Origin: Betaproteobacteria bacterium UKL13-2
Lineage (GTDB): Bacteria > Pseudomonadota > Gammaproteobacteria > Burkholderiales > Usitatibacteraceae
Assembly: GCA_001602455.1 (NCBI GenBank)
Contig: CP012157.1
Span: 57,733 to 121,732 of the forward strand
Direction: 5' to 3'
Length of the DNA stretch: 64,000 nt
The notes beneath the pieces are model-generated. The model made no database searches. It saw only the letters and a list, made by a program, of their open reading frames with translations, and had not been told where the DNA came from. Shown here one piece after another: positions 1 through 64,000 of the stretch. A program made the translations under genes and the position numbers. The number at the start of each line of letters is the position of its first letter. Positions within the stretch are counted from its first letter, which is position 1.

Positions 1-371
1 TGACGGCGAAATTCCGCCTTGTCCTGATCAGTAAGGTTCTCAGCCACCTCGACGATGTAGTCATCGGCTTCGGCCAAATCATCAGGGGCCGGCTGACCAC
101 CCTTGATTCGGTGTTTGGCGTTCTCGATCCGGCGTTCGACGGATGAAAGAGCGCCTTCACGCGCTTTTGAATCGACCTGCTTGCCAAACCCGGCCAGGCG
201 CAAGCGCAGGAGGTTCAGGCGTGGACGGAGCAACTCTGCCTGAGCGCCGCCCAACAGCTCGATCTCCATCTCGGCATCGTCGAGGGCGCGCCGGGCGTCG
301 TCGCGATCAGCGCCAGCAACTGCACGTTCGGCGGCGTCGAGGGATTGGATAGCTGCGGTGTCTTGGCTCAT
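1..371 (-). CDS. Hypothetical protein, 3' part outside the window
   Basis: An open frame reads leftward from an ATG at 371 (start MSQDTAAIQSLDAAERAVAG) and leaves the window without a stop, so only the first 123 codons are visible. The protein is rich in Ala, Glu, Asp, Arg and Leu with heptad-like stretches, which suggests helical or coiled-coil structure. No catalytic motif is visible. No strong Shine-Dalgarno precedes the ATG. It lies just downstream of a decayed coiled-coil gene and an IS21 remnant, so it probably belongs to an accessory region. I do not recognise the family. Confidence 0.45.
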   Translation of the reverse strand, partial: MSQDTAAIQSLDAAERAVAGADRDDARRALDDAEMEIELLGGAQAELLRPRLNLLRLRLAGFGKQVDSKAREGALSSVERRIENAKHRIKGGQPAPDDLAEADDYIVEVAENLTDQDKAEFRR

Positions 372-672
372 GGTGTGGCTTTCTGGTGTTTACGAGGGAG
401 GGAATAAGGGTAAGTCTGGATGAGGACGAATACGGGCGAGAATTCAACCACATGAGACCAAGTATGGCAAGAGCTCGTGCGGCTGCTTGCTGCTTGGTCC
501 CGGCGAGCTCGCCTCGTAGGGAGGTTGCCACGCTTTCTGCGGCAGCCCGCAGCGTCCGTTCCCGATCAACTTCCAAACGCAGTCGGCGCTCAGCGGCTGC
601 TTCGCGTTCCTCTGCTACTCTCGTTGCGCGCTTTTTCGAGCTCGTCAGCAAAATCATGCCTAGCCTCAGTCT
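307..672 (-). pseudogene. Decayed coiled-coil gene, 5' end cut by IS21 remnant
   Basis: Two overlapping minus-strand frames together encode a charged helical protein. The upstream frame gives HDFADELEKARNE; the downstream frame gives KKRATRVAEEREAAAERRL and continues through an Arg/Glu/Ala-rich coil. The switch falls at an A5 run (T5 at about 632–636). Removing one A would join them as ADELEKRATRVAEER. The upstream end stops at the IS21 terminal repeat near 678. The look is vaguely like small phage or plasmid coiled-coil proteins such as spanins, but I cannot assign it. The 3' part runs over the start of the next gene in another frame, so the true stop is unclear. Confidence 0.3.
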
Positions 673-677
673 GGACG

Positions 678-792
678 TGGGTCAATTTCTAATGCAATTC
701 ACACCCCAAAGTGGGTCAAAATTCAGTGCAAATCAACAACTGTTGAATTGCATCGAAATCTGACCCACCAATTGCATTGAATTTTGACCCAC
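678..792. repeat. IS21 terminal repeat cluster
   Basis: TGGGTCA motifs occur at 678 and near 712 in direct orientation. The inverted form TGACCCACC occurs near 761 and again at 785–793. The stretch GTGGGTCAAAATTCAGTGCAA near 711 is nearly the reverse complement of 772–792. Such clusters are transposase-binding sites at IS21-family ends. Confidence 0.7.
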
Positions 793-844
793 CTGAATTA
801 GTACGAATTTACGCTTCTTCTGTGGATAGTTTGGTGGATTTCCT

Positions 845-1609
845 TTACCGCTTGATGCGTTGGGTAGGTTTTGGTTCGGTATCTCGGTTCTTGAAGCGGT
901 AAGAGTCGTTGCCAGTTTCTACAATGTGGCAGTGATGCGTCAACCGATCCAGTAACGCGGTCGTCATCTTGGCATCGCCGAAGACTGATGGCCACTCACC
1001 GAAGCTCAAGTTCGTCGTAATGATGATGCTGGTGTGCTCATAGAGATTGCTAATCAGGTGAAACAACAAAGCACCACCCGATTGGCTAAACGGCAGATAG
1101 CCCAACTCATCGAGAATGACGAGGTCGGCATACAACAACCTGAAGGCCAGATGGCCCGATCGGCCTGCCGCCTTCTCCTGCTCCAGCAAGTTCACCAACT
1201 CAATGGTAGAGAAGTAGCGCACCCGCTTATGTAAATGGGTAATCGCCTGCACGCCGATTGCACTGGCCAGATGCGTCTTGCCGGTTCCCGGGCCACCCAC
1301 CAGCACCACGTTATGCGCGCTGTCGATAAAGGTGCCATTGTGTAATTGCCGGATCAAGCCTTCATCGACTCGACTCTGGCTAAAGTCGAAGCCGGCCAGA
1401 TCCCGATGGGCCGGGAACTTCGCCACCTTCAGTTGATAGCCCACCAAGCGGACCTCTCGCTCGGCAACCTCAGCCTTCAGCAGGTTGCCCAGAATCGGTA
1501 GTGCCGCCTGATAGGCGGGCGAGCCTTGCTGGCTCAAGTCGGCAACGGCTTGCGCCATTCCCGTCAACTTCAACGATTTCATCATCATGATCATCGCCTC
1601 AGGCTGCAT
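845..1609 (-). CDS. istB: IS21-family helper ATPase IstB
   Basis: This 254-residue AAA+ ATPase assists the IstA transposase in target selection. A Walker A motif, GGPGTGKT, lies at residues 105–112 and a Walker B motif, [10 protein letters not shown], at 161–170. The N-terminal 80 residues match the IstB helical region. Length is normal for the family (about 250). The ATG at 1609 overlaps the end of the istA fragment by 11 bases, the usual istA-istB arrangement. The gene looks intact, but with istA truncated it is probably functionally orphaned unless another IS21 copy supplies IstA. Confidence 0.93.
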
Positions 1610-1895
1610 AACGGCCTCCCGATTGGGCCACCGGCCTGAGCGTGTCGTAGCGGGTCACGTTCGCCTCGGGTTCAACTTTGAGTGAGAGCGGCGCGGGGGT
1701 GGCGATCGGCTGTGGCGCACTGCCTTCGACCAGTTGGCTTAAGATGTTCAGGATGTGCTGTTTTGACGCCGCCCCCGATTCAAGGGCAAGCTCGACCGCG
1801 CACAAGACGGCAGACTCATCGTGGTGCAGCACCAACGCCAAGATATCGACCATTTTGCGGTCGCCCCCTGGGCGCTTCATCAATACCGTCTGCAA
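1599..1895 (-). pseudogene. istA: IstA transposase, C-terminal fragment
   Basis: About 95 codons of the IstA C-terminus remain, recognisable from RRPGGDR-MVDIL-like residues (here KRPGGDRKMVDILALVLHH) and a following ELALESGAASKQHILN segment that is conserved at the end of IS21 transposases. The DDE catalytic domain and the helix-turn-helix domain, roughly the first 400 residues, are absent. Homology starts near 1893, where the sequence passes into the 3' end of a HEPN-domain gene read in another frame. The downstream overlap with istB is preserved. The fragment has no credible start of its own. Confidence 0.85.
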
Positions 1896-2564
1896 TTACC
1901 CTAAATCCGGCAGTTACCCTGCCGCTGTAAGTTGGGCTGACGGTACACAATATGACGACTAAGTTTCTAACGAGAGAATCGCACGGTCTTTTTAGTGGAC
2001 CAGAAGAAAACGCAACCAGAGCAGCTTTCTTGTTTGTTGGAAAGTAGTCGGAATCAATTTCCACCATTAGTCTTTCTAGCGCGTACTTTCCTTGAACCGG
2101 CTGGTGCTGAAGAAGGTGGTGTACTGCAGACCTGATATGCAATCGGGCGAGTTCGCCTGGAGGGCTGAACGGGTTCTCCTCTGAAACCATCGATGGGTGT
2201 GCGCAGCGATTTCTGTCCTCGCGCAATCGCTCCAGATCTTGGCACTCCAGGTGGGATAGAAGCTCAAATTTGTCGCGTGCAACTTCCAAGAGGGTGCGTT
2301 CGAATTCCAACGAACGCTTCAAGTCGTTGCTGGCCCGTATGGACTTGAGTTCCTCAATTTTTTCTCAGCTTCTGCGTCCCCGGCGAGGGCTAGTTCGCGA
2401 AGTTTGTCGATTACATCAAAACAGACGGCGATCCAGCAGGCAACTACGCTCGACCGAAACGCGCCAACTTTGTAGCAGGCTACCGCCTCAGCAATGTAGC
2501 TTTTGGCACGCTCATCGCGGCACTTTAAGACAAGCTCATCGAGATCCGCTAATGGCTGGCTCAT
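1816..2564 (-). pseudogene. HEPN-domain protein, frameshifted and 3'-truncated
   Basis: The reading frame starts at the ATG at 2564 (MSQPLADLDELVLKC). It shows a helical HEPN-like N-terminus (residues about 22–55, SYIAEAVACYKVGAF then W-x-A-x-x-D), then runs out after EAEKK. A -1 shift in the A6 run at 2358–2363 would continue as KKIEELKSIRASNDLKRSL and reach DRNRCAHPSM, which holds the HEPN motif R118-N-x3-H123. HEPN domains of this type are metal-independent RNases common in toxins and defence systems. After about residue 220 the frame enters IS21 sequence and stops at 1816. The start is supported by an ATGA overlap with the preceding 64-codon gene. As written the gene is broken twice; the frameshift could instead be an error or slippage. 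Confidence 0.6.
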
Positions 2565-2755
2565 CGTGGCCCTGACAAAAAAGTGCACGAGCTCAAATAA
2601 ACACTCATCAAACTCTTACCCGACTCAACTTTTCCACCATCAGCGTTTGCCACCCGGTGCCAGTCGCTCCCCACCGTCCAATCACTTTGATAGGCAGCCG
2701 GAGAGAAATGGCTTGGCGAGGATTGGGTGCGCGAGATGGGCTTTTTCGCGGTCAT
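2561..2755 (-). CDS. Small protein of unknown function, 64 aa
   Basis: A 64-codon frame begins at ATG 2755 behind a good Shine-Dalgarno (GAGGAAAG, 5 bases before the start). It ends in TGA overlapping the HEPN ATG as ATGA, which implies translational coupling. The protein is polar, with Ser and Trp and no membrane segment or known motif (start MTAKKPISRTQSS). It starts 9 bases after the stop of the 85-aa gene. Position and coupling argue that it is real; composition alone would not. It could be an antitoxin, an adaptor, or a degraded part of a larger protein. Confidence 0.5.
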   Translation of the reverse strand: MTAKKPISRTQSSPSHFSPAAYQSDWTVGSDWHRVANADGGKVESGKSLMSVYLSSCTFLSGPR

Positions 2756-2764
2756 TTACTTTCC

Positions 2765-3022
2765 TCACGCTGCCTTCAGCGCCACGATTGAGTCAGGGTT
2801 GGCAAGTGTCCCAATCGGCTCGAAGTAGCGGCGGTGCGTTTTCCTTAGGTCTTCTTCAGACTCAGCCTCAAGCGTGACAATTTCACGTTCGACGTTCGAC
2901 TGCATTCTGTCTAGCTCAAGTTCAGCACGCGCTGCCCTAGCCAAGTCAGCTTGAGTGTCTTGGAACGCCAGCAGCTGAACGAGACTGCCACTTTGGCGGT
3001 CATATTCAATTAGGAAAATCAT
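2765..3022 (-). CDS. Small acidic protein paired with the RelA/SpoT-domain gene, 85 aa
   Basis: The start MIFLIEYDRQSG lies 17 bases inside the 3' end of the RelA/SpoT-domain gene, so the two are almost certainly co-translated. The protein has a short N-terminal strand-like segment, a central helical acidic stretch (residues about 25–65, many Glu, Asp, Arg and Ala) and the tail RRYFEPIGTLANPDS. No catalytic motif is visible. I believe similar small proteins sit next to RelA/SpoT-domain genes in other genomes, but this is from memory and not verified. An antitoxin or activity modulator of the synthetase is the natural hypothesis. Confidence 0.7.
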   Translation of the reverse strand: MIFLIEYDRQSGSLVQLLAFQDTQADLARAARAELELDRMQSNVEREIVTLEAESEEDLRKTHRRYFEPIGTLANPDSIVALKAA

Positions 3023-3695
3023 CGTCTGCTCCAGATGTCGTTAGTAGTTCCAACAACGCATTTCTAACGGTCACTTTGCCCTTCTCGACGATGTCTGACT
3101 TGATGGCATCGCTGGCAGAGCCTACTTCCAAAACCTCGAGCAAATCAACATATTCTGAGAATAGGTCCAGACTCTCTCGAATGTCTGCTTTGCCACCGCC
3201 GTACTTCAACGCGACCCCGAATTTATCGGCTAGTTTTTCCGAGATTTCGCCCCAGAGGTGCTGGAGCTGAGTGCGCACCTGAACTTCAACCATTTGGCCG
3301 GACAAGCATACAACAACATCGACGGCTCTGTAACCATGACTGGCAAACTGACGTCGATCAAACACTCTGGATTGAGCGAAATGCGAGGTAATTGCCTCGA
3401 CTAAAGCGTTTTGTTCCGCGATGGAGGCAACGACAACCCGACACCCAGCAATATCCTGCATTTGTGTCAAACGAATCGATTCACGATTCAATTTATCTAC
3501 GATTGCCGTTGTTGACTTTGCTGGCCTCCCGCTTACGGCGACACCCGCTAGCTGCCGAACGGTCTTCAAGACCTCTAGGTACGAGGCTGCAAAGCTCGAT
3601 CGATATGCGTCCAGCGTTCGCAAATCTTGTGGGGAAACCTCGATTCGAAGGCGATCCCCTAGACGATCAATTTCCGATTTGCTTGGCGATTGCAT
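3006..3695 (-). CDS. RelA/SpoT synthetase-domain protein (small alarmone synthetase or toxSAS-like)
   Basis: This 229-residue protein carries one nucleotide pyrophosphokinase domain and no HD hydrolase, TGS or ACT domains. Visible elements are SGRPAKSTTAIVDKL (R57, K60), DIAGCRVVV (D81), HGYRAVD (Y122), VEVQVRT (E137, Q139) and W148. The family transfers pyrophosphate from ATP to GDP/GTP, or in toxic members to other nucleotides or tRNA. The YRxxH histidine of most members is Asp here (D126), which may alter activity. It leads a four-gene minus-strand operon ending in a HEPN gene, unlike the genomic housekeeping relA/spoT. A toxin or phage-defence role is inferred, not shown. Confidence 0.82.
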   Translation of the reverse strand: MQSPSKSEIDRLGDRLRIEVSPQDLRTLDAYRSSFAASYLEVLKTVRQLAGVAVSGRPAKSTTAIVDKLNRESIRLTQMQDIAGCRVVVASIAEQNALVEAITSHFAQSRVFDRRQFASHGYRAVDVVVCLSGQMVEVQVRTQLQHLWGEISEKLADKFGVALKYGGGKADIRESLDLFSEYVDLLEVLEVGSASDAIKSDIVEKGKVTVRNALLELLTTSGADDDFPN

Positions 3696-3730
3696 TGCGT
3701 GATGATGATTAACCGAAGGCTTGTCGCAGA

Positions 3731-5804
<2,074 letters not shown>

Positions 5805-6132
5805 TATCAAGCCATCACGTTACACCAATTCAAACGCCCCCACAAACACGTTGACGAATGCCCTTTCAACGCATACACAAATAGCGCACAAACTGGCTCG
5901 TGATGCGATGGGTGGGTCTCAGCCCGCTACAGTTGCCGAGCGCGATGCCATGTTGACCGGTTTGGTGCGTATCTCCTACCCTTTGTCTGTGCGCGGCAGG
6001 GTAAAGTCGTTTCGAGTGTCAAGGTCGTCTCCAAAAGCAATCGGAAAGGCCAGCACCACCCGTATTGCGTAAAGTTGACGGAAATGCTGGCTTGACGTAT
6101 CTTGCTGACTTATTGGTCATTAAAGTAATCTT
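5805..6132. other. Intergenic region between thiC leader and TetR gene
   Basis: This 328-base gap should hold the thiC promoter on the minus strand and the regulator promoter on the plus strand. A TTGACG near 6092 is the only -35-like box I see for the regulator, without a clear -10. One short open frame in the gap has no ribosome-binding site or recognisable product, and I do not call it. Confidence 0.4.
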
Positions 6133-6771
6133 GTGTGTCCGTTAGCCATATTAATTGAACCCCGCTGGGAACGTCGCAAAGATGCGCGTCCGGGTGAACT
6201 TGCGACCGCTGCGCTTGAGCTCTTCATTGAAAAAGGTTTCTCCGCAACCCGTTTGGATGATATCGCCAAACGCGCGGGGGTTTCGAAGGGCACGCTCTAC
6301 CTTTACTTTGACAGCAAAGAAGCGCTATTCAAGAGCGTCATTCAAGAGGGGATTGTATCGCGCATTACTGAATTCGAGGCCTTCATGCGGACCTATGAAG
6401 GCCAATCTGCTGATCTGCTGCGCGATCTCATCAATACGTGGTGGGATCAAATTGGCGGCACCAAGTTAGGTGGCATCACCAAGCTCATGATGTCCGAATC
6501 AGGCAACTTCCCTGAACTCGCCGCCTTCTATCATGACGAAGTGATTACTCGTGCAATGGGCTTGTTCGTCTATGTCATCGAGCGCGGCATTCAGGCAGGT
6601 GAATTCCGCGCATTGCCGATGGAGTACGTGCCGCGCATTTGTGCCGCGCCGGTCGTGATGTTGATGCTATGGCAACATTCATTTGATGTTTGCGGTGCAA
6701 AGGATATTGATCCCCATGCCTATTTAAAAACGCATACCGATATGCTGCTCCACTCGCTCATGATGCGGTAG
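6133..6771 (+). CDS. TetR/AcrR-family transcriptional regulator
   Basis: This 212-residue protein has a TetR N-terminal DNA-binding domain: AALELFIEKGFSATRLDDIA, then the helix-turn-helix GVSKGTLYLYFDSKEALF (about residues 37–66). The helical ligand-binding half resembles regulators of the AcrR/RutR-like group near efflux genes. The frame begins with GTG at 6133 and no better start is evident. It precedes pcm, a rhodanese and tolC on the same strand, so it may control the TolC-dependent export genes; this rests on position only. Confidence 0.85.
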   Translation: MCPLAILIEPRWERRKDARPGELATAALELFIEKGFSATRLDDIAKRAGVSKGTLYLYFDSKEALFKSVIQEGIVSRITEFEAFMRTYEGQSADLLRDLINTWWDQIGGTKLGGITKLMMSESGNFPELAAFYHDEVITRAMGLFVYVIERGIQAGEFRALPMEYVPRICAAPVVMLMLWQHSFDVCGAKDIDPHAYLKTHTDMLLHSLMMR

Positions 6772-6893
6772 CGCATTCGACAGTTCGCCCTCCGAGCACC
6801 GTGGTGGGCATTTGCTAAACTTCAGCCCGATTCATTCAACGTCATTTATTGACCACTCGCCCAAAAACTTTCTGCCGACAGGTCGCGTTAATC

Positions 6894-7559
6894 ATGGATA
6901 TCGAACAAGCCCGCTTCAATATGGTCGAACAACAAATCCGCACATGGGAAGTGCTCGATCAATCGGTACTCGATCTGCTGTTGGCTGTGAAACGCGAAGA
7001 CTTCGTGCCGACCGCCTACCGGGCGCTCGCCTTCGTCGATATGGAGATCCCGCTCGGTGAAGGCCAAACCATGATGGCACCGAAGCTGGAAGCGCGACTC
7101 ATCCAAGATCTCGCACTTAAAGCGCACGAGCGCGTGTTGGAAATTGGCACGGGCTCCGGATATCTCACGGCACTCCTCGCCAAACGCACCGCGAAAGTCG
7201 CCTCGATCGAGTACTTCGAGAGCCTCGCCACCAGTGCCGCCGCGCGAATCGCCGTCGCTGGTATCGATAACGTTGAAATCACCGTCGGTGACGCCGCGCA
7301 ATCGCCCGCAAACTTCGTTGATGCTACTCAGACCTTCGACGTCATCGTATTCACTGGCTCATTACCCGTGTTGCCAACGGTCTACCTGAACCACTTGGCG
7401 GTTGGTGGCCGATTGTTCGCCGTGGTCGGCGATGCGCCCGCCATGAAAGCAACACTTTTTACCAAGACCCGCGAAAACACCACGACCGAACAGGCGTTAT
7501 TTGAAACAGTGCTGCCGCCGCTGATCAATGCGGAACAGCCATCGCGCTTCACGTTTTGA
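6894..7559 (+). CDS. pcm: Protein-L-isoaspartate O-methyltransferase family
   Basis: The enzyme would methylate isoaspartyl residues in damaged proteins using SAM. The SAM-binding motif VLEIGTGSGYLTALL lies at residues 81–95, with FNMVEQQIRTWEVLD at the N-terminus as in betaproteobacterial members. The start at 6894 (MDIEQARF) matches the family and avoids a poorly conserved upstream extension from 6849. Length is 221 residues. Its stop overlaps the region just before the rhodanese gene. Position ahead of tolC is typical of betaproteobacteria. Confidence 0.88.
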   Translation: MDIEQARFNMVEQQIRTWEVLDQSVLDLLLAVKREDFVPTAYRALAFVDMEIPLGEGQTMMAPKLEARLIQDLALKAHERVLEIGTGSGYLTALLAKRTAKVASIEYFESLATSAAARIAVAGIDNVEITVGDAAQSPANFVDATQTFDVIVFTGSLPVLPTVYLNHLAVGGRLFAVVGDAPAMKATLFTKTRENTTTEQALFETVLPPLINAEQPSRFTF

Positions 7560-7561
7560 AG

Positions 7562-7885
7562 ATGCGACAACTGACACCCGCCGGGCTGAAGTCCATGCTA
7601 CAGGGCGCCCCTGAGGCGAGGCCGCTGCTCATCGATGTTCGTGAGCCGTGGGAATTTCAATTAGCCAGTATCGCCGGTTCCACGCACCTGCCCATGGGCG
7701 ATATCCCCTCACGCATCCAAGAGATCGATTCAACGCATCCTACTGTCGTAATCTGTCATCACGGGGTTCGAAGTCTGCAAGTCGTCGCATATTTAGAGCG
7801 ACAAGGTTTCGAGAACCTTCATAATCTCCAAGGTGGTATTGACGCATGGTCGAGAGAAATCGACCCGACCGTACCGTTTTATTGA
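7562..7885 (+). CDS. Rhodanese-domain protein (single domain)
   Basis: This 107-residue single rhodanese domain contains LLIDVREPWEF, HLPMGDIP, the active-site loop ICHHGVRS (C65 as the likely sulfur-accepting Cys), and GGIDAWS near the end. The family moves sulfane sulfur, for example from thiosulfate to cyanide or to a sulfur carrier. I chose ATG 7562; a TTG two codons upstream is possible. It starts 2 bases after the pcm stop and is probably co-transcribed with pcm. The physiological acceptor is unknown. Confidence 0.9.
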   Translation: MRQLTPAGLKSMLQGAPEARPLLIDVREPWEFQLASIAGSTHLPMGDIPSRIQEIDSTHPTVVICHHGVRSLQVVAYLERQGFENLHNLQGGIDAWSREIDPTVPFY

Positions 7886-7989
7886 TTGATTGCTAATTCG
7901 TGGCTGCTAAACCTTGCGCGGCAACCAAACCACCGGCGTGCTCCATATAACTGCCGTCCACACAATCTGTTTCTAGGTCCCAAGTTCAT

Positions 7990-9330
7990 ATGAAAAACCA
8001 CATTCTTCGTCGCGCCGTCGGTGGCTTGTTTACCGCAACCTTGCTGACTAGCGCTTTTAGCGTATCAGCCGCTGATCTGGTGGCGATCTACCGCGATGCC
8101 ATCGCACAAGACCCGGTTTTTTCTTCGGCCAGGTTTGCCTACGATGCCGCGAAAGAAGCCAGCCCGATCGCGCGCGCGGCGACGCTGCCCTCGATTGGTC
8201 TTGGCGGCTCTGCAACAAGAGTAAATAGCGAAACCGATTTCGCCGGTTCCTCAACGTCGCGCGATTACACCAACAAAGCCTACACGTTGTCCCTTACCCA
8301 ACCGCTGTTCCGTATGCAAACATGGATCGCAGTGGATCAGGCGGCGCTACAGGTGAAACAAGCCGAGGCGTTGTTTGCTGACGCCAAACAGTCACTGATC
8401 ACACGCACGGCGCAAGCCTACTTTGACGTGCTGTTGGCGCAAGACAACGTGGAGCTATCTGCGGCGCAAAAGAAGGCGTTTGCCGAGCAACTGGCTGCTG
8501 CTAAACGCAATTTTGAAGTCGGCACCTCAACCATTGTTGATACCTATGAGGCGCAGGCGAAGTACGATCTCGCCGTATCCAAAGAAATCTTTGATCAGGC
8601 TGATTTTGAAATCAAGAAGCACGCCCTTCAGCAGCTCATCGGTAAAAAAGCGCCGTCGTTGTCGGCATTGAAAGACAACGTCGCGCTGCCACTCCCGACC
8701 CCCGCTGACCCTGAAAAATGGGTGGCCGCCGCCGAAGAAGCGAGTCCGTCCATTGCCCAAGCTCGCGCCTTGTACGAAATTGCGACCAAAGACGTTGATC
8801 GCAACAAAGCCGGTCACTACCCAACGCTCGACTTGGTTGGTTCTTATGGCTACAACAGCGCACCATCGACCTCATCAACCCTGTCTGGCTCACTCGTGTC
8901 GAAAACCACCCAGTTGGGACTGTCGCTAAACATTCCGCTTTACGCCGGTGGCGGCACCCAGTCCCGAATCCGCCAAGCCCTTTCGGCGAAAGACCAGTCG
9001 GAGCAGAACCTCGAAAACAGTAAACGCAGCGTCGCGCAAAACGTTCGCTCCTCGTTTCTCAATGTCACCAGCGGCGTTGCACAGGTCAAAGCGCTTGAGG
9101 CGTCACTCATTTCATCGAAGGCCTCGCTCGATTCAACGTTGCTCGGCAAAGATGTTGGCGTGCGTACCAACGTTGACGTCCTGAATTCGCAGCAGCAGCT
9201 TTTCCAAACACGTCGTGACTTGCAGCAAGCGCGTTACAGCACGATCTTGGCGCAACTTCGATTGAAATCCGCAGCCGGCCGTTTGACCGAAGATGATCTC
9301 GCAGAAGTGAACCGATTGCTGCAACGCTAG
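7990..9330 (+). CDS. tolC: TolC family outer-membrane channel
   Basis: This 446-residue outer-membrane efflux protein forms the trimeric channel used by RND pumps and type I secretion. A signal peptide (hydrophobic core VGGLFTATLLTSAFSVSA, residues about 10–27) precedes DLVAIYRDAIAQDP, the conserved TolC N-terminus. Two repeated outer-membrane-efflux domains follow, with IPLYAGGGTQSRIRQA at the start of a helical repeat near residue 315. Length is usual for TolC. It follows the rhodanese after 104 bases and is followed by a repeat region and convergent waaA. Confidence 0.95.
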   Translation: MKNHILRRAVGGLFTATLLTSAFSVSAADLVAIYRDAIAQDPVFSSARFAYDAAKEASPIARAATLPSIGLGGSATRVNSETDFAGSSTSRDYTNKAYTLSLTQPLFRMQTWIAVDQAALQVKQAEALFADAKQSLITRTAQAYFDVLLAQDNVELSAAQKKAFAEQLAAAKRNFEVGTSTIVDTYEAQAKYDLAVSKEIFDQADFEIKKHALQQLIGKKAPSLSALKDNVALPLPTPADPEKWVAAAEEASPSIAQARALYEIATKDVDRNKAGHYPTLDLVGSYGYNSAPSTSSTLSGSLVSKTTQLGLSLNIPLYAGGGTQSRIRQALSAKDQSEQNLENSKRSVAQNVRSSFLNVTSGVAQVKALEASLISSKASLDSTLLGKDVGVRTNVDVLNSQQQLFQTRRDLQQARYSTILAQLRLKSAAGRLTEDDLAEVNRLLQR

Positions 9331-9683
9331 ACCGAGGAATAGAAGGGAAGAAGGGAACTTCTCTTGATGCGGCAACTAAATGTGGACGTCGAAGGACGGT
9401 GCTTAGAAGGACGTTGCCGCTGGGCGATTGGCAAACCAATTTGGCTCGTTTCTCTTTTGCGGTGGATGCGGGCTGCACGCTCGCTCTCGGGTGATTGGAC
9501 GGCAAATCGGACGGCAAATTGGACGGCACCGTGTTTGCCATCGCAGTTGATAAAAACGCGCCTTCCTCCCGTACGTATTTGGCAAACACGGCTCGCGATG
9601 CCGTGGTCAGTCAGGCAAAAAATCGCTCACCCGTTCACCTACTGACCCGCCTTCGAACGCGCCCCCATGAAATGTTCAGGCTA
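9331..9683. repeat. Mosaic repeat region downstream of tolC
   Basis: There is no convincing gene here. A GGGAACTTCTC half-unit lies near 9354. The stretch about 9430–9485 matches 60197–60254 closely (shared AACCAATTTGGCTCGTT and GGATGCGGGCTGCACG). Near 9487–9524 the unit TTGGACGGCAAA-like recurs about three times. The right end, CCATGAAATGTTCAGGCTAG at 9664–9683, is the terminal repeat of the MITE-like family also seen near 21681, 42738 and 60138. Confidence 0.7.
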
Positions 9684-9736
9684 GTATTGGCGGGCATCTT
9701 CAGGCGTTTTCCGCTGAAGATGCCCGTCAATACTAG
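9681..9736. repeat. Palindromic hairpin repeat (family A), possible bidirectional terminator
   Basis: CTAGTATTG–CGGGCATCTTCAG is followed by a 10-base loop and then CTGAAGATGCCCG–CAATACTAG, a nearly perfect inverted repeat with about 23-base arms. It separates convergent tolC and waaA and could terminate both. Related copies occur at 26111, 33788 and 42953. Confidence 0.75.
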
Positions 9737-9742
9737 GGTTTA

Positions 9743-11074
9743 TTATTTTTGCAGCAGCGCGTTCTGGATGATTTCTACCGTGCGGGCCGTGGCACCGCGA
9801 TGTGCTTGGGCAAAGTGGAGCGCGTTTTCCCCCATCTGCTTCAAGCGTTCCGGCGAGGCAAAAAGTTTAGCAGCCTCGGCCATGGCCGCGTCAGCATCCG
9901 CAACGCTGATCATGGCATTCGCCTCAAGCGCGAGTCGAACCGCGTCCGAAAAGTTAAAAATCGACGGCCCCATGAGGACGGGTTTGCCGAGGGCAGCGGC
10001 CTCGATTAGGTTGTGTCCGCCCAATGGCTGAAAACTTCCACCGATGATGGCGAGGTCGCACATCGCGTAGTACGCCTGTAATTCCCCCATTGAATCGCCC
10101 AGCCAGACATCAATGTCGGCAGGCGGAGGGGTAAGCTGACTGCGGCGTACCAGCGACAGCCCGTGCGCCACAATCCGCGACGCCACGTCGTCAAAACGCG
10201 TGGGGTGACGTGGTACGACGACCAAGAGCGGGCGCGGGCCGTGTTGGGCAGCATCGGTGAATTGGCGTAAGAAGGCGTCGAGCAACTTCACCTCTTCGTG
10301 CTCACGCGTACTCGCCAGCAAGACGACGGGGCGTCTGCTTGGCATAAATGGCGCACGCCACTCAGCACCTCGTGCGACAAACGCCGGCAAAACGCTGATG
10401 TCGAACTTCACGTTGCCCGTGACCACAGTCTTGTTGGCACCGAGAGCGCATAAACGTGCTGCATCAGCCTCGGATTGCGCCATGACCGTATGGAATTGAC
10501 CAAACGCTTGCGTCGCCAGCGCACGCAACGGGGCATAAGCGGCATAGCCTTGGTACGATTTCTCCGACAATCTGGCGTTCGCGAGGAACGCGGAAACATG
10601 GCTTGTGGCGCACGCCGCGAGCAGATTTGGCCATAGCTCAGTTTCCATGATGACAAGCATCATCGGCCGCCAGCGGCGGATGAATCGTGAGATGGCCCAC
10701 GGTAAATCATAGGGTAAGTAGCAAACTGTCACGCCGGTGGCGAAAAGATCGGATGCGGTTCGTCGCCCTGTGGGCGTCATACAAGTCAATACTACCGGCG
10801 CGTCAGGCCATTGCGTTCGCAGGGCGGCGATCAAGGGCACCGCCGCACGCACTTCGCCGACGGACACTGCGTGAAGCCAAATGCTATTTACCGGCAAGCG
10901 ACTCGATACACCATCTTGATCATTTCCACCGATGCCACCGATGCCACTGATGCCACCGAATCTTTCACCGATGTGTTTGCGGTAACCCGATTCGGTGCGC
11001 CCACGCATCCATAACCGCAACAGGATCAACGGTATGGCGAGATGCATCAACAATGTGTAACCAAAGCGCCGCAC
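9743..11074 (-). CDS. waaA: 3-deoxy-D-manno-octulosonic acid (Kdo) transferase
   Basis: WaaA adds Kdo to lipid A precursor at the inner membrane, starting the LPS core. The 443-residue protein has the N-terminal membrane anchor (MHLAIPLILLRLWMRGR), WLHAVSVGEV, the METELWPN segment and GGSFQPLGGHNLIEAAALG near the C-terminus, all typical of GT30 Kdo transferases. The GTG start at 11074 overlaps the waaC stop by one base. It carries an unusual Gly/Ile insertion (GISGIGGIGG, about residues 42–51) from short DNA repeats at 10927–10960. It forms a minus-strand pair with waaC. Confidence 0.95.
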   Translation of the reverse strand: MRRFGYTLLMHLAIPLILLRLWMRGRTESGYRKHIGERFGGISGIGGIGGNDQDGVSSRLPVNSIWLHAVSVGEVRAAVPLIAALRTQWPDAPVVLTCMTPTGRRTASDLFATGVTVCYLPYDLPWAISRFIRRWRPMMLVIMETELWPNLLAACATSHVSAFLANARLSEKSYQGYAAYAPLRALATQAFGQFHTVMAQSEADAARLCALGANKTVVTGNVKFDISVLPAFVARGAEWRAPFMPSRRPVVLLASTREHEEVKLLDAFLRQFTDAAQHGPRPLLVVVPRHPTRFDDVASRIVAHGLSLVRRSQLTPPPADIDVWLGDSMGELQAYYAMCDLAIIGGSFQPLGGHNLIEAAALGKPVLMGPSIFNFSDAVRLALEANAMISVADADAAMAEAAKLFASPERLKQMGENALHFAQAHRGATARTVEIIQNALLQK

Positions 11075-12066
11075 TAAACGGGTGCTCCGCCTGACAAAAC
11101 ATCGAGGTGCTGCATGACATCCGCGACGGCAATCGTTGCCGGTGTCTCACGACTGCCGCCGCCGAGGTTCACCACGGGTTCGCCCCCGCTATAAAGTCCG
11201 GTCAAGGCGGGTTGGGTGCTGACGTAGAGCCCGATGGTTGGACGTTTAAGGGCGACCGACAAGTGTGCGAGGCCGGTATCCACCCCGACAACAGCTTTGG
11301 CATGGGAAAGCACGGCGGCGGTTTGCGGAAAAGATTTGCCAGTCAGTGCAGTCGCCGCCGCAAGCTGTTTGGCCAAATACTGGCTCTGTGCAAATTCCTT
11401 TGCACTGCCAGAGGGGAATACGACGTGAATGCTGCGGCGGTTGAGCTGCTTGCCCAGCTCTACCCACGAGTCTGCCGACCAATGTTTGTCAACACGGCTG
11501 GTCGCGTGTAAACACACCACATACGGGCCCGCAGGCAGATCCTTTGGCAAGGGCCAAGTCGTCGGCAGTCCGTAGTCGCATGGCCCGTGCGGTTCATAGC
11601 CAAGTGCGGCGGCGGCGAGTGCGCGATTGCGTTCGACCGCATGCATCTCCTTTGAAATTGCATACTGACGCTGATACCAACGGCTGGCAAAGGGCTCGCG
11701 AATACTGTCGCGGTTGTAACCGGCAATCTCGCTGTCGGCCCAATTGGCGACGATGGCACTCTTAGTAAGGCCCTGCGTATCAATGACAAGGTCGTAGCGG
11801 CGGCTCACAAGTTTTTGTTTGTCGTCGAAAAACCGACTCCACGCAGCCGGGTCGTACCAACGCGATTTGAGTGCCCGCAAATGAACCGGCAGCACGGCGT
11901 GAATTGCCGGATGGAGCCCGACCAGAGGCGCATACGGCGCTTCAGTGACCCAATCGATGGCTGCCTCAGGTAATGCGCGGTGGATGTCGGTGACGACCGG
12001 CAGGTTGTGAATCACATCGCCGAGGGACGAGAGTTTGACCAACAACAAGCGTGTGGGCGAAGACAT
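11074..12066 (-). CDS. waaC: Lipopolysaccharide heptosyltransferase I
   Basis: WaaC transfers the first L-glycero-D-manno-heptose onto Kdo2-lipid A. The GT9 protein is 330 residues. It starts MSSPTRLLLVKLSSLGDVIH, the family's LxKxSSLGDxxH signature, and contains VIDTQGLTKSA, LHATSRVDKHWS and VVGVDTGLAHL, which bind the donor. The ATG at 12066 follows a divergent intergenic space shared with the next gene. Its TAG overlaps the waaA GTG, so waaC–waaA are co-transcribed. Confidence 0.95.
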   Translation of the reverse strand: MSSPTRLLLVKLSSLGDVIHNLPVVTDIHRALPEAAIDWVTEAPYAPLVGLHPAIHAVLPVHLRALKSRWYDPAAWSRFFDDKQKLVSRRYDLVIDTQGLTKSAIVANWADSEIAGYNRDSIREPFASRWYQRQYAISKEMHAVERNRALAAAALGYEPHGPCDYGLPTTWPLPKDLPAGPYVVCLHATSRVDKHWSADSWVELGKQLNRRSIHVVFPSGSAKEFAQSQYLAKQLAAATALTGKSFPQTAAVLSHAKAVVGVDTGLAHLSVALKRPTIGLYVSTQPALTGLYSGGEPVVNLGGGSRETPATIAVADVMQHLDVLSGGAPV

Positions 12067-12170
12067 GCTGAGATTCTAACGGTCTGGGCGTGGTTTGGAC
12101 TAAGCCTGGCATCTCGCATGCGGTGGCACCAAGCTCCAGATCACGGTGGTTCGCGTAAACTGCGGCCAAC

Positions 12171-12953
12171 ATGGATGAACCCCGCCCCACCGTCGCCCAC
12201 CCTGCTCGCATCGCACTTTCGGTGTGCATCATCGCCAAAGATGCTGCCAGCCAGATTGGTGATTGCATCGACAGCGTTGGCTTTGCCGATGAAGTGCTGG
12301 TGGTTGATTCGGGATCAGTGGATGCCACCCGCGCCATCGCCGAGGTGCGTGGTTGCAGAGTCATTGAGCAAGCCTGGTTGGGTTTTGGCAAGCAAAAGCA
12401 ATTCGCGGTCGCTGCCGCCCGCAACGACTGGGTGCTGTGTCTGGATATCGACGAACGTGTGACGCCCGCGCTTGAAGCGAGTATTCGAAAAGTGGTCGCC
12501 AACGGCACCATTCACGCCTTCAAGATGCCGCGCCGAAACCGCTTCTTGGGGCGCTGGCTGGCTCATGGCGAGGGTTATCCAGATTGGTCGCTCCGTCTAT
12601 TTCATCGCCAGTACGCAGGCTGGAGTAACGATCCGGTCCACGAGGCGGTGATCACGACAGAATCCATCGGACACCTCCAAGGTGACCTCCTGCATGATTC
12701 GGCTGAAGATGTCGCCACCTACTTGCAGAAGCAAAACCGTTACTCCACGCTGCACGCGGAGGCGCTGTACGCTCAGGGTGTTCGTGCGGGTTACGCAAAG
12801 TTGGTGCTGAGCCCGCTAGCACGGTTTATTAAGTTCTACCTCCTGAGAAGGGGTTTTCTCGATGGTGGACCCGGCTTTGCACATGTCACAGTGGGTTGTT
12901 TTGCAGCCTTCGCCAAGTACGCGAAGCTGATCGAACTGGACAAAAAACTCTAA
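12171..12953 (+). CDS. Family 2 glycosyltransferase, LPS core type (WaaE/KdtX-like)
   Basis: This 260-residue GT2 protein has an N-terminal nucleotide-sugar domain: LSVCIIAKDAA, VLVVDSGSVDATR and the acidic CLDIDERV motif. Then come SLRLFHR and VHEAV, which match the WaaE/KdtX group of core beta-glucosyl or heptosyl-modifying transferases. The location beside waaC/waaA supports an LPS core role, but donor and acceptor cannot be read from sequence. It is divergent from waaC and may share its control region. Confidence 0.88.
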   Translation: MDEPRPTVAHPARIALSVCIIAKDAASQIGDCIDSVGFADEVLVVDSGSVDATRAIAEVRGCRVIEQAWLGFGKQKQFAVAAARNDWVLCLDIDERVTPALEASIRKVVANGTIHAFKMPRRNRFLGRWLAHGEGYPDWSLRLFHRQYAGWSNDPVHEAVITTESIGHLQGDLLHDSAEDVATYLQKQNRYSTLHAEALYAQGVRAGYAKLVLSPLARFIKFYLLRRGFLDGGPGFAHVTVGCFAAFAKYAKLIELDKKL

Positions 12954-13048
12954 CACCGCGGCATTTGGTAACAAAACGTCCTCCGCAATGATTTCGCAGC
13001 ATGGAGCGCCGCTGATAAAATGCGGGGTTTAGGCAAGCTCGGAACGTC

Positions 13049-14116
13049 ATGATCATCGTTACAGGCGGCGCAGGTTTTATTGGTTCGAACTTTATCCGTC
13101 AGTGGCTCGCCACTGAGCAAGATGGTGTTGTCAATCTTGACAAGCTGACTTATGCGGGCAATTTGCAGTCGTTGGCTGATGTGTCTGGCAACCCGCGTTA
13201 CCGCTTTGTGCAAGGCGATATTGGTGACCGCGAGTTGGTCGATCGTTTGCTGGCGGAAGTCAAACCGCACGCCATCGTCAACTTCGCCGCAGAGAGCCAT
13301 GTTGATCGCTCAATCCATGGTGCGGCAGAGTTTATCGAAACCAACGTCGTCGGTACCTTTCGCCTGATTGAATCCGTGCGCGGTTACTGGAGCGGACTAA
13401 ATGAAACGGACAAAGCCGCATTCCGGTTTCTGCACGTCAGCACCGACGAAGTGTACGGCTCACTAGACTTCGACGCGCCAGCCTTCACCGAGACACACAC
13501 CTACGCGCCCAATAGTCCCTACTCGGCTTCCAAAGCGGCGTCTGACCACCTGGTACGCGCCGCACACCATACGCATGGCCTACCAACACTGACGACAAAC
13601 TGCTCCAATAACTATGGGCCGTACCACTTCCCGGAAAAGCTGATTCCACTCATGATTAGCAACGCCGTGGCGGGCAAGGGCTTGCCGGTGTACGGTGACG
13701 GGAAGAATGTGCGTGACTGGCTCTATGTCACAGACCATTGCACTGCGATCCGGACGGTATTGAGCAAAGGTCGAATTGGCGAGACGTACAACATTGGCGG
13801 GCGTAACGAACGTAACAATCTCGACGTTGTTCATACGCTGTGTGATCTGCTCGATGAACTATCGCCACGCGCTGATGGGCAGAGTTACCGCACGCAGATC
13901 ACCTATGTAAAAGATCGACCCGGTCACGATCGCCGGTACGCAATCGACGCAACAAAATTGGAAAACGAATTGGGTTGGCGCGCGGAAGAAAACTTTGAAT
14001 CCGGCATACGCAAGACCGTCGAGTGGTACTTGGCCAACGGTGCGTGGGTAGCGGCCGCGGCGAGTGGTGAGTACCGCCATTGGGTCGAAAAACAATATGG
14101 AAAGGCTGTGGCATGA
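13049..14116 (+). CDS. rfbB: dTDP-glucose 4,6-dehydratase
   Basis: RfbB converts dTDP-glucose to dTDP-4-keto-6-deoxyglucose. The 355-residue extended SDR protein has the NAD motif [11 protein letters not shown] at the N-terminus, the catalytic STDEVYG segment (residues 131–137) and Y158-SAS-K162. Length and order agree with bacterial RmlB. Its TGA overlaps the rfbA ATG (ATGA). The product feeds both the rhamnose enzymes and probably the aminotransferase domain encoded downstream. Confidence 0.97.
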
Positions 14117-14997
14117 CGTCGAGAAAAGGGATCGTTTTAGCCGGTGGTAGCGGGACGCGGCTCTACCCGGTCACACAAGTGGTGTCGAAACAGTTGCTGC
14201 CGATCTACGATAAGCCGATGGTTTATTACCCGCTCACAACCTTGATGCTGGCAGGGATTCGCGAGATTTTGATCATCTCCACGCCGCAAGACACACCGCG
14301 ATTCCAAGAGTTGTTAGGCGACGGTAACAAGTGGGGCATATCACTTTCTTATGCCGTGCAGCCCTCTCCAGATGGTCTCGCGCAAGCGTTTTTGATCGGC
14401 GAGTCCTTTGTTGGCGACTCGAATTCTGCGCTGATTTTGGGCGACAACATTTTTTATGGACACGAACTGACAGCCATGCTCCGACGCGCCTCTGCGCGAA
14501 CGAGCGGGGCGACCGTATTTACCTATCCGGTCACTGATCCCGAACGCTACGGGGTCGCCGAGTTTGATCGTGACGGGCGGGTAGTTTCACTCGAGGAAAA
14601 ACCCGCGCAGCCGAAGTCGCGCTATGCCGTGACGGGGATTTATTTTTACGATCCGCAAGTGTGTGAGCTTGCCAAATCACTCAAACCTTCCAAGCGCGGT
14701 GAGTTGGAGATCACAGACCTGAATCGGCTGTATCTTGAGCGACAAGCGTTGAACTGCGAGAACATGGGACGCGGTATGGCGTGGCTTGACACAGGCACAC
14801 ACGAGTCTTTGTTGGAGGCGTCGCAATACATTGAGACAATCGAACGCCGACAAGGGCTTAAAGTCGCATGTCCTGAAGAAATTGCCTTTCGCCAAGGTTG
14901 GATTTCGGCGGCGGATGTGGAAGTGCTGGCGCAGCCGATGATCAAAAATGAATACGGAAAATACTTGAAGCGCATGCTGACGGAGACGCACTACTAA
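14113..14997 (+). CDS. rfbA: Glucose-1-phosphate thymidylyltransferase
   Basis: RfbA makes dTDP-glucose from glucose-1-phosphate and dTTP. The 294-residue protein begins [19 protein letters not shown], the pyrophosphorylase G-GSGTR-L signature, and contains [12 protein letters not shown] and LGDNIFYG. The ATG at 14113 overlaps the rfbB stop as ATGA and is preferred over an in-frame upstream TTG. The gene ends in TAATG overlap with rfbC. It is the first committed step for both dTDP-sugar branches suggested by this cluster. Confidence 0.97.
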
Positions 14998-15548
14998 TGA
15001 AATTGATTGACACTGAACTCGCTGACGTTAAGGTGATTGAGCCCACAGTGTATGGCGATGCGCGTGGCTTTTTTTTCGAGAGCTACAACGAGCAAAAATT
15101 CACCGAGTTAACGGGCATTGCCGCGACCTTTGTGCAAGATAACCACTCAAAGAGTGTGCGCGGGGTGCTGCGTGGCCTTCACTACCAGATTCTGCAGCCG
15201 CAGGGTAAGCTCGTTCGTGTTGTTGCTGGCGAAGTGTTTGATGTCGTGGTTGATTTGCGACGCACCTCGCCGACGTTTGGTCGTCATGTTTGCGCCACAC
15301 TTTCTGACGAAAACAAGCGCATGCTGTGGGTGCCCCCAGGGTTTGCGCATGGGTTCTTGGTGACTTCGGATAGTGCCGAATTCTTGTATAAAACAACAGA
15401 CTATTACGCGCCGCAACATGAGCGCAGTCTTCGCTGGAATGACCCGCACATCAATGTACCGTGGCCGTTGGCGGGGGGTGAAATGCCTCAGCTCAAAGCG
15501 GCGGATGCAAACGCGCCCTTGTTGGCCGACGCCGAAACGTTTGCCTAA
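14997..15548 (+). CDS. rfbC: dTDP-4-dehydrorhamnose 3,5-epimerase
   Basis: RfbC epimerises dTDP-4-keto-6-deoxyglucose at C3 and C5 on the way to dTDP-L-rhamnose. The 183-residue cupin protein has DARGFFFESY, NHSKSVRGVLRGLHYQ (catalytic His at residue 62) and WVPPGFAHGF. Length is standard. The ATG overlaps the rfbA TAA by one base. It is followed 3 bases later by the rfbD fusion gene. Confidence 0.96.
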   Translation: MKLIDTELADVKVIEPTVYGDARGFFFESYNEQKFTELTGIAATFVQDNHSKSVRGVLRGLHYQILQPQGKLVRVVAGEVFDVVVDLRRTSPTFGRHVCATLSDENKRMLWVPPGFAHGFLVTSDSAEFLYKTTDYYAPQHERSLRWNDPHINVPWPLAGGEMPQLKAADANAPLLADAETFA

Positions 15549-15551
15549 CCG

Positions 15552-17615
15552 ATGTCCAAGCCCCTAATACTCATCACCGGAAAAAACGGCCAACTAGGTT
15601 ACGAGCTGGCCGGATTATTTACCGGCGTTCACGATGTGCAAGTCGTCGCGCTAGACCGAACACAGCTTGACCTCACAAAACTCGACCAGATTCGCGCCAA
15701 GGTGCGTGAACTCCAGCCCACACTGATCATCAACGCTGCTGCTTATACGGCCGTCGATCAAGCCGAGAGTGACGCTGCGGTTGCGATGCAGGTCAATGGT
15801 ATTGCACCTGCGCTATTGGCAGAGGAAGCGAATGGCTGCGGTGCCGCGCTTATTCATTACTCGACCGATTATGTCTTTGCCGGCGACGGCACGAAACCCT
15901 ATCGCGAGTCCGATGCAGTTCAACCGCAAAATGTCTATGGCCGAACCAAGCTGGCTGGTGAGCTTGCGATTGCGAGTATCGCCAAGCGCTACCTGATTCT
16001 GCGTACCGCTTGGTTGTATTCAAATCGCCGACACAATTTCTTGCTCACGATGCTGCGCTTGGCGCGTGAGCGAAGTGAGTTAAAAGTCGTCAACGACCAG
16101 CTCGGCTCACCGACTTGGGTGCGTGATGTTGCCGTCGCCACACAGCAAATGGTGCAAGTCAACGCAGCAGAAATTTCGGTGACGATTCCGAACGGCGTCT
16201 ATCACGTCACTGCGACGGGGGTGACGTCGTGGCATGGATTTGCTGACGCCATCATTTGCGGAACCACCGACCCCGCTCGCAAGATTAAACAAGTTGATGC
16301 GATCAGCAGCGCCCAGTACAACGCGCCGGCGAAGCGCCCGGCCTACTCCGTGTTGTCGCATGAAAAACTAGAAGCGGCAGGAATTGTTACGCGCAACTGG
16401 CAGGCACAACTTGCCGACTGCATCGCAGAGCGTGCGATGCTCACCGAAGAGATTGCAGTCGCACCAAATCTGCCCCCAGTACAAGTCTTCTTACCTACGT
16501 TTCGCGTCGACGAGTGTCTGGCTGAGATTCGCGAATGCCTTGAAAAAGGTTGGACCGGCTTGGGATACAAGACGGTGACGTTTGAAGACGCATGGAAGCG
16601 CTACACCGGGCTTCCATATGCTCACTTCTTGAATTCGGCAACCGTAGGACTACACCTTGCGGTTGAGGTGTTAAAGCGCAAACACGGCTGGGCGGACGGC
16701 GACGAGGTCATCACCACACCGCTCACGTTTGTGTCAGACAGCCACACGATTTTGTACGCGAAGATGAAGCCCGTGTTTGCGGACGTTGATGAGTTTCTTT
16801 GTCTCGACGCGGCAGATGTGGCTGCCAAGATCACGCCAAAAACGAAAGCGGTGATGTTTGTTGGTATCGGGGGCAACCCCGGCCAATACGACGCGGTGTT
16901 GAAGTTGTGCCGCGAGCGCGGCTTGGCAATGATTCTTGACGCGGCGCATATGTCGGGAACGCGTGTGGAGAACGGCGGTCAAATGAAACATGTTGGCTTT
17001 GATGCAGATGTGGCCGTGTTCAGTTATCAAGCAGTGAAGAACCTGCCCACGGCGGACGCCGGTATGGTTTGTTTCCGCGATCAGACTGATGATGAAATGG
17101 CGCGCAAACTAACTTGGTTGGGAATCAACCAAGACACCTACGCACGCACCGCCTCTGAAGGAAACTATAAGTGGAAGTACGATGTTGAATTTGTCGGCTA
17201 CAAGTACCACGGCAATTCGATCATGGCCGCGATTGCGTTAGTCCAACTGAAGTATCTCGATGGGGACAACACACGCCGGCGCGAGATTGCGAACCGCTAC
17301 CGTGCTGGTTTTGCACCGTACTCAAACATTCGTACCATCCCCGTACCCACCGCCTGCGAATCGGCAACACACCTGTTTCAGATACGTGTCAGTAATCGCG
17401 ACGAGTTGATGGAAGCACTGAATCACGCAGGCATATTCCCCGGCGTACACTATCGGGACAACACCTTGTACCGAATGTTCTCCTACGGCGACGGCACATG
17501 TCCAAGGGCGCGAATGGCGTCGGATGAAATTATTTCACTGCCACTACACTTGCGACTAACCGATGTCGATGTTGATCGTGTCATCGCTGCCGTGGTTCAG
17601 CGCGCCGCTCCTTAA
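15552..17615 (+). CDS. rfbD: RfbD (dTDP-4-dehydrorhamnose reductase) fused to a DegT/DnrJ-type sugar aminotransferase
   Basis: Residues 1 to about 298 are a complete RfbD reductase: TGKNGQLG (9–16), STDYVFAG (104–111), YGRTK (Y129, K133) and RTAWLY. Residues about 308–687 are a PLP aminotransferase of the DegT/DnrJ/EryC1/StrS fold: TGLGYKT, LNSATVGLHLAV, ILDAAHMSGT (D463) and FSYQAVKNLPTADAG with K496 as the likely PLP lysine. There is no stop or internal restart between the halves. Free RfbD is about 295 residues and free aminotransferases about 370–390, so both parts look whole. The fusion suggests one protein handling both the rhamnose branch and a 4-amino-6-deoxyhexose branch; this is inference. 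Confidence 0.9.
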   Translation: MSKPLILITGKNGQLGYELAGLFTGVHDVQVVALDRTQLDLTKLDQIRAKVRELQPTLIINAAAYTAVDQAESDAAVAMQVNGIAPALLAEEANGCGAALIHYSTDYVFAGDGTKPYRESDAVQPQNVYGRTKLAGELAIASIAKRYLILRTAWLYSNRRHNFLLTMLRLARERSELKVVNDQLGSPTWVRDVAVATQQMVQVNAAEISVTIPNGVYHVTATGVTSWHGFADAIICGTTDPARKIKQVDAISSAQYNAPAKRPAYSVLSHEKLEAAGIVTRNWQAQLADCIAERAMLTEEIAVAPNLPPVQVFLPTFRVDECLAEIRECLEKGWTGLGYKTVTFEDAWKRYTGLPYAHFLNSATVGLHLAVEVLKRKHGWADGDEVITTPLTFVSDSHTILYAKMKPVFADVDEFLCLDAADVAAKITPKTKAVMFVGIGGNPGQYDAVLKLCRERGLAMILDAAHMSGTRVENGGQMKHVGFDADVAVFSYQAVKNLPTADAGMVCFRDQTDDEMARKLTWLGINQDTYARTASEGNYKWKYDVEFVGYKYHGNSIMAAIALVQLKYLDGDNTRRREIANRYRAGFAPYSNIRTIPVPTACESATHLFQIRVSNRDELMEALNHAGIFPGVHYRDNTLYRMFSYGDGTCPRARMASDEIISLPLHLRLTDVDVDRVIAAVVQRAAP

Positions 17616-17635
17616 CGGCGACCGAAACGACATAA

Positions 17636-18136
17636 ATGGAAACAATGACTGCCGCAATTTATGCCACTCGCGTCCATCTTCGTCTGTTAGTCGAAGACGA
17701 TTTGGAAATGACGCTGGCTTGGCGTAACCGCGACGAGGTACGTCGCTGGTTCAAACAGTCGGATGTCATCAGCCTCGAAAGCCATCGCGCATGGTTTACA
17801 AAACACCAGCTCGTTGATGACGCATTCATGTTTGTTGTCGAAGAAAACGCAACCAACGCGCCAGTCGGGCAAGTCTCGATTTACGCTATTGATCGTGAAG
17901 TCGGTGAAGCCGAGGTCGGGCGATTCATTGCGGCGCCCGGCATCTCGGGGCAAGGCTACATGCGCGACGCAATCAGTGCGCTGGTGCATTTTGCGTTCAG
18001 TGATTTGCGCTTGCAGCGTGTCTACCTTGAGGTGCTGGCCGACAATGCGCGTGCGATTCGCTTATATGAATCGCTTGCGTTTAGAAAACACGGCGAACAC
18101 GATGGTCTGGTGGTCATGGAATTGCGTGCAGGATGA
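17636..18136 (+). CDS. GNAT-family N-acetyltransferase (RimJ/RimL-like)
   Basis: This 166-residue GNAT protein has the N-terminal VHLRLLVEDDLEMTLAWRN, then GEAEVGRFIAAP and the acetyl-CoA loop-like GISGQGYMRDAI, with VLADNARAIRLYESLAF near the end. Such proteins acetylate amines, including dTDP-amino sugars in WecD/PseH-type roles. Position right after the aminotransferase fusion and ahead of the O-chain exporter suggests N-acetylation of a 4-amino-4,6-dideoxyhexose. A protein or ribosomal substrate cannot be excluded. It overlaps the following permease gene by 4 bases. Confidence 0.82.
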   Translation: METMTAAIYATRVHLRLLVEDDLEMTLAWRNRDEVRRWFKQSDVISLESHRAWFTKHQLVDDAFMFVVEENATNAPVGQVSIYAIDREVGEAEVGRFIAAPGISGQGYMRDAISALVHFAFSDLRLQRVYLEVLADNARAIRLYESLAFRKHGEHDGLVVMELRAG

Positions 18137-18930
18137 CGCCGTTGCGTAAAATCAGCAGGGACCAAGTCGCCGCGCTCAAGAACTGGCGTGTCTGGTGGCA
18201 TTTGGGCATGGCGGATGTGCGTAACCGCTTTGCCAAATCGTTCGTTGGCCCAACGTGGATTTTGTTGAACCTTGCGCTATGGGTCGGAGGCATGGGTATC
18301 ATTTATGGAACGCTCTTCCAGCAGCCACTCGACACCTATCTACCTTTTCTGACCATTGGTTTTGTGTGCTGGGGATTTCTGAGCCAAACCATCACCGATG
18401 GCGGTAACGCATTTGTATTCGCCGAGGGCTACATCAAGCAGTTTACGTATCCAAAACAAATTTATGTGCTGCGTGTGATTGTGAATGCGAGTGTGCCGTT
18501 TATGATCGGCGTGCTAATTTTTCTTGCAGTGGTACTGGCGATGGGACAGCCGATTGGCCCAGGCATGCTGTGGGTGCTACCGGGGCTAGTACTTGTTCTG
18601 TTGGTAAGCTATCTACATGCCTTAATCATGGCTTACGCTTCAGCACGCTTTCGCGATTTACCGCATGGCATGACGGCGTTGCTGCAAGTGCTGATGTTTG
18701 TGACCCCGATCTTCTTTACGGTTGAAACACTTGCGAAGCGTGGCCTTGATTTCGTTTATAAGTACAACCCGCTTTACTATCTGATCGATGTGGTACGCCA
18801 CCCGCTCACTAAACTCGAGCCTGCGCCTACCGAAGTTTATGTGGTGACAATTCTCTACATGTTGGTTGCGGCGCTTGTTGCGATGTTCGTGGCGATCCGG
18901 CTGGACCGTCGTATCGTGTACATCCTATGA
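18133..18930 (+). CDS. wzm: Polysaccharide ABC exporter, membrane subunit
   Basis: This 265-residue Wzm-type permease has several hydrophobic membrane segments (for example [20 protein letters not shown] and [19 protein letters not shown]) and the conserved YPLPFxxPxF-like end region with [13 protein letters not shown]-like residues. It should export a lipid-linked glycan across the inner membrane with Wzt. It starts 4 bases before the acetyltransferase stop and ends with an ATGA overlap with the ATPase gene, so the pair is co-translated. Confidence 0.9.
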
Positions 18931-19715
18931 GCAGCCTGTCCATCACACTTAAAGATGTCGGTGTTCGATTTGATATCGGCACCGCCGCAGACGGGCACAC
19001 GCTAAAAGGGTTTTTGGCGAACCTGAAGAATCGCGCACCGCGACAGACAAACGTAGTCGAAGCGCTCCGCGGTGTAAGTCTTGAAATTAGGGCGGGTGAA
19101 CGTGTTGGGCTCATTGGGCATAACGGCGCAGGCAAATCGACCCTGCTCAAAGTGATGGCGGGGATCTACCCGCCAACAGCGGGGCGCGCCCGAACGATTG
19201 GGCACATATGTCCGCTGTTTGAGTTTGCGACCGGCTTCGAGTACAACCGATCAGGATGGGAGAATATCCGCATTCGTGCGATGTTGCTCGGGATGCAGCC
19301 CGACGAGATTGAAGCAAAGCTGCCTGAAATTGCGGACTTTTCAGAACTTGGGAAATTCCTTGACTACCCGGTTAGGACGTACTCGACCGGGATGTTTGTT
19401 CGTTTAGCCTTCGCGGTATCCACCTCGGTTAATCCAGAGATCCTGCTGCTCGATGAAGTCATGGGCGCGGGGGATTTGGCCTTTACAGAAAAGGCGAATG
19501 TTCGCATGCGCGAATTCATGGATCAGGGGAAGATTCTGGTTTTTTCGTCGCATAGCTTGAATTTGCTGGCGGAGTATTGCAATCGCACCGTTTGGATGGA
19601 TCACGGACGAGTGCTCGAAGACGGGCCTACAAATACTGTTGTAAATGCGTACAAAGTCCATGCGCTGGGTCGCTCAACGATGTTGCCATCCAACCAAACC
19701 GCCGACGCAGTTTGA
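18927..19715 (+). CDS. wzt: Polysaccharide ABC exporter, ATPase subunit
   Basis: This 262-residue ABC ATPase powers Wzm. Walker [10 protein letters not shown] is at residues 64–72, followed by the [13 protein letters not shown] signature and [12 protein letters not shown] Walker B. It resembles Wzt/TagH-type exporters. It stops soon after the ATPase domain and lacks the extra C-terminal carbohydrate-binding domain that many Wzt proteins use to recognise capped O-chains. That suggests export is not controlled by terminal modification here. The next gene begins 12 bases later. Confidence 0.92.
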
Positions 19716-19726
19716 TCGCACACGCG

Positions 19727-21685
19727 ATGTCACCGAACATACAACGCGTCGGCGATCAACCGTTGGCTCCCTCCATTGGCCTGATCGTACTTTTCACGGG
19801 CGATGTCAGCAGTCTGCTCGCACAGGCAAAACAGTTGCTGTTCGATTTGCGTTATTACGCTGAACGCGACGACCGCGCAGTTGAGATGGTGCTGGTAATC
19901 GATGGGCAGGCGTGGCGCGATGCGCTGTCGGCAGACGAATTGAATATCCCGTCTGCACAGACGGTTGTGCGAGAGACGGCGACGCAGCTCCCCGGCGTAA
20001 TGGCCAATGCGGCCGCCGAGCTTCTCAGCGCCTCGTGGCTCGCTTTCCTTGGTATTGGTAGTGAAATCAGCACATGGTATTCAAACTTGTCTGCCTGGCG
20101 CGACATTCTCGCCGCCACGTCAGCAGAAGCGATTGCAGGATATCGAAGTGCAAGCGAGGGGCGCTCGGCCGCGAACGAATCGTATCTCGTGCATCAGAAC
20201 GACCAATTTTCGAGCGACTATCCACATGCCTGGCTGCAAATGCTGGACCTTGTACCCATGTGCAATGTATTCGTGCGGCACGCGCTGTTGCGACGTATCG
20301 GCGGGTTCACCGAAGCGGCTGTGATGCAGCGTATGTGGTGGTGGGAGTTTTGCCTTCGTGTCACTCGGACAAAGCCGATTGTTTCAGTGCCGATGCAACC
20401 GGTGCCAGGGCCGAATTGGCACCACTACCCATTCACTCACGCATTAGCGTTGCCTGTGGCGAGGGCATTGCCTGGGCTGATGCGCGTCACTGCCGACCCA
20501 AAGCGAGTGACCCCGTCGCGCAAAGATGAAATTGATGTGCCGCCGCGCCAACAAGTACATTCGGTAATCGCGATCAACGCGTTGTCCCCCACTTGGCGCA
20601 GTCTTCCCCGCGCCATGCAGCATCGTTTCCACGAGGCGCTGATTTCCCGTGGACGTCCGCTCGAAATCGTGGTGGTCGGTGGCGTCAACGAGCCCGCACA
20701 CAATCAGCTTTGTTTCTTTAACTACTTTGCGTTGATGCGTGATTGGGGTGCCGTGAACTGGCGCGTAGTGCTAGATGAACGCGCCGCAGAATCGGACATT
20801 CTCGGCGCAGACTTGGTGATCTTTAGCCGCGTGCGCAATGATGCCGGGGTCGCACTCATGGCGGCGTGCCAGCGCCACCATGTGGCGACGCTCTATATGC
20901 TCGACGACAATTGGATATGGCTGGGGCGGGAATGGGATGAGTACGCGCCGATTTTCTCGCCGGGTGCGGCACCTTATGAAAACTTTCTCAAGCTAGTGGG
21001 CGAAGCGGATGTGACGCTGACCTACCGTGAGCCACTCGCCGACGATCTGAGGCCATACGCGAGACGCGTCATCACGCTACCGACGAATGTCGATCTTCGA
21101 GCCTTTGTTGGCACGGTGGGAAAGAAAGCGACACGTCGCCACAAGATTGGCTACGTCGGCAGTCTGCGAAAAAACATGGTCGCCTTCGATGCCTTAATCG
21201 AGATTGTCCGTCGGCGAGACGACGTCGATCTCTTCGTCATGTCAAACGCCTTGCCAGCGGAGTTCGAGGCGCTGCCCAAAGCACGGGTGCACTTTGAACC
21301 CTATCAATTCAACTATACGGCGTACGCAGCAACTGTTGTCGCAGCGGCGCTCGATGTACTCGTTGCACCGGTCGGAAAGACACGTTTTGAAGCCTCCAAA
21401 TGCCCGAATAAATACTTAGAGATCTCTGCTGCGGGTGCGGTCGGCGTGTACTCGCGTGCTGAGCCCTATACGACCTATGTGCAAGATGGCGTGACGGGAC
21501 TGTTCGCCGACGACGCGGTGGCGTCTTGGGTTGCCGCCATTGAGCGGCTGCTTGATGACCCTGATCAACGGTCAAAAATTGCCGACCAAGCACGTCGCCA
21601 CATCGCGACTCAATTTGACACCCACGCGGTGTTACCGGCGTTTGTCGAGATGTTGTTAGACACCGTCGGCTCGCGTCTGGCCTGA
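19727..21685 (+). CDS. Large two-domain glycosyltransferase
   Basis: This 652-residue protein appears to have two glycosyltransferase-like parts. The N-terminal half (residues about 15–270) has a GT2-like organisation with a MWWWEF segment and CNVFVRHALLRRIGGF. The C-terminal half (about 280–650) is GT4-like: IGYVGSLRKNMVAFDALIEI, VLVAPVGKTRFEASKCPNK and a final AAIERLLDDP. ATG 19727 is chosen because upstream in-frame sequence overlaps wzt. The stop codon lies inside the left end of a 140-base repeat. The sugars are unknown; location suggests O-chain assembly. Confidence 0.8.
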   Translation: MSPNIQRVGDQPLAPSIGLIVLFTGDVSSLLAQAKQLLFDLRYYAERDDRAVEMVLVIDGQAWRDALSADELNIPSAQTVVRETATQLPGVMANAAAELLSASWLAFLGIGSEISTWYSNLSAWRDILAATSAEAIAGYRSASEGRSAANESYLVHQNDQFSSDYPHAWLQMLDLVPMCNVFVRHALLRRIGGFTEAAVMQRMWWWEFCLRVTRTKPIVSVPMQPVPGPNWHHYPFTHALALPVARALPGLMRVTADPKRVTPSRKDEIDVPPRQQVHSVIAINALSPTWRSLPRAMQHRFHEALISRGRPLEIVVVGGVNEPAHNQLCFFNYFALMRDWGAVNWRVVLDERAAESDILGADLVIFSRVRNDAGVALMAACQRHHVATLYMLDDNWIWLGREWDEYAPIFSPGAAPYENFLKLVGEADVTLTYREPLADDLRPYARRVITLPTNVDLRAFVGTVGKKATRRHKIGYVGSLRKNMVAFDALIEIVRRRDDVDLFVMSNALPAEFEALPKARVHFEPYQFNYTAYAATVVAAALDVLVAPVGKTRFEASKCPNKYLEISAAGAVGVYSRAEPYTTYVQDGVTGLFADDAVASWVAAIERLLDDPDQRSKIADQARRHIATQFDTHAVLPAFVEMLLDTVGSRLA

Positions 21686-21820
21686 ACATTTCATGCGGGC
21701 GCGTTCGAAAGTGGGCGAGCGGATGAGCGGGCGAGTGATTTTTCGCCTGACCGACCAAAGCAGCCATTCGTTCAGAGGCAACCTCCTTAGACGCAGCGGG
21801 CGACTCATGGAATGTTCAGC
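21681..21820. repeat. MITE-like repeat (family B), 140 bp
   Basis: The element starts CCTGAACATTTCATGCGGGC and ends CATGGAATGTTCAG, giving inverted ends of about 14 bases. The inner GCGTTCGAAAG-GGGCGAGCGG section recurs, inverted, near 9640 and, direct, near 42750. The left end supplies the stop codon of the preceding glycosyltransferase gene. The rest of the gap to 22043 shows no gene. Confidence 0.7.
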
Positions 21821-22043
21821 CCAGGTCGAAAACCGCCATTGCCGCAACGCTACTTTTCGTACACACAGGGGCAACAATAGCGCTGCTATACTCAAGCGCT
21901 AACTCAACGGCTAAATTTTCGAGCGAAAACCGTGCGTTCTTGTCGCGTGCGGATGACCGCAAAAAAGCAACGTCACCGATTGCACAAAATTGACCGCAGA
22001 CACCGACCACTCCTCCATTGACCCGTCGCCCACAGTCGCCAGT

Positions 22044-23738
22044 ATGCGAATCGGTGAGCTTCTGCTCCAGCGAGGCAAACTGGATGCCGCGAATTTGGAT
22101 CGTGCGCTGAAAGTGCAAGAAACCGCAAAGCAATCGGGCAGCCGTGAAAAATTGGGCTCGATTCTCACTCGCATGGGCATGTTGTCCCATCGTGAACTGG
22201 CATTGTCACTCGCCGCGCAGCGCGGCTGGTCCATCATTGATGTTGCGGAGTTTCCTGAATTACCGCTGCTTGAAGAAACGGTGTCGCCGCGTTTTATTCA
22301 AGAATCACGAGCTATTCCAGTCGCCGACGTCGAAGGCGAACTTGTACTGGCCATGGTGGACCCACAAGATGCGTTCACCCTGCAAGCGTTTGCTGCCGCA
22401 ACCGGCAAGCGGGTGACGGTCAAACTGCTGACGGCCAATGATTTCGACGTCGTCTTCGAGCGCCTCTACGGTGCAGGTAAATCGTCGATGGGGCAAATCG
22501 TTGACGACATCTCAACCCGCGATGAAGAGCAAGAGTTTGGCGATATTGAGCACCTAAAAGATCTTGCCTCAGAAGCGCCAGTTATTCGGCTGGTGAATCT
22601 CATCATTAACCATGCGCTGGAACGCCGCGCATCTGATATTCATATTGAGCCGTTTGAGAATCGCCTGATTGTTCGCTACCGTATTGATGGCGTGCTTCAT
22701 GAGACCGAATCGCCGCCACGCCGGTTATCGGCGGCGATCATCTCGCGCATCAAGATCATGGCGAATCTCGATATCGCCGAGCGCCGCCTGCCGCAGGACG
22801 GGCGCATCAAGTTGCGCGTACAGGGCAAGGAAATCGATTTGCGTGTGTCCACGGTACCCACCATGCACGGCGAATCGGTCGTGATGCGTATCTTGGACAA
22901 AGGCGGCGTCGCGCTGGATTTTTCCGCGCTGGGATTTGACGAGAGCAATCTTAAGGTGTTCTTGGATTTGCTGTCGCAACCACACGGCGTGTTGCTTGTG
23001 ACGGGCCCAACTGGTTCGGGCAAAACCACCACGCTCTACACGGCGCTTGACCGTCTGAATCAACCCGACGTCAAGATTCTGACCGTCGAAGACCCGGTGG
23101 AATACCAGATGCCGGGAATCAATCAAATTCAGGTCAAGCCGCAAATTGATCTCACATTTGCAAACGCGTTGCGCTCCATCGTGCGCCAAGACCCGGATGT
23201 CATCATGATTGGGGAGATTCGTGACTTGGAAACCGCGCAGATTGCCGTGCAGTCCGCCTTGACGGGGCACTTGGTGATGTCCACCGTACACACCAATGAC
23301 GCCGCCTCAACCATCAATCGCCTACTCGATATGGGGGTGGATGATTACCTGCTGACGTCCACAGTCATTGGTATTCAAGCGCAGCGCTTGGTTCGCCGAC
23401 TGTGCGGCCACTGCAAGACACCGTATCACCCGGTTGATGAAGTCGTCGAACAAATGGGATTGAAGCGTTTCACCAAAGCCGAGCGCGTGTCGCTGTTTCA
23501 TGCAAAGGGTTGTGAGCATTGCGGCCACACTGGCTATTACGGTCGCGAGTGCATCATGGAGGTCCTGCCCATCACCGACAATTTGCGCAGCCTGGTGATG
23601 CGCCATGGCACCGCCTCGGAGATGCGTCAAGTCGCCGTGGCAGAGGGCATGGAGACCATGTACGAGAATGGTCTGAAGAAGGCTGTGCAGGGTGTGACGA
23701 CGATCGAAGAAGTTCTTCGCGTTACGCGCGAAGACTGA
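22044..23738 (+). CDS. gspE: Type II secretion ATPase GspE
   Basis: GspE is the cytoplasmic ATPase that drives pseudopilus assembly. The protein is 564 residues from ATG 22044 (MRIGELLLQRGKL); a TTG at 21990 would add 18 poorly supported residues. It has an MshEN N-terminal domain, Walker A GPTGSGKTTT, the Asp box EDPVEYQ, Walker B IMIGEIRD, STVHTNDA, and a zinc-type four-Cys motif (CGHCKTPY and CEHCGHTGY). It opens a long operon in the Xps order. Confidence 0.95.
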   Translation: MRIGELLLQRGKLDAANLDRALKVQETAKQSGSREKLGSILTRMGMLSHRELALSLAAQRGWSIIDVAEFPELPLLEETVSPRFIQESRAIPVADVEGELVLAMVDPQDAFTLQAFAAATGKRVTVKLLTANDFDVVFERLYGAGKSSMGQIVDDISTRDEEQEFGDIEHLKDLASEAPVIRLVNLIINHALERRASDIHIEPFENRLIVRYRIDGVLHETESPPRRLSAAIISRIKIMANLDIAERRLPQDGRIKLRVQGKEIDLRVSTVPTMHGESVVMRILDKGGVALDFSALGFDESNLKVFLDLLSQPHGVLLVTGPTGSGKTTTLYTALDRLNQPDVKILTVEDPVEYQMPGINQIQVKPQIDLTFANALRSIVRQDPDVIMIGEIRDLETAQIAVQSALTGHLVMSTVHTNDAASTINRLLDMGVDDYLLTSTVIGIQAQRLVRRLCGHCKTPYHPVDEVVEQMGLKRFTKAERVSLFHAKGCEHCGHTGYYGRECIMEVLPITDNLRSLVMRHGTASEMRQVAVAEGMETMYENGLKKAVQGVTTIEEVLRVTRED

Positions 23739-23765
23739 CGCCCTTTCAACAAATAAAGATCTGGT

Positions 23766-23870
23766 AACCGCAGATAAACGCCGATGAACGCAGATACCAA
23801 AAGCGACGCAAAAATTGAACGACATTTTGTCGACAGACGATCTGCGTTTATCTGCGTTTATCTGCGGTTT
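23766..23870. repeat. Inverted CGCAGATAAACG-type repeat between gspE and gspF
   Basis: The left arm AACCGCAGATAAACGCCGAT with ACGCAGAT pairs with the right arm, which holds ATCTGCGTTTATCTGCG and CTGCGGTTT. The arms are about 30 bases and the spacer about 45. The unit GCAGATAAACGC is repeated within the arms. It lies inside the operon and could form a strong mRNA hairpin. Confidence 0.8.
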
Positions 23871-23890
23871 CAAGTTTTGCGCGCTTAACG

Positions 23891-25147
23891 ATGCCACTTT
23901 TCCAATACAAGGCGGTCAGCCCGGCGGGTGAGATGCAAGAAGGTGTGCTTGATGCGGTGTCGCAAGACGGCGTGATCGCGCATCTCAAGACGCTTGGGCT
24001 AATTCCGATTCGCGCCGCCGAAGTTTCCGCGCAAGGCGCGGTGCAAGGCGCGTCTGGAACGCCCACAACCAGCAACGGCAAAGCTGCCACATGGTCGTTG
24101 TTTTCCTCACAAAACGTCGGGCAGGCGGAGTTGGCGATTGTCACGCGAGAACTCGCGACGTTGCTCAAGGCCGGTCTGCCGCTCGATCGTAGTTTGGAAA
24201 TCCTGATCAACTTGGCTGAGCGCGAACGTATGCGCGAATTGCTAATGGCCATTCGCAACGAAGTGCGCGGTGGTTCATCGCTTTCCAAGGCGCTCGACCA
24301 GCATCGTTATGTGTTCACGCGTTTTTATATCAATATGGTTAAAGCGGGTGAAGCCGGCGGTTCGCTTGGTGGCGTGTTGTTGCGTCTTGCCGACTACATG
24401 GAGCGGGCAAAGGAGTTGCGTGATACGGTGGTCTCGGCGCTGATCTATCCGGTGTTTTTGCTGGGCGGCGCGTTGGTGTCGATTTGCCTCATCTTGTTGG
24501 TGGTGGTGCCGCAGTTCAAACAGATTTTTCTGCAGTCGGGCGCGGCGATATCGACCGCGACGGCGGCATTGTTTTCGGTCAGTTTTTTTCTGCGCGACAG
24601 TTGGCAAATTCTGATTGCGATCACGCTGGGTACGGTTTGGTTGGTGTCGCGCTCGTTTCAGCAGCCCGCATCCAAAGCGCGTTGGGATCGGCGTATGCTC
24701 GGCTGGGGAATTATTGGTAAGCTGATTGGCCGAATCGAAATGGCGCGTTTTGCGCGGTCACTCGCAACGTTGCTGGAGAACGGCGTGCCGCTGCTGTCGA
24801 GCATGTTCATTCTGAAAGAAACGATCAACAACGCGGTGTTCCGTGACGCGCTTGAGTTTGTCGCGCGCGAACTAAAAGAAGGCCGCGGCTTTGCCAAGCC
24901 GATGCTGGAGACAAATGTATTCCCGAAACTCGCCGTGCAGATGATCTCGGTCGGCGAAGAAACCGGCAAGCTCAGCGAAATGTTGTACCAAGTTGCTGAT
25001 GTCTACGATCGCGAAGTGGCGGTGCTGATTAAACGGGCGTTGGCGTTACTACAGCCGGTGTTGATTATTTTCCTGGCCGGATTTATCGCGGGCATCATGT
25101 TCTTGTTGCTCGATCCGATGCTCGGCATGATGGATATTAAGTTTTGA
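23891..25147 (+). CDS. gspF: Type II secretion inner-membrane protein GspF
   Basis: GspF is the polytopic platform protein that interacts with GspE and GspL. The 418-residue sequence starts MPLFQYKAVSPAGEMQEG, contains two GspF domains (around residues 75–200 and 280–400) with GEAGGSLGGVLLRLA and GEETGKLSEML, and has membrane segments near 180–205 and 385–410. Length is typical. It follows an inverted repeat and is followed by gspG 19 bases later. Confidence 0.95.
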   Translation: MPLFQYKAVSPAGEMQEGVLDAVSQDGVIAHLKTLGLIPIRAAEVSAQGAVQGASGTPTTSNGKAATWSLFSSQNVGQAELAIVTRELATLLKAGLPLDRSLEILINLAERERMRELLMAIRNEVRGGSSLSKALDQHRYVFTRFYINMVKAGEAGGSLGGVLLRLADYMERAKELRDTVVSALIYPVFLLGGALVSICLILLVVVPQFKQIFLQSGAAISTATAALFSVSFFLRDSWQILIAITLGTVWLVSRSFQQPASKARWDRRMLGWGIIGKLIGRIEMARFARSLATLLENGVPLLSSMFILKETINNAVFRDALEFVARELKEGRGFAKPMLETNVFPKLAVQMISVGEETGKLSEMLYQVADVYDREVAVLIKRALALLQPVLIIFLAGFIAGIMFLLLDPMLGMMDIKF

Positions 25148-25166
25148 TTTTTATAGAGAGCTTGTC

Positions 25167-25595
25167 ATGAACATACAAAACATGCGTCGCAATGGATTCA
25201 CGCTAATGGAGATCATCATCGTCATCACCATCATCGGCCTCGTGGTGGCGTGGGCGGGCAATCGGATTTTTGGTCAAGGCGATAAAGCGAAGTCGGGACT
25301 GGCAAAAGCGCGGATGAGTGAGATTTCGGCGCAGCTCGATATGTACAAACTCGACACCGGCCGTTACCCGACCACGGCGGAAGGATTGCGCGCTCTTTTG
25401 GCCAACCCTGGTAATGCAACAAACTGGAACGGGCCGTATGTGAAGAATGCGGACACGCTCAAAGATCCGTGGAGCAATGAGATGATCTACAAGTCGCCGG
25501 GCGACGCCAATCGCCCGTTCGAGTTGACCTCGCTCGGTGCAGATGGCAAAGAAGGCGGTGAGGGTGCTGATCGGGATGTGCGTTCTTGGGATTGA
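25167..25595 (+). CDS. gspG: Major pseudopilin GspG
   Basis: GspG is the main subunit of the T2SS pseudopilus. The 142-residue preprotein has a short leader cut after Gly in RNG^FTLMEIIIVI (Glu5 present), then the hydrophobic helix and a globular domain with SLGADGKEGGEGADRDVRSWD, the calcium-site region typical of GspG. It is preceded by GAGCTTGTC, a modest ribosome-binding site. It sits in the conserved G-H-I-J order. Confidence 0.96.
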   Translation: MNIQNMRRNGFTLMEIIIVITIIGLVVAWAGNRIFGQGDKAKSGLAKARMSEISAQLDMYKLDTGRYPTTAEGLRALLANPGNATNWNGPYVKNADTLKDPWSNEMIYKSPGDANRPFELTSLGADGKEGGEGADRDVRSWD

Positions 25596-25625
25596 GTCCT
25601 CACGACCCGGCGCACGGGAGTTGAC

Positions 25626-26114
25626 GTGAGTCGGGCAAGTCGGCCGTTCACGAACGGCGGTTTTACGCTGCTCGAGCTGGTGCTGGTCGTGATGCTGATC
25701 GCGCTGATGTTCACGCTCGTGCCGCGCATGATGGGCAGCGGTGTTTCGGGCACTGAGTTGAAGTCCAACGTTCGCGCAATTGCTGCCGCGATGAAACTTG
25801 CGCGCGATTCGGCAATCAACACGCGACGTGATGCGTTTGTGACCGTCAACGTCGAGAGTCGTGAATTAACCACGACCTATGAAGACAAGACGCACAAGCT
25901 CAATGATCAGCTCACGCTGAAGCTATTCACCTCGCAGGCCGACCAGATTAACGAACAGACGGCGAGCTTTCGTTTTTATCCGGACGGTTCGTCAAACGGC
26001 GGCCGAGTCACAGTCGCAGCAGGTGAGGCAGGAAACGCACGCGAGTTTGCCATCGACGTGGATTGGTTGACCGGTCGCGTGACAGTTTCTGATCTTCAAG
26101 CGCCAAAAGTCTAG
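25626..26114 (+). CDS. gspH: Minor pseudopilin GspH
   Basis: This 162-residue prepilin-like protein starts at GTG 25626. The leader ends at Gly before FTLLELVLVVMLIAL. The remainder is a weakly conserved beta-rich domain, as usual for GspH. It lies between gspG and gspI. The TAG stop (26112–26114) is part of CTAG at the left end of a hairpin repeat, so the repeat abuts the coding end exactly. Confidence 0.85.
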   Translation: MSRASRPFTNGGFTLLELVLVVMLIALMFTLVPRMMGSGVSGTELKSNVRAIAAAMKLARDSAINTRRDAFVTVNVESRELTTTYEDKTHKLNDQLTLKLFTSQADQINEQTASFRFYPDGSSNGGRVTVAAGEAGNAREFAIDVDWLTGRVTVSDLQAPKV

Positions 26115-26166
26115 TATCCATGGGCATTTTCAGGCAAAAATGTGTGAAAACGCCCGTCTTTGCTAG
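26111..26166. repeat. Palindromic hairpin repeat (family A) at gspH–gspI
   Basis: CTAGTATCCATGGGCATTTT and TGAAAACGCCCGTC with TTTGCTAG form an imperfect inverted repeat, related to the copy at 9681–9736 and sharing the CTAG ends. It covers the gspH stop codon and the first possible gspI start. Confidence 0.7.
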
Positions 26167-26893
26167 GGTTTGCCAGAAGGGAACTTCTAAAAACCTACTG
26201 CGCGGGCGAATCTGTCAGTTCCAGAGCTCGCCGTACACTGGGTACGTGTCCGCTCCTCACTGCCAACTTCACCCGCTCGTGACGGTTTTTAGAAGTTCCC
26301 AGAACACGCGACCCTGCCGGGGCAGCACTCGCTGCGCCGAAGACGCTAAATTAGGCCCCGGCCTTCGCCGGGGCAGCACTCGCTGCGCGAGTGCTGGCTT
26401 TACCTTGTTGGAAATATTGGTGGCCTTCACACTGTTGGCGCTGGCGATGGGCATCATCATGCAGATTTTTTCGCGGGGCGTGAACGGTGCTGACTTGGCC
26501 GACCGTTACGCCAAGGCGGCGATGCTGGCCGAATCCAAGCTCGCTGCGATTGGGATTGAAGAAGTGCTTGCCGAAGGTAGTTACAACGGTCAGTTTGACG
26601 ATAACTTCGCTTGGACGATGTCGGTTCGGGCATATATCTCAGCCGCAGAGCCTGCGACGCTTTCTACGTTGGAAACGAACGCGCTCGCAAATGCGCAGGC
26701 AACAGGTGTTGGGGGAACCATCGCCTCAACACTGACACCGACTGCGGCATCGACAACGCTGGGGAATGTCGATATCGATGCGTTGATGTTTGTACGTCTC
26801 TATGAGGTGGAGCTGAGCGTGGCGTTCACAACCGACGACGGCCGCCAACGCATGGTGACCTTGAACACGATGAAGATTGGGCCACGCATATGA
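26120..26893 (+). CDS. gspI: Minor pseudopilin GspI with abnormal 5' end
   Basis: From about residue 90 the protein is a normal GspI: SAG^FTLLEILVAFTLLALAMG (G93, E98), then a globular domain ending RQRMVTLNTMKIGPRI. The 90 residues before it are encoded by repeats at 26111–26390 and look non-native (Arg/Cys/Pro-rich). Normal prepilin leaders have about 5–25 residues. In-frame starts are ATG 26120, GTG 26246 and GTG 26279, all giving long leaders. The native start was probably replaced by repeat insertion. Whether prepilin peptidase still processes the product is uncertain. Confidence 0.75.
   Translation: MGIFRQKCVKTPVFARVCQKGTSKNLLRGRICQFQSSPYTGYVSAPHCQLHPLVTVFRSSQNTRPCRGSTRCAEDAKLGPGLRRGSTRCASAGFTLLEILVAFTLLALAMGIIMQIFSRGVNGADLADRYAKAAMLAESKLAAIGIEEVLAEGSYNGQFDDNFAWTMSVRAYISAAEPATLSTLETNALANAQATGVGGTIASTLTPTAASTTLGNVDIDALMFVRLYEVELSVAFTTDDGRQRMVTLNTMKIGPRI
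26179..26300. repeat. Palindromic element (family C) in the gspI 5' region
   Basis: Perfect inverted ends, GGGAACTTCTAAAAACC and GGTTTTTAGAAGTTCCC, enclose about 88 bases that contain GCTCGCCGTACACTGGGTA. A second copy at 42807–42940 has ends that differ but still pair. Next to it, the 22-base unit starting GCCGGGGCAGCACTCGCTGC is directly repeated at 26316 and 26367. Confidence 0.8.
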
Positions 26894-27606
26894 GTCGTCT
26901 TCATCGGCAGGATGCGCGTGGCTTCACGTTAATCGAAATCTTGCTCGTCATGACGCTGATGGCGGCGATGATGGGCATGATTTACGCCTCGCTCAATGTG
27001 GGCATTCGGGCGTGGGACGCTGGCGATGTGCGCGTTGCACAAGCGTCCGACTGGCGGTTGGTTGAGCGCTTTATGCGGCGGGAGCTAGGGCAAATTTTCC
27101 CGACCCGTTGGCGCGGCATTGTGCAGCCCTATATCGCTTTTGAAGGGACTAAAACCACCTTGCGATACGTCACCGCGCTCACTCTCGACGCGTCTTTGCA
27201 GAACGGCGCTGCCGGTGGTTTGCAATGGGCCGAGCTGACGCTTGCCGATGGCGGCATTTTGCAACTCAACCGTCAGCCGTTTGATAGTGCCGCGCAAAAC
27301 TTTGATGCGCTGGTCTCGCCAACCCGCGACCAACTCAGCACCACCCCACCCGTACCACCGGTTCGCTTGATGGACAACGTGACCGCCTTTGAGATTGCCT
27401 ACTTTGGTGCCGAGACTGATATCACCGAGCCGACTTGGCGCGAAGAATGGAAAGACCTTGCACGGCTGCCGACGCTCGTCCGTATAAAGGTCGAAACGAG
27501 TCGCGGTCGCGACGCGCCGGAAATGGTGTTTGCGCTCAAGGTGGGTGAGGAGGCCGGGTGCCTCAGCACTAATTTCACGCGTCAATGTGGGCCGAGGCCG
27601 CGATGA
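26890..27606 (+). CDS. gspJ: Minor pseudopilin GspJ
   Basis: This 238-residue prepilin-like protein begins MSRLHRQDARG^FTLIEILLVMT, with Glu5 and a hydrophobic helix, followed by a long globular domain with RRELGQIFPTRWRG. GspJ forms the pseudopilus tip with GspI and GspK. The start overlaps the gspI stop by 4 bases. The C-terminus runs slightly past the gspK start (4-base overlap). Confidence 0.9.
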   Translation: MSRLHRQDARGFTLIEILLVMTLMAAMMGMIYASLNVGIRAWDAGDVRVAQASDWRLVERFMRRELGQIFPTRWRGIVQPYIAFEGTKTTLRYVTALTLDASLQNGAAGGLQWAELTLADGGILQLNRQPFDSAAQNFDALVSPTRDQLSTTPPVPPVRLMDNVTAFEIAYFGAETDITEPTWREEWKDLARLPTLVRIKVETSRGRDAPEMVFALKVGEEAGCLSTNFTRQCGPRPR

Positions 27607-28607
27607 TCGCCCGACACGACTCAACGCGCCAACGCGGTGTTGCACTCATCATCGTGCTGTGGATTATCACGCTCCTGATGGTGATTGCGGCGTCGTTCAT
27701 CCAGACCATGCGCACCGATGTGAATGTCGTCGCAAATTCACTCGTGCGAGTGAAATCCGAAGCGCTGGCAGATGCTGGCTTGCAGCGGGCGCTGTATGAG
27801 CTTGCCAAGCCACAGAACATTGATGGCCGCTGGACCACTGACGGCAGCTCGCGGGAATGGTTGTACCGCGATATTGTCGTGAACATCACCATGCAAGATG
27901 AAACTGGCAAGATCGACATCAATCGTGCTGCCGACGCGCTGATGCGCGGGCTGCTGCTATCGCAGGCGGTGCCAGAGGAAGACGCCACCAAATTGGTTGA
28001 TGCCATCGCCGATTGGCGGGATGCGGACTCGAATCGGCGGCTGAAGGGGGCTGAGGCACCCGAATACACAGCGGCCGGCCTCTCCTACGGCCCGGCGAAC
28101 GCGCTGTTCCAATCAACTGAAGAATTGAAGCTGGTTGTGGGGATGACGCCGGAGATTTTTACCCGCATCGCGCCTTTGATCACGATTTTTTCCGGGCAAC
28201 CCGGCATCAACGAACAGGTGGCGACACGCGAGGTGCTGCGCGCACTGCCGAATGTTAACGACGAACAAATTGACGACTATCTGACCCGCCGAGACATTGC
28301 GCGTGCCTCGCGCCGACCCATCCCCAATTTCCCGCAAAATTTGTTCCGCAGCCCCTCGAACAATCAAACGCCGGCACGAATACGCACCGAGACCATGGTT
28401 TCCGACGGAAACCGGTTTGTGCGCGAAGTTGTTGTTCGGCGTTACACCGACCCGAAACGGCCCTACGCATATTTGTCTTGGAAAGAGGGGCGCGATTTGC
28501 CAGAATTGCTGTCCCAGAACCCCGACGGCAGCAAGCCGCCAGCAACAAACGGTAACACGTCGGCGATGACGCTGGGTAAGATGATTTCGCCCGGTGCCAC
28601 CCCATAA
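27603..28607 (+). CDS. gspK: Minor pseudopilin GspK
   Basis: GspK caps the pseudopilus tip. The 334-residue protein starts at ATG 27603, overlapping the gspJ TGA as ATGA; an ATG 18 bases upstream is possible. It has the leader-like RQRGVALIIVLWIITLLMVI, a hydrophobic helix, and a large helix-rich domain with DETGKIDINRA typical of GspK. As in other GspK proteins, the usual Glu5 is absent. Length is typical. Confidence 0.9.
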   Translation: MIARHDSTRQRGVALIIVLWIITLLMVIAASFIQTMRTDVNVVANSLVRVKSEALADAGLQRALYELAKPQNIDGRWTTDGSSREWLYRDIVVNITMQDETGKIDINRAADALMRGLLLSQAVPEEDATKLVDAIADWRDADSNRRLKGAEAPEYTAAGLSYGPANALFQSTEELKLVVGMTPEIFTRIAPLITIFSGQPGINEQVATREVLRALPNVNDEQIDDYLTRRDIARASRRPIPNFPQNLFRSPSNNQTPARIRTETMVSDGNRFVREVVVRRYTDPKRPYAYLSWKEGRDLPELLSQNPDGSKPPATNGNTSAMTLGKMISPGATP

Positions 28608-28625
28608 AGGTAAGATGCAGGTCTT

Positions 28626-29909
28626 ATGTCAGCCGTCACGCCACCAACACCCGTCATTCCTCCCATCTCCCGCTCAGGAGTCGGTATCTCGCGCATCGCC
28701 ATGCCGCGCGGATTGTCGAATTTCTGGGCGTGGTGGTGCAACGAGTTGCGCGGTGTGTTTCAGCCGCTGATTGAAAACTATTGGGTCGATCGTGCCGACA
28801 CAGTCGATGTTCGATTGGCCGCCGAGGGCGAGCCTGCGTCGCTACCAACACTCAGTGGCCGCGATGTGCGGGTGTTGGTGGATTGGACGCATGTCTTGCA
28901 GAAGACGGTGAGCTACCCTGCGGTTGTCGAAGAGAATCTCGCCATGGTCTTGGCAAATGATTTGGATCGCCAAACGCCGTTTACACCTGACCAGATTTAC
29001 TTGACCCATCGCGTCGAGAGTAGATCAGAGTCCAGCGATGGCGTTGCGCGCATCGATGTGCAGCTCACTATCGTTCTGCGACGTGTGGTGGCTCCAGTGA
29101 TCGACCGAATTCGCGCCAGCGGTGGTACGGTTTATTCGGTTGTCATCACGAATCCGGCGAATGGTCACACGCTGGAGATGTTGCCGGTTGCGGAGTGGAC
29201 GCCTCGTCGGCTCAGTCAACTGCAAAAAATTAACTTGGGCTTGTTGGCGACACTTTTTGCGCTTTGTTTTGCGGCCATTGTGGTGCCCATTGCGCAGCGA
29301 CGTGCAGAAGTGATTGCACTTCAGCCGATGGTCGATAAGGCCAGAAATGAAGCCGACGCAACGCGCAAAATTGAAGCCGAGTTCCAGCGATTGTCGCAGG
29401 AGTACCAAATGGCGACGACAAAAAAATACCAAGCCTACGCGGTGGTTGACATCATTGAGGAGCTAACCCGGTTGTCGCCCGACACGACTTGGCTACAGAG
29501 TCTGGAGATGAAGTCGCCGCCGGGGGCGGGCAAAGGCAAGAACAGCATCCGCGAAGTCCAACTCATTGGCGAAGCAGCATCAGCATCGAAAATGATCGAA
29601 GCATTGGAACAATCGCCGCTATTGCAAAACACCACGCAACGCGCACAGACCACACGCGGCTCTCAGCCCAACACCGAGCGATTCCAGATTGCCACGGAGC
29701 TAAAGCCAAGAGTGATGCCGGAGATGATCGACCTCATCGCTGAACCCCCTGCCACGCCGATGCCGACGGGGCCAGCGGTACCCTCCGCATCAACGCCAAC
29801 ACCGGCGGCACCAACACCAGCGGCACCACCACCAGCAACATCGACCCCCGCGGATACAAAACCTGCGCTCGTGTCGCCTGCGCCACCTCGTGCAAAGGCA
29901 ACGCAATGA
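28626..29909 (+). CDS. gspL: Type II secretion protein GspL (Xps/PilN-like type)
   Basis: This 427-residue protein has a divergent actin-like cytoplasmic N-terminus, one membrane segment (INLGLLATLFALCFAAIVVPI, about residues 200–220), then a periplasmic coiled-coil and ferredoxin-like part related to PilN. The last 50 residues are Pro/Ala/Thr-rich. GspL links the GspE ATPase to the inner membrane. The order K-L-M-N-D matches Xanthomonas Xps. Its TGA overlaps the start region of gspM. Confidence 0.82.
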   Translation: MSAVTPPTPVIPPISRSGVGISRIAMPRGLSNFWAWWCNELRGVFQPLIENYWVDRADTVDVRLAAEGEPASLPTLSGRDVRVLVDWTHVLQKTVSYPAVVEENLAMVLANDLDRQTPFTPDQIYLTHRVESRSESSDGVARIDVQLTIVLRRVVAPVIDRIRASGGTVYSVVITNPANGHTLEMLPVAEWTPRRLSQLQKINLGLLATLFALCFAAIVVPIAQRRAEVIALQPMVDKARNEADATRKIEAEFQRLSQEYQMATTKKYQAYAVVDIIEELTRLSPDTTWLQSLEMKSPPGAGKGKNSIREVQLIGEAASASKMIEALEQSPLLQNTTQRAQTTRGSQPNTERFQIATELKPRVMPEMIDLIAEPPATPMPTGPAVPSASTPTPAAPTPAAPPPATSTPADTKPALVSPAPPRAKATQ

Positions 29910-29919
29910 AGGCGAATCC

Positions 29920-30603
29920 ATGAGTGCCGTACCGACTTCCACCGCATCGCCATCGATGCCGACCTCGCCGTTCAAGTTGCGCACGCCATCGGCCAACAGG
30001 AATGTGGCGCTTGGACTATTGGCGCTTGCGATTGCGGGCGTGATCGCGCTCGTTGCCGGGCCAGCCTGGTGGCTATACGACCGCTATGAAAGTCGTGCAT
30101 CGATGCTGGCCCGTCAGTACACCGGCTATTCGTCATTGAATCAGATGCAGCCGGCGTTGATCAAATCGGTTGAGACACTGAAGGCGCGTGACACCAAGAA
30201 ATATTTTCTGAAGGGTACAACGGCAGCACTGGCGGGTGCTGAGTTGCAGGACCTTGCACGCGGCCTCATCGAAGCCAACAACGGTAAGTTGCTTTCCGCG
30301 CAATTGCTCCCGCATAAAGACGAAAATGGTTATCGTCAGGTCAACGCGACGATCACCATGATGGCGAATATCCAAAATTTGCGGCAATTTCTCTATGCGC
30401 TCGAAACCCGCGACCCGTATTTATTTGTCGATAACTTAACGGTTCGTTCGCAAGTGCCGTCGAATTTCAAACCGCAGCCCGGTATCGAGCCTGAGTTGTT
30501 TGTGCAATTTGATGTTGCGGGATTGACGCCAATCGCACAAGCGACGCCACCCAGCGATACAAAAGTCGCCCCCGGTAAACCCGCCGTGAAACCGAAATCA
30601 TGA
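29920..30603 (+). CDS. gspM: Type II secretion protein GspM
   Basis: This 227-residue single-pass protein starts at ATG 29920 behind GAAGG; an upstream GTG at 29890 would extend into gspL. A membrane segment (VALGLLALAIAGVIALVAG, about residues 25–45) is followed by a periplasmic GspMb-like domain with LPHKDENGYRQVNATITM. GspM partners GspL. It ends in an ATGA overlap with the next gene. Confidence 0.85.
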   Translation: MSAVPTSTASPSMPTSPFKLRTPSANRNVALGLLALAIAGVIALVAGPAWWLYDRYESRASMLARQYTGYSSLNQMQPALIKSVETLKARDTKKYFLKGTTAALAGAELQDLARGLIEANNGKLLSAQLLPHKDENGYRQVNATITMMANIQNLRQFLYALETRDPYLFVDNLTVRSQVPSNFKPQPGIEPELFVQFDVAGLTPIAQATPPSDTKVAPGKPAVKPKS

Positions 30604-31430
30604 TCGCGTCTCGATTTGTGATCACGAGTGTGTTGGCGCTGCTGCTCACGGGAGCGGTGGGTCTCATTGGCTGGGAAACCGACTGGGGGCGCCGACTCGT
30701 CGGTAGTGACAACCGCCTCCAATCGACGAAACGTGCCTCGCTCGACACCAAGATCTTGCCCGCCTTTGCGCTGGCACCGTTATCGCCCAGCGGGACGGGT
30801 TACCGCGAAACGATTGAGCGCCCGTTGTTTATTCCGACGCGTCGGCCAGCGCCCGCAGGAGGCGGAGTGCAGATTACGATGAAAAAAGGCCAGTTCAAAT
30901 TGGCGGGTACGACGGTTAGCGAAAGCATTTCGGTGGCGTACTTGCTTGAAACGGCAAACAACAAGACCCATCGCATCAATAGAGGGGCTGAAATCAACGG
31001 CATGATAGTTGAATCTGTTGCGTCGAATCGAGTGGTTCTAAAGCAAGGCGAGGAGTCCGAAGAACTGTTACTCCGTTCATCAAACTCACCGAAGCTGCCA
31101 CCGCCACCACCTGTTGCAATGGCCGCGCCGCAAGTCCAGCCGGGACAACCCGCACAACAAAGCGGACAGCAGGCGATCCCAGCGCCCAACGCACCGCCAA
31201 GCATGCCAACGGCAGCGACAGTCGGCTTTGCCCCGCCCGGTGTTAATGTACCCACCGGGATGCCCCCCGGCGGCAACCCGATGGCGCAAAACCCGCCTGG
31301 TGTTGGCTATCCCGGCGGCCCCGGGGTCGCGCCGGGTCAGAATCCGGCCAACCCCGCAGAGGCCGCCGCTGCACAGGACCCCAATCAGCCCGCCGTTCGT
31401 CGGCGCCGTTTCCAGAATTTGCCGCAGTAG
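30600..31430 (+). CDS. gspN: GspN-type T2SS protein with GspC-like HR domain
   Basis: This 276-residue protein has an N-terminal membrane anchor (FVITSVLALLLTGAVGLIGW), then a region resembling the GspC homology-region domain: FKLAGTTVSESISVAYLLE and GAEINGMIVESVASNRVVL. The last 110 residues are Pro/Gly/Asn-rich and look disordered. In Xps-type operons the gene before gspD is called xpsN and replaces gspC as the secretin connector. The name gspN is positional; function as the inner-membrane/secretin link is inferred. Confidence 0.7.
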   Translation: MIASRFVITSVLALLLTGAVGLIGWETDWGRRLVGSDNRLQSTKRASLDTKILPAFALAPLSPSGTGYRETIERPLFIPTRRPAPAGGGVQITMKKGQFKLAGTTVSESISVAYLLETANNKTHRINRGAEINGMIVESVASNRVVLKQGEESEELLLRSSNSPKLPPPPPVAMAAPQVQPGQPAQQSGQQAIPAPNAPPSMPTAATVGFAPPGVNVPTGMPPGGNPMAQNPPGVGYPGGPGVAPGQNPANPAEAAAAQDPNQPAVRRRRFQNLPQ

Positions 31431-31442
31431 CCCAAAACGAAA

Positions 31443-33770
31443 ATGACACCATTGAACCTTGATCACTGGACCCGCCCACTGACCGCCTTGCTGCTGGCGA
31501 CGGGTCTCACTGCTTGTGCGCTGCTACAGCCCCCAGCGATAGATGACACCAAGCCCGCGCTACCGTCCGATTCGAAGGTCGCACCGGCCAATGAATCGCC
31601 CACCCAAAGTCCGTCGATCGCAAATCCACCAAACCAGACCTCACCCGCCAGCGCGGTGGCGACCGGGCCAACTAACGCTGCGGCAAGAGGCCAAATTCCG
31701 GCGGCAATACCGGACACGTCGCGTCTTTACGCAGGCACGGGGCAGTTTGTGAAACCACCGGCAGCACCCGCGCCAGCAACAAAAGGACCGGAAGAATTCA
31801 CGCTGAACTACGAGTCGCTTGATATTCGCCAGGTCGTTCAATCCATTCTCGGCGACATGTTGCGCGAGTCGTTTTCGATTCACCCGCAGACCACAGGCAA
31901 CGTCACGATTCGGCTGTCCAAGCCGGTTGCGCGCAGTGAGTTGATCCCAACTTTGGATTTGCTGTTACGTCAAAACGGCCAGATCATGGTGAAAGAGGAC
32001 GGCATCTACAAAATCATGCCAGCCGCTGTTGGCACCCGCGGTTCTGTATCGCCGCAGGTGATGACGACACCCGCGCAACTGCCGAACGGTTACAGCGTGC
32101 AGATTGTGCAACTGCGTTTTGCCGGTGTGCGCGACATGCAGCGCATTCTTGAGCCCTACGCAGTTGAGCCGCAGTCCTCAATTCGTATTGATGAACTGCG
32201 TAATCTCGTCATCTTGTCCGGCACACAACGTGAACTCAAACACATGCTCGAAGTGATCGACATTTTTGATGTTGACTATCTTGCAGGTTACTCGGTCGGG
32301 TTGTTCCCGATGCAAACCGACGTCAAAGCGTTGTCGGCTGATTTGGATCGCATCTTTGGCGGTGGCGGCACTGGCGCGACAGCAACACCAAGCCCGCTCG
32401 CTGGCATCGTGCGCATCGTACCGATCGAGCGCTTAAACGGTTTGTTGGTGATCACTACCCAACCGCGTTACTTGGAAGAAGCAAAGAAGTGGATTGATCG
32501 CTTGGATAAAGGCGGTGGCTTGGCTGGTGGCACACGACTCAATGTGTATCCGGTGCAAAACGGACGCGCCGACCGCCTCGCGCAGTTGTTGACTGACATC
32601 TACGGTAACCGGCAGGGCGGCACCACGGGTACCGGCGCAACCCTGGCACCCGGCGCACGACCCGCCACCACCACCACACCCGGCACACCGGCACAGCCGG
32701 GAGGCGGGGGCCAGGTTGCTCAAGGCGGTGCGTTCGGCGCGTTCCTCTCAAACATCTTTCAGTCTAGCGGCACGGCGGTATCAAAAGACACCCGCATCAT
32801 TGCGGACGATGACAACAATGCCTTGTTGATACTTGCCTCGCCAGCCGACTACGAAACCATCCTCGCCGCGCTTCGCCAGCTCGACGTGCCTCGTCGTCAG
32901 GTTCTCGTCGAGGTGTTGGTGGCGGAAGTCACGCTTACCGATGAACTGAAGTTCGGTATTGAGTGGTTTATCAATTCCCGCAACAACACCATCGGCGCGT
33001 TGCGCAATCTCGGCGGTGATAGCTCCATCCTGCCACGTGTGTTGCCACAGACACCGGGGCTCGGTGGCGCGCTCGACCCCCGTGGTACCTATCCGAGTAC
33101 CGCAACCACCATTGTTCCATCCACCCCTGGTTTGCAACTCATTAATCTCGTTGGCAAGGACATTCGTGCAGTGCTTCAGGCGCTTGGGCAGGATGGTCGC
33201 GCAAGTGTTGAATCCGCACCAAAGTTACTGGTACTCGATAACGCCAAGGGAACCGTCAACGTCGGCACACGCATCTCGGTCGAGACAGGTTCCTCAACCG
33301 GTTCCGGAACCGGCGGTAACACCGTCACCACACGCCAATACATTGACACCGGTGTACTGTTGACCGTCACGCCGCGTATCAATGCTGGGGGCCGGGTCAC
33401 GCTCGACATCAATCAGGAGGTAAGCTCGGCCGGTGCATCATCGAGCAACAACCCGCCGATCAATACACGCAAAGCGCAGACCACCGTGAATGTGGCGAGT
33501 GGTGAGACGATGGTGTTGGCGGGTCTTATCCAGAAAGATCGGGGCAGCGGCACACAAGGTGTACCGTTGCTCTCCAAGATCCCGATCATCGGCGGTTTGT
33601 TCGGTACACAATCGTTCCGCAACAACCGCACCGAACTCGTGGTGCTCATCACGCCTACCGTGATTTCGAGCAATGACGAGGCGCGTGGTGTGACCGATGA
33701 GCTGCGCAAGAAGTTGCCATCGCTTGAGCATCTGATGCAGCGTAAACCAGACAGCGCCGTTGCGAAATAG
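31443..33770 (+). CDS. gspD: Type II secretion secretin GspD
   Basis: GspD is the outer-membrane secretin channel. The 775-residue precursor has a lipoprotein-like signal ending LTACALL, a Pro-rich linker, the N0 domain (FTLNYESLDIRQVVQSILGD), repeated N1–N3 domains and the secretin core with VPLLSKIPIIGGLFG. A Gly/Thr/Pro-rich insert of about 40 residues lies in the N3 region (near residue 400). The cysteine in the signal suggests lipidation, which can replace a pilotin. It is the last gene of the operon. Confidence 0.95.
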   Translation: MTPLNLDHWTRPLTALLLATGLTACALLQPPAIDDTKPALPSDSKVAPANESPTQSPSIANPPNQTSPASAVATGPTNAAARGQIPAAIPDTSRLYAGTGQFVKPPAAPAPATKGPEEFTLNYESLDIRQVVQSILGDMLRESFSIHPQTTGNVTIRLSKPVARSELIPTLDLLLRQNGQIMVKEDGIYKIMPAAVGTRGSVSPQVMTTPAQLPNGYSVQIVQLRFAGVRDMQRILEPYAVEPQSSIRIDELRNLVILSGTQRELKHMLEVIDIFDVDYLAGYSVGLFPMQTDVKALSADLDRIFGGGGTGATATPSPLAGIVRIVPIERLNGLLVITTQPRYLEEAKKWIDRLDKGGGLAGGTRLNVYPVQNGRADRLAQLLTDIYGNRQGGTTGTGATLAPGARPATTTTPGTPAQPGGGGQVAQGGAFGAFLSNIFQSSGTAVSKDTRIIADDDNNALLILASPADYETILAALRQLDVPRRQVLVEVLVAEVTLTDELKFGIEWFINSRNNTIGALRNLGGDSSILPRVLPQTPGLGGALDPRGTYPSTATTIVPSTPGLQLINLVGKDIRAVLQALGQDGRASVESAPKLLVLDNAKGTVNVGTRISVETGSSTGSGTGGNTVTTRQYIDTGVLLTVTPRINAGGRVTLDINQEVSSAGASSSNNPPINTRKAQTTVNVASGETMVLAGLIQKDRGSGTQGVPLLSKIPIIGGLFGTQSFRNNRTELVVLITPTVISSNDEARGVTDELRKKLPSLEHLMQRKPDSAVAK

Positions 33771-33787
33771 CGATATAGAACACAAAA

Positions 33788-33846
33788 CACTAGGAAGGAC
33801 GGGCGTTTTCAAGCATTAATGCCTGAAGATGCCCGCTAATGCTGGT
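33788..33846. repeat. Palindromic hairpin repeat (family A) after gspD
   Basis: ACGGGCGTTTTCAAGC and GCCTGAAGATGCCCGC enclose a short ATTAAT loop, similar to the copies at 9681 and 42953. It lies between convergent gspD and a glycosyltransferase gene and may terminate both. Confidence 0.7.
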
Positions 33847-33872
33847 GTTTATGGTTTTGGCTGCAGTTCTGT

Positions 33873-34736
33873 TTATGCCCAGCGCCAGCCGTGTTTGCCG
33901 AAATACCGCGCGGCGGAACGCACAAACATCCCGATGTGTTTCGCCCCCTTGCGGGAGGCGTTGCCACCGGCATGGACGATGCGGCAGCCCGACACACGAT
34001 CAATCCGGCCGACCTTCGCGATGCGCTGACTGAGATCAAAGTCCTCGAAGTACATAAAGAAGCCGGTATCGAATCCACCGACTGCCCGCCATACCTCGCC
34101 GCGAGTGAACAAACAGCAACCGGACACCACACGGCAGTCCTTGATCGGTGCGTCGAATGCGATGTCGCGGTACTCGTACGCGTTTAGTGGGCGGGGGAAG
34201 CAAGCTTTGACCCAGTTCGGCGCGAAGCCGCGCAGCGCGAGCGCGACAACGGTGGGCTCTCGCTTCACCAGGAATTGTGGTGTGCCGTCAGGTGATTGCG
34301 CCACCGGCGTGACCGCACTGCATGTCGCATCTTGATCAAGGTGCGCCAACGCGCTGGAGATAGCATCCACGGCAAGCTCAACGTCTGGATTCAACAACAG
34401 CACAAAATCCGCACCCGTTCCCGCCAAGCCGGTGTTGTTGCCTGCGCCAAAGCCATTGTTTTCTGGTGTCGCCACATAGGCGTACTTGACTGCGGCAGGC
34501 CCCGGAATCGCCCAAAGTGCCGAGTCGATTACCGATTTGATCTGCGCCGGCTCACTTCTATCACCCGCCGCAGCAGACGCGCCCGCGCCATTGTCGACAA
34601 TTCGGACCTCAACTGAGTTGATGAGGTTTTGTTCGCGCGCATGATCAACGGCCGCACGCAAACTCGCGAGAGTTTTGCCGAGCCAATGGAGGTCAGAGTG
34701 ATAGACAACGATACAAACTGCGAGAGAACGGGGCAT
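33873..34736 (-). CDS. Family 2 glycosyltransferase (rhamnosyltransferase-like)
   Basis: This 287-residue GT2 protein of the WbbL/RfbF rhamnosyltransferase type starts MPRSLAVCIVVYHSD. It contains ENNGFGAGNNTGL, LLLNPDVEL (the DxD-like motif), VSGCCLFTRGEVWRAVGGFD and MYFEDFDLSQRIAKVGR. It would transfer a sugar, plausibly dTDP-rhamnose, to a surface glycan. It is alone on the minus strand and convergent with gspD. Confidence 0.88.
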   Translation of the reverse strand: MPRSLAVCIVVYHSDLHWLGKTLASLRAAVDHAREQNLINSVEVRIVDNGAGASAAAGDRSEPAQIKSVIDSALWAIPGPAAVKYAYVATPENNGFGAGNNTGLAGTGADFVLLLNPDVELAVDAISSALAHLDQDATCSAVTPVAQSPDGTPQFLVKREPTVVALALRGFAPNWVKACFPRPLNAYEYRDIAFDAPIKDCRVVSGCCLFTRGEVWRAVGGFDTGFFMYFEDFDLSQRIAKVGRIDRVSGCRIVHAGGNASRKGAKHIGMFVRSAARYFGKHGWRWA

Positions 34737-34796
34737 CGGAAAAGGATATCACGCAGCCAACGCAGAACCGTTTTCCGACACCCTGCCCCACGCATA

Positions 34797-34826
34797 TTCT
34801 GAGAGGCGACGAGGCTCGCATATAAT
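34797..34826 (+). promoter_or_regulatory. Predicted promoter in the gap before the O-antigen ligase-like gene
   Basis: A perfect TATAAT at 34821–34826 has a weak TTCTGA at 34797–34802 with an 18-base spacer. It points toward the ligase-like gene that starts at 35101. The rest of 34737–35100 shows no convincing gene; one 90-codon frame there lacks recognisable features. Confidence 0.4.
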
Positions 34827-35100
34827 TTTCTCTCGCCGCTGTGTGTGTGCCTCGAAAGTCCTTACCTTGTACGTCCAATCATTTTCTAACTCGCCTTGAA
34901 TACTCCCCAGTCGAATGTCGTAGGGTCGCTACCCTGCAACTAATGCGGCATCAATTCATTAAACTCTTGAATTCCCACCCTCGGCGGCACGTGATCCAGT
35001 TGCGTCAAACCAAAAGCGAGTCCAATGATATGAATCGCAAAATGAGGCAATGGCGGCTACCTAGTTGTGGAACCAAACACTTCCCAACGTCACTCAGTCG

Positions 35101-36384
35101 ATGCCGCCGCTGATGTCATATCACATGCAGGTTGCTGTCCTGTTGGCCACTATTTCCATATTTGTCGCCCCGTTTCGGGCGAGCGCGGGGCTTCGTGCCT
35201 CCGCACTGTTGGTGGCACTTTTGTTGCTGATTTTTTTGTGGTGGAAAACGCGCGTACGAACCATTGAATTCCCGAAAGGGGTCTTGTTCCGAGCATCTGT
35301 GCTAACGTGGGTTGCGGTCGTGTTTTTTTACTCACTAATCGGGCCTAACTGGTCGTTGAGTCTCGTTTCATGGCGAGGCGATGTAATAACGCCACTACTT
35401 GCCGGGATTGTCTTCTACTCGCTTGGCCGATCTCCTCGTATCGTCGCGATTTGGCTAGTCGCGCTGTTGGTGGGCCTGTTGGTGCTGACGGCGATGCTGC
35501 TGATCGAACCCTTTCAGCCAGGAATCGCGACCTACGCCCCAAGATACGTTAACGTTGGTTGGCTTTCGACTTGGCTGGTCATGTTGGCTTCGCTGCTGCC
35601 CCTTGCGTGGCTTCTGCGATGGCCCAAACCGAGGCTTGCGTTGTGGCTCGCGGCTCTGGCCACATGCGTCGTTGTGGCGGCTGCTTGGCTTACCGCAAAT
35701 CGAGTGGTTTGGCTCTGTTTTGGTGTCATGTTCCTAGCCTACTTAACGATGAACAAGCGAAACGGGGGGCTTAAGAGTTCGGCCAGGATAGCCGCCTTCG
35801 TCCTTTGCCCGATTTTGTCCGTGGGTTTGTTCTACGCATCTTCGACTGCGCGTGCAGCGTACTACCCTGAGGCAGAGAATGGGGTCGTGGGCATGCTTCG
35901 GCAGGATGATAGATATCTCATTTGGGAAGCGGCGGTACGCACCATTGCAGAACGCCCTTTCACCGGCTATGGGTTTGCGACAGAAGAAGCAAAAAATGCA
36001 CTGTCAATGCGCTTTGCCGAACCTTGGTTCAGGGAGCACTTCAAGCAAGCGCACAATTTCGTCTTGAATGCGGCCATCCAAATGGGGATTCCCGGCGCGA
36101 TCGCAGTTTTGGTCTTGTTTGCTGGGATTGGCTATGGATTTTTGTGCCGTCGACACGTATCGCCGCAGGTTTGCGCGGTCGCGGCGTGTGGCGTCGCCCT
36201 AGTCGGAGGGGTCTTTCTACGCAACATGACTGATGATTTCTTCAGCCGGCATGCGGCCTTACTGTTTGGGGCTTTGGTCGGCATGTTGTTTGCCATTTGT
36301 GACTGGCGCGACCCGACGATGTATGCCAAGGCGTTGGAGACGACGTCACAGCGGCTGAGAGACGCCGAAGATACGGCGGCCTGA
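35101..36384 (+). CDS. O-antigen ligase or polymerase (WaaL/Wzy-like)
   Basis: This 427-residue polytopic membrane protein has about ten hydrophobic segments and a large periplasmic loop (about residues 235–320) with RYLIWEAAVRTIAERPFTGYGF and the conserved KQAHNFVLNAAIQMGIPG typical of the Wzy_C/O-antigen ligase superfamily. ATG 35101 is chosen; a TTG at 35065 is possible. With an ABC-type exporter in the window, a ligase that attaches O-chain to lipid A-core is more likely than a Wzy polymerase, but sequence alone does not separate them. Confidence 0.85.
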   Translation: MPPLMSYHMQVAVLLATISIFVAPFRASAGLRASALLVALLLLIFLWWKTRVRTIEFPKGVLFRASVLTWVAVVFFYSLIGPNWSLSLVSWRGDVITPLLAGIVFYSLGRSPRIVAIWLVALLVGLLVLTAMLLIEPFQPGIATYAPRYVNVGWLSTWLVMLASLLPLAWLLRWPKPRLALWLAALATCVVVAAAWLTANRVVWLCFGVMFLAYLTMNKRNGGLKSSARIAAFVLCPILSVGLFYASSTARAAYYPEAENGVVGMLRQDDRYLIWEAAVRTIAERPFTGYGFATEEAKNALSMRFAEPWFREHFKQAHNFVLNAAIQMGIPGAIAVLVLFAGIGYGFLCRRHVSPQVCAVAACGVALVGGVFLRNMTDDFFSRHAALLFGALVGMLFAICDWRDPTMYAKALETTSQRLRDAEDTAA

Positions 36385-36425
36385 GAGATGCAGAATCGTC
36401 ACTCGTCAACAGAACTTCCCCGCGA

Positions 36426-37478
36426 ATGAAAATACTCATAGTCAAACGCGACAAAATTGGCGACATGCTGCTAACAACGCCAGCCTTGCGCGTGCTGCGT
36501 GCGGCGCTCAATGAGACAAGTCCGGGAAGTGAAATTCATTTGCTAGCAAGTGGCTACAACGCTTGGGTAGTCGCAGAAAACAATGACGTTGACCATTTGT
36601 GGACGTATCAGCGCGTCCGTACGGGACGACGGGTCGACTTCCGCGCAGCGTGGGGTCAACTCAAGCTGTTCTTTGCCCTTCGTCGTGAGGGGTTTGATGT
36701 GGCGATTGCAGCCGGCGGGAACGAGTCTCCGCGGGCACTCAAGCGTGCGTTAGCGGTGGGGGCTAAGCGAACAATCGGTTATACGAATGAATCGATATGG
36801 CGAAGACGGCTCACGGACTCGATGTTGGTGCCAGTTGCGGGTCACGAAACCCTGCGGATTGCAAACCAGCTCACCCCGCTAGGCGTTGAACTCCCGCTGC
36901 CTCTCCCGCCGCCGGTTTTTGAGTCGTGTGCTCGATCGCGTGAATTTGCCATTGCATTTATGAACCACCATCAGCTGGAGGCAGGAAAATTCGCGGTGAT
37001 CGGTACAGGCGCGAGATTCCCGGAAAAGCAACCTTCTGCGTCACAAATACTCACTTGGGCAGAACATCTATTCAATTGTTACCACCTCAAAACCGTGCTT
37101 GTTTGGACGCCCGGTGGTACCGATAGTCCGTTGTACCGTGGAGATGATCAACTTGCCACGGAAGTGATGCGTTCAAAGCCCGACTACTTAATCGCATTGA
37201 CGCCCGCCAGCAAGGATGTACGTAAGATCATCGCCGTCATTGCCCAAGCAAAAACATCCATTTTTCCGGACAGCGGCTTGATGCATTTTGCGGCCGCAAC
37301 ACCTGGCGGTGTGATCGGGCTCTTTGCGAGCACTTGGGCTGAGCCCGATCAGTGGGCTCCTGTCGGCGAACGAGCTCGGGCAATTGTTAATCGCCTCGCA
37401 CTTGCGGAGTGGCCTGACCACATTGTGATTGATGCCATTGGCGCCCAATTGAACACTTCTAACGTACTGGATGGTTAA
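36426..37478 (+). CDS. Family 9 glycosyltransferase (heptosyltransferase-like)
   Basis: This 350-residue GT9 protein starts MKILIVKRDKIGDMLLTTPAL, the ADP-heptose transferase N-terminal signature, and has IAAGGNESPRALKRALAVG and FPDSGLMHFAAATPGGVIGLF near the C-terminal donor site. It is more distant from WaaC and WaaF than the gene at 41537, so the sugar may not be heptose. It follows the ligase-like gene by 41 bases on the same strand. Confidence 0.85.
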   Translation: MKILIVKRDKIGDMLLTTPALRVLRAALNETSPGSEIHLLASGYNAWVVAENNDVDHLWTYQRVRTGRRVDFRAAWGQLKLFFALRREGFDVAIAAGGNESPRALKRALAVGAKRTIGYTNESIWRRRLTDSMLVPVAGHETLRIANQLTPLGVELPLPLPPPVFESCARSREFAIAFMNHHQLEAGKFAVIGTGARFPEKQPSASQILTWAEHLFNCYHLKTVLVWTPGGTDSPLYRGDDQLATEVMRSKPDYLIALTPASKDVRKIIAVIAQAKTSIFPDSGLMHFAAATPGGVIGLFASTWAEPDQWAPVGERARAIVNRLALAEWPDHIVIDAIGAQLNTSNVLDG

Positions 37479-37529
37479 GGAAAGTCAGCAGCATCGATTG
37501 TGAATGTCAGCAAACGAGGAGCATCGGCT

Positions 37530-38315
37530 CTACTCGACACACACATACCAATCATCAACGTCGGAGAGACTTTCAAATTTCCTCACGTAACCATGCTGCG
37601 TAAGCAGGGAGAAGATAAGCTCTCTGGCAGGCGTGAAGTTGTGCTCACAAATGATGACGTTGAATCGATACTTATCAAAGTTGAAGGAGTTCAAAATTTC
37701 GAACTCACTGCCCTCGGTGTCGATCGAGAGAAAATCAATTGTGCGAGGCGCGCCAAATTTGACCAACATGTCTTCGAGCGAGATCGTCCTCACCTCATAT
37801 ACCCGCTTGTTTTTTCTTGCATCGTGATGAAAATCAGCAACGCCATACTCACCGATGGTCGAGAGCTCGGGATTGTCTACTTCGTGAAAGGTTAATGTCG
37901 AAACCGAATCGCGCCAAACGCAGTCAGTTTCAATGTGGCACTTTCTATTCTTTTGCAAGGCCTGATGCCAATATGTCGCTGGTTCAGCTAGGATCCCGTT
38001 CCAGCCAAATTCGTGTTCTAGGAGATGGCTGTTGCTGAGGGCGATGCCATTTGTTGCGCCGAACTCTACAAAGAATCCATTCCTCTTGAAATTCAATTGC
38101 GAGAGGACAAACAAGTCTTGTCGATGCTGAGACATGGACTTGTGTCCGTATCTCAGTAGCCCAATGGAAGTTTTAATTGGTAGCAGCCACATTAGATCCG
38201 TATGCTGCTTAGCCCGCCATTTGCTTCCTGAGCGCAACGGCAGACGGATCTTGTAGTACAGATGCAAAACAATTTGTAGTAGGGTCTTAATCGGATTGAA
38301 GTCAGTTGTATTCAT
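37530..38315 (-). CDS. FkbM-family methyltransferase
   Basis: This 261-residue protein has FkbM features: GFFVEFGATNGIALSNSHLLE (SAM motif), ILAEPATYWHQAL, TISLEDMLVKFGAPRTIDFLSIDTEGSE and IICEHN. The family often O-methylates sugars of surface glycans. ATG 38315 (MNTTDFNPIK) is preferred over an upstream start at 38351. It runs opposite to its left neighbour, and its codons and base composition look more AT-rich than the genes around it, which suggests acquisition. An N-terminal helix-rich stretch of about 55 residues precedes the enzyme domain. Confidence 0.85.
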   Translation of the reverse strand: MNTTDFNPIKTLLQIVLHLYYKIRLPLRSGSKWRAKQHTDLMWLLPIKTSIGLLRYGHKSMSQHRQDLFVLSQLNFKRNGFFVEFGATNGIALSNSHLLEHEFGWNGILAEPATYWHQALQKNRKCHIETDCVWRDSVSTLTFHEVDNPELSTIGEYGVADFHHDARKNKRVYEVRTISLEDMLVKFGAPRTIDFLSIDTEGSEFEILNSFNFDKYRFNVIICEHNFTPARELIFSLLTQHGYVRKFESLSDVDDWYVCVE

Positions 38316-38514
38316 GTTTGTAGGCCCGGGGCGGAAATCATTCCGGGACAATGGGGGTCGGAGTTACATTGTTTTTCACTCGATTCGCTGGATCAATGTA
38401 TGAAATCAGACAGCCCTCGGGAATGACCGGTATTGGCCGAATTGTACAAATCAATCACCCGAAAGCACCAGCGCTACGGCAAAATTTCTCGAAGCGAGGA
38501 TACGATCAGACAGG

Positions 38515-40275
38515 CTATGTCCCTGCGAACTGCATCCGGTACAAACCTGCGTACACGCCATCTGCGGCGAGTAGGTCGCGGTGTGATCCGACCTCGACAA
38601 TGCGCCCGCTTTCCAGTACCACGATTCGCGACGCGTTTTCAATGGTGGATAGACGGTGCGCAACAACAATCGTGGTGCGACCTTGCATTAACGTATCCAA
38701 TGCCGTTTGCACGGCGCGCTCCGACTCCGTGTCGAGCGCTGAAGTTGCTTCATCCAACAGCAGAATCGGCGCGTCTTTGAGCAGGGCCCTGGCAATCGCT
38801 AATCGTTGACGTTGGCCGCCGGATAACTTGGCGCCGTTCTCACCGATGACGCTGTCGTAGCCTTGCGGTAGCGCTTCGATAAAGTCAGCGCAATGCGCCG
38901 CTTTCGCGGCGGCGATGATTTGTTCGCGCGTCGTGTTTTCCTCTCGACCATAGGCGATGTTTGCGGCGATAGTGTCGTTGAACAACACAACATCCTGGCT
39001 AACCAATGCCATCTGCCGGCGCAGATCATGTAACTTCAAGTCAGGTAACGCAATGCCATCGAGCGTGATACTACCGCTGGTTGGACGATAAAAGCGCGAC
39101 ACCAGATTCACGAGGCTCGACTTGCCGCCGCCTGATGGGCCGACCAGCGCAATCGTCTCGCCGTGGTGAATAGTGAGGCTCACATTGTCGAGCGCAGGCT
39201 GTGGCTTGTTGGCGTAAAACAGCGACACGTTTTCAAACGTGAGCACTCCATGTGCGCGCTCTATCGTCTTAGTACCTTCGTCCAATTCAGGTGTGGCATC
39301 AATCAACGCAAAGACACTTTCGGCTGATGCCAAACCGCGTTGAATCTGTTCATTCACACTCGAGAGCGCTTTGATCGGCGTCATGAGTGTTCCTGCGGCC
39401 GTGATGAAGCCGATGAATTCGCCTACTGCCATGCCGGTGCCAAGTGATTTGCTCGCCGCCAGATAAACGATGAACGCAATTGCGGCAGAAACGACAAGGT
39501 GTGTGAGCGGAGTCGCTGCGGCCGCAGCAGCGCTTTGTTTCATATTGAGTTGGCGAATCCGGTTTGCGGCTCCATCAAAACGTTTGCGCTCGTAAGCTTC
39601 GCCCCCAAAAATTTTGATCACCTTAAGCCCGCGTATCGCTTCCTCAAGGACATCGGTAATCGCGGCGTGTGCAAACTGGCCCTGCCGATTGATTTCGCGT
39701 AGACGTTTGCCAAATGCGCGAATCACCATCGCCATGATCGGCACCGTGACAAACATGATGAGAGTGAGCTTCCAGTTCAAATAGAACAGCGTGATGAGCA
39801 GCATCGTCAGTGTTGCGAACCCGCGCACGACAGAATTGAGCGCAGTGGTGGCGGCCGCCTGCAAGCCGACGACATCGTTTGTCACTTTCGACATCAACGT
39901 GCCGGTCGATAGTGCGTCAAAGCCATCCATCGGTAGTTGCACAATTTTCTCGAACATACGATTGCGTAAGTCGAGCATCATCTTGTTGCCCACCCATTGC
40001 ATGCCGTACCCGGCGATGAAGTGGGAAACGCCGCTTAAGAAAAAGATAATGACGATGCCGAGCGCAGCGTAGGCAGCGTAGCGCTCATTGCCCTCAACAA
40101 ACAGCTCTTCGATGATTTTTGTGAGATACAGCGCAACAGAGCCCTCGACAACGCCACCGATCAACATGGCAAGAATCGCGCCCATGAATGCCAGACGGTA
40201 TGGTTTGACGTAGCCAAGCAAGCGGCGGTACAACGCGGCAGACGAGGGATGACCGGCGGGAGGGGTTTGGTTCAT
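38515..40275 (-). CDS. msbA: Lipid A/LPS-core flippase MsbA
   Basis: MsbA is a homodimeric ABC exporter that flips lipid A-core across the inner membrane. The 586-residue half-transporter has six membrane helices in the first 320 residues, then an ATPase domain with Walker A VGPSGGGKSSL, signature LSGGQRQRLAIARALL and ILLLDEATSALD. Length is typical (about 580). The gene is followed by LPS glycosyltransferases on the same strand at higher coordinates, so it is probably last in a minus-strand operon starting at waaQ-like 42652. Confidence 0.95.
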   Translation of the reverse strand: MNQTPPAGHPSSAALYRRLLGYVKPYRLAFMGAILAMLIGGVVEGSVALYLTKIIEELFVEGNERYAAYAALGIVIIFFLSGVSHFIAGYGMQWVGNKMMLDLRNRMFEKIVQLPMDGFDALSTGTLMSKVTNDVVGLQAAATTALNSVVRGFATLTMLLITLFYLNWKLTLIMFVTVPIMAMVIRAFGKRLREINRQGQFAHAAITDVLEEAIRGLKVIKIFGGEAYERKRFDGAANRIRQLNMKQSAAAAAATPLTHLVVSAAIAFIVYLAASKSLGTGMAVGEFIGFITAAGTLMTPIKALSSVNEQIQRGLASAESVFALIDATPELDEGTKTIERAHGVLTFENVSLFYANKPQPALDNVSLTIHHGETIALVGPSGGGKSSLVNLVSRFYRPTSGSITLDGIALPDLKLHDLRRQMALVSQDVVLFNDTIAANIAYGREENTTREQIIAAAKAAHCADFIEALPQGYDSVIGENGAKLSGGQRQRLAIARALLKDAPILLLDEATSALDTESERAVQTALDTLMQGRTTIVVAHRLSTIENASRIVVLESGRIVEVGSHRDLLAADGVYAGLYRMQFAGT

Positions 40276-40284
40276 GTCGCTATT

Positions 40285-41556
40285 TTACGTGCCGCCGTGG
40301 GCAACCGGGCCGCTGTTGTCCACGCCGGTAGCTACGTTTGTGCCCAGCAGCTCACGGTAGAGCGCCACGTAGTTCGCTGCCATTGCGCGCGGCGTGAGTG
40401 GGGCAACCTTCGCGGCGGCGTTTTTGCCCATCTGGTGATCACTCATCGCCGAGGCGAGTGACGCTTCAATGGCATCGGCGATCGCCGGGGTATCGAGGGC
40501 ATCGACGACAAAACCTTCCACGCCGTTGGTGATCAATTCCGCTGCCCCTGAACCTGTGCTCGTGATCACGGGCAGCCCACACGCCATCGCTTCCAGGCAG
40601 GCGTTGGGCAGCGGGTCATACAAGGTTGGCAACACAAATATGTCGGCCGCTGCGTAGAACGGTCTGACGTCATTCACGCCACCAACAAACGAGACCCGGT
40701 CGGAAAGCCCCAGTTGATCGGCAAATGATTGGAAGCGTGTCAGATGTTTGTCGTGGCCGACGACAACGCCGCGCACACTTTCACGCGTCAAACGCGCATG
40801 GCCGGATTGATCGGCTAACCCCATCAGAAATCCGATCAAGCCTTTACGCTCGAAGCCTGAGCCAACGAATAACGCGACCGGTGCGGCCTTCGGGATTCTT
40901 AACGACTTGCGCGTCTGGGCGCGATGCAACTCACGCAGCCCCGAGTGGAAGACGGTTGTGTCCACACCCGAGAGAATGACGCGCAGTTTGGCGGGGTCAA
41001 TATCGAAGTGTCGCAAGATGTCGGCCTTCACCATTTGTGAATTACAAATGACGGCACGTAGTTTCGGCGACTCAAACATCGCCCGCTCGGTGGCCAACAA
41101 GTAACGGTGATGTGCGTTGAGCCGCACGCCCAGTTGCTTCAAACCGCTACTAACGCGCCGACGGTGTTCCAGCCACGTCGCGTGGACACCATCGCCTGCG
41201 CGAAAGACATCACAGCCAACGATACGTTCGTGTGATTGCACGAGGTCGTAGTGAGTGTGGGAAAGATGTTGTTCAATAGCAGCCGCAAAACTTTGATCGC
41301 GCCCAATTGACGTGACGTAACGTGGATTGAGGATGACGTAATCAACAGCAGGAGCATCGCCAGAGGCCACGCTGGTTTCGGGCCAGGACCGGGTCAGCAC
41401 TGTCATCGACACACCTTCCTGTGCCAGCGCCGCAACCGCTGTCTGTACAAACCGTTCGGCACCACCGAACGGGTTGTATTTGGCGCGGATCAGCGCAATT
41501 CGGAGCCGCCGATCGGCCCCCGCATTCGACTGCAACTCAGCCGGCGAGGAGTTCAT
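40285..41556 (-). CDS. Family 4 glycosyltransferase (WaaG-like)
   Basis: This 423-residue GT-B protein has the N-terminal RIALIRAKYNPFGGAERFVQ and C-terminal VLPTLYDPLPNACLEAMACGLPVITSTGSGAAELI, the GT4 donor-binding region with the EX7E-type pattern. The overall order resembles WaaG, the core glucosyltransferase. It overlaps the waaQ-like gene by 20 bases and ends 10 bases before msbA. The N-terminal 15 residues are polar and may be an extension. Confidence 0.88.
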   Translation of the reverse strand: MNSSPAELQSNAGADRRLRIALIRAKYNPFGGAERFVQTAVAALAQEGVSMTVLTRSWPETSVASGDAPAVDYVILNPRYVTSIGRDQSFAAAIEQHLSHTHYDLVQSHERIVGCDVFRAGDGVHATWLEHRRRVSSGLKQLGVRLNAHHRYLLATERAMFESPKLRAVICNSQMVKADILRHFDIDPAKLRVILSGVDTTVFHSGLRELHRAQTRKSLRIPKAAPVALFVGSGFERKGLIGFLMGLADQSGHARLTRESVRGVVVGHDKHLTRFQSFADQLGLSDRVSFVGGVNDVRPFYAAADIFVLPTLYDPLPNACLEAMACGLPVITSTGSGAAELITNGVEGFVVDALDTPAIADAIEASLASAMSDHQMGKNAAAKVAPLTPRAMAANYVALYRELLGTNVATGVDNSGPVAHGGT

Positions 41557-42652
41557 TGACCGCGTCGTGGACCTGTTTCACTGGGAGTGTCACCAAACAA
41601 TCGCTCACCTTGGAGCCGCCGCATCCATCATTGCCGCACGGCCGGCAAGAGTGCTCGGGACGTGTTGACGACACCACGCGAAACTTGACGCCCCACGGCC
41701 CCCAATGTTTTTCACCGGAGGGGCCAAACATGGCGATGGTGGGTGTCTGCATGGCGGCGGCAATGTGCATCGGTGCGGAATCCACACCAACAAAGGCGCG
41801 AGCGCGGGCTGTTAATGCCGCCAACTCTTTCAGCGACAACGAGCCGGTCAGGTCAACCACCGGCGCTTTGAGGTGCGTTTTGATAGCGGCGACCATTTCA
41901 CGCTCATCCGCACTTGGTGCGGCCGTCAACACCACGCGATCACCTTGGCGACCCAGTTGCAGAATCAACTCGGCAAATTTCTCGGGTGGCCAAGTTTTAA
42001 AGAACCAACGCGAGGTCGGGTGCATGTGGATAAAACGTTTGCGCTCGACACCATGTGTTGCCATTAATGCGTCCACCCGCGCTTCAGCGGCGGCCCCCGG
42101 TACCAACACGAGACGTTTTTCTTCCTCGGTCGGATGGATCCCCAAACGCCGGAGTGCATCGAGGTTTTGCTCAACAGTGTGGCGGAAGGTGGTACGTGGC
42201 AACGGGAAGGTATGGGTAAAACTTGCTCTCCACCAGCCGGAATTGCGCCCTTCACTCATGCCCGCTTTTCCCATCTCCGCACGCGGCGCGACTGAAATTT
42301 TGGGGCTAAGAATACGTGTCAGCCATGCACCCCGCGGGTGCTCGGTTAGGTGAAAAACGATGTCATAGCGCCGTTGGCGGAGCGCAGAAATCAGCCGCCA
42401 CTCAGCGCTGGTTTGGCCGAGTAACCCCCGCTTTTTCCATTCCCGATCAATGGTATGAACCACAGACACCGATGGATGCTCGGTCAGCATTTCGCGTGTG
42501 TCGGCATACACCAGTGCGTCGATGTCTACATGGGGTAGCCGATTTTTGAGCGTTTTGAACACCGGGGAGGACAGCAACACATCGCCTTGATGTCGGAGTT
42601 TGACAATGAGGATGCGGTTGACAGTTTGGGGGTCGAAAGCGATTTCAAGCAT
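41537..42652 (-). CDS. waaQ: Lipopolysaccharide heptosyltransferase (WaaQ/RfaQ-like)
   Basis: This 371-residue GT9 protein begins with RILIVKLRHQGDVLLSSPVF, as in RfaQ/heptosyltransferase III, and has MHPTSRWFFKTWPPEKFAEL and FVGVDSAPMHIAAAMQTPTIAMFGPSGE. A late CRPCGNDGCGGSKVSDCL cysteine cluster is typical of this subgroup. It should add a branching heptose to the LPS core. It is first of the minus-strand set with the WaaG-like and msbA genes. Confidence 0.88.
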   Translation of the reverse strand: MLEIAFDPQTVNRILIVKLRHQGDVLLSSPVFKTLKNRLPHVDIDALVYADTREMLTEHPSVSVVHTIDREWKKRGLLGQTSAEWRLISALRQRRYDIVFHLTEHPRGAWLTRILSPKISVAPRAEMGKAGMSEGRNSGWWRASFTHTFPLPRTTFRHTVEQNLDALRRLGIHPTEEEKRLVLVPGAAAEARVDALMATHGVERKRFIHMHPTSRWFFKTWPPEKFAELILQLGRQGDRVVLTAAPSADEREMVAAIKTHLKAPVVDLTGSLSLKELAALTARARAFVGVDSAPMHIAAAMQTPTIAMFGPSGEKHWGPWGVKFRVVSSTRPEHSCRPCGNDGCGGSKVSDCLVTLPVKQVHDAVNELLAG

Positions 42653-42737
42653 CCCGTGACGATAGCAGAAAACTGCTGCCCTCCGCGCTTTAAGCCACCG
42701 TGGCTTGGCCTGAGTATTTCGCGGGTAGGAGTGTTAA

Positions 42738-42812
42738 CCCGAGCATTTCATGGGGGCGCGTTCGAAAGCGGGTCAGCAGGTGAGCGGGCGGCCCACGAAA
42801 TATTCAGGGAAC
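42738..42812. repeat. MITE-like repeat (family B), short copy
   Basis: GAGCATTTCATGGGGGCGCG at the left and CCACGAAATATTCAGGG at the right are inverted ends. The inner TTCGAAAGCGGG matches the copies near 9640 and 21705. It adjoins the family C element directly, and no gene is seen in 42653–43012. Confidence 0.65.
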
Positions 42813-42940
42813 TTCTCGAAACCTGCTGCGTGGGCGAATTTCGCGCCTGCGGTGCTCGCCGTACACTGGGTGCGTGTCCCGTGTTTGCCAAACCCGTCGG
42901 CACGAACTTCGCCCGCTCGCGACGGTTTCGAGAAGTTCCC
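42807..42940. repeat. Palindromic element (family C), second copy
   Basis: Perfect ends GGGAACTTCTCGAAACC and GGTTTCGAGAAGTTCCC enclose a core sharing GCTCGCCGTACACTGGGT with the copy at 26179. The arm sequences differ from that copy but each still pairs with its partner. Confidence 0.8.
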
Positions 42941-42952
42941 ATTTAGCAAAAC

Positions 42953-43009
42953 CCCAGCAAAGACGGGCGTTTTCAAGCCGAAAAGCTTGTAAATACCCGT
43001 CTTTGCTTG
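42953..43009. repeat. Palindromic hairpin repeat (family A) after btuB-like gene
   Basis: CAGCAAAGACGGGCGTTTTC and GCTTGTAAATACCCGTCTTT form an imperfect inverted repeat ending in GCTTG, four bases from the stop of the minus-strand receptor gene. It may act as its terminator. Confidence 0.7.
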
Positions 43010-43012
43010 TCT

Positions 43013-44923
43013 TTACTTGCTGGTAAAGCGGAGTGTTAGCTGAAGCTGGCGCCCCAATACGTTGTAGCCACGCGCCAGTTCGTACTTCCGATCGGTCAAG
43101 TTATTACCGCTCAGCTCAAGCGACCATTCTGGCGTCATGTGGTAACGGGTAAATGCGCTGAGTAGTGCATATCCGGCCATTCGCGACGTCGGCGACTCAT
43201 TCGCGGCGTCGAAACGAGCGCCGCTTGCGACAATATCAGTACCGACCTTCCATGCACCCAATGTGGTCGATGCGCCGAGCGTGCCCAGCAGCTTTGCGCG
43301 ACTACGCAATTGCTTTTTAGTATCGGCATCCTCGGGCTGTTGTGCCGTCACACGCACACGCCAATCGATGTCGGCGAACTTGGTGTCGACAGCAAGTTCC
43401 CATCCGCGAATATGCGCACGCCGAAGGTTCTGTGGCCGGGATGTTGCGGCGTCGAATGCGATTAAATCATCGACACGATTTTCAAATACAGCGAGGTTAA
43501 GTTGATACGCGGTTCGATTGAGGCGCCAGCCGAACTCGCCCGACTCGGATTTTTCCGGGCGTAGCACCGGGTTTGAATAGCCGGGGAAATACAAATCGTT
43601 GAATGACGGCGCACGAAACGCACGGCCTGCTGACAGATAAACCAACTCATCCTTCCAAAGCTGGTATCCCCACGAAATACCGCCGGTGTCACGACGGCCG
43701 AATTGATCTTCTTTGTCGTGTCGCGCATTGATCGTCAAGGTCTGCGGCCCAACACGTTGCGACACTGATCCAAACACCGAATGGGTTGTTCTCGAACGGG
43801 ATGTGTAGTTCGTTGTTGCCGCGAGTTTTTCACTGCGTCGCTCGAATCCCAGTAAGGCATCCCCCGCGCGGGTGTCGAGTTGGCTTTGCCACGAAAATTG
43901 ATTTTGCGTCGTTTTGAAGCGGCCCGGGGCATTCGATGTCACCACACTCTCGTCGCTTGTCGTGCCGATGCTGAGGCGTGATTTCCACCAGCTTGTGATC
44001 GTGTTTTCTGACGTTAACTGTGATCCTGAGAGCGTTTGTGTGTTCAGCGCATCGTTGCTGAGGCCAGAGTCAAACCGCGTCTTCCCTTTGGATTGCCAGA
44101 ACGATAAGGAAACCACTTCGCCTTGCCAGAGTTGGTGGGACAGCTTAATCAAGCCGCTGGTATTTTCGTAGGGGTCTCGGTCTGGGTTGTAGATAAAGCT
44201 CCCGGCGAGCGGGTTTGTCGCTGAGGGCGTATCGATGCGACGTGTGCTTGTGCTCAATAGTAGCTGCGTCTCGCCCACTTTGCTCGTGAGGGTCACGTCC
44301 CCTTGGCGATTGCCGAACGAGCCCACTGCCCCGCTCGCACTAAAGCGTGTATCCGCGTCGTCGCGACGATTGGGTTTGCGCGTAAAAATTTGAATCACAC
44401 CGCCAATCGCTTCAGAGCCATAAAGCGACGAAAGGGGACCACGCACAACTTCGATGCGCTCGATTAAATCAAGCGGAATATTTTCAAACGCCGCCGCGCC
44501 CGATGTCGAAGACGCAATGCGTTGACCATCAACCAACACTAGTGTGTGCGTCGCGCTCGTTCCGCGAATGAAGACGCTAGAGGTTTGGCCAGGTCCGCCG
44601 GTGCTCCGAACATCGACATTTGCGCGCCGCTGGAGCAGCTCGACCAACGAAATGGAGCCCGCTTCAAAGATGTCGAGTCGATCAATGATGGTGACTTGCG
44701 CGAGGACATCACTGACTGTTTTGACGGTTCGTGTTGCGGTGACAACGAAGTTTTCGGGCGTCACGGGCGGCGGCGATTGTGCCGCTACGCTAAGTATGCT
44801 CAAGCTTGCGAGGCTGATCAGCGCCGTGGCGGTGCAGTTTGGCTGGCGACGTGCCCGAAACGAAGGAGTGAAAGGGTGAAGGTGATTACGGTGTTTTGAT
44901 CGAACGTGTGCAGTGGATTCCAT
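43013..44923 (-). CDS. btuB: TonB-dependent receptor, BtuB-like (cobalamin)
   Basis: This 636-residue outer-membrane receptor has a signal-like hydrophobic stretch (ATALISLASLSILSVAAQ), TonB-box region ENFVVTATRT, the plug domain with RSTGGPGQTSSVFIRGTSA and VVRGPLSSLYGSEAIGG, and a beta-barrel ending LQLTLRFTSK. ATG 44923 is chosen because upstream in-frame sequence overlaps the riboswitch. A cobalamin riboswitch upstream strongly supports B12 as substrate. The family is energised by TonB-ExbBD, not seen here. Confidence 0.9.
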   Translation of the reverse strand: MESTAHVRSKHRNHLHPFTPSFRARRQPNCTATALISLASLSILSVAAQSPPPVTPENFVVTATRTVKTVSDVLAQVTIIDRLDIFEAGSISLVELLQRRANVDVRSTGGPGQTSSVFIRGTSATHTLVLVDGQRIASSTSGAAAFENIPLDLIERIEVVRGPLSSLYGSEAIGGVIQIFTRKPNRRDDADTRFSASGAVGSFGNRQGDVTLTSKVGETQLLLSTSTRRIDTPSATNPLAGSFIYNPDRDPYENTSGLIKLSHQLWQGEVVSLSFWQSKGKTRFDSGLSNDALNTQTLSGSQLTSENTITSWWKSRLSIGTTSDESVVTSNAPGRFKTTQNQFSWQSQLDTRAGDALLGFERRSEKLAATTNYTSRSRTTHSVFGSVSQRVGPQTLTINARHDKEDQFGRRDTGGISWGYQLWKDELVYLSAGRAFRAPSFNDLYFPGYSNPVLRPEKSESGEFGWRLNRTAYQLNLAVFENRVDDLIAFDAATSRPQNLRRAHIRGWELAVDTKFADIDWRVRVTAQQPEDADTKKQLRSRAKLLGTLGASTTLGAWKVGTDIVASGARFDAANESPTSRMAGYALLSAFTRYHMTPEWSLELSGNNLTDRKYELARGYNVLGRQLQLTLRFTSK

Positions 44924-45044
44924 AATTGAGGATTGAGTTGTCGCAAGCGTCCCCGCAAGCGACGGAGCAAATCGCCGAGGCCGCAAAAATGTTGCGGCAC
45001 GACGGCGCCACGTCGGCAACATGGATGGTGTGGCCAACGATGCG

Positions 45045-45228
45045 AAGGCCGGTATCCGGACTGATGGACGAATGTGACTTGCGCCGCATTCCGCTTAGTC
45101 ACCTTCCCAGATCCAAACTGGCCTCCAGTGGTACACCGACTAAGCGTATTCCAATCACCGTTGCGGGGGCAGTGTGCGAATGCGCTAACGAAGGCAGCAC
45201 GCACTTCCCGTTTAACTTGAGGTCGCTA
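45045..45228 (-). promoter_or_regulatory. Cobalamin riboswitch upstream of btuB
   Basis: On the minus strand the leader has AAACGGGAAGTGCG, CACTGCCCCCGCAACGGT, GTACCACTGGAGGCCAG, CTGGGAAGGTGAC and a late CAGTCCGGATACCGGCC, in the order of the cobalamin (AdoCbl) aptamer. Its 3' edge is about 120 bases before the receptor start. Expression of the receptor should fall with B12. Confidence 0.93.
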
Positions 45229-45304
45229 AAACAAAAACGGCGACTTCAAGCACCTTGCATATCACCATTCTACTTCCGACAAATGGTGCTGCCCGCCAAG
45301 TAAA

Positions 45305-46219
45305 ATGATGACGATGGAAAAGAAAAGTCTTAATACGTCATTTGTGAACGCGCTCGCCCAAATTCGGGGGGAACGAGAGCGCGCGGTCATAATTAACTGC
45401 AACACGAAGCTGGTAACCACTCTTGCGCTATCGAGCGCTATTCGATACGCCGACATGCCGATATTGTTGATTGACTGCGAGTCTTCGGACGGCAGTGCTG
45501 ATTGGTTCGCCGGACTTGCGGCGAAGCACGGTTTCGATTTTGTCAGCGCACCGCTCAGGCCGCATGGCAAAACTCTAGATCTGATTTTCACCAAGCTACG
45601 CGACGAAAGAATTCTACTGATAGATTCGGACCTGGAAATTCTAGGCGAATCATTGATGCCAGCGTTGCGAGCCGGAATAGAACACGAGGATGTTTACGGA
45701 TCGGGATTTCTGCATGCTTCCGAGTTGATGAAAGTCGCAAGCCACACGAAAGTAAACCCCAGCAGGTATATGGAAAGAATGTGGATTCCCCTTACTTTCC
45801 TGAAATCGAGGCCGGTTCGTGCCGCTATAGAGAACGGTGTGACGTTCATGCATTCACGGGACTATTTAGAGTTCCCGTGGAGTAGGGCTTTTTCAAAAAT
45901 CTTGTATGCGCGCCATCGAATTCCGGGTCTGGACCAATTTTCAATCAACGTGTTCGCTTCTTCGTGCGAAAGACGATTCGGCGAGCGAGTCGCATTCCGA
46001 GAATATGACACCGGCGCAAGGCTCCATGAGGCTCTAACAAAGCAAGGTCTGTCGTTGTTCAATTTGGGCGAACCGCATTGGTCAAATAGCGTGCGGCACT
46101 ACCACGGGGTGACTCGTGCGACGCTTAAGGCAAACCAAGCGAATGCGACGGCACCAAACATCATTCAACACGAAGTAGCCACACGGTTGAAGGCTGAGTA
46201 TGGCCTAACCGTTGAGTAG
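45305..46219 (+). CDS. Glycosyltransferase-like protein (GT-A/GT2 type), function unknown
   Basis: This 304-residue protein has a GT2-like nucleotide-sugar domain: ILLIDCESSDGSADWF near residue 53 and ILLIDSDLEILG near 102 (a DSD acidic motif). The C-terminal half is Arg/His-rich, and no membrane segment is seen. It stands alone between the riboswitch and the zap genes. Its base composition is a little lower in GC than its neighbours. I do not recognise a closer family; the acceptor is unknown. Confidence 0.7.
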   Translation: MMTMEKKSLNTSFVNALAQIRGERERAVIINCNTKLVTTLALSSAIRYADMPILLIDCESSDGSADWFAGLAAKHGFDFVSAPLRPHGKTLDLIFTKLRDERILLIDSDLEILGESLMPALRAGIEHEDVYGSGFLHASELMKVASHTKVNPSRYMERMWIPLTFLKSRPVRAAIENGVTFMHSRDYLEFPWSRAFSKILYARHRIPGLDQFSINVFASSCERRFGERVAFREYDTGARLHEALTKQGLSLFNLGEPHWSNSVRHYHGVTRATLKANQANATAPNIIQHEVATRLKAEYGLTVE

Positions 46220-46315
46220 TCACGGTCAAAGTGTGGGCGCAGGTAGTCGAAATTACCTTCAAAATCTTTCCTTGTGCATTGACGCGAAACGTGTTTTTCG
46301 TTACGCTAGCAGTCT

Positions 46316-46525
46316 ATGGAAGCCGATATCCAACGCTTTGAGGAAAAGCTCAGCCACTTTGTTACGTTATTCCAGCGCTTGCGCTCGGAAAACAATGACT
46401 TGCGCCAGCAGCTCGCCGCCAAGGGGGATGAAGTGAAGCGGCTTGCCGAAAAACTCGATCAGGCTAAGACGCGTATCGAAGCGCTCGTTGTGCAATTGCC
46501 CGAAACCGAGAGTGACCGCACATGA
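46316..46525 (+). CDS. ZapB-like coiled-coil protein (TIGR02449-type)
   Basis: This 69-residue protein is almost entirely a coiled coil: EEKLSHFVTLFQRLRSENND and LAEKLDQAKTRIEALV. It is the usual small gene directly before zapA in beta- and gammaproteobacteria and is thought to act with ZapA at the division site. Its stop overlaps the zapA ATG by 4 bases (ATGA). Confidence 0.88.
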   Translation: MEADIQRFEEKLSHFVTLFQRLRSENNDLRQQLAAKGDEVKRLAEKLDQAKTRIEALVVQLPETESDRT

Positions 46526-46890
46526 CCAAAACCGCAGAATCAAAAGGTTTCTCGATTTCGGTGATGGGACGAGAGTTTCGCGTCGCCGCACCAGATGGTG
46601 AAGAGCATCAACTGCTGGCAGCGGTGGATTTATTGAATCGAAAGATGAAGGAAATACGCGACACCGGCAAGGTTGTCGGCAACGAGCGAATTGCCATCAT
46701 GGCAGCCCTGAATTTGGCGCACGAAAACTTGCATACCGCGCAAACCGCATCCGTAAGCCGCCCAATAGAGGCGAAAAGCAAGGCTTTATTGTCGAATGCA
46801 ACGATTGACGAGGCCTACATCAAGGGTAGAATCACTACGTTCGAATCAATGATCGAAAAAGCAATTTCGGAGCAAGAAAAGCTTTTTTGA
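46522..46890 (+). CDS. zapA: Cell division protein ZapA
   Basis: ZapA binds FtsZ and stabilises the Z-ring. The 122-residue protein has the N-terminal strand region FSISVMGREFRVAAPDGEE, LLAAVDLLNRKMKEIR and a helical part NERIAIMAALNLAHEN; the last 45 residues form a coiled coil. It overlaps the zapB-like gene and is followed by the 6S RNA gene, the arrangement common in betaproteobacteria. Confidence 0.93.
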   Translation: MTKTAESKGFSISVMGREFRVAAPDGEEHQLLAAVDLLNRKMKEIRDTGKVVGNERIAIMAALNLAHENLHTAQTASVSRPIEAKSKALLSNATIDEAYIKGRITTFESMIEKAISEQEKLF

Positions 46891-46959
46891 GTTGGTACGG
46901 GCAGTTTAAATTTCCCTGTCTACCGGTTGTGAGTGTTGTCGTCTCACTGCCCTACTGGT

Positions 46960-47137
46960 GAATTTGAGCGTTCGCTTGCGGCTTACATCCTTTGAACCAA
47001 TAGACTATAAGTCAATGGTTGCGTGCTCAAGTGCTGCTGTTGTGATCGCCCCACGCGGGTGAACCTTAAGGCAGTCGGCGTGCTTCCTCCCTTGAACCTC
47101 GCGTTCAAGGTGCGGCTTCAAGCGAACACTCAAGTTC
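46960..47137 (+). ncRNA. ssrS: 6S RNA
   Basis: 6S RNA binds sigma-70 RNA polymerase and represses transcription in stationary phase. The closing stem is GAATTTGAGCGTTCGCTTG (46960–46978) pairing with CAAGCGAACACTCAAGTTC (47119–47137), using only Watson-Crick and G-U pairs. The inner CCTTGAACCTCGCGTTCAAGG matches the conserved E. coli CCTTGAACCAAGGGTTCAAGG hairpin. A T-rich run follows at 47141. Position right after zapA is classic for ssrS. The exact ends are estimated. Confidence 0.92.
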
Positions 47138-47154
47138 ACCTTTATTTTTCCCCA

Positions 47155-47631
47155 ATGGCGTATTGGTTAATGAAATCGGAGCCGTCGGAGTTTTCGATTG
47201 ACGATCTCGTCAAGGCGAAAAATCAAACGGTTGCTTGGTTTGGCGTGCGTAACTATCTTGCGCGCAACTACATGCGCGACCTCATGAAAGTCGGCGATGA
47301 GGTTTTGTTTTACCACTCATCTTGCCCCGAGCCCGGCATTGCTGGGCTGGCAAAAGTGTCGTCGATGCCATATCCAGATGAGACGCAGTGGGACAAAAAA
47401 AGTAAATACTTTGATGCCAAGTCAACACAAGAAAATCCGCGATGGATGCTGGTTGATGTGCAACTCGCAAAAAAAACGCGGCTATTGTCGCTGGCCGATT
47501 TACGCGAAACGCGTGGACTTGAGAGCATGATTATTCTCCAGCGCGGCAATCGGTTGTCGATCACGCCAATCACGCCTGCCGAATGGAAGATCGTCGCCAA
47601 GCTGCTCGATGGAAATTCGAAATCGGCGTGA
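47155..47631 (+). CDS. EVE-domain protein
   Basis: This 158-residue PUA-like EVE protein starts MAYWLMKSEPSEFSIDDL and has WFGVRNYLARNYMR, DEVLFYHSSCPEPGIAGLA and PRWMLVDVQ. EVE domains bind modified bases in RNA or DNA; the cellular role of this common betaproteobacterial member is unclear. ATG 47155 fits the family; the longer frame upstream overlaps the 6S RNA. It is the gene normally found next to zapA/6S in betaproteobacteria. Confidence 0.92.
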   Translation: MAYWLMKSEPSEFSIDDLVKAKNQTVAWFGVRNYLARNYMRDLMKVGDEVLFYHSSCPEPGIAGLAKVSSMPYPDETQWDKKSKYFDAKSTQENPRWMLVDVQLAKKTRLLSLADLRETRGLESMIILQRGNRLSITPITPAEWKIVAKLLDGNSKSA

Positions 47632-48517
47632 CAACCCAATCTCGCCCTTAAACTCGCCCCTCTCGTTCTTAACCTCGTTCTTTACTCGCCCTACCCCTTC
47701 TCTGCATCCCGAACTTCAATACTTGTTGATCTACTTGCTCGCGGGCTGCTTCGTGGGGTTTTTTGCGGGCCTCTTGGGTATTGGCGGGGGAGCAGTGATG
47801 GTGCCCATCCTCTCGTTGACGTTTGTGGCACGGGGGTTCTCATCCGAACACGTCATTCACATGGCGCTCGCAACATCGATGGCGACCATCCTTCCCGGCG
47901 CCTTTGCCAGTGCGCGTACGCACCACGGTCTCGGCGCGGTGAACTGGGCTGTCGTTCGACAAATGGTCCCAGGTATCTTGATTGGCACCTTCTCGGGCAC
48001 CGTGTTCGCCTATTTTGCCAATACGGCTTTTCTAAAGTCGTTCTTCGTCGCGTTTATCTGCTTCCTCGCGTTTCAGATGGCATTTGGGGTCAAACTCGCT
48101 TCGCGGTTTCAGCGCGGACGCGGGCTACCGGGTTGGCTCGGCATGGCTTTTTTTGGTGCTGTCATGGGATTTGTATCGGCACTCGCGGGGATCGGCGGCG
48201 CAGTGTTGAGCATCCTGTTTTTGACATGGTGCAACGTCCGAATGCATGAAGCCATCGGTACAGCCGCCGCCATTGGGCTGCCGCTTGCACTGGCCGGCAC
48301 TGTTGGATTTATCGTAACCGGGTTGACCGACCACGCGCTACCGAATTGGAGTATCGGCTACGTTTATCTACCCGCATTCTTCGGCATGGCTCTCACGAGT
48401 TTCTTCGTCGCGCCCTACGGCGCAAGACTTGCCCACCGCCTGCCCGTCGATACGCTCAAGAAAGTATTTATGTTGTTCCTGATCGGCCTCGCGATCAAGA
48501 TGGCCGTGTCGGTATAA
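47609..48517 (+). CDS. TauE/SafE-family sulfite exporter-like membrane protein
   Basis: This 302-residue protein has about eight membrane segments with repeated Gly-rich motifs FAGLLGIGGGAVMVPIL and SALAGIGGAVLSILF, the hallmark of TauE/SafE anion transporters. The substrate (sulfite, sulfoacetate or another anion) is not readable. The frame opens at ATG 47609, inside the EVE gene; the conserved part begins near LLIYLLAGCFVG, so a later non-ATG start is possible. Confidence 0.85.
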   Translation: MEIRNRRDNPISPLNSPLSFLTSFFTRPTPSLHPELQYLLIYLLAGCFVGFFAGLLGIGGGAVMVPILSLTFVARGFSSEHVIHMALATSMATILPGAFASARTHHGLGAVNWAVVRQMVPGILIGTFSGTVFAYFANTAFLKSFFVAFICFLAFQMAFGVKLASRFQRGRGLPGWLGMAFFGAVMGFVSALAGIGGAVLSILFLTWCNVRMHEAIGTAAAIGLPLALAGTVGFIVTGLTDHALPNWSIGYVYLPAFFGMALTSFFVAPYGARLAHRLPVDTLKKVFMLFLIGLAIKMAVSV

Positions 48518-48523
48518 ATCAAC

Positions 48524-49681
48524 CTACAAACCGTTCCATTCGCGCATGATGCGCTCGAATATCTCGACCGATTCATCTAATCGTCTGATTGAACACCACT
48601 CGTCGGTCTGGTGGGCAAGCTCTGGCTGGCCCGGCCCAAGAATAATCGTCGGCACAGCGCCACAACCGTTCGCGACATAACCTCGCTTCAAGTCGGCGCC
48701 GTCGGTTGAAAACATGATGGTCTGTGGCGCAGCGATTGAGGGCTTTTCATCCGCAAAGGGCGTGCATGCGGCGAAGACGCTTTCAATCCATTCGTCTGGC
48801 TCTGAATAAAGCGGAGGGGTCTCGACAATTTTGTGCAACGTGCCAAGGTCCCCGATCAAGGTTTGAATTGAATGGCACAGGTGTACATGGTCAATGCCCG
48901 GAACGGTGCGCATGTCTACTGTCATCTTCACCGAGTCGGGGACTGAGTTCGTATTCAGTCCGCCATGGATGGTGGCGAGGTTCATGGTGGGCTTGCCCAT
49001 TACGTGGTGGCAATCGGTTCCGCAGTGGTGTTTCCAGTCGAAGTGCTCAAGCTCACTCACGACCTTGTTCATCTTCAAAATCGCGTTCTCGCCTTGTTCA
49101 GGCATCGACGCGTGTGCGGTCTTGCCACGGCTTTCGATTTCAACCCAAATCAACCCTTTGTGACCGACGTACGGATAGTTGGCGGTGGGCTCAGCGACCA
49201 CGATCGCACCTGCGCGATCGAGCAGCTTGGTGTCAGCGAGAAACTTTGCCCCTTCGCAGCCAACTTCTTCCGAGGCAGTCAATACTAGAGTGACTCCCGG
49301 CTTATCCCTCAAGTGCGGTGCAAGGTTAATTGCGGCGACCACGGATGCGGCAATTCCACTCTTCATGTCGGTTGAACCACGTCCAAACACCCGATCGCCA
49401 TCGGTCTCGCCCGCGAACGGGTCGCGTATCCATTTGGCGGCTCCAAGCGGAACAATATCAATGTGACCAGTGAAACAAATCGGCGGTTTGTCTTGCCGCC
49501 CACCGATGGTGGCGATCACACTCGTGCGCGCCTCAGCAAACTCGTGATACGTGACGCTGAAGCCTGCCGCCTCCAGCCGATTGCCAAGATGCCGTGCACA
49601 ATCCCGCTCCATTCCGGGCGGGTTGATAGTGTTGTAGTGCAGCAGATCGCGGGTCAGTTGCAGAGTTGCGGAAGTAGACAT
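48524..49681 (-). CDS. M20-family metallopeptidase (ArgE/DapE-like)
   Basis: This 385-residue dinuclear zinc hydrolase shows FTGHIDIVPLG (zinc His and catalytic Asp), GRGSTDMKSG (bridging Asp), TASEEVGCEG (catalytic Glu pair) and VAEPT. It is similar to acetylornithine deacetylase and succinyl-diaminopimelate desuccinylase, which cannot be told apart here. It ends 7 bases from the convergent TauE gene. Start MSTSATLQLTRDLL. Confidence 0.87.
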   Translation of the reverse strand: MSTSATLQLTRDLLHYNTINPPGMERDCARHLGNRLEAAGFSVTYHEFAEARTSVIATIGGRQDKPPICFTGHIDIVPLGAAKWIRDPFAGETDGDRVFGRGSTDMKSGIAASVVAAINLAPHLRDKPGVTLVLTASEEVGCEGAKFLADTKLLDRAGAIVVAEPTANYPYVGHKGLIWVEIESRGKTAHASMPEQGENAILKMNKVVSELEHFDWKHHCGTDCHHVMGKPTMNLATIHGGLNTNSVPDSVKMTVDMRTVPGIDHVHLCHSIQTLIGDLGTLHKIVETPPLYSEPDEWIESVFAACTPFADEKPSIAAPQTIMFSTDGADLKRGYVANGCGAVPTIILGPGQPELAHQTDEWCSIRRLDESVEIFERIMREWNGL

Positions 49682-49744
49682 AGCGTGGCGGTCGGAAGTA
49701 GAACCCGCATCTTAGCAAACGCTGTTGAGTCTCTGCGTTGCGGT

Positions 49745-50386
49745 TTATTTCAATGAAAATCTGGCGAGCGCTTCGTCGAGCTGCGCACGATCATAGCGAT
49801 AGCTGCTCTTGGGAAATGTGCTTAACCGCTGTGATTGGGAGTCGAACAAGGTTATTTCTACCGGCGCGTCGTCGAATGTGATGTCATAGCGAACGAGCGC
49901 TTGTGCGATGCCAGTCCCCGTTGTGGCACCACCGTGGGACTCAAACACGACATCGTCATTGATCAAAAACATTTCGAATGTCTTCGCCTCAACCCCAACG
50001 AGGTCGAGTTCGATTGCGCTGAATTCATTCGCAGACCCGGTCAGAACAGGACCGCTAATCCACGGTGAAAATGGCCGCAGCCATTGCATTGCGCGAATTG
50101 CTGCCTCACGCAGCGCTGCAAGTGCGCGTGGTTGCTCCGCCGTCGAATACAGTGCGTGGTGTTCGTGAAGGGCTTGATCGACTTCTATCTGGTTCGGCAG
50201 CAACGCATGTTTGCCCACGCCAAGCTGTTGAGCGGCTTTGCGAGCGGCATCGTGGTGCTCGGCCAGACCCTCCGCAATCAGGCGGGCAGCGGTTTGTGCG
50301 ATCGATGTTTTGCCATGCTCATGCCGAACCCGAGTCGTCGGGACACGTAGCGGCTCATCTGGTGCTTGGCGACGGCGGGAGGTCAT
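49745..50386 (-). CDS. Conserved-looking hypothetical protein, weak nucleotidyltransferase-like motif
   Basis: This 213-residue protein opens with TAARLIAEGLAEHHDAARKAAQQLG, then IEVDQALHEHHALY and LRPFSPWISGPVLTGSANEFSAIELDLVG. The GS followed by ELD resembles the short GSx(n)DxD core of minimal nucleotidyltransferases, but the spacing is tight and a third acidic residue is not obvious. No membrane segment is seen. It sits between the M20 gene and mrcA. I recall similar unnamed proteins in proteobacteria but cannot name the family. Confidence 0.6.
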   Translation of the reverse strand: MTSRRRQAPDEPLRVPTTRVRHEHGKTSIAQTAARLIAEGLAEHHDAARKAAQQLGVGKHALLPNQIEVDQALHEHHALYSTAEQPRALAALREAAIRAMQWLRPFSPWISGPVLTGSANEFSAIELDLVGVEAKTFEMFLINDDVVFESHGGATTGTGIAQALVRYDITFDDAPVEITLFDSQSQRLSTFPKSSYRYDRAQLDEALARFSLK

Positions 50387-50464
50387 GCGTTTCCTAACCT
50401 GAATACTTCACAGCTTGCACACTCTTCCGGTCTCGAACGCGCCTCCATGAAACGGGCAAGCTAA

Positions 50465-52792
50465 TCAGAAAATTTGATTTTTGACTTCTTCGGAAGGTTT
50501 ATTCGCCTCGCGAAGCGCAGATGGACCTTCGCCAACGCTACCGATATTTTCAACGTAAACATAATCAGTTGCAGGTTTACCGTCTTTTCCTTCGCCGCCC
50601 AGCGCAATCACGGAAACGCCGGGCGGCGGGGAAAATGGCGACTCCTGAATACCCTTCATGCTGCGCCCCATGTAGTACATCCAAATTGGCAGCGCGGCCT
50701 GTCCTCCAGTTTCGCTGTTGCCAAGGTCGGTGGGATTGTCATAACCAATCCATGCAACCCCCACTTGCGTTGAACTAAATCCGGCGAACCACGCATCAAT
50801 GTGGTCATTGGTGGTGCCCGTCTTTCCTGCAAGATCGTTACGACCCAAGCTCATGGCGCGTGCCGCCGTTCCATAGCGGACAATATCGCGCATCATCGAA
50901 CTCATAATAAACGCATTGCGCGGGTCAATGACTCGTTTGGCTGCATTGGTAGCAGCCTTGTCTGTCGTGGCACGCTTGGGATTGGCTTCAAACAAAACAT
51001 TGCCCTTGTCATCGGTAATCTTTGCAATGAAGTAGGGCGTGATGCGGAAGCCCCCGTTGGCAAATACGGCGTAGCCCCCCGCCATTTGCAGTGGCGTGGC
51101 GGAGCCTGCACCAAGCGCCATGGTGAGATACGCCGGATGTTGTTTGGCCTCGAACCCAAATCGAGTGATGTAGTCCTGCGCATACTGTGGCGTAATTGCC
51201 TGCAAGACGCGGATGGAAACCATATTCTTCGATTTAGCGAGCGCCTGTCGTAAACGCATCGGCCCCTCGTACTTGCCATCATAGTTCTTGGGTTCCCAAA
51301 CCTCGCCACTGTTGCGCCCTGGGTCAAACACGATGGGCGCATCATTGACGACTGTTGCGGGCGTGAATCCCTTTTCAAGCGCAGCCGAGTAAATGAAGGG
51401 CTTGAACGATGAGCCAGGCTGTCGCATCGCCTGAGTAACGCGGTTGTACTTATTCGCAGCAAAGTCATATCCACCCGCAAGCGCACGGATCGCGCCGTTA
51501 TATGGATCAATCGAAACAAACGCCGCCTCGACTTTGGGTAGTTGTGCAATCATCGGTGCGCCTTTGTCATCGAGCCCGATGCGTATGATGGAACCACGGA
51601 TAATTTTTCCAGGGCCCGCTTTTTCGGCGAGGGCGCGCACGGCAAATTTGAGGTTGTCGCCGGTCATTGTCACGGTTTCGCCACGTTTGGTTAGGGCAAC
51701 AACTTGCTTGTTATCTGCCGCAATCACGATCGCCGGCATGAGGTCGCCAATAATCTCGCGCTCGGCGAGCGCGTCTTCGATTGCCTCGTCTGCGTCTTGC
51801 TTTTTTCCCGGCAAGTCGATGAACCCCTCCGGACCACGATAGCCATGGCGACGGTCATACTCCATTACCCCTTTGCGGAGGGCAATCGTCGCGGCTTCTT
51901 GGTCGGCTTTGCGGACGGTCGTGGTGACACGGATGCCGCTGACGTAGGCTTTGTCACCGTATTGTTCAAAGATCTCTTGGCGAGCCATTTCGGCGACGTG
52001 TTCGCCGCTAACCGTATACATCTGGCGCTCGCGATTGAACTTCAGTACCTCTGCGCGTGCGGCGGCAAGTTTTGCGTCGTCAAGAAACTTCAGCTCTCCC
52101 ATACGGCGCAAAACATATTGTTGTCTGAGGGTTGCCCGCTTTAGGTCATTGAACGGGTTATACAGGGAGGGTGCCTTTGGCAATCCCGCGAGCATTGCGG
52201 CTTCCGCAGCCGAGATTTGTGCAACGTCTTTATTGAAATAGACCCGACTTGCCGTGGCAAAGCCGTGAGCACGGTTACCAAGAAAAATATGGTTTAAGTA
52301 GATTTCAAAAATCTGATCCTTCGACAAATTCGACTCAATCTTATAAGCAAGTAACCACTCCGAAACCTTTCGCGTGATTGTCACTTCGTTAGTCAGAAAG
52401 AAGTTTCGGGCGACTTGCTGCGTGATTGTCGATGCACCTCCCTTCGATTTACCCGCCATTAGTGCGGCTAGGCCAGCTCGTGTGAGACCCAACCAATCGA
52501 CGCCGCCGTGCTGGTAGAACCGCTCATCCTCAGCAGCCAAAATGGCCTGCTTCATGACCGGAGGGAAATCTTGGATTTTGACAAAGGAGCGCTTTTCCTC
52601 GCCAAACTCGCCAATCAAGTCGCCTTCAACTGTAAAGACTTTGAGTGGCAGCTTGGGGCGGTAGTCCGTCACCGCCTCGATCGACGGCAGGTTCGGGTAG
52701 AGCAAAACCAACGTCAGCGCCACAACGCCGAGGGCGACCAAAACAAGCGACCCCAACAGGATAAGGGGATAGAACCACCAACGGAGCACCAT
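50465..52792 (-). CDS. mrcA: Penicillin-binding protein 1A
   Basis: This 775-residue bifunctional PBP has an N-terminal membrane anchor, the transglycosylase domain with AEDERFYQHGGVDW and KGGASTITQQVARNFF, an OB-like insert, and the transpeptidase domain with SSFK (active-site Ser), SKN and KTGTTNDHIDAWF. It polymerises and crosslinks peptidoglycan. Length is typical for betaproteobacterial PBP1a. It is divergent from pilM, a conserved arrangement. Confidence 0.96.
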   Translation of the reverse strand: MVLRWWFYPLILLGSLVLVALGVVALTLVLLYPNLPSIEAVTDYRPKLPLKVFTVEGDLIGEFGEEKRSFVKIQDFPPVMKQAILAAEDERFYQHGGVDWLGLTRAGLAALMAGKSKGGASTITQQVARNFFLTNEVTITRKVSEWLLAYKIESNLSKDQIFEIYLNHIFLGNRAHGFATASRVYFNKDVAQISAAEAAMLAGLPKAPSLYNPFNDLKRATLRQQYVLRRMGELKFLDDAKLAAARAEVLKFNRERQMYTVSGEHVAEMARQEIFEQYGDKAYVSGIRVTTTVRKADQEAATIALRKGVMEYDRRHGYRGPEGFIDLPGKKQDADEAIEDALAEREIIGDLMPAIVIAADNKQVVALTKRGETVTMTGDNLKFAVRALAEKAGPGKIIRGSIIRIGLDDKGAPMIAQLPKVEAAFVSIDPYNGAIRALAGGYDFAANKYNRVTQAMRQPGSSFKPFIYSAALEKGFTPATVVNDAPIVFDPGRNSGEVWEPKNYDGKYEGPMRLRQALAKSKNMVSIRVLQAITPQYAQDYITRFGFEAKQHPAYLTMALGAGSATPLQMAGGYAVFANGGFRITPYFIAKITDDKGNVLFEANPKRATTDKAATNAAKRVIDPRNAFIMSSMMRDIVRYGTAARAMSLGRNDLAGKTGTTNDHIDAWFAGFSSTQVGVAWIGYDNPTDLGNSETGGQAALPIWMYYMGRSMKGIQESPFSPPPGVSVIALGGEGKDGKPATDYVYVENIGSVGEGPSALREANKPSEEVKNQIF

Positions 52793-53046
52793 GTGTTGAG
52801 GCTTGGGGCAGGTTTGCCGCCCAAGATTAGGGAATGTGGCCTAGATTATATCGACAGGCCTTCGTGCTAAAAACCGAACAGCCGACCAAAAATGGCAAAA
52901 ATCTGACGCCTCGCGTGGGTGGCAACGACGCTCGATTACGTCCGGTTTAGGTGGAACAACGTGCAAAATCGCGCTAAAATGCCCGTCTACCATCGGGCAA
53001 GCAATGTACTCAGCACCAAAAAAATGCTTTACTTGCCCGCTACTTG

Positions 53047-53075
53047 TTGACAAGATTTAATGTAAATTGTACACA
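53047..53075 (+). promoter_or_regulatory. Predicted sigma-70 promoter for pilM operon
   Basis: TTGACA at 53047–53052 with a 17-base spacer and TACACA at 53070–53075 points toward pilM. The 52793–53253 gap between mrcA and pilM has no gene. It also holds CGGGCAAGCAA at 52993 and a partner TACTTGCCCG near 53032, a possible hairpin. Confidence 0.5.
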
Positions 53076-53253
53076 TTGTAATCTCGGGGTGCCTCACCTA
53101 GGGAAGCCTCACGCAATTTAGGCACGTTGGTTTTAAGAAGCGTTTGTTCAGACGGCTTTCTGGATAAGCGCGGCGCATGGACAGACCATAAAAACGGCAT
53201 TTGCACAGCGATCATCGATTTAGCGCTGCCTACATGAAGGTATAGCCCCCCCC

Positions 53254-54348
53254 ATGCTTAAAGAAAAACTGGCGGATCAGTTCGAGTTCCTTCGCGCCAA
53301 GGCGCCCCCGCTCATCGGGGTAGACATCAGTTCGTCGTTTATCAAGATGGTCGAGCTCGTCGAAGCGGGCAAGGGTTATCGCGTCGAGCGGTACGTGGTG
53401 GAACCACTGCCCCACGACACGATTTCCGACGGAAACATCGTGAATATCGAAGCGGCGGGCGAAGTCATGAAGCGTGCGCACAAGCTACTTGGAACGCGCA
53501 TCAAGAACATTGCAATGGCCTTGCCTTCAGCAGCCGTGATTACTAAAAAGGTGTTGCTGAAGGCAAACCAGCGTGAAGAGGACATCGAGTACCAAGTCCA
53601 ATCTGAAGCGAACCAGTACATTCCTTTCAGTTTGGACGAGGTCAATCTTGATTTCCAAGTTATCGGCCCGGCCCCAGGGAGTGACGAGGAAGTTGAAGTC
53701 CTGATTGCGGCATCAAGAAAAGAAAAGATCGAGGACCGTGTCGCTGTCGCCGAAGCCGCAGGCCTTAAAACGATCGTGATGGATGTCGAATCATATGCGG
53801 CACTTGCTGCGTTTGACCTGATTAAAGGTGGAACGACGGGAATCGAAGACAAAGATGTCACGGCAATCGTCGATATTGGCGCACAAACCACGCGCGTAAC
53901 CGTGATGCATGAAGAGCAACAAGTGTATTCGCGTGAGCAGCAACTCGGCGGATACCAATTGACCCAAGACATTTCGCGGCAGTTCGGTATGCCAATAGAA
54001 GAAGCCGAAGTTGCGAAGAAGACGGGCGGGCTACCGGAAAATTATGGCCCTGATGTGCTGCAGCCATTCAACGAAAAAATTGCGCTAGAAATTTCCCGGG
54101 CGTTGCAGTTTTTCTTCACATCGACGCAGTTCAGCAAAGTAGACCATATCGTTTTGAGCGGCGGTTGCGCGAACCTGGAGGGCCTAGAAGAAATGGTCGC
54201 ACAGCGCACGCAAGCGCACACGGTGGTGGCAAACCCGTTTGCCAACATGGCATTGTCATCAAAGATTAAGCCGCGGCAGTTGAAGGTTGACGCGCCAGCG
54301 CTGATGATCGCGTGTGGATTAGCCATGAGAAGGTTCGACCCCTCATGA
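53254..54348 (+). CDS. pilM: Type IV pilus assembly protein PilM
   Basis: PilM is the cytoplasmic actin-like ATPase-fold protein that binds the PilN tail and links the pilus alignment complex to the motor. The 364-residue protein has IGVDISSSFIKMVEL, the phosphate-1-like loop, AIVDIGAQTTRVTVM, GGYQLTQDISRQF and VLSGGCANLEGLEE. It starts the pilMNOPQ operon and ends with an ATGA overlap with pilN. Confidence 0.96.
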   Translation: MLKEKLADQFEFLRAKAPPLIGVDISSSFIKMVELVEAGKGYRVERYVVEPLPHDTISDGNIVNIEAAGEVMKRAHKLLGTRIKNIAMALPSAAVITKKVLLKANQREEDIEYQVQSEANQYIPFSLDEVNLDFQVIGPAPGSDEEVEVLIAASRKEKIEDRVAVAEAAGLKTIVMDVESYAALAAFDLIKGGTTGIEDKDVTAIVDIGAQTTRVTVMHEEQQVYSREQQLGGYQLTQDISRQFGMPIEEAEVAKKTGGLPENYGPDVLQPFNEKIALEISRALQFFFTSTQFSKVDHIVLSGGCANLEGLEEMVAQRTQAHTVVANPFANMALSSKIKPRQLKVDAPALMIACGLAMRRFDPS

Positions 54349-54956
54349 TCCGCATTAACCTACTCCCGCACCGCGAGGCGAAGCGAAAAGCTCGCCAACA
54401 GCTACTCGTGATACTTGTCGGCCTGACCGCCACGCTTGCGCTTGCGATTGGAGGCCTGCTTTGGGTTGTCTTTAATACCCAAGTCGAGAACCAAAAAGGG
54501 CGAAATCAATACCTGAACGGTGAGATCGCTAAGCTCGATAAGCAGATCGAAGAAATTAAGAAAATCCGCGAAGAAACCGCATCGCTATTGGCAAAAAAAC
54601 AAGTGGTGGAGGGCTTGCAAATTAACCGTTCCGAGCCGGTCCATTTGCTCGACCAGATGTTGCGCCAACTCCCGGAGGGGCTCTATCTTAAGTCGATCCG
54701 GCAGACCGATAACAAGATTAACGTCACGGGCTACACGCAATCGCAAGCGCGTGTCTCGGCGTTCATGCGCAATATCGAAGCATCGCCATACCTCGAAAAC
54801 CCAAATCTGATTGAAATTAGGGCGGTCACGATTGCGAATCAGCGTGCCAATGAATTCAACCTTGATTTCTTCATCAAGCGCGAAAAAGCAGAGGAAAAGA
54901 CAGACAGAAAAGCTGGGCCTGGCGCTCCGGTCAAAGCACCGGAGAAAAAAGTATGA
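54345..54956 (+). CDS. pilN: Type IV pilus assembly protein PilN
   Basis: PilN is an inner-membrane protein with a short cytoplasmic tail. The 203-residue protein starts MIRINLLPHREAKRKARQQ; the INLLPHR motif binds PilM. One membrane segment (LLVILVGLTATLALAIGG, about residues 23–42), a coiled coil and a periplasmic domain follow. ATG 54345 overlaps the pilM stop; an upstream extension is not supported. It overlaps pilO by 4 bases. Confidence 0.95.
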   Translation: MIRINLLPHREAKRKARQQLLVILVGLTATLALAIGGLLWVVFNTQVENQKGRNQYLNGEIAKLDKQIEEIKKIREETASLLAKKQVVEGLQINRSEPVHLLDQMLRQLPEGLYLKSIRQTDNKINVTGYTQSQARVSAFMRNIEASPYLENPNLIEIRAVTIANQRANEFNLDFFIKREKAEEKTDRKAGPGAPVKAPEKKV

Positions 54957-55594
54957 ACCAGTGGATAGAACAACTAAAACAGCTAGACCCCAAGAATCCT
55001 AGCAACTGGCCGTGGCCATTTAGGGCGGGTGCGTTGCTCCTGCTGTTCATTGGCATCTTGGTGGCAGGCTGGTTCTTGCTGTTCAGCGAACAGCGCGCCG
55101 AACTCGATAAAGAACAACAAAAAGAAGTTGAACTGAAAAACACCTTTATTGAAAAGAAAAAGTTGGCTGTCAACCTAGAGGCTTATCAACAGCAACGTGC
55201 CGAAATCGAACAATCCTTCGGTGCACTCCTGAAGCAGCTTCCGACGAAGTCCGAAATTGAAGCGTTGATTATCGACATCAACCAAGCGGGTCTCGGTCGC
55301 GGTCTACAATTCGAGTTATTCAAGCCCGCGCAGAACGAGAACCTCACCGAGTTTTACGCCGAGAAGCCGGTTGACTTGAAGGTGACCGGTAGTTATCACG
55401 ACCTTGGCGCGTTTTCGAGTGACGTATCGAAGCTACCGCGCATTGTGCTGCTGAGCGATCTGAAGATCGAAAACCTGAAGGACGGCACCTTGTCGATGGA
55501 AGCAAAAGCAAAAACCTATCGATATCTCGACCCGGAAGAAATCGCCGCCCAGCGCAAAACCGCAAAGTCGCCCGCTAAACCGGGAGGCAAATGA
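54953..55594 (+). CDS. pilO: Type IV pilus assembly protein PilO
   Basis: PilO forms a heterodimer with PilN in the periplasm. The 213-residue protein has a short N-terminus, membrane segment LLLLFIGILVAGWFLLF (about residues 25–43), a coiled coil and the domain with LPTKSEIEALIIDINQAGLG and SYHDLGAFSSDVSKLPRIV. Both ends overlap neighbours by 4 bases. Confidence 0.95.
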   Translation: MNQWIEQLKQLDPKNPSNWPWPFRAGALLLLFIGILVAGWFLLFSEQRAELDKEQQKEVELKNTFIEKKKLAVNLEAYQQQRAEIEQSFGALLKQLPTKSEIEALIIDINQAGLGRGLQFELFKPAQNENLTEFYAEKPVDLKVTGSYHDLGAFSSDVSKLPRIVLLSDLKIENLKDGTLSMEAKAKTYRYLDPEEIAAQRKTAKSPAKPGGK

Positions 55595-56127
55595 TGACTA
55601 CCAATAAATCAAGGCTGGTTGTCGCGCTTGCGCTCTGCGCGACGCTGGTCGGTTGTGGAGAAGGCTTTTCAGACCTGCGAACCTTCGTAAAAGAATCCGA
55701 GAAGAATCTGCCTCGTAAGATTGAAGCGCTTCCGCAGGTGAAGCCGTTTACGCCATTCTCATATGAGGGTTTCGATCTACCTGATCCATTCAAGCCGAGA
55801 AAGCTCGCGATCAAACAAGAAAACGCGGGAGCCAATGCGCCTGATCTTAACCGCCGTAAAGAACCGCTTGAGGCGTTCCCATTGGAACAACTAAAGATGG
55901 TGGGTACGCTTAATCAGTCGGGCGTCATGTACGCGCTGGTACGCGCGGAACGTACCTTATACCAAGTCAAAAAAGGCAACTATCTCGGTCAAAACTTCGG
56001 CTTGATTGTCGATATCTCCGATTCCGAAATTAAACTGAAAGAAATCGTTCAGGATACCGCTGGCGACTGGGCAGAGCGCGAAAGTGTTTTACCGTTGCTT
56101 GAAGGCCCTGCTCCGGGAGGAAAATAG
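55591..56127 (+). CDS. pilP: Type IV pilus lipoprotein PilP
   Basis: PilP is the inner-membrane lipoprotein that connects PilNO to the PilQ secretin. The 178-residue precursor has a lipobox LVGCGEG (Cys near residue 22) and the HR-like domain: LEAFPLEQLKMVGTLNQ, ALVRAERTLYQVKKGNYLGQNFG. It starts at an ATG overlapping the pilO TGA, and pilQ begins 2 bases after its stop. Confidence 0.94.
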   Translation: MMTTNKSRLVVALALCATLVGCGEGFSDLRTFVKESEKNLPRKIEALPQVKPFTPFSYEGFDLPDPFKPRKLAIKQENAGANAPDLNRRKEPLEAFPLEQLKMVGTLNQSGVMYALVRAERTLYQVKKGNYLGQNFGLIVDISDSEIKLKEIVQDTAGDWAERESVLPLLEGPAPGGK

Positions 56128-56129
56128 AT

Positions 56130-58289
56130 ATGCAAGCCACCATCACCCAATCGGGGTCCCGATTGCCGATATCCCACCTAAAGAAGGCCGCGACACATTT
56201 TGGCAGCGCGACGGCTAGGCTTGTGTGCGCCGGTTTACTCGCGATCACTGCGCTGATATCGGTCGCGTCGTCGAGCGCTCACGCTCAGCAAACCAACAGC
56301 TTGGAAACCATTAGCGCCTCGTCGCAAGCGGGGGGCAAGGTGCTTATCCGCGCAGTCTTCAAGTCACCTCTGGCAGTAGTACCAAATGGGTTTACTGTGA
56401 GGAATCCAGCCAGAGTCGCCATTGATTTACCAAATGTCACCAATGGAACCGGAAAGAGTTTCATCGAGATTGGCCAAGGTGATGTCCGCACGATGAACGT
56501 GGTCGAAGCGGGAAACCGTACCCGTTTGGTCATCAACCTCAGTCAGAGTCTCACTTATTCCGCTGCGCTTGATGGCAACGCATTGCTGTTGACTCTCGAT
56601 GGAAGCGCGCAGAGCCCGCTGAAAGAAACGGCGCAAGTCACCCGCTTTGCAGAACCAGCACAAGCTTCTGCTGCAACCCGTTACTCCATTCGTGACTTCG
56701 ATTTTCGCCGTGGCAGCAACGGCGAGGGACGTATTATTGTCGATCTGTCGTCGGCGACAACGGGCATCGACATTCGCCAGCAAGGCAAAGCCGTGGTCAT
56801 CGACTTTTTGAATACGATGGCACCGAAGAACCTCGTGCGCCGCTTGGATGTGCTCGATTTCGCAACCCCTGTAAGAACGGTCGACCTTGTTGAGCAAGGT
56901 GCGAACACCCGCATGGTGATCGAACCCAGAGGACAATGGGAATACTCAGCCTATCAAACAGACACGCAATTCATCGTCGAAATCAAGGCCATCAAGGATG
57001 ATCCAAACAAGTTGGTTCAAGGCACGGGTTACAACGGCGAAAAACTTTCACTCAATTTTCAGAACATCGAAGTTCGTGCCGTACTTCAAGTGATCGCCGA
57101 CTTTACTGGCCTCAACATCATTACCTCGGACACTGTCGGTGGCAACCTCACGTTACGTCTAAAGGACGTTCCATGGGACCAAGCGCTCGACATCATCCTG
57201 CAGTCAAAGGGGTTATCGAAGCGCAAGAATGGCAACGTTGTTTTGATTGCGCCTTCCGACGAATTAGCAACCAAAGAGAAGCTCGCGTTAGAAGTCGCAC
57301 AACAGACAACAGAGCTCGAACCACTTCGTACCGAAAACTTTGTTCTGGCTTATGCAAAGGCGAGCGATGTGCGCGGCCTGCTAAGTGATGGTCAACAGAA
57401 GATTCTATCCAAGCGCGGGTCAGTGACGGTTGACGCTCGTACCAACACCATGTTCGTACAGGATGTTCCCGCGAGATTAGACGATGTTCGCCGCTTGGTC
57501 GCGCAGCTTGATGTGCCTGTCCGTCAGGTGCAGATTGAGGCGCGTATCGTGATCGCTGACGATAACTTCCGCCGCCAATTAGGCACACGATTCGGTAGCT
57601 CAGCGGGTATTACGGCATCTGGTCGCAATATCGGTGTGTCCGGCAGCGTATCCCAAGCAAACAGCATCGCACGCGGCACATTGCCGACTGAATTTTCCGC
57701 CAGCGACCTCAACGTTAACTTACCGGTAGCGGCAGCGGGCTCCTTAGGTCTCACCTTCTTGAACCTTGGCAATGGTAACGTCGTGAACCTTGAACTCTCG
57801 GCGCTCGAAGCAGATAACCGCGGCAAGGTTGTGTCGAACCCGCGCATCGTGACCGCCGATAAGCGGAAGGCAACCATCACTCAAGGTACTGAAGTTGGCT
57901 TCCAAACCCAAGCATCCAGCGGAGGTACAACAACGCAATTCAAACCAGCGGTGCTGTCGCTTGACGTCACACCGCAGATAACGCCGGATGACAGGGTGAT
58001 CATGGAACTAGACATCAAGAAAGACAGCGTCGGCGCGTTGATTGGCGGTGTGCCATCGATTGAAACCCGTACGCTGAAAACACAAGTGATTGCCGATAAT
58101 GGCGAGACAGTAGTGCTCGGTGGTATCTACGAGCAAACGACTCGTACTGATGTGACGAAGGTGCCATTACTTGGCGATATTCCCCTACTTGGCAATCTGT
58201 TCAAAACCACCACAAAGCGTGATGAAAAAAGCGAATTGCTGATCTTTATTACGCCGCGCATTATCAAAGAGCAGTTATCCGTTCGTTGA
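56130..58289 (+). CDS. pilQ: Type IV pilus secretin PilQ
   Basis: PilQ is the outer-membrane channel for the pilus. The 719-residue precursor has a signal peptide (LVCAGLLAITALISVASSSAHA), two AMIN domains (about residues 60–280), N0 domain GEKLSLNFQNIEVRAVLQVIAD, N1 domains and the secretin core ending TKVPLLGDIPLLGNLF and LLIFITPRI. It closes the pil operon, followed by a strong terminator. Confidence 0.96.
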   Translation: MQATITQSGSRLPISHLKKAATHFGSATARLVCAGLLAITALISVASSSAHAQQTNSLETISASSQAGGKVLIRAVFKSPLAVVPNGFTVRNPARVAIDLPNVTNGTGKSFIEIGQGDVRTMNVVEAGNRTRLVINLSQSLTYSAALDGNALLLTLDGSAQSPLKETAQVTRFAEPAQASAATRYSIRDFDFRRGSNGEGRIIVDLSSATTGIDIRQQGKAVVIDFLNTMAPKNLVRRLDVLDFATPVRTVDLVEQGANTRMVIEPRGQWEYSAYQTDTQFIVEIKAIKDDPNKLVQGTGYNGEKLSLNFQNIEVRAVLQVIADFTGLNIITSDTVGGNLTLRLKDVPWDQALDIILQSKGLSKRKNGNVVLIAPSDELATKEKLALEVAQQTTELEPLRTENFVLAYAKASDVRGLLSDGQQKILSKRGSVTVDARTNTMFVQDVPARLDDVRRLVAQLDVPVRQVQIEARIVIADDNFRRQLGTRFGSSAGITASGRNIGVSGSVSQANSIARGTLPTEFSASDLNVNLPVAAAGSLGLTFLNLGNGNVVNLELSALEADNRGKVVSNPRIVTADKRKATITQGTEVGFQTQASSGGTTTQFKPAVLSLDVTPQITPDDRVIMELDIKKDSVGALIGGVPSIETRTLKTQVIADNGETVVLGGIYEQTTRTDVTKVPLLGDIPLLGNLFKTTTKRDEKSELLIFITPRIIKEQLSVR

Positions 58290-58310
58290 TTTGCGCGACA
58301 AATCTGAACG

Positions 58311-58341
58311 ACGGGGCGCGATAAGCGCCCCGTCTTTTTTC
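58311..58341 (+). terminator. Rho-independent terminator after pilQ
   Basis: ACGGGGCGC (58311–58319), loop GATAA, GCGCCCCGT (58325–58333), then CTTTTTT. A perfect 9-base-pair stem with a U-tract. Read-through into aroK may still occur, since aroK begins 11 bases later. Confidence 0.93.
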
Positions 58342-58351
58342 TAGGCCTTCA

Positions 58352-58900
58352 ATGCCGTCGAAAAACGTATTTTTGATCGGAATGCCGGGCGTCGGCAAAA
58401 CCACCGTAGGGCGCTTGCTCGCACTTACCCTCGGACAAACATTTGTCGATAGCGATGAAGAAATTGTGCGACGTAATGGTGTTGAGATAAACACAATTTT
58501 TGAGATCGAAGGCGAAGCAGGATTTCGCGAACGAGAAGTAAATGTCATTCGAGAAGTCACCCAACGCAGCCCCATCGTACTCGCAACGGGTGGCGGCGTG
58601 ATTCTTCGCGAAGAAAATAGAAAAGCGCTGCGCGAAAATGGGATCGTTGTGTATTTGCACGCGAGCCTAGATGTTCTGGAAGCCCGTACAGATAAAAAGC
58701 GCGGCAGCAGCAACTCGACGCACCAACGCCCGCTGCTCGCTGGGTCAGATCGCCGCGCAACACTTGCGGCTCTGCTCGACGTCAGGCAGCCCTTGTATCG
58801 CGAAACCGCGCATATTATTGTTGATGCCAACACCACCCAGCGCAGCAAATTCATGCAAAAACTGCTTACCGCCATTGAATCGTGCCGACAGGGCGCGTAG
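58352..58900 (+). CDS. aroK: Shikimate kinase
   Basis: AroK phosphorylates shikimate in aromatic amino acid synthesis. The 182-residue protein starts MPSKNVFLIGMPGVGKTTVG with Walker A GMPGVGKTT, then FVDSDEEIVRRNG (Asp for shikimate), GEAGFREREV, LATGGGVILREENR and a DKKRGSSNSTHQRPLL lid region. Length is standard. It lies between pilQ and aroB, a widespread arrangement. Confidence 0.96.
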   Translation: MPSKNVFLIGMPGVGKTTVGRLLALTLGQTFVDSDEEIVRRNGVEINTIFEIEGEAGFREREVNVIREVTQRSPIVLATGGGVILREENRKALRENGIVVYLHASLDVLEARTDKKRGSSNSTHQRPLLAGSDRRATLAALLDVRQPLYRETAHIIVDANTTQRSKFMQKLLTAIESCRQGA

Positions 58901-59025
58901 CCGAGCGATGTCGGTCGCCCGAGCCTTGAGCAGCGTAAGTTGAAAAAGGTGTGTAGCCCAGGGTCTGCCACACTTCTGCGAAAATGCATCTTTGTCATTC
59001 GCCTGAAGGCGTGAGATACCGAGCC

Positions 59026-60141
59026 ATGTCCGCAAGCACCTTAGTCAACGCAGCGCAAATCCATGTTCGGCTTAGCGACCGGAGCTATGTCATCGACATT
59101 GGCGCTGGTGTGCTCAAACATGGGCTGCCCATGGCGTTGCTCTCTGGTACAACCCAGATCGCGCTGGTGAGTAACAGCGTCGTATATCCCCTATATGGCG
59201 CACAATTTGAGGAATCGCTACGTGCGAGCGGATTACCCGTTGTGTCAGTCGTGTTACCCGATGGCGAAGAGCACAAAGATTGGCAAACCTTGAATCAAAT
59301 ATTTGATGCGCTTTTGTCCAAGCGGTGTGATCGCAAAACGCTGCTCGTTGCGCTGGGCGGCGGTGTCGTTGGCGATATGGTGGGCTTCGCCGCTGCCACC
59401 TATCAACGCGGGGTGCCGTTCGTGCAGGTGCCGACGACACTTCTCGCCCAAGTCGACTCTTCTGTCGGCGGGAAGACGGCCATCAATCACGCGCTTGGGA
59501 AGAACATGATTGGGGCGTTCTACCAACCACAATATGTTTTGATTGATACCGACGTGCTCAGGACGCTGCCTGACCGTCAATATCGCGCAGGATTGGCCGA
59601 AGTCATTAAGTATGGCATTGCGCTCGATGCGGCATTCTTTGTCTGGCTTGAGCAAAATATGCGACAGCTCCGCGCCCGCGACGAGCGCGCACTGCGCTAC
59701 GCAATTCGGCGGTCGTGCGAAATTAAGGCGTCGGTCGTCGCGGATGACGAGCTTGAGCTTAAAAGAGACGGCGGTCGTGCGTTACTAAATTTCGGGCACA
59801 CATTCGGACACGCAATCGAAACCGCACTCGGTTATGGCGTATGGTTGCATGGTGAAGCCGTTGGTTGCGGGATGGCGCTTGCAACAACACTGTCTCATCG
59901 CGCAGGTCGAATTTCAGACAACAATGTCCAGCGCATTTTGCGGCTCATTCAAGACGCCGGGCTCGAAACATCGCTACCGCAAACAGACAAAATCACGCCA
60001 AGTGTATTGCTGGATCACATGTCCCGAGATAAAAAAAATGAAGGCGGCACGATCAAGTTGATTCTGCTGAATCAGCTTGGAGGATCAATAGTCGATACCA
60101 GCTTCGCGCAAGAAGCGATACTGAGGTTCCTGCAGCGCTAG
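59026..60141 (+). CDS. aroB: 3-dehydroquinate synthase
   Basis: AroB converts DAHP to 3-dehydroquinate with NAD and zinc. The 371-residue protein has LPDGEEHKDWQTLNQIFDAL, LVALGGGVVGDMVGFAAATYQRG, PTTLLAQVDSSVGGKTAIN (active site), GLAEVIKYG and LLNFGHTFGHAIE with zinc-binding His residues. ATG 59026 (MSASTLVNAAQ) is preferred over 58984. Its TAG stop lies inside the left end of a repeat. Confidence 0.96.
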   Translation: MSASTLVNAAQIHVRLSDRSYVIDIGAGVLKHGLPMALLSGTTQIALVSNSVVYPLYGAQFEESLRASGLPVVSVVLPDGEEHKDWQTLNQIFDALLSKRCDRKTLLVALGGGVVGDMVGFAAATYQRGVPFVQVPTTLLAQVDSSVGGKTAINHALGKNMIGAFYQPQYVLIDTDVLRTLPDRQYRAGLAEVIKYGIALDAAFFVWLEQNMRQLRARDERALRYAIRRSCEIKASVVADDELELKRDGGRALLNFGHTFGHAIETALGYGVWLHGEAVGCGMALATTLSHRAGRISDNNVQRILRLIQDAGLETSLPQTDKITPSVLLDHMSRDKKNEGGTIKLILLNQLGGSIVDTSFAQEAILRFLQR

Positions 60142-60277
60142 CCTGAATATTTCATGGGTCGCCCGCCACCTTGGGGCGCATTGCCTCTGATCGATTGCAA
60201 AACCAATTTGGCTCGTTCCTCTTTTGCTGTGGATGCGGGCTGCACGTTCGCTCCCATGAAATGTTCAGGCTAGCCGC
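60138..60277. repeat. MITE-like repeat (family B), 140 bp, near-perfect ends
   Basis: The left end GCTAGCCTGAATATTTCATG and the right end CATGAAATGTTCAGGCTAGC are inverted repeats with one mismatch. Interior bases 60197–60254 match the region at 9430–9485. It directly abuts the aroB stop. The rest of the gap to 60368 holds no gene. Confidence 0.8.
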
Positions 60278-60368
60278 AAAGTTCGCCGCTGGAGTGGCTA
60301 ACAGCAATCGCCACATAAGTGCCGCCATGGCCACTGTGCGAAATGATTGCTTCTTTTTCGCATGACGA

Positions 60369-61079
60369 CTACCCCGCGTCTGCGCGAAATACTGACTTAA
60401 AGCTAGTGTAGTGGCAAATCGCGTAGATGGGCACAAATACCAGCAATCCTAGCCCCCAAGGCACGAGAGCCACAAAAAACAATCCCATCATCAACGCGCC
60501 GAAGACGGCCAACGGAATAAAGTTCGCGACGAGCGCGAAAAAACTCCAGCGTATCGCGTGCGGCGCTGGCATCGGCTCGTGCGCCATGATCCCAGCCGTA
60601 AACCAGAATACGCCTTTGATCAACAACATCGCGACGACGGCGACGAACCAAAGTCCGCCGACTGAACTGACTGCCGCAGATAACGCCTCCACAGAGGGGG
60701 TTTGGTTGAAACCCTTCAAGGCATCGAAGAATCCAAGCATGCCAATGGTTAGTGCAACCGCAGATTCAGCAAGAAGCGAGACGGAGCCGACATGAATGAG
60801 CGGCCTTCCATTCAGGCGAAACCCGGCCAGTAGATGTGACGTGGACACGGGCTTACCCATTTCTTGGTCACGGCACGCGATCACAAAGCCGGCAAAGAAA
60901 CCCGGCTGCGCCACGGACATCAGTGGTGCCCCGACCAGCGGCACCAGCAACATCAGGAGCGAGGCTAACAGCCAACCCGATGTCAACGAAATCCATGCGA
61001 GCGGCTGCGCACGAAACATCACAAACGCCTCGGCAATCCATTTGAACCCACTTGTGGCAGAAACATCAATCACACGCAT
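60369..61079 (-). CDS. BPSS1780-family multi-pass membrane protein
   Basis: This 236-residue protein has about five hydrophobic segments (for example SLTSGWLLASLLMLLVPLVG, LWFVAVVAMLLIKGVFWFTA and LMMGLFFVALVPWGLGLLVF) and an N-terminus of the type seen in the betaproteobacterial BPSS1780 family, whose function is unknown. It ends 3 bases before... its start lies 3 bases after the thrB stop on the minus strand, so the two are probably co-transcribed. Confidence 0.8.
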   Translation of the reverse strand: MRVIDVSATSGFKWIAEAFVMFRAQPLAWISLTSGWLLASLLMLLVPLVGAPLMSVAQPGFFAGFVIACRDQEMGKPVSTSHLLAGFRLNGRPLIHVGSVSLLAESAVALTIGMLGFFDALKGFNQTPSVEALSAAVSSVGGLWFVAVVAMLLIKGVFWFTAGIMAHEPMPAPHAIRWSFFALVANFIPLAVFGALMMGLFFVALVPWGLGLLVFVPIYAICHYTSFKSVFRADAG

Positions 61080-61082
61080 AGT

Positions 61083-62048
61083 TCAGTCCGGTAACAGGGC
61101 TAGCAAGTCATCGCGTTGATCGATGAAGTGGCGTAGTAGCCGCTCAGAAAATGGATGGTCTTTGGCGTGCGTAACGGTCGACGTGCGCGGGTAATAGTGA
61201 TACCCCAATCGTCCCAGCCAAGTACGAAGCGCAGCAGCACGTAGCATCTGTGGCCATGCCTTGCGCTCGGCATCAGCCAACGGTCGATTGGTCATATAGC
61301 CGCGAAGGAGCGCCCGTGCGTTCTCAATGTTCAGCCGCGCCGCAGGGTACGCCGCGAAATCCAAACACCAATCATTCGCCGTAATCGCAATATCCCACAG
61401 AAGTTGTTCATGACATGCAAAATAGAAGTCGATCATCTGAGGCTGGTGATGATCGGACCATAAAACGTTGTCGCGAAATAGATCGGCATGTACGATACCG
61501 GAAGGTAAATTGAGGTCATCAAAATTTGCCTGAAATTCAAGCTCACTCGCGAGCAGCGCGAGTTCACTTTGGGTCGCGTACTGCTGAAGCCCATGCGTCT
61601 CGCGACGCCACCAATCAAGCCCGCGCCAATTCTTCATCGGCAACGGAAATGATTTAGCCGCCGCATGCATTTTGGCAAGCGCCTCACCCACCGCAAAGCA
61701 ATCTTCCGGCGTTGGGTGTGCGATATCGCTGCCGGAGAGTCTGGCGACCAGTGCAGCCGGTTTCCCCTTCAGCTCGCGCAGGACTATTCCGTTACTCGTG
61801 GCGATAGGGGACGCGCATCCTATACCAGCCTTGTGGATGTGCTGCATCAGGCCGATGTAGAAGCCGAGATCGGCAAGCGGGATTTTTTCGAAAATCGTGA
61901 GTACGAATCGGCCAGTGGTGGTCGTGACAAAAAAGTTCGAATTCTCGACACCCGCGGCGATATCCTGAAAGTCGATGATGTCGCCGACTTGGTACGGTGC
62001 AACAAAGACACGCGCCTCCTCGACGCTGATTGGAGTGAAGACGCTCAT
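61083..62048 (-). CDS. thrB: Homoserine kinase (type II, APH-fold)
   Basis: This 321-residue phosphotransferase phosphorylates homoserine in threonine synthesis. It has an aminoglycoside-kinase-like fold: ENSNFFVTTTTGRFVLTIFEK in the N lobe, then the Brenner-type motif IVHADLFRDNV (catalytic Asp, Asn) and IDFYFACHE (metal Asp). This form is common in betaproteobacteria, unlike the GHMP ThrB of enterobacteria. It lies just after a DUF2782 gene and overlaps no neighbour. Confidence 0.93.
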   Translation of the reverse strand: MSVFTPISVEEARVFVAPYQVGDIIDFQDIAAGVENSNFFVTTTTGRFVLTIFEKIPLADLGFYIGLMQHIHKAGIGCASPIATSNGIVLRELKGKPAALVARLSGSDIAHPTPEDCFAVGEALAKMHAAAKSFPLPMKNWRGLDWWRRETHGLQQYATQSELALLASELEFQANFDDLNLPSGIVHADLFRDNVLWSDHHQPQMIDFYFACHEQLLWDIAITANDWCLDFAAYPAARLNIENARALLRGYMTNRPLADAERKAWPQMLRAAALRTWLGRLGYHYYPRTSTVTHAKDHPFSERLLRHFIDQRDDLLALLPD

Positions 62049-62051
62049 GCT

Positions 62052-62399
62052 CTACCAGGTCAGCAATACCCACATGGGCACCGCAATCTTTGTGCCGGCC
62101 TCACCTGCACGAACAAACTTGCCCTCTCCCTTGTCGTCGATCAAGATGTAAGCGGGTGTCCCATTGTTTGGCTTCACGACCATTTTGTAAAGCTTGCCCT
62201 TGAGTCGATACTCGGTGATGGTTTCGTCCTCGCTGGTTCTTGTCGTCACATTCAGATCTTTGTCGAAATCAAGTCTTGTTTTTCCCTTTGGTAGCGCGAC
62301 TTCATCAATGATCTCGACGTTTGCGGGGCGACGTGGTGCGTCTGCCGCATTCGCAAGCGTCGCACAAAACAGGGCTAGTAAAACTGGGACGCTTTTCAT
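62052..62399 (-). CDS. DUF2782-family exported protein
   Basis: This 115-residue protein has a signal peptide (MKSVPVLLALFCATLANA), then the DUF2782 core: EIIDEVALP, TRTSEDETITEYRLKGKLYKMVVKPNNG and YILIDDKGEGKF. The function is unknown, but the gene regularly lies near thrB and polA in betaproteobacteria. ATG 62399 has AAAGG 8 bases upstream; an ATG at 62417 is the alternative. It ends 3 bases before thrB. Confidence 0.9.
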   Translation of the reverse strand: MKSVPVLLALFCATLANAADAPRRPANVEIIDEVALPKGKTRLDFDKDLNVTTRTSEDETITEYRLKGKLYKMVVKPNNGTPAYILIDDKGEGKFVRAGEAGTKIAVPMWVLLTW

Positions 62400-62479
62400 A
62401 TCGTTACCTTTGGTCATTGCCTCTTAAAAAGGGGCGTGGGTGGTTCCAACACTTGCAGCGTGGTACACAGCCCGCTGCG

Positions 62480-63256
62480 CTATAAGGTCATTTCGAGTGC
62501 ACGTTCATCGGCATTAGGTCTAATTGAGCGATTGGCATAATGTTCAAAAATTGCATTGACCACTTGATCTGGGTCATCGAGCACTTGAAACAAATTCAAA
62601 TCCGCCGCGCTAATGACGCGCTCCTCAAGCATCCGGGTTTTGATCCAGTCGATCATACCTGCCCAAAACTCAGTACCGACTAAGATCACCGGGAAACGAC
62701 GTAGCTTGCCTGTTTGGATCAGCGTTAAGGCTTCCCACAACTCATCGAGTGTCCCGAACCCGCCCGGCATGACGACATATGCAGAGGCATGCTTCACAAA
62801 CATCGTTTTACGTGCGAAAAAATGCTGAAAGGTGAGCGAGATATCCTGGAAACCATTTCCACCTTGCTCATGCGGCAACAAAATATTAAGGCCGATTGAC
62901 GGGCCTTTGCCCCGCATTGCACCTTTATTTGCGGCCTCCATGATGCCGGGGCCACCCCCAGACAATACACCGAAGCCCGCATTGGATAGCTTGAGCGCGA
63001 TCTGCTCGGTGATGCCGTAGTACTTATTGTCTTCGCGAAGACGTGCGCTACCAAAAATGGCAACCGCAGGCGAAATCGCAGAGAGTCGATCCGACGCAGA
63101 TACCATTTCCGCGATAATGTTGAACATCCACCATGATTCACGCGCAGAGGTGAGGCTTTGTTGCTGCAACTCGGGATCGGCACTTTTGGGAATCTTGCCC
63201 CGCGCCAGCTTGATGCTCTCGACTGTTTTATCCAAATTTCCCAACATCTTCTCCAA
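62480..63256 (-). CDS. LOG-family (TIGR00730-like) Rossmann protein
   Basis: This 258-residue protein has FGSARLREDNKYYG, VLSGGGPGIMEAANKGA and VMPGGFGTLDELWEALTLIQTGK, the GGxPGxME and PGGxGTxxE motifs of LOG-type nucleoside monophosphate ribohydrolases (cytokinin-activating in some members). The start is uncertain: TTG 63256 or ATG 63247, with the open frame continuing upstream across the polA start. It is divergent from polA. Confidence 0.88.
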   Translation of the reverse strand: MEKMLGNLDKTVESIKLARGKIPKSADPELQQQSLTSARESWWMFNIIAEMVSASDRLSAISPAVAIFGSARLREDNKYYGITEQIALKLSNAGFGVLSGGGPGIMEAANKGAMRGKGPSIGLNILLPHEQGGNGFQDISLTFQHFFARKTMFVKHASAYVVMPGGFGTLDELWEALTLIQTGKLRRFPVILVGTEFWAGMIDWIKTRMLEERVISAADLNLFQVLDDPDQVVNAIFEHYANRSIRPNADERALEMTL

Positions 63257-63264
63257 TGACTGTG

Positions 63265-64000
63265 ATGCCTGACTCCACCGATCTGCCCAATATGGGCCAT
63301 GAACATAAATCCACCTCAGATGCCTTGGTCGGGGGCAGTCGCAAGCGTTTGCTGCTCGTCGACATTTCGAGCTATTTCTATCGTGCGTTTCACGCCATGC
63401 CAGACTTCAAAAGCCCGTCAGGCGAGCCAACAGGGGCAATTTACGGCGTGGCAAATATGCTCAATCGTTTGCGTGATGACTACCCCGCTGATTATAGCGC
63501 CTGCGTTTTTGACCCTAAGGGCATAACCTTCCGGGACGAGATCTATCCGGAGTACAAAGCCAATCGACAGGCGATGCCCGAAGAGTTGGCACATCAAATT
63601 GGCCATATTCGCGAAGTCTGCGAAGCCTTGGGCTGGCCGTGCATCGAAGTTTCTGGTGTGGAGGCAGACGACGTTATCGGGACATTGTCGGTACACGCCA
63701 GCCGTCGAGACGTGGCGACGATTATTTCGACGGGTGACAAAGACCTCGCGCAATTGGTCAATGCACGAGTCACGCTGGTAAACACCATGTCAAATGAAAC
63801 ACTGGATGTGGCGGGCGTGTTGAATAAGTATGGTGTACCGCCGGATCGAATCGTTGACTATCTCGCATTGATGGGAGATACCGTCGACAATGTGCCGGGG
63901 GTTGAAAAAGTGGGGCCCAAGACCGCTGTCAAATTGATCAATGAGTTTGGTTCACTCGATGGCGTAATGGAAAACGCCGAGAAGGTGAAAGGCGTGGTCG
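63265..64000 (+). CDS. polA: DNA polymerase I, 5' part (continues past the window)
   Basis: The frame runs off the window end without a stop. It encodes the 5'-3' exonuclease domain: LLLVDISSYFYRAFHAMPD, ACVFDPKGITFRDEIYPEYK, SGVEADDVIGTLS, STGDKDLAQLV, LMGDTVDNVPGVEKVGPKTA. These hold the metal-binding Asp residues of the FEN-like nuclease. In-frame ATGs at 63256, 63265 and 63292 are possible starts. The polymerase domain lies outside the window. Confidence 0.93.
   Translation, partial: MPDSTDLPNMGHEHKSTSDALVGGSRKRLLLVDISSYFYRAFHAMPDFKSPSGEPTGAIYGVANMLNRLRDDYPADYSACVFDPKGITFRDEIYPEYKANRQAMPEELAHQIGHIREVCEALGWPCIEVSGVEADDVIGTLSVHASRRDVATIISTGDKDLAQLVNARVTLVNTMSNETLDVAGVLNKYGVPPDRIVDYLALMGDTVDNVPGVEKVGPKTAVKLINEFGSLDGVMENAEKVKGVV

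Follow-up and report, generated by a model that had tools for sequence, protein, structure and literature searches.

A single gene in the 64,000-nucleotide stretch of DNA analysed here (the window) encodes an RmlD reductase joined in one reading frame to a PLP-dependent sugar aminotransferase. Judging from its sequence and gene neighbourhood, this fusion probably has two activities that meet where the pathway branches after RmlC, with both halves sharing the RmlC product. The fusion is genuine and young, is seen in a few related Burkholderiales and joins two otherwise ordinary enzymes. Both halves belong to known families; what is new is their combination. The gene occupies positions 15552-17615 of the forward strand. 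Its one ORF spans 687 codons, begins with ATG, is free of internal stops and is divided as follows.

15552..17615, + strand: rmlD-aminotransferase fusion gene, 687 aa (ORF; same fusion in five congeners)
15567..16430, + strand: RmlD domain, aa 6-293 (TIGR01214 at 322.2 bits; motif positions; own-genome search)
16431..16481, + strand: linker, aa 294-310 (alignment; per-domain identity; pLDDT <50 at 300-305)
16482..17594, + strand: DegT/ArnB/TlmJ-like PLP aminotransferase domain, aa 311-681 (PF01041; TlmJ best PDB match by sequence and Foldseek; motif positions)

The Pfam profile RmlD_sub_bind matches aa 6-293 with 341.7 bits over profile positions 3-284 of 287, while DegT_DnrJ_EryC1 (PF01041) matches aa 321-681 with 264.6 bits, against a gathering score of 19.8, over positions 6-359 of 360. 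This near-full coverage indicates that both halves are complete, as the first-pass annotation had proposed for a frame without stops, and five more genomes carry the gene stop-free. The RmlD half passes the NCBIfam rmlD equivalog TIGR01214 (322.2 bits against a cut-off of 224.05, profile 2-283 of 285). It contains the nucleotide-binding GxxGxxG motif as GKNGQLG (aa 10-16), ST at 104-105 and the YxxxK motif as Y129GRTK133, all kept in the aligned relatives. In the aminotransferase half, the DAAH motif lies at 463-466 (D463, H466) and the Schiff-base lysine is K496. This residue, within FSYQAVKN, lines up with the corresponding lysine in ArnB and TlmJ, and is Lys rather than the His of related dehydratases. 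Its surroundings had at first seemed unlike the common form of the motif; close stand-alone relatives all read S-[FY]-Q-A-V-K-N, which makes the motif normal for the subfamily.

Among close pairs only, dN/dS is 0.06-0.21 for the RmlD half and 0.06-0.10 for the aminotransferase half, values low enough to indicate purifying selection on both domains. This bears on the idea that the RmlD half has lost its reductase activity and survives as a vestigial carrier. Nothing beyond the fusion itself speaks for that idea, and it is very improbable, given intact motifs, a score well over the rmlD cut-off, purifying selection and a genome that holds no other RmlD. The fusion is indeed the only full RmlD of its genome, the next PF04321 match scoring 50 bits against 344, and the rmlC upstream of it is the only PF00908 gene. 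Among the five other fused genomes, four have the fusion as their sole RmlD match; the fifth has one more, below the cut-off (G011, C2:8105-8971). A second, more distant RmlC is found in two fused species (G003:C80:3697-4197 and G011:C67:1859-2359).

An AlphaFold model built from an 18-row alignment shows two confident domains (mean pLDDT 85.9) connected by a linker that is poorly defined at 300-305 (pLDDT <50), and a pTM of 0.57 leaves their relative orientation uncertain. The structure prediction that had been recommended as a check thus supports the two domains and leaves their arrangement loose. Foldseek with this model retrieves RmlD structures for the first half, and TlmJ (rank 1) and ArnB for the second. 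The linker has a variable sequence, 12-41% identical in distant pairs, and is 11-14 aa longer in two of the fused loci (L026 and L024); by this measure of its sequence, it is unconstrained. An internal start yielding a separately translated aminotransferase was considered and rejected, as the nearest relatives encode Thr in place of the in-frame ATG (aa 296).

The same domain order, which the first-pass annotation had proposed seeking in other genomes, was found as a one-frame, stop-free fusion in five further species of its genus (69-89% identical), and order-level and family-level searches return the same set of fused genomes. The occurrence of the same fusion in six genomes with separate assemblies is not a product of chance, sequencing or assembly error, and refutes the reading that a missed stop or an assembly frameshift created the gene. 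Outside the genus, a search of 399 genomes from the order found no fusion at E up to 1e-100, and none is visible in 340 genomes from the class at E up to 1e-75, the remaining matches there being single-domain; these searches are samples with cut-offs, below which a diverged or distant independent fusion could fall. The suspicion that homologues might always be separate proteins is thus contradicted within the genus and holds outside it in the samples searched. A phage or plasmid origin was also rejected: no record in the plasmid and phage collections covers 80% of the fusion protein, and the aminotransferase has no relative on a viral contig. PADLOC gave no defence-system match.

The genes around the fusion place it in a nucleotide-sugar operon followed by Wzm/Wzt-like export genes.

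13049..14116, + strand: rmlB, dTDP-glucose 4,6-dehydratase (TIGR01181 at 503.7 bits, above cut-off)
14116..14997, + strand: rmlA, glucose-1-phosphate thymidylyltransferase (TIGR01207 at 511.8 bits, above cut-off)
14997..15548, + strand: rmlC, dTDP-4-dehydrorhamnose 3,5-epimerase (TIGR01221 at 253.3 bits; own-genome search)
17636..18136, + strand: GNAT acetyltransferase (PF13302 at 93.3 bits; PseH at 70.5 bits against a cut-off of 93.1)
18133..18930, + strand: Wzm-like ABC-2 permease, polysaccharide export (PF01061; NF050109 at 171.6 bits, below cut-off)
18927..19715, + strand: Wzt-like ATP-binding subunit (PF00005; NF050108 at 257.4 bits, below cut-off)
19724..21685, + strand: glycosyltransferase-like protein, GT4-type C-terminal domain (PF13692)
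21990..23738, + strand: gspE, bounding the inserted cassette on the right (neighbourhood comparison)

The whole domain, the motifs and the place of the RmlD half in the order rmlB-A-C-D are those of RmlD/RfbD. RmlD/RfbD, however, is normally a free protein of ~290 aa, whereas here its C-terminus is joined to the aminotransferase. The GNAT at 17636-18136 is a probable sugar N-acetyltransferase, closest to PseH but below the PseH cut-off.

This arrangement suggests a pathway that divides after RmlC. RmlC would yield dTDP-4-keto-6-deoxy-L-mannose, an intermediate open to both halves. The RmlD half would reduce it with NAD(P)H to dTDP-L-rhamnose, while the PLP half, with glutamate, would aminate it at C4 to dTDP-4-amino-4,6-dideoxy-L-mannose or -L-talose. 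Acetylation of the amine by the GNAT would then give a 4-acetamido-4,6-dideoxy-L-hexose, and this acetylated amino sugar would enter the glycan exported by Wzm/Wzt. The complete domains, their kept motifs, purifying selection and the position of the sole RmlD behind the sole RmlC all count for this branch-point assignment.

The nearest solved structure to the aminotransferase half by sequence is TlmJ with 193 bits, a small lead over ArnB with 174, followed by C3-aminotransferases and WecE, the latter far below. TlmJ (PDB 5uid, from the tallysomycin pathway of Streptoalloteichus hindustanus) is also first by Foldseek, at 34% identity, and so is nearest in both sequence and fold. It is a free-standing enzyme of an antibiotic pathway, whereas the window aminotransferase is fused. 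ArnB, the UDP-L-Ara4N aminotransferase, is a 4-aminotransferase of an L-configured 4-keto sugar. Its substrate is, however, a UDP-pentose, and the window protein falls short of the ArnB equivalog NF008658 (206.8 against 631 bits), as it does of PseC TIGR03588 (202.2 against 423.5) and WecE TIGR02379 (97.6 against 434.85). Z-scores from VIA-align do not separate C3 from C4 aminotransferases. Amination at C4 rather than C3, and a manno or talo product, are inferences beyond what sequence can fix. Tallysomycin contains 4-amino-4,6-dideoxy-L-talose (PMC6270211). The literature searched held no report of TlmJ's own substrate. In the established pathway, the 4-keto sugar must be epimerised at C3 and C5 before it is aminated to an L-hexose of the tallysomycin type, and this epimerisation is the reaction of RmlC.

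Gene context points the same way. In a SAR86 locus (L025), the start of a 56% identical stand-alone homologue overlaps the end of rmlC by 4 bp, and no rmlD separates the two; RmlC is present in this genome and RmlD was not detected in its partial assembly of about 1.0 Mb. In another locus (L060, genome G694), a 64% identical stand-alone homologue lies directly behind rmlC. RmlC is encoded in all ten other whole genomes with this aminotransferase that were checked, in addition to SAR86, which adds little weight because RmlC is common. In every fused locus, and also in L042, L050, L060 and L061, a GNAT comes after the aminotransferase. The Aminobacter plasmid pMET1 (L050:9977-11639) carries a 60% identical stand-alone aminotransferase and a GNAT within a glycan island, and the plasmid has no PF00908 gene.

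The aminotransferase half could instead use the RmlB product, dTDP-4-keto-6-deoxy-D-glucose, to make Qui4N, Fuc4N or a similar D-sugar, so that the two halves would draw on different intermediates. Enzymes of this kind (WecE, DesI) are found in its fold family, and four stand-alone homologues (L041, L042, L050 and L061) have no adjoining rmlC. Yet the WecE score lies far under those of TlmJ and ArnB, two homologues sit directly behind rmlC and one of their genomes lacks a detectable RmlD, which makes use of the RmlB product unlikely. Kinship with TlmJ and gene context together point to dTDP-4-keto-L-rhamnose as the likeliest substrate for each half. Best homologue and context agree in suggesting that the aminotransferase half may be a TlmJ-type L-hexose 4-aminotransferase. 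The first-pass annotation had assumed that the two halves act after different branch steps; this is probably wrong, as the same evidence suggests a shared RmlC product.

Comparison with sister species suggests how the two genes came together. In five unfused species (L044, L045, L046, L047 and L049), rmlD is followed by gspE after 125-305 bp; in two others (L043 and L048), rmlD is also unfused, but other genes lie downstream. In the window, ~5.5 kb separate the end of the RmlD domain from gspE, and this space holds the aminotransferase, GNAT, Wzm, Wzt and glycosyltransferase. Four fused loci (L021, L022, L023 and L026) share this arrangement, while L024 has the cassette and lacks gspE in the stretch examined. 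Elsewhere in the Burkholderiales the cassette occurs unfused: G694 (L060) carries rmlD, rmlA, rmlC, an aminotransferase (64%), a GNAT (48%), Wzm and Wzt, and G560 (L061) carries an aminotransferase (63%), a GNAT, Wzm and Wzt. The six fused proteins group together in trees of the RmlD half (support 97/95) and of the aminotransferase half (86/99), with an identical inner branching order in both.

The trees and the cassette comparison are explained by one gain of a cassette behind rmlD and the loss of the rmlD stop. Most simply, the fusion would have arisen once in the genus, when an aminotransferase-GNAT-Wzm-Wzt-glycosyltransferase cassette landed behind rmlD. An early gain of the cassette followed by later losses needs more steps and is the less likely course. 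GC content over the cassette is 0.52-0.58 with no clear step, and a recent foreign origin judged by GC was rejected on that ground. The insertion site is the gap before gspE, and the sugar cassette directly adjoins a type II secretion (gsp) cluster at 21990-33770. The 653-aa glycosyltransferase-like protein at 19724-21685 is the fastest-changing in the cassette (48-66% identity against 67-90% for Wzm/Wzt). Its one recognised domain, of GT4 type, is C-terminal, and Pfam matches nothing in the ~470 aa before it. In one fused species, it is present as two ORFs (L023:10219-12180), which a true split or a MAG frameshift may explain.

Whether the join itself has a function is a separate matter. The loss of the rmlD stop may simply have joined co-operonic neighbours whose halves work as they do when apart, the harmless join being kept without a coupling role. 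The chances of this are about even. It agrees with the shared-substrate assignment and disputes only that the join has a function. In its favour, L060 and L061 carry the cassette unfused with its genes in the same order, the linker is free to vary in length and sequence, and the model consists of two domains kept apart by a disordered linker, with a pTM of only 0.57. Against a neutral join, all six species with the aminotransferase retain the single frame, even at 69% identity, and no re-split is seen; yet this is one inherited event. That neighbouring genes were joined neutrally is at least as possible as the coupling or holding of intermediates. In a bifunctional branch-point enzyme, the joined halves would at least be present in a fixed 1:1 ratio, and any further effect on flux is conjecture. 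Channelling or branch control by the fusion is possible, but that the fusion itself sets the split between rhamnose and 4-amino-L-hexose, whether by a fixed ratio, by shared access or by channelling from RmlC, is doubtful.

Enzyme fusions usually link consecutive steps. The nearest published fusion met in the literature search is the natural RmlC/RmlD of the alga Prymnesium parvum, which acts in the dTDP-rhamnose pathway and was shown to be bifunctional (PMC6556577). That protein joins consecutive steps, whereas the steps joined in the window fusion are probable competitors for a single intermediate. An RmlD-aminotransferase fusion was not found in the open-access texts searched. A sugar of the class predicted here, 4-amino-4,6-dideoxy-L-mannose (L-perosamine), occurs in the O6 O-antigens of Aeromonas (PMC6562859, PMC6669630), an unrelated bacterium for which the texts consulted assign no biosynthetic genes.

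The window fusion appears to join enzymes that pull one intermediate two ways, and this makes it a tidy test, set in nucleotide-sugar metabolism, of whether a fusion sets a branch ratio. Sister species free of the cassette and unfused cassettes elsewhere provide natural before/after comparisons. The stand-alone aminotransferases of other bacteria, ~50-64% identical to the fused one, are candidates for the synthesis of L-perosamine-type sugars.
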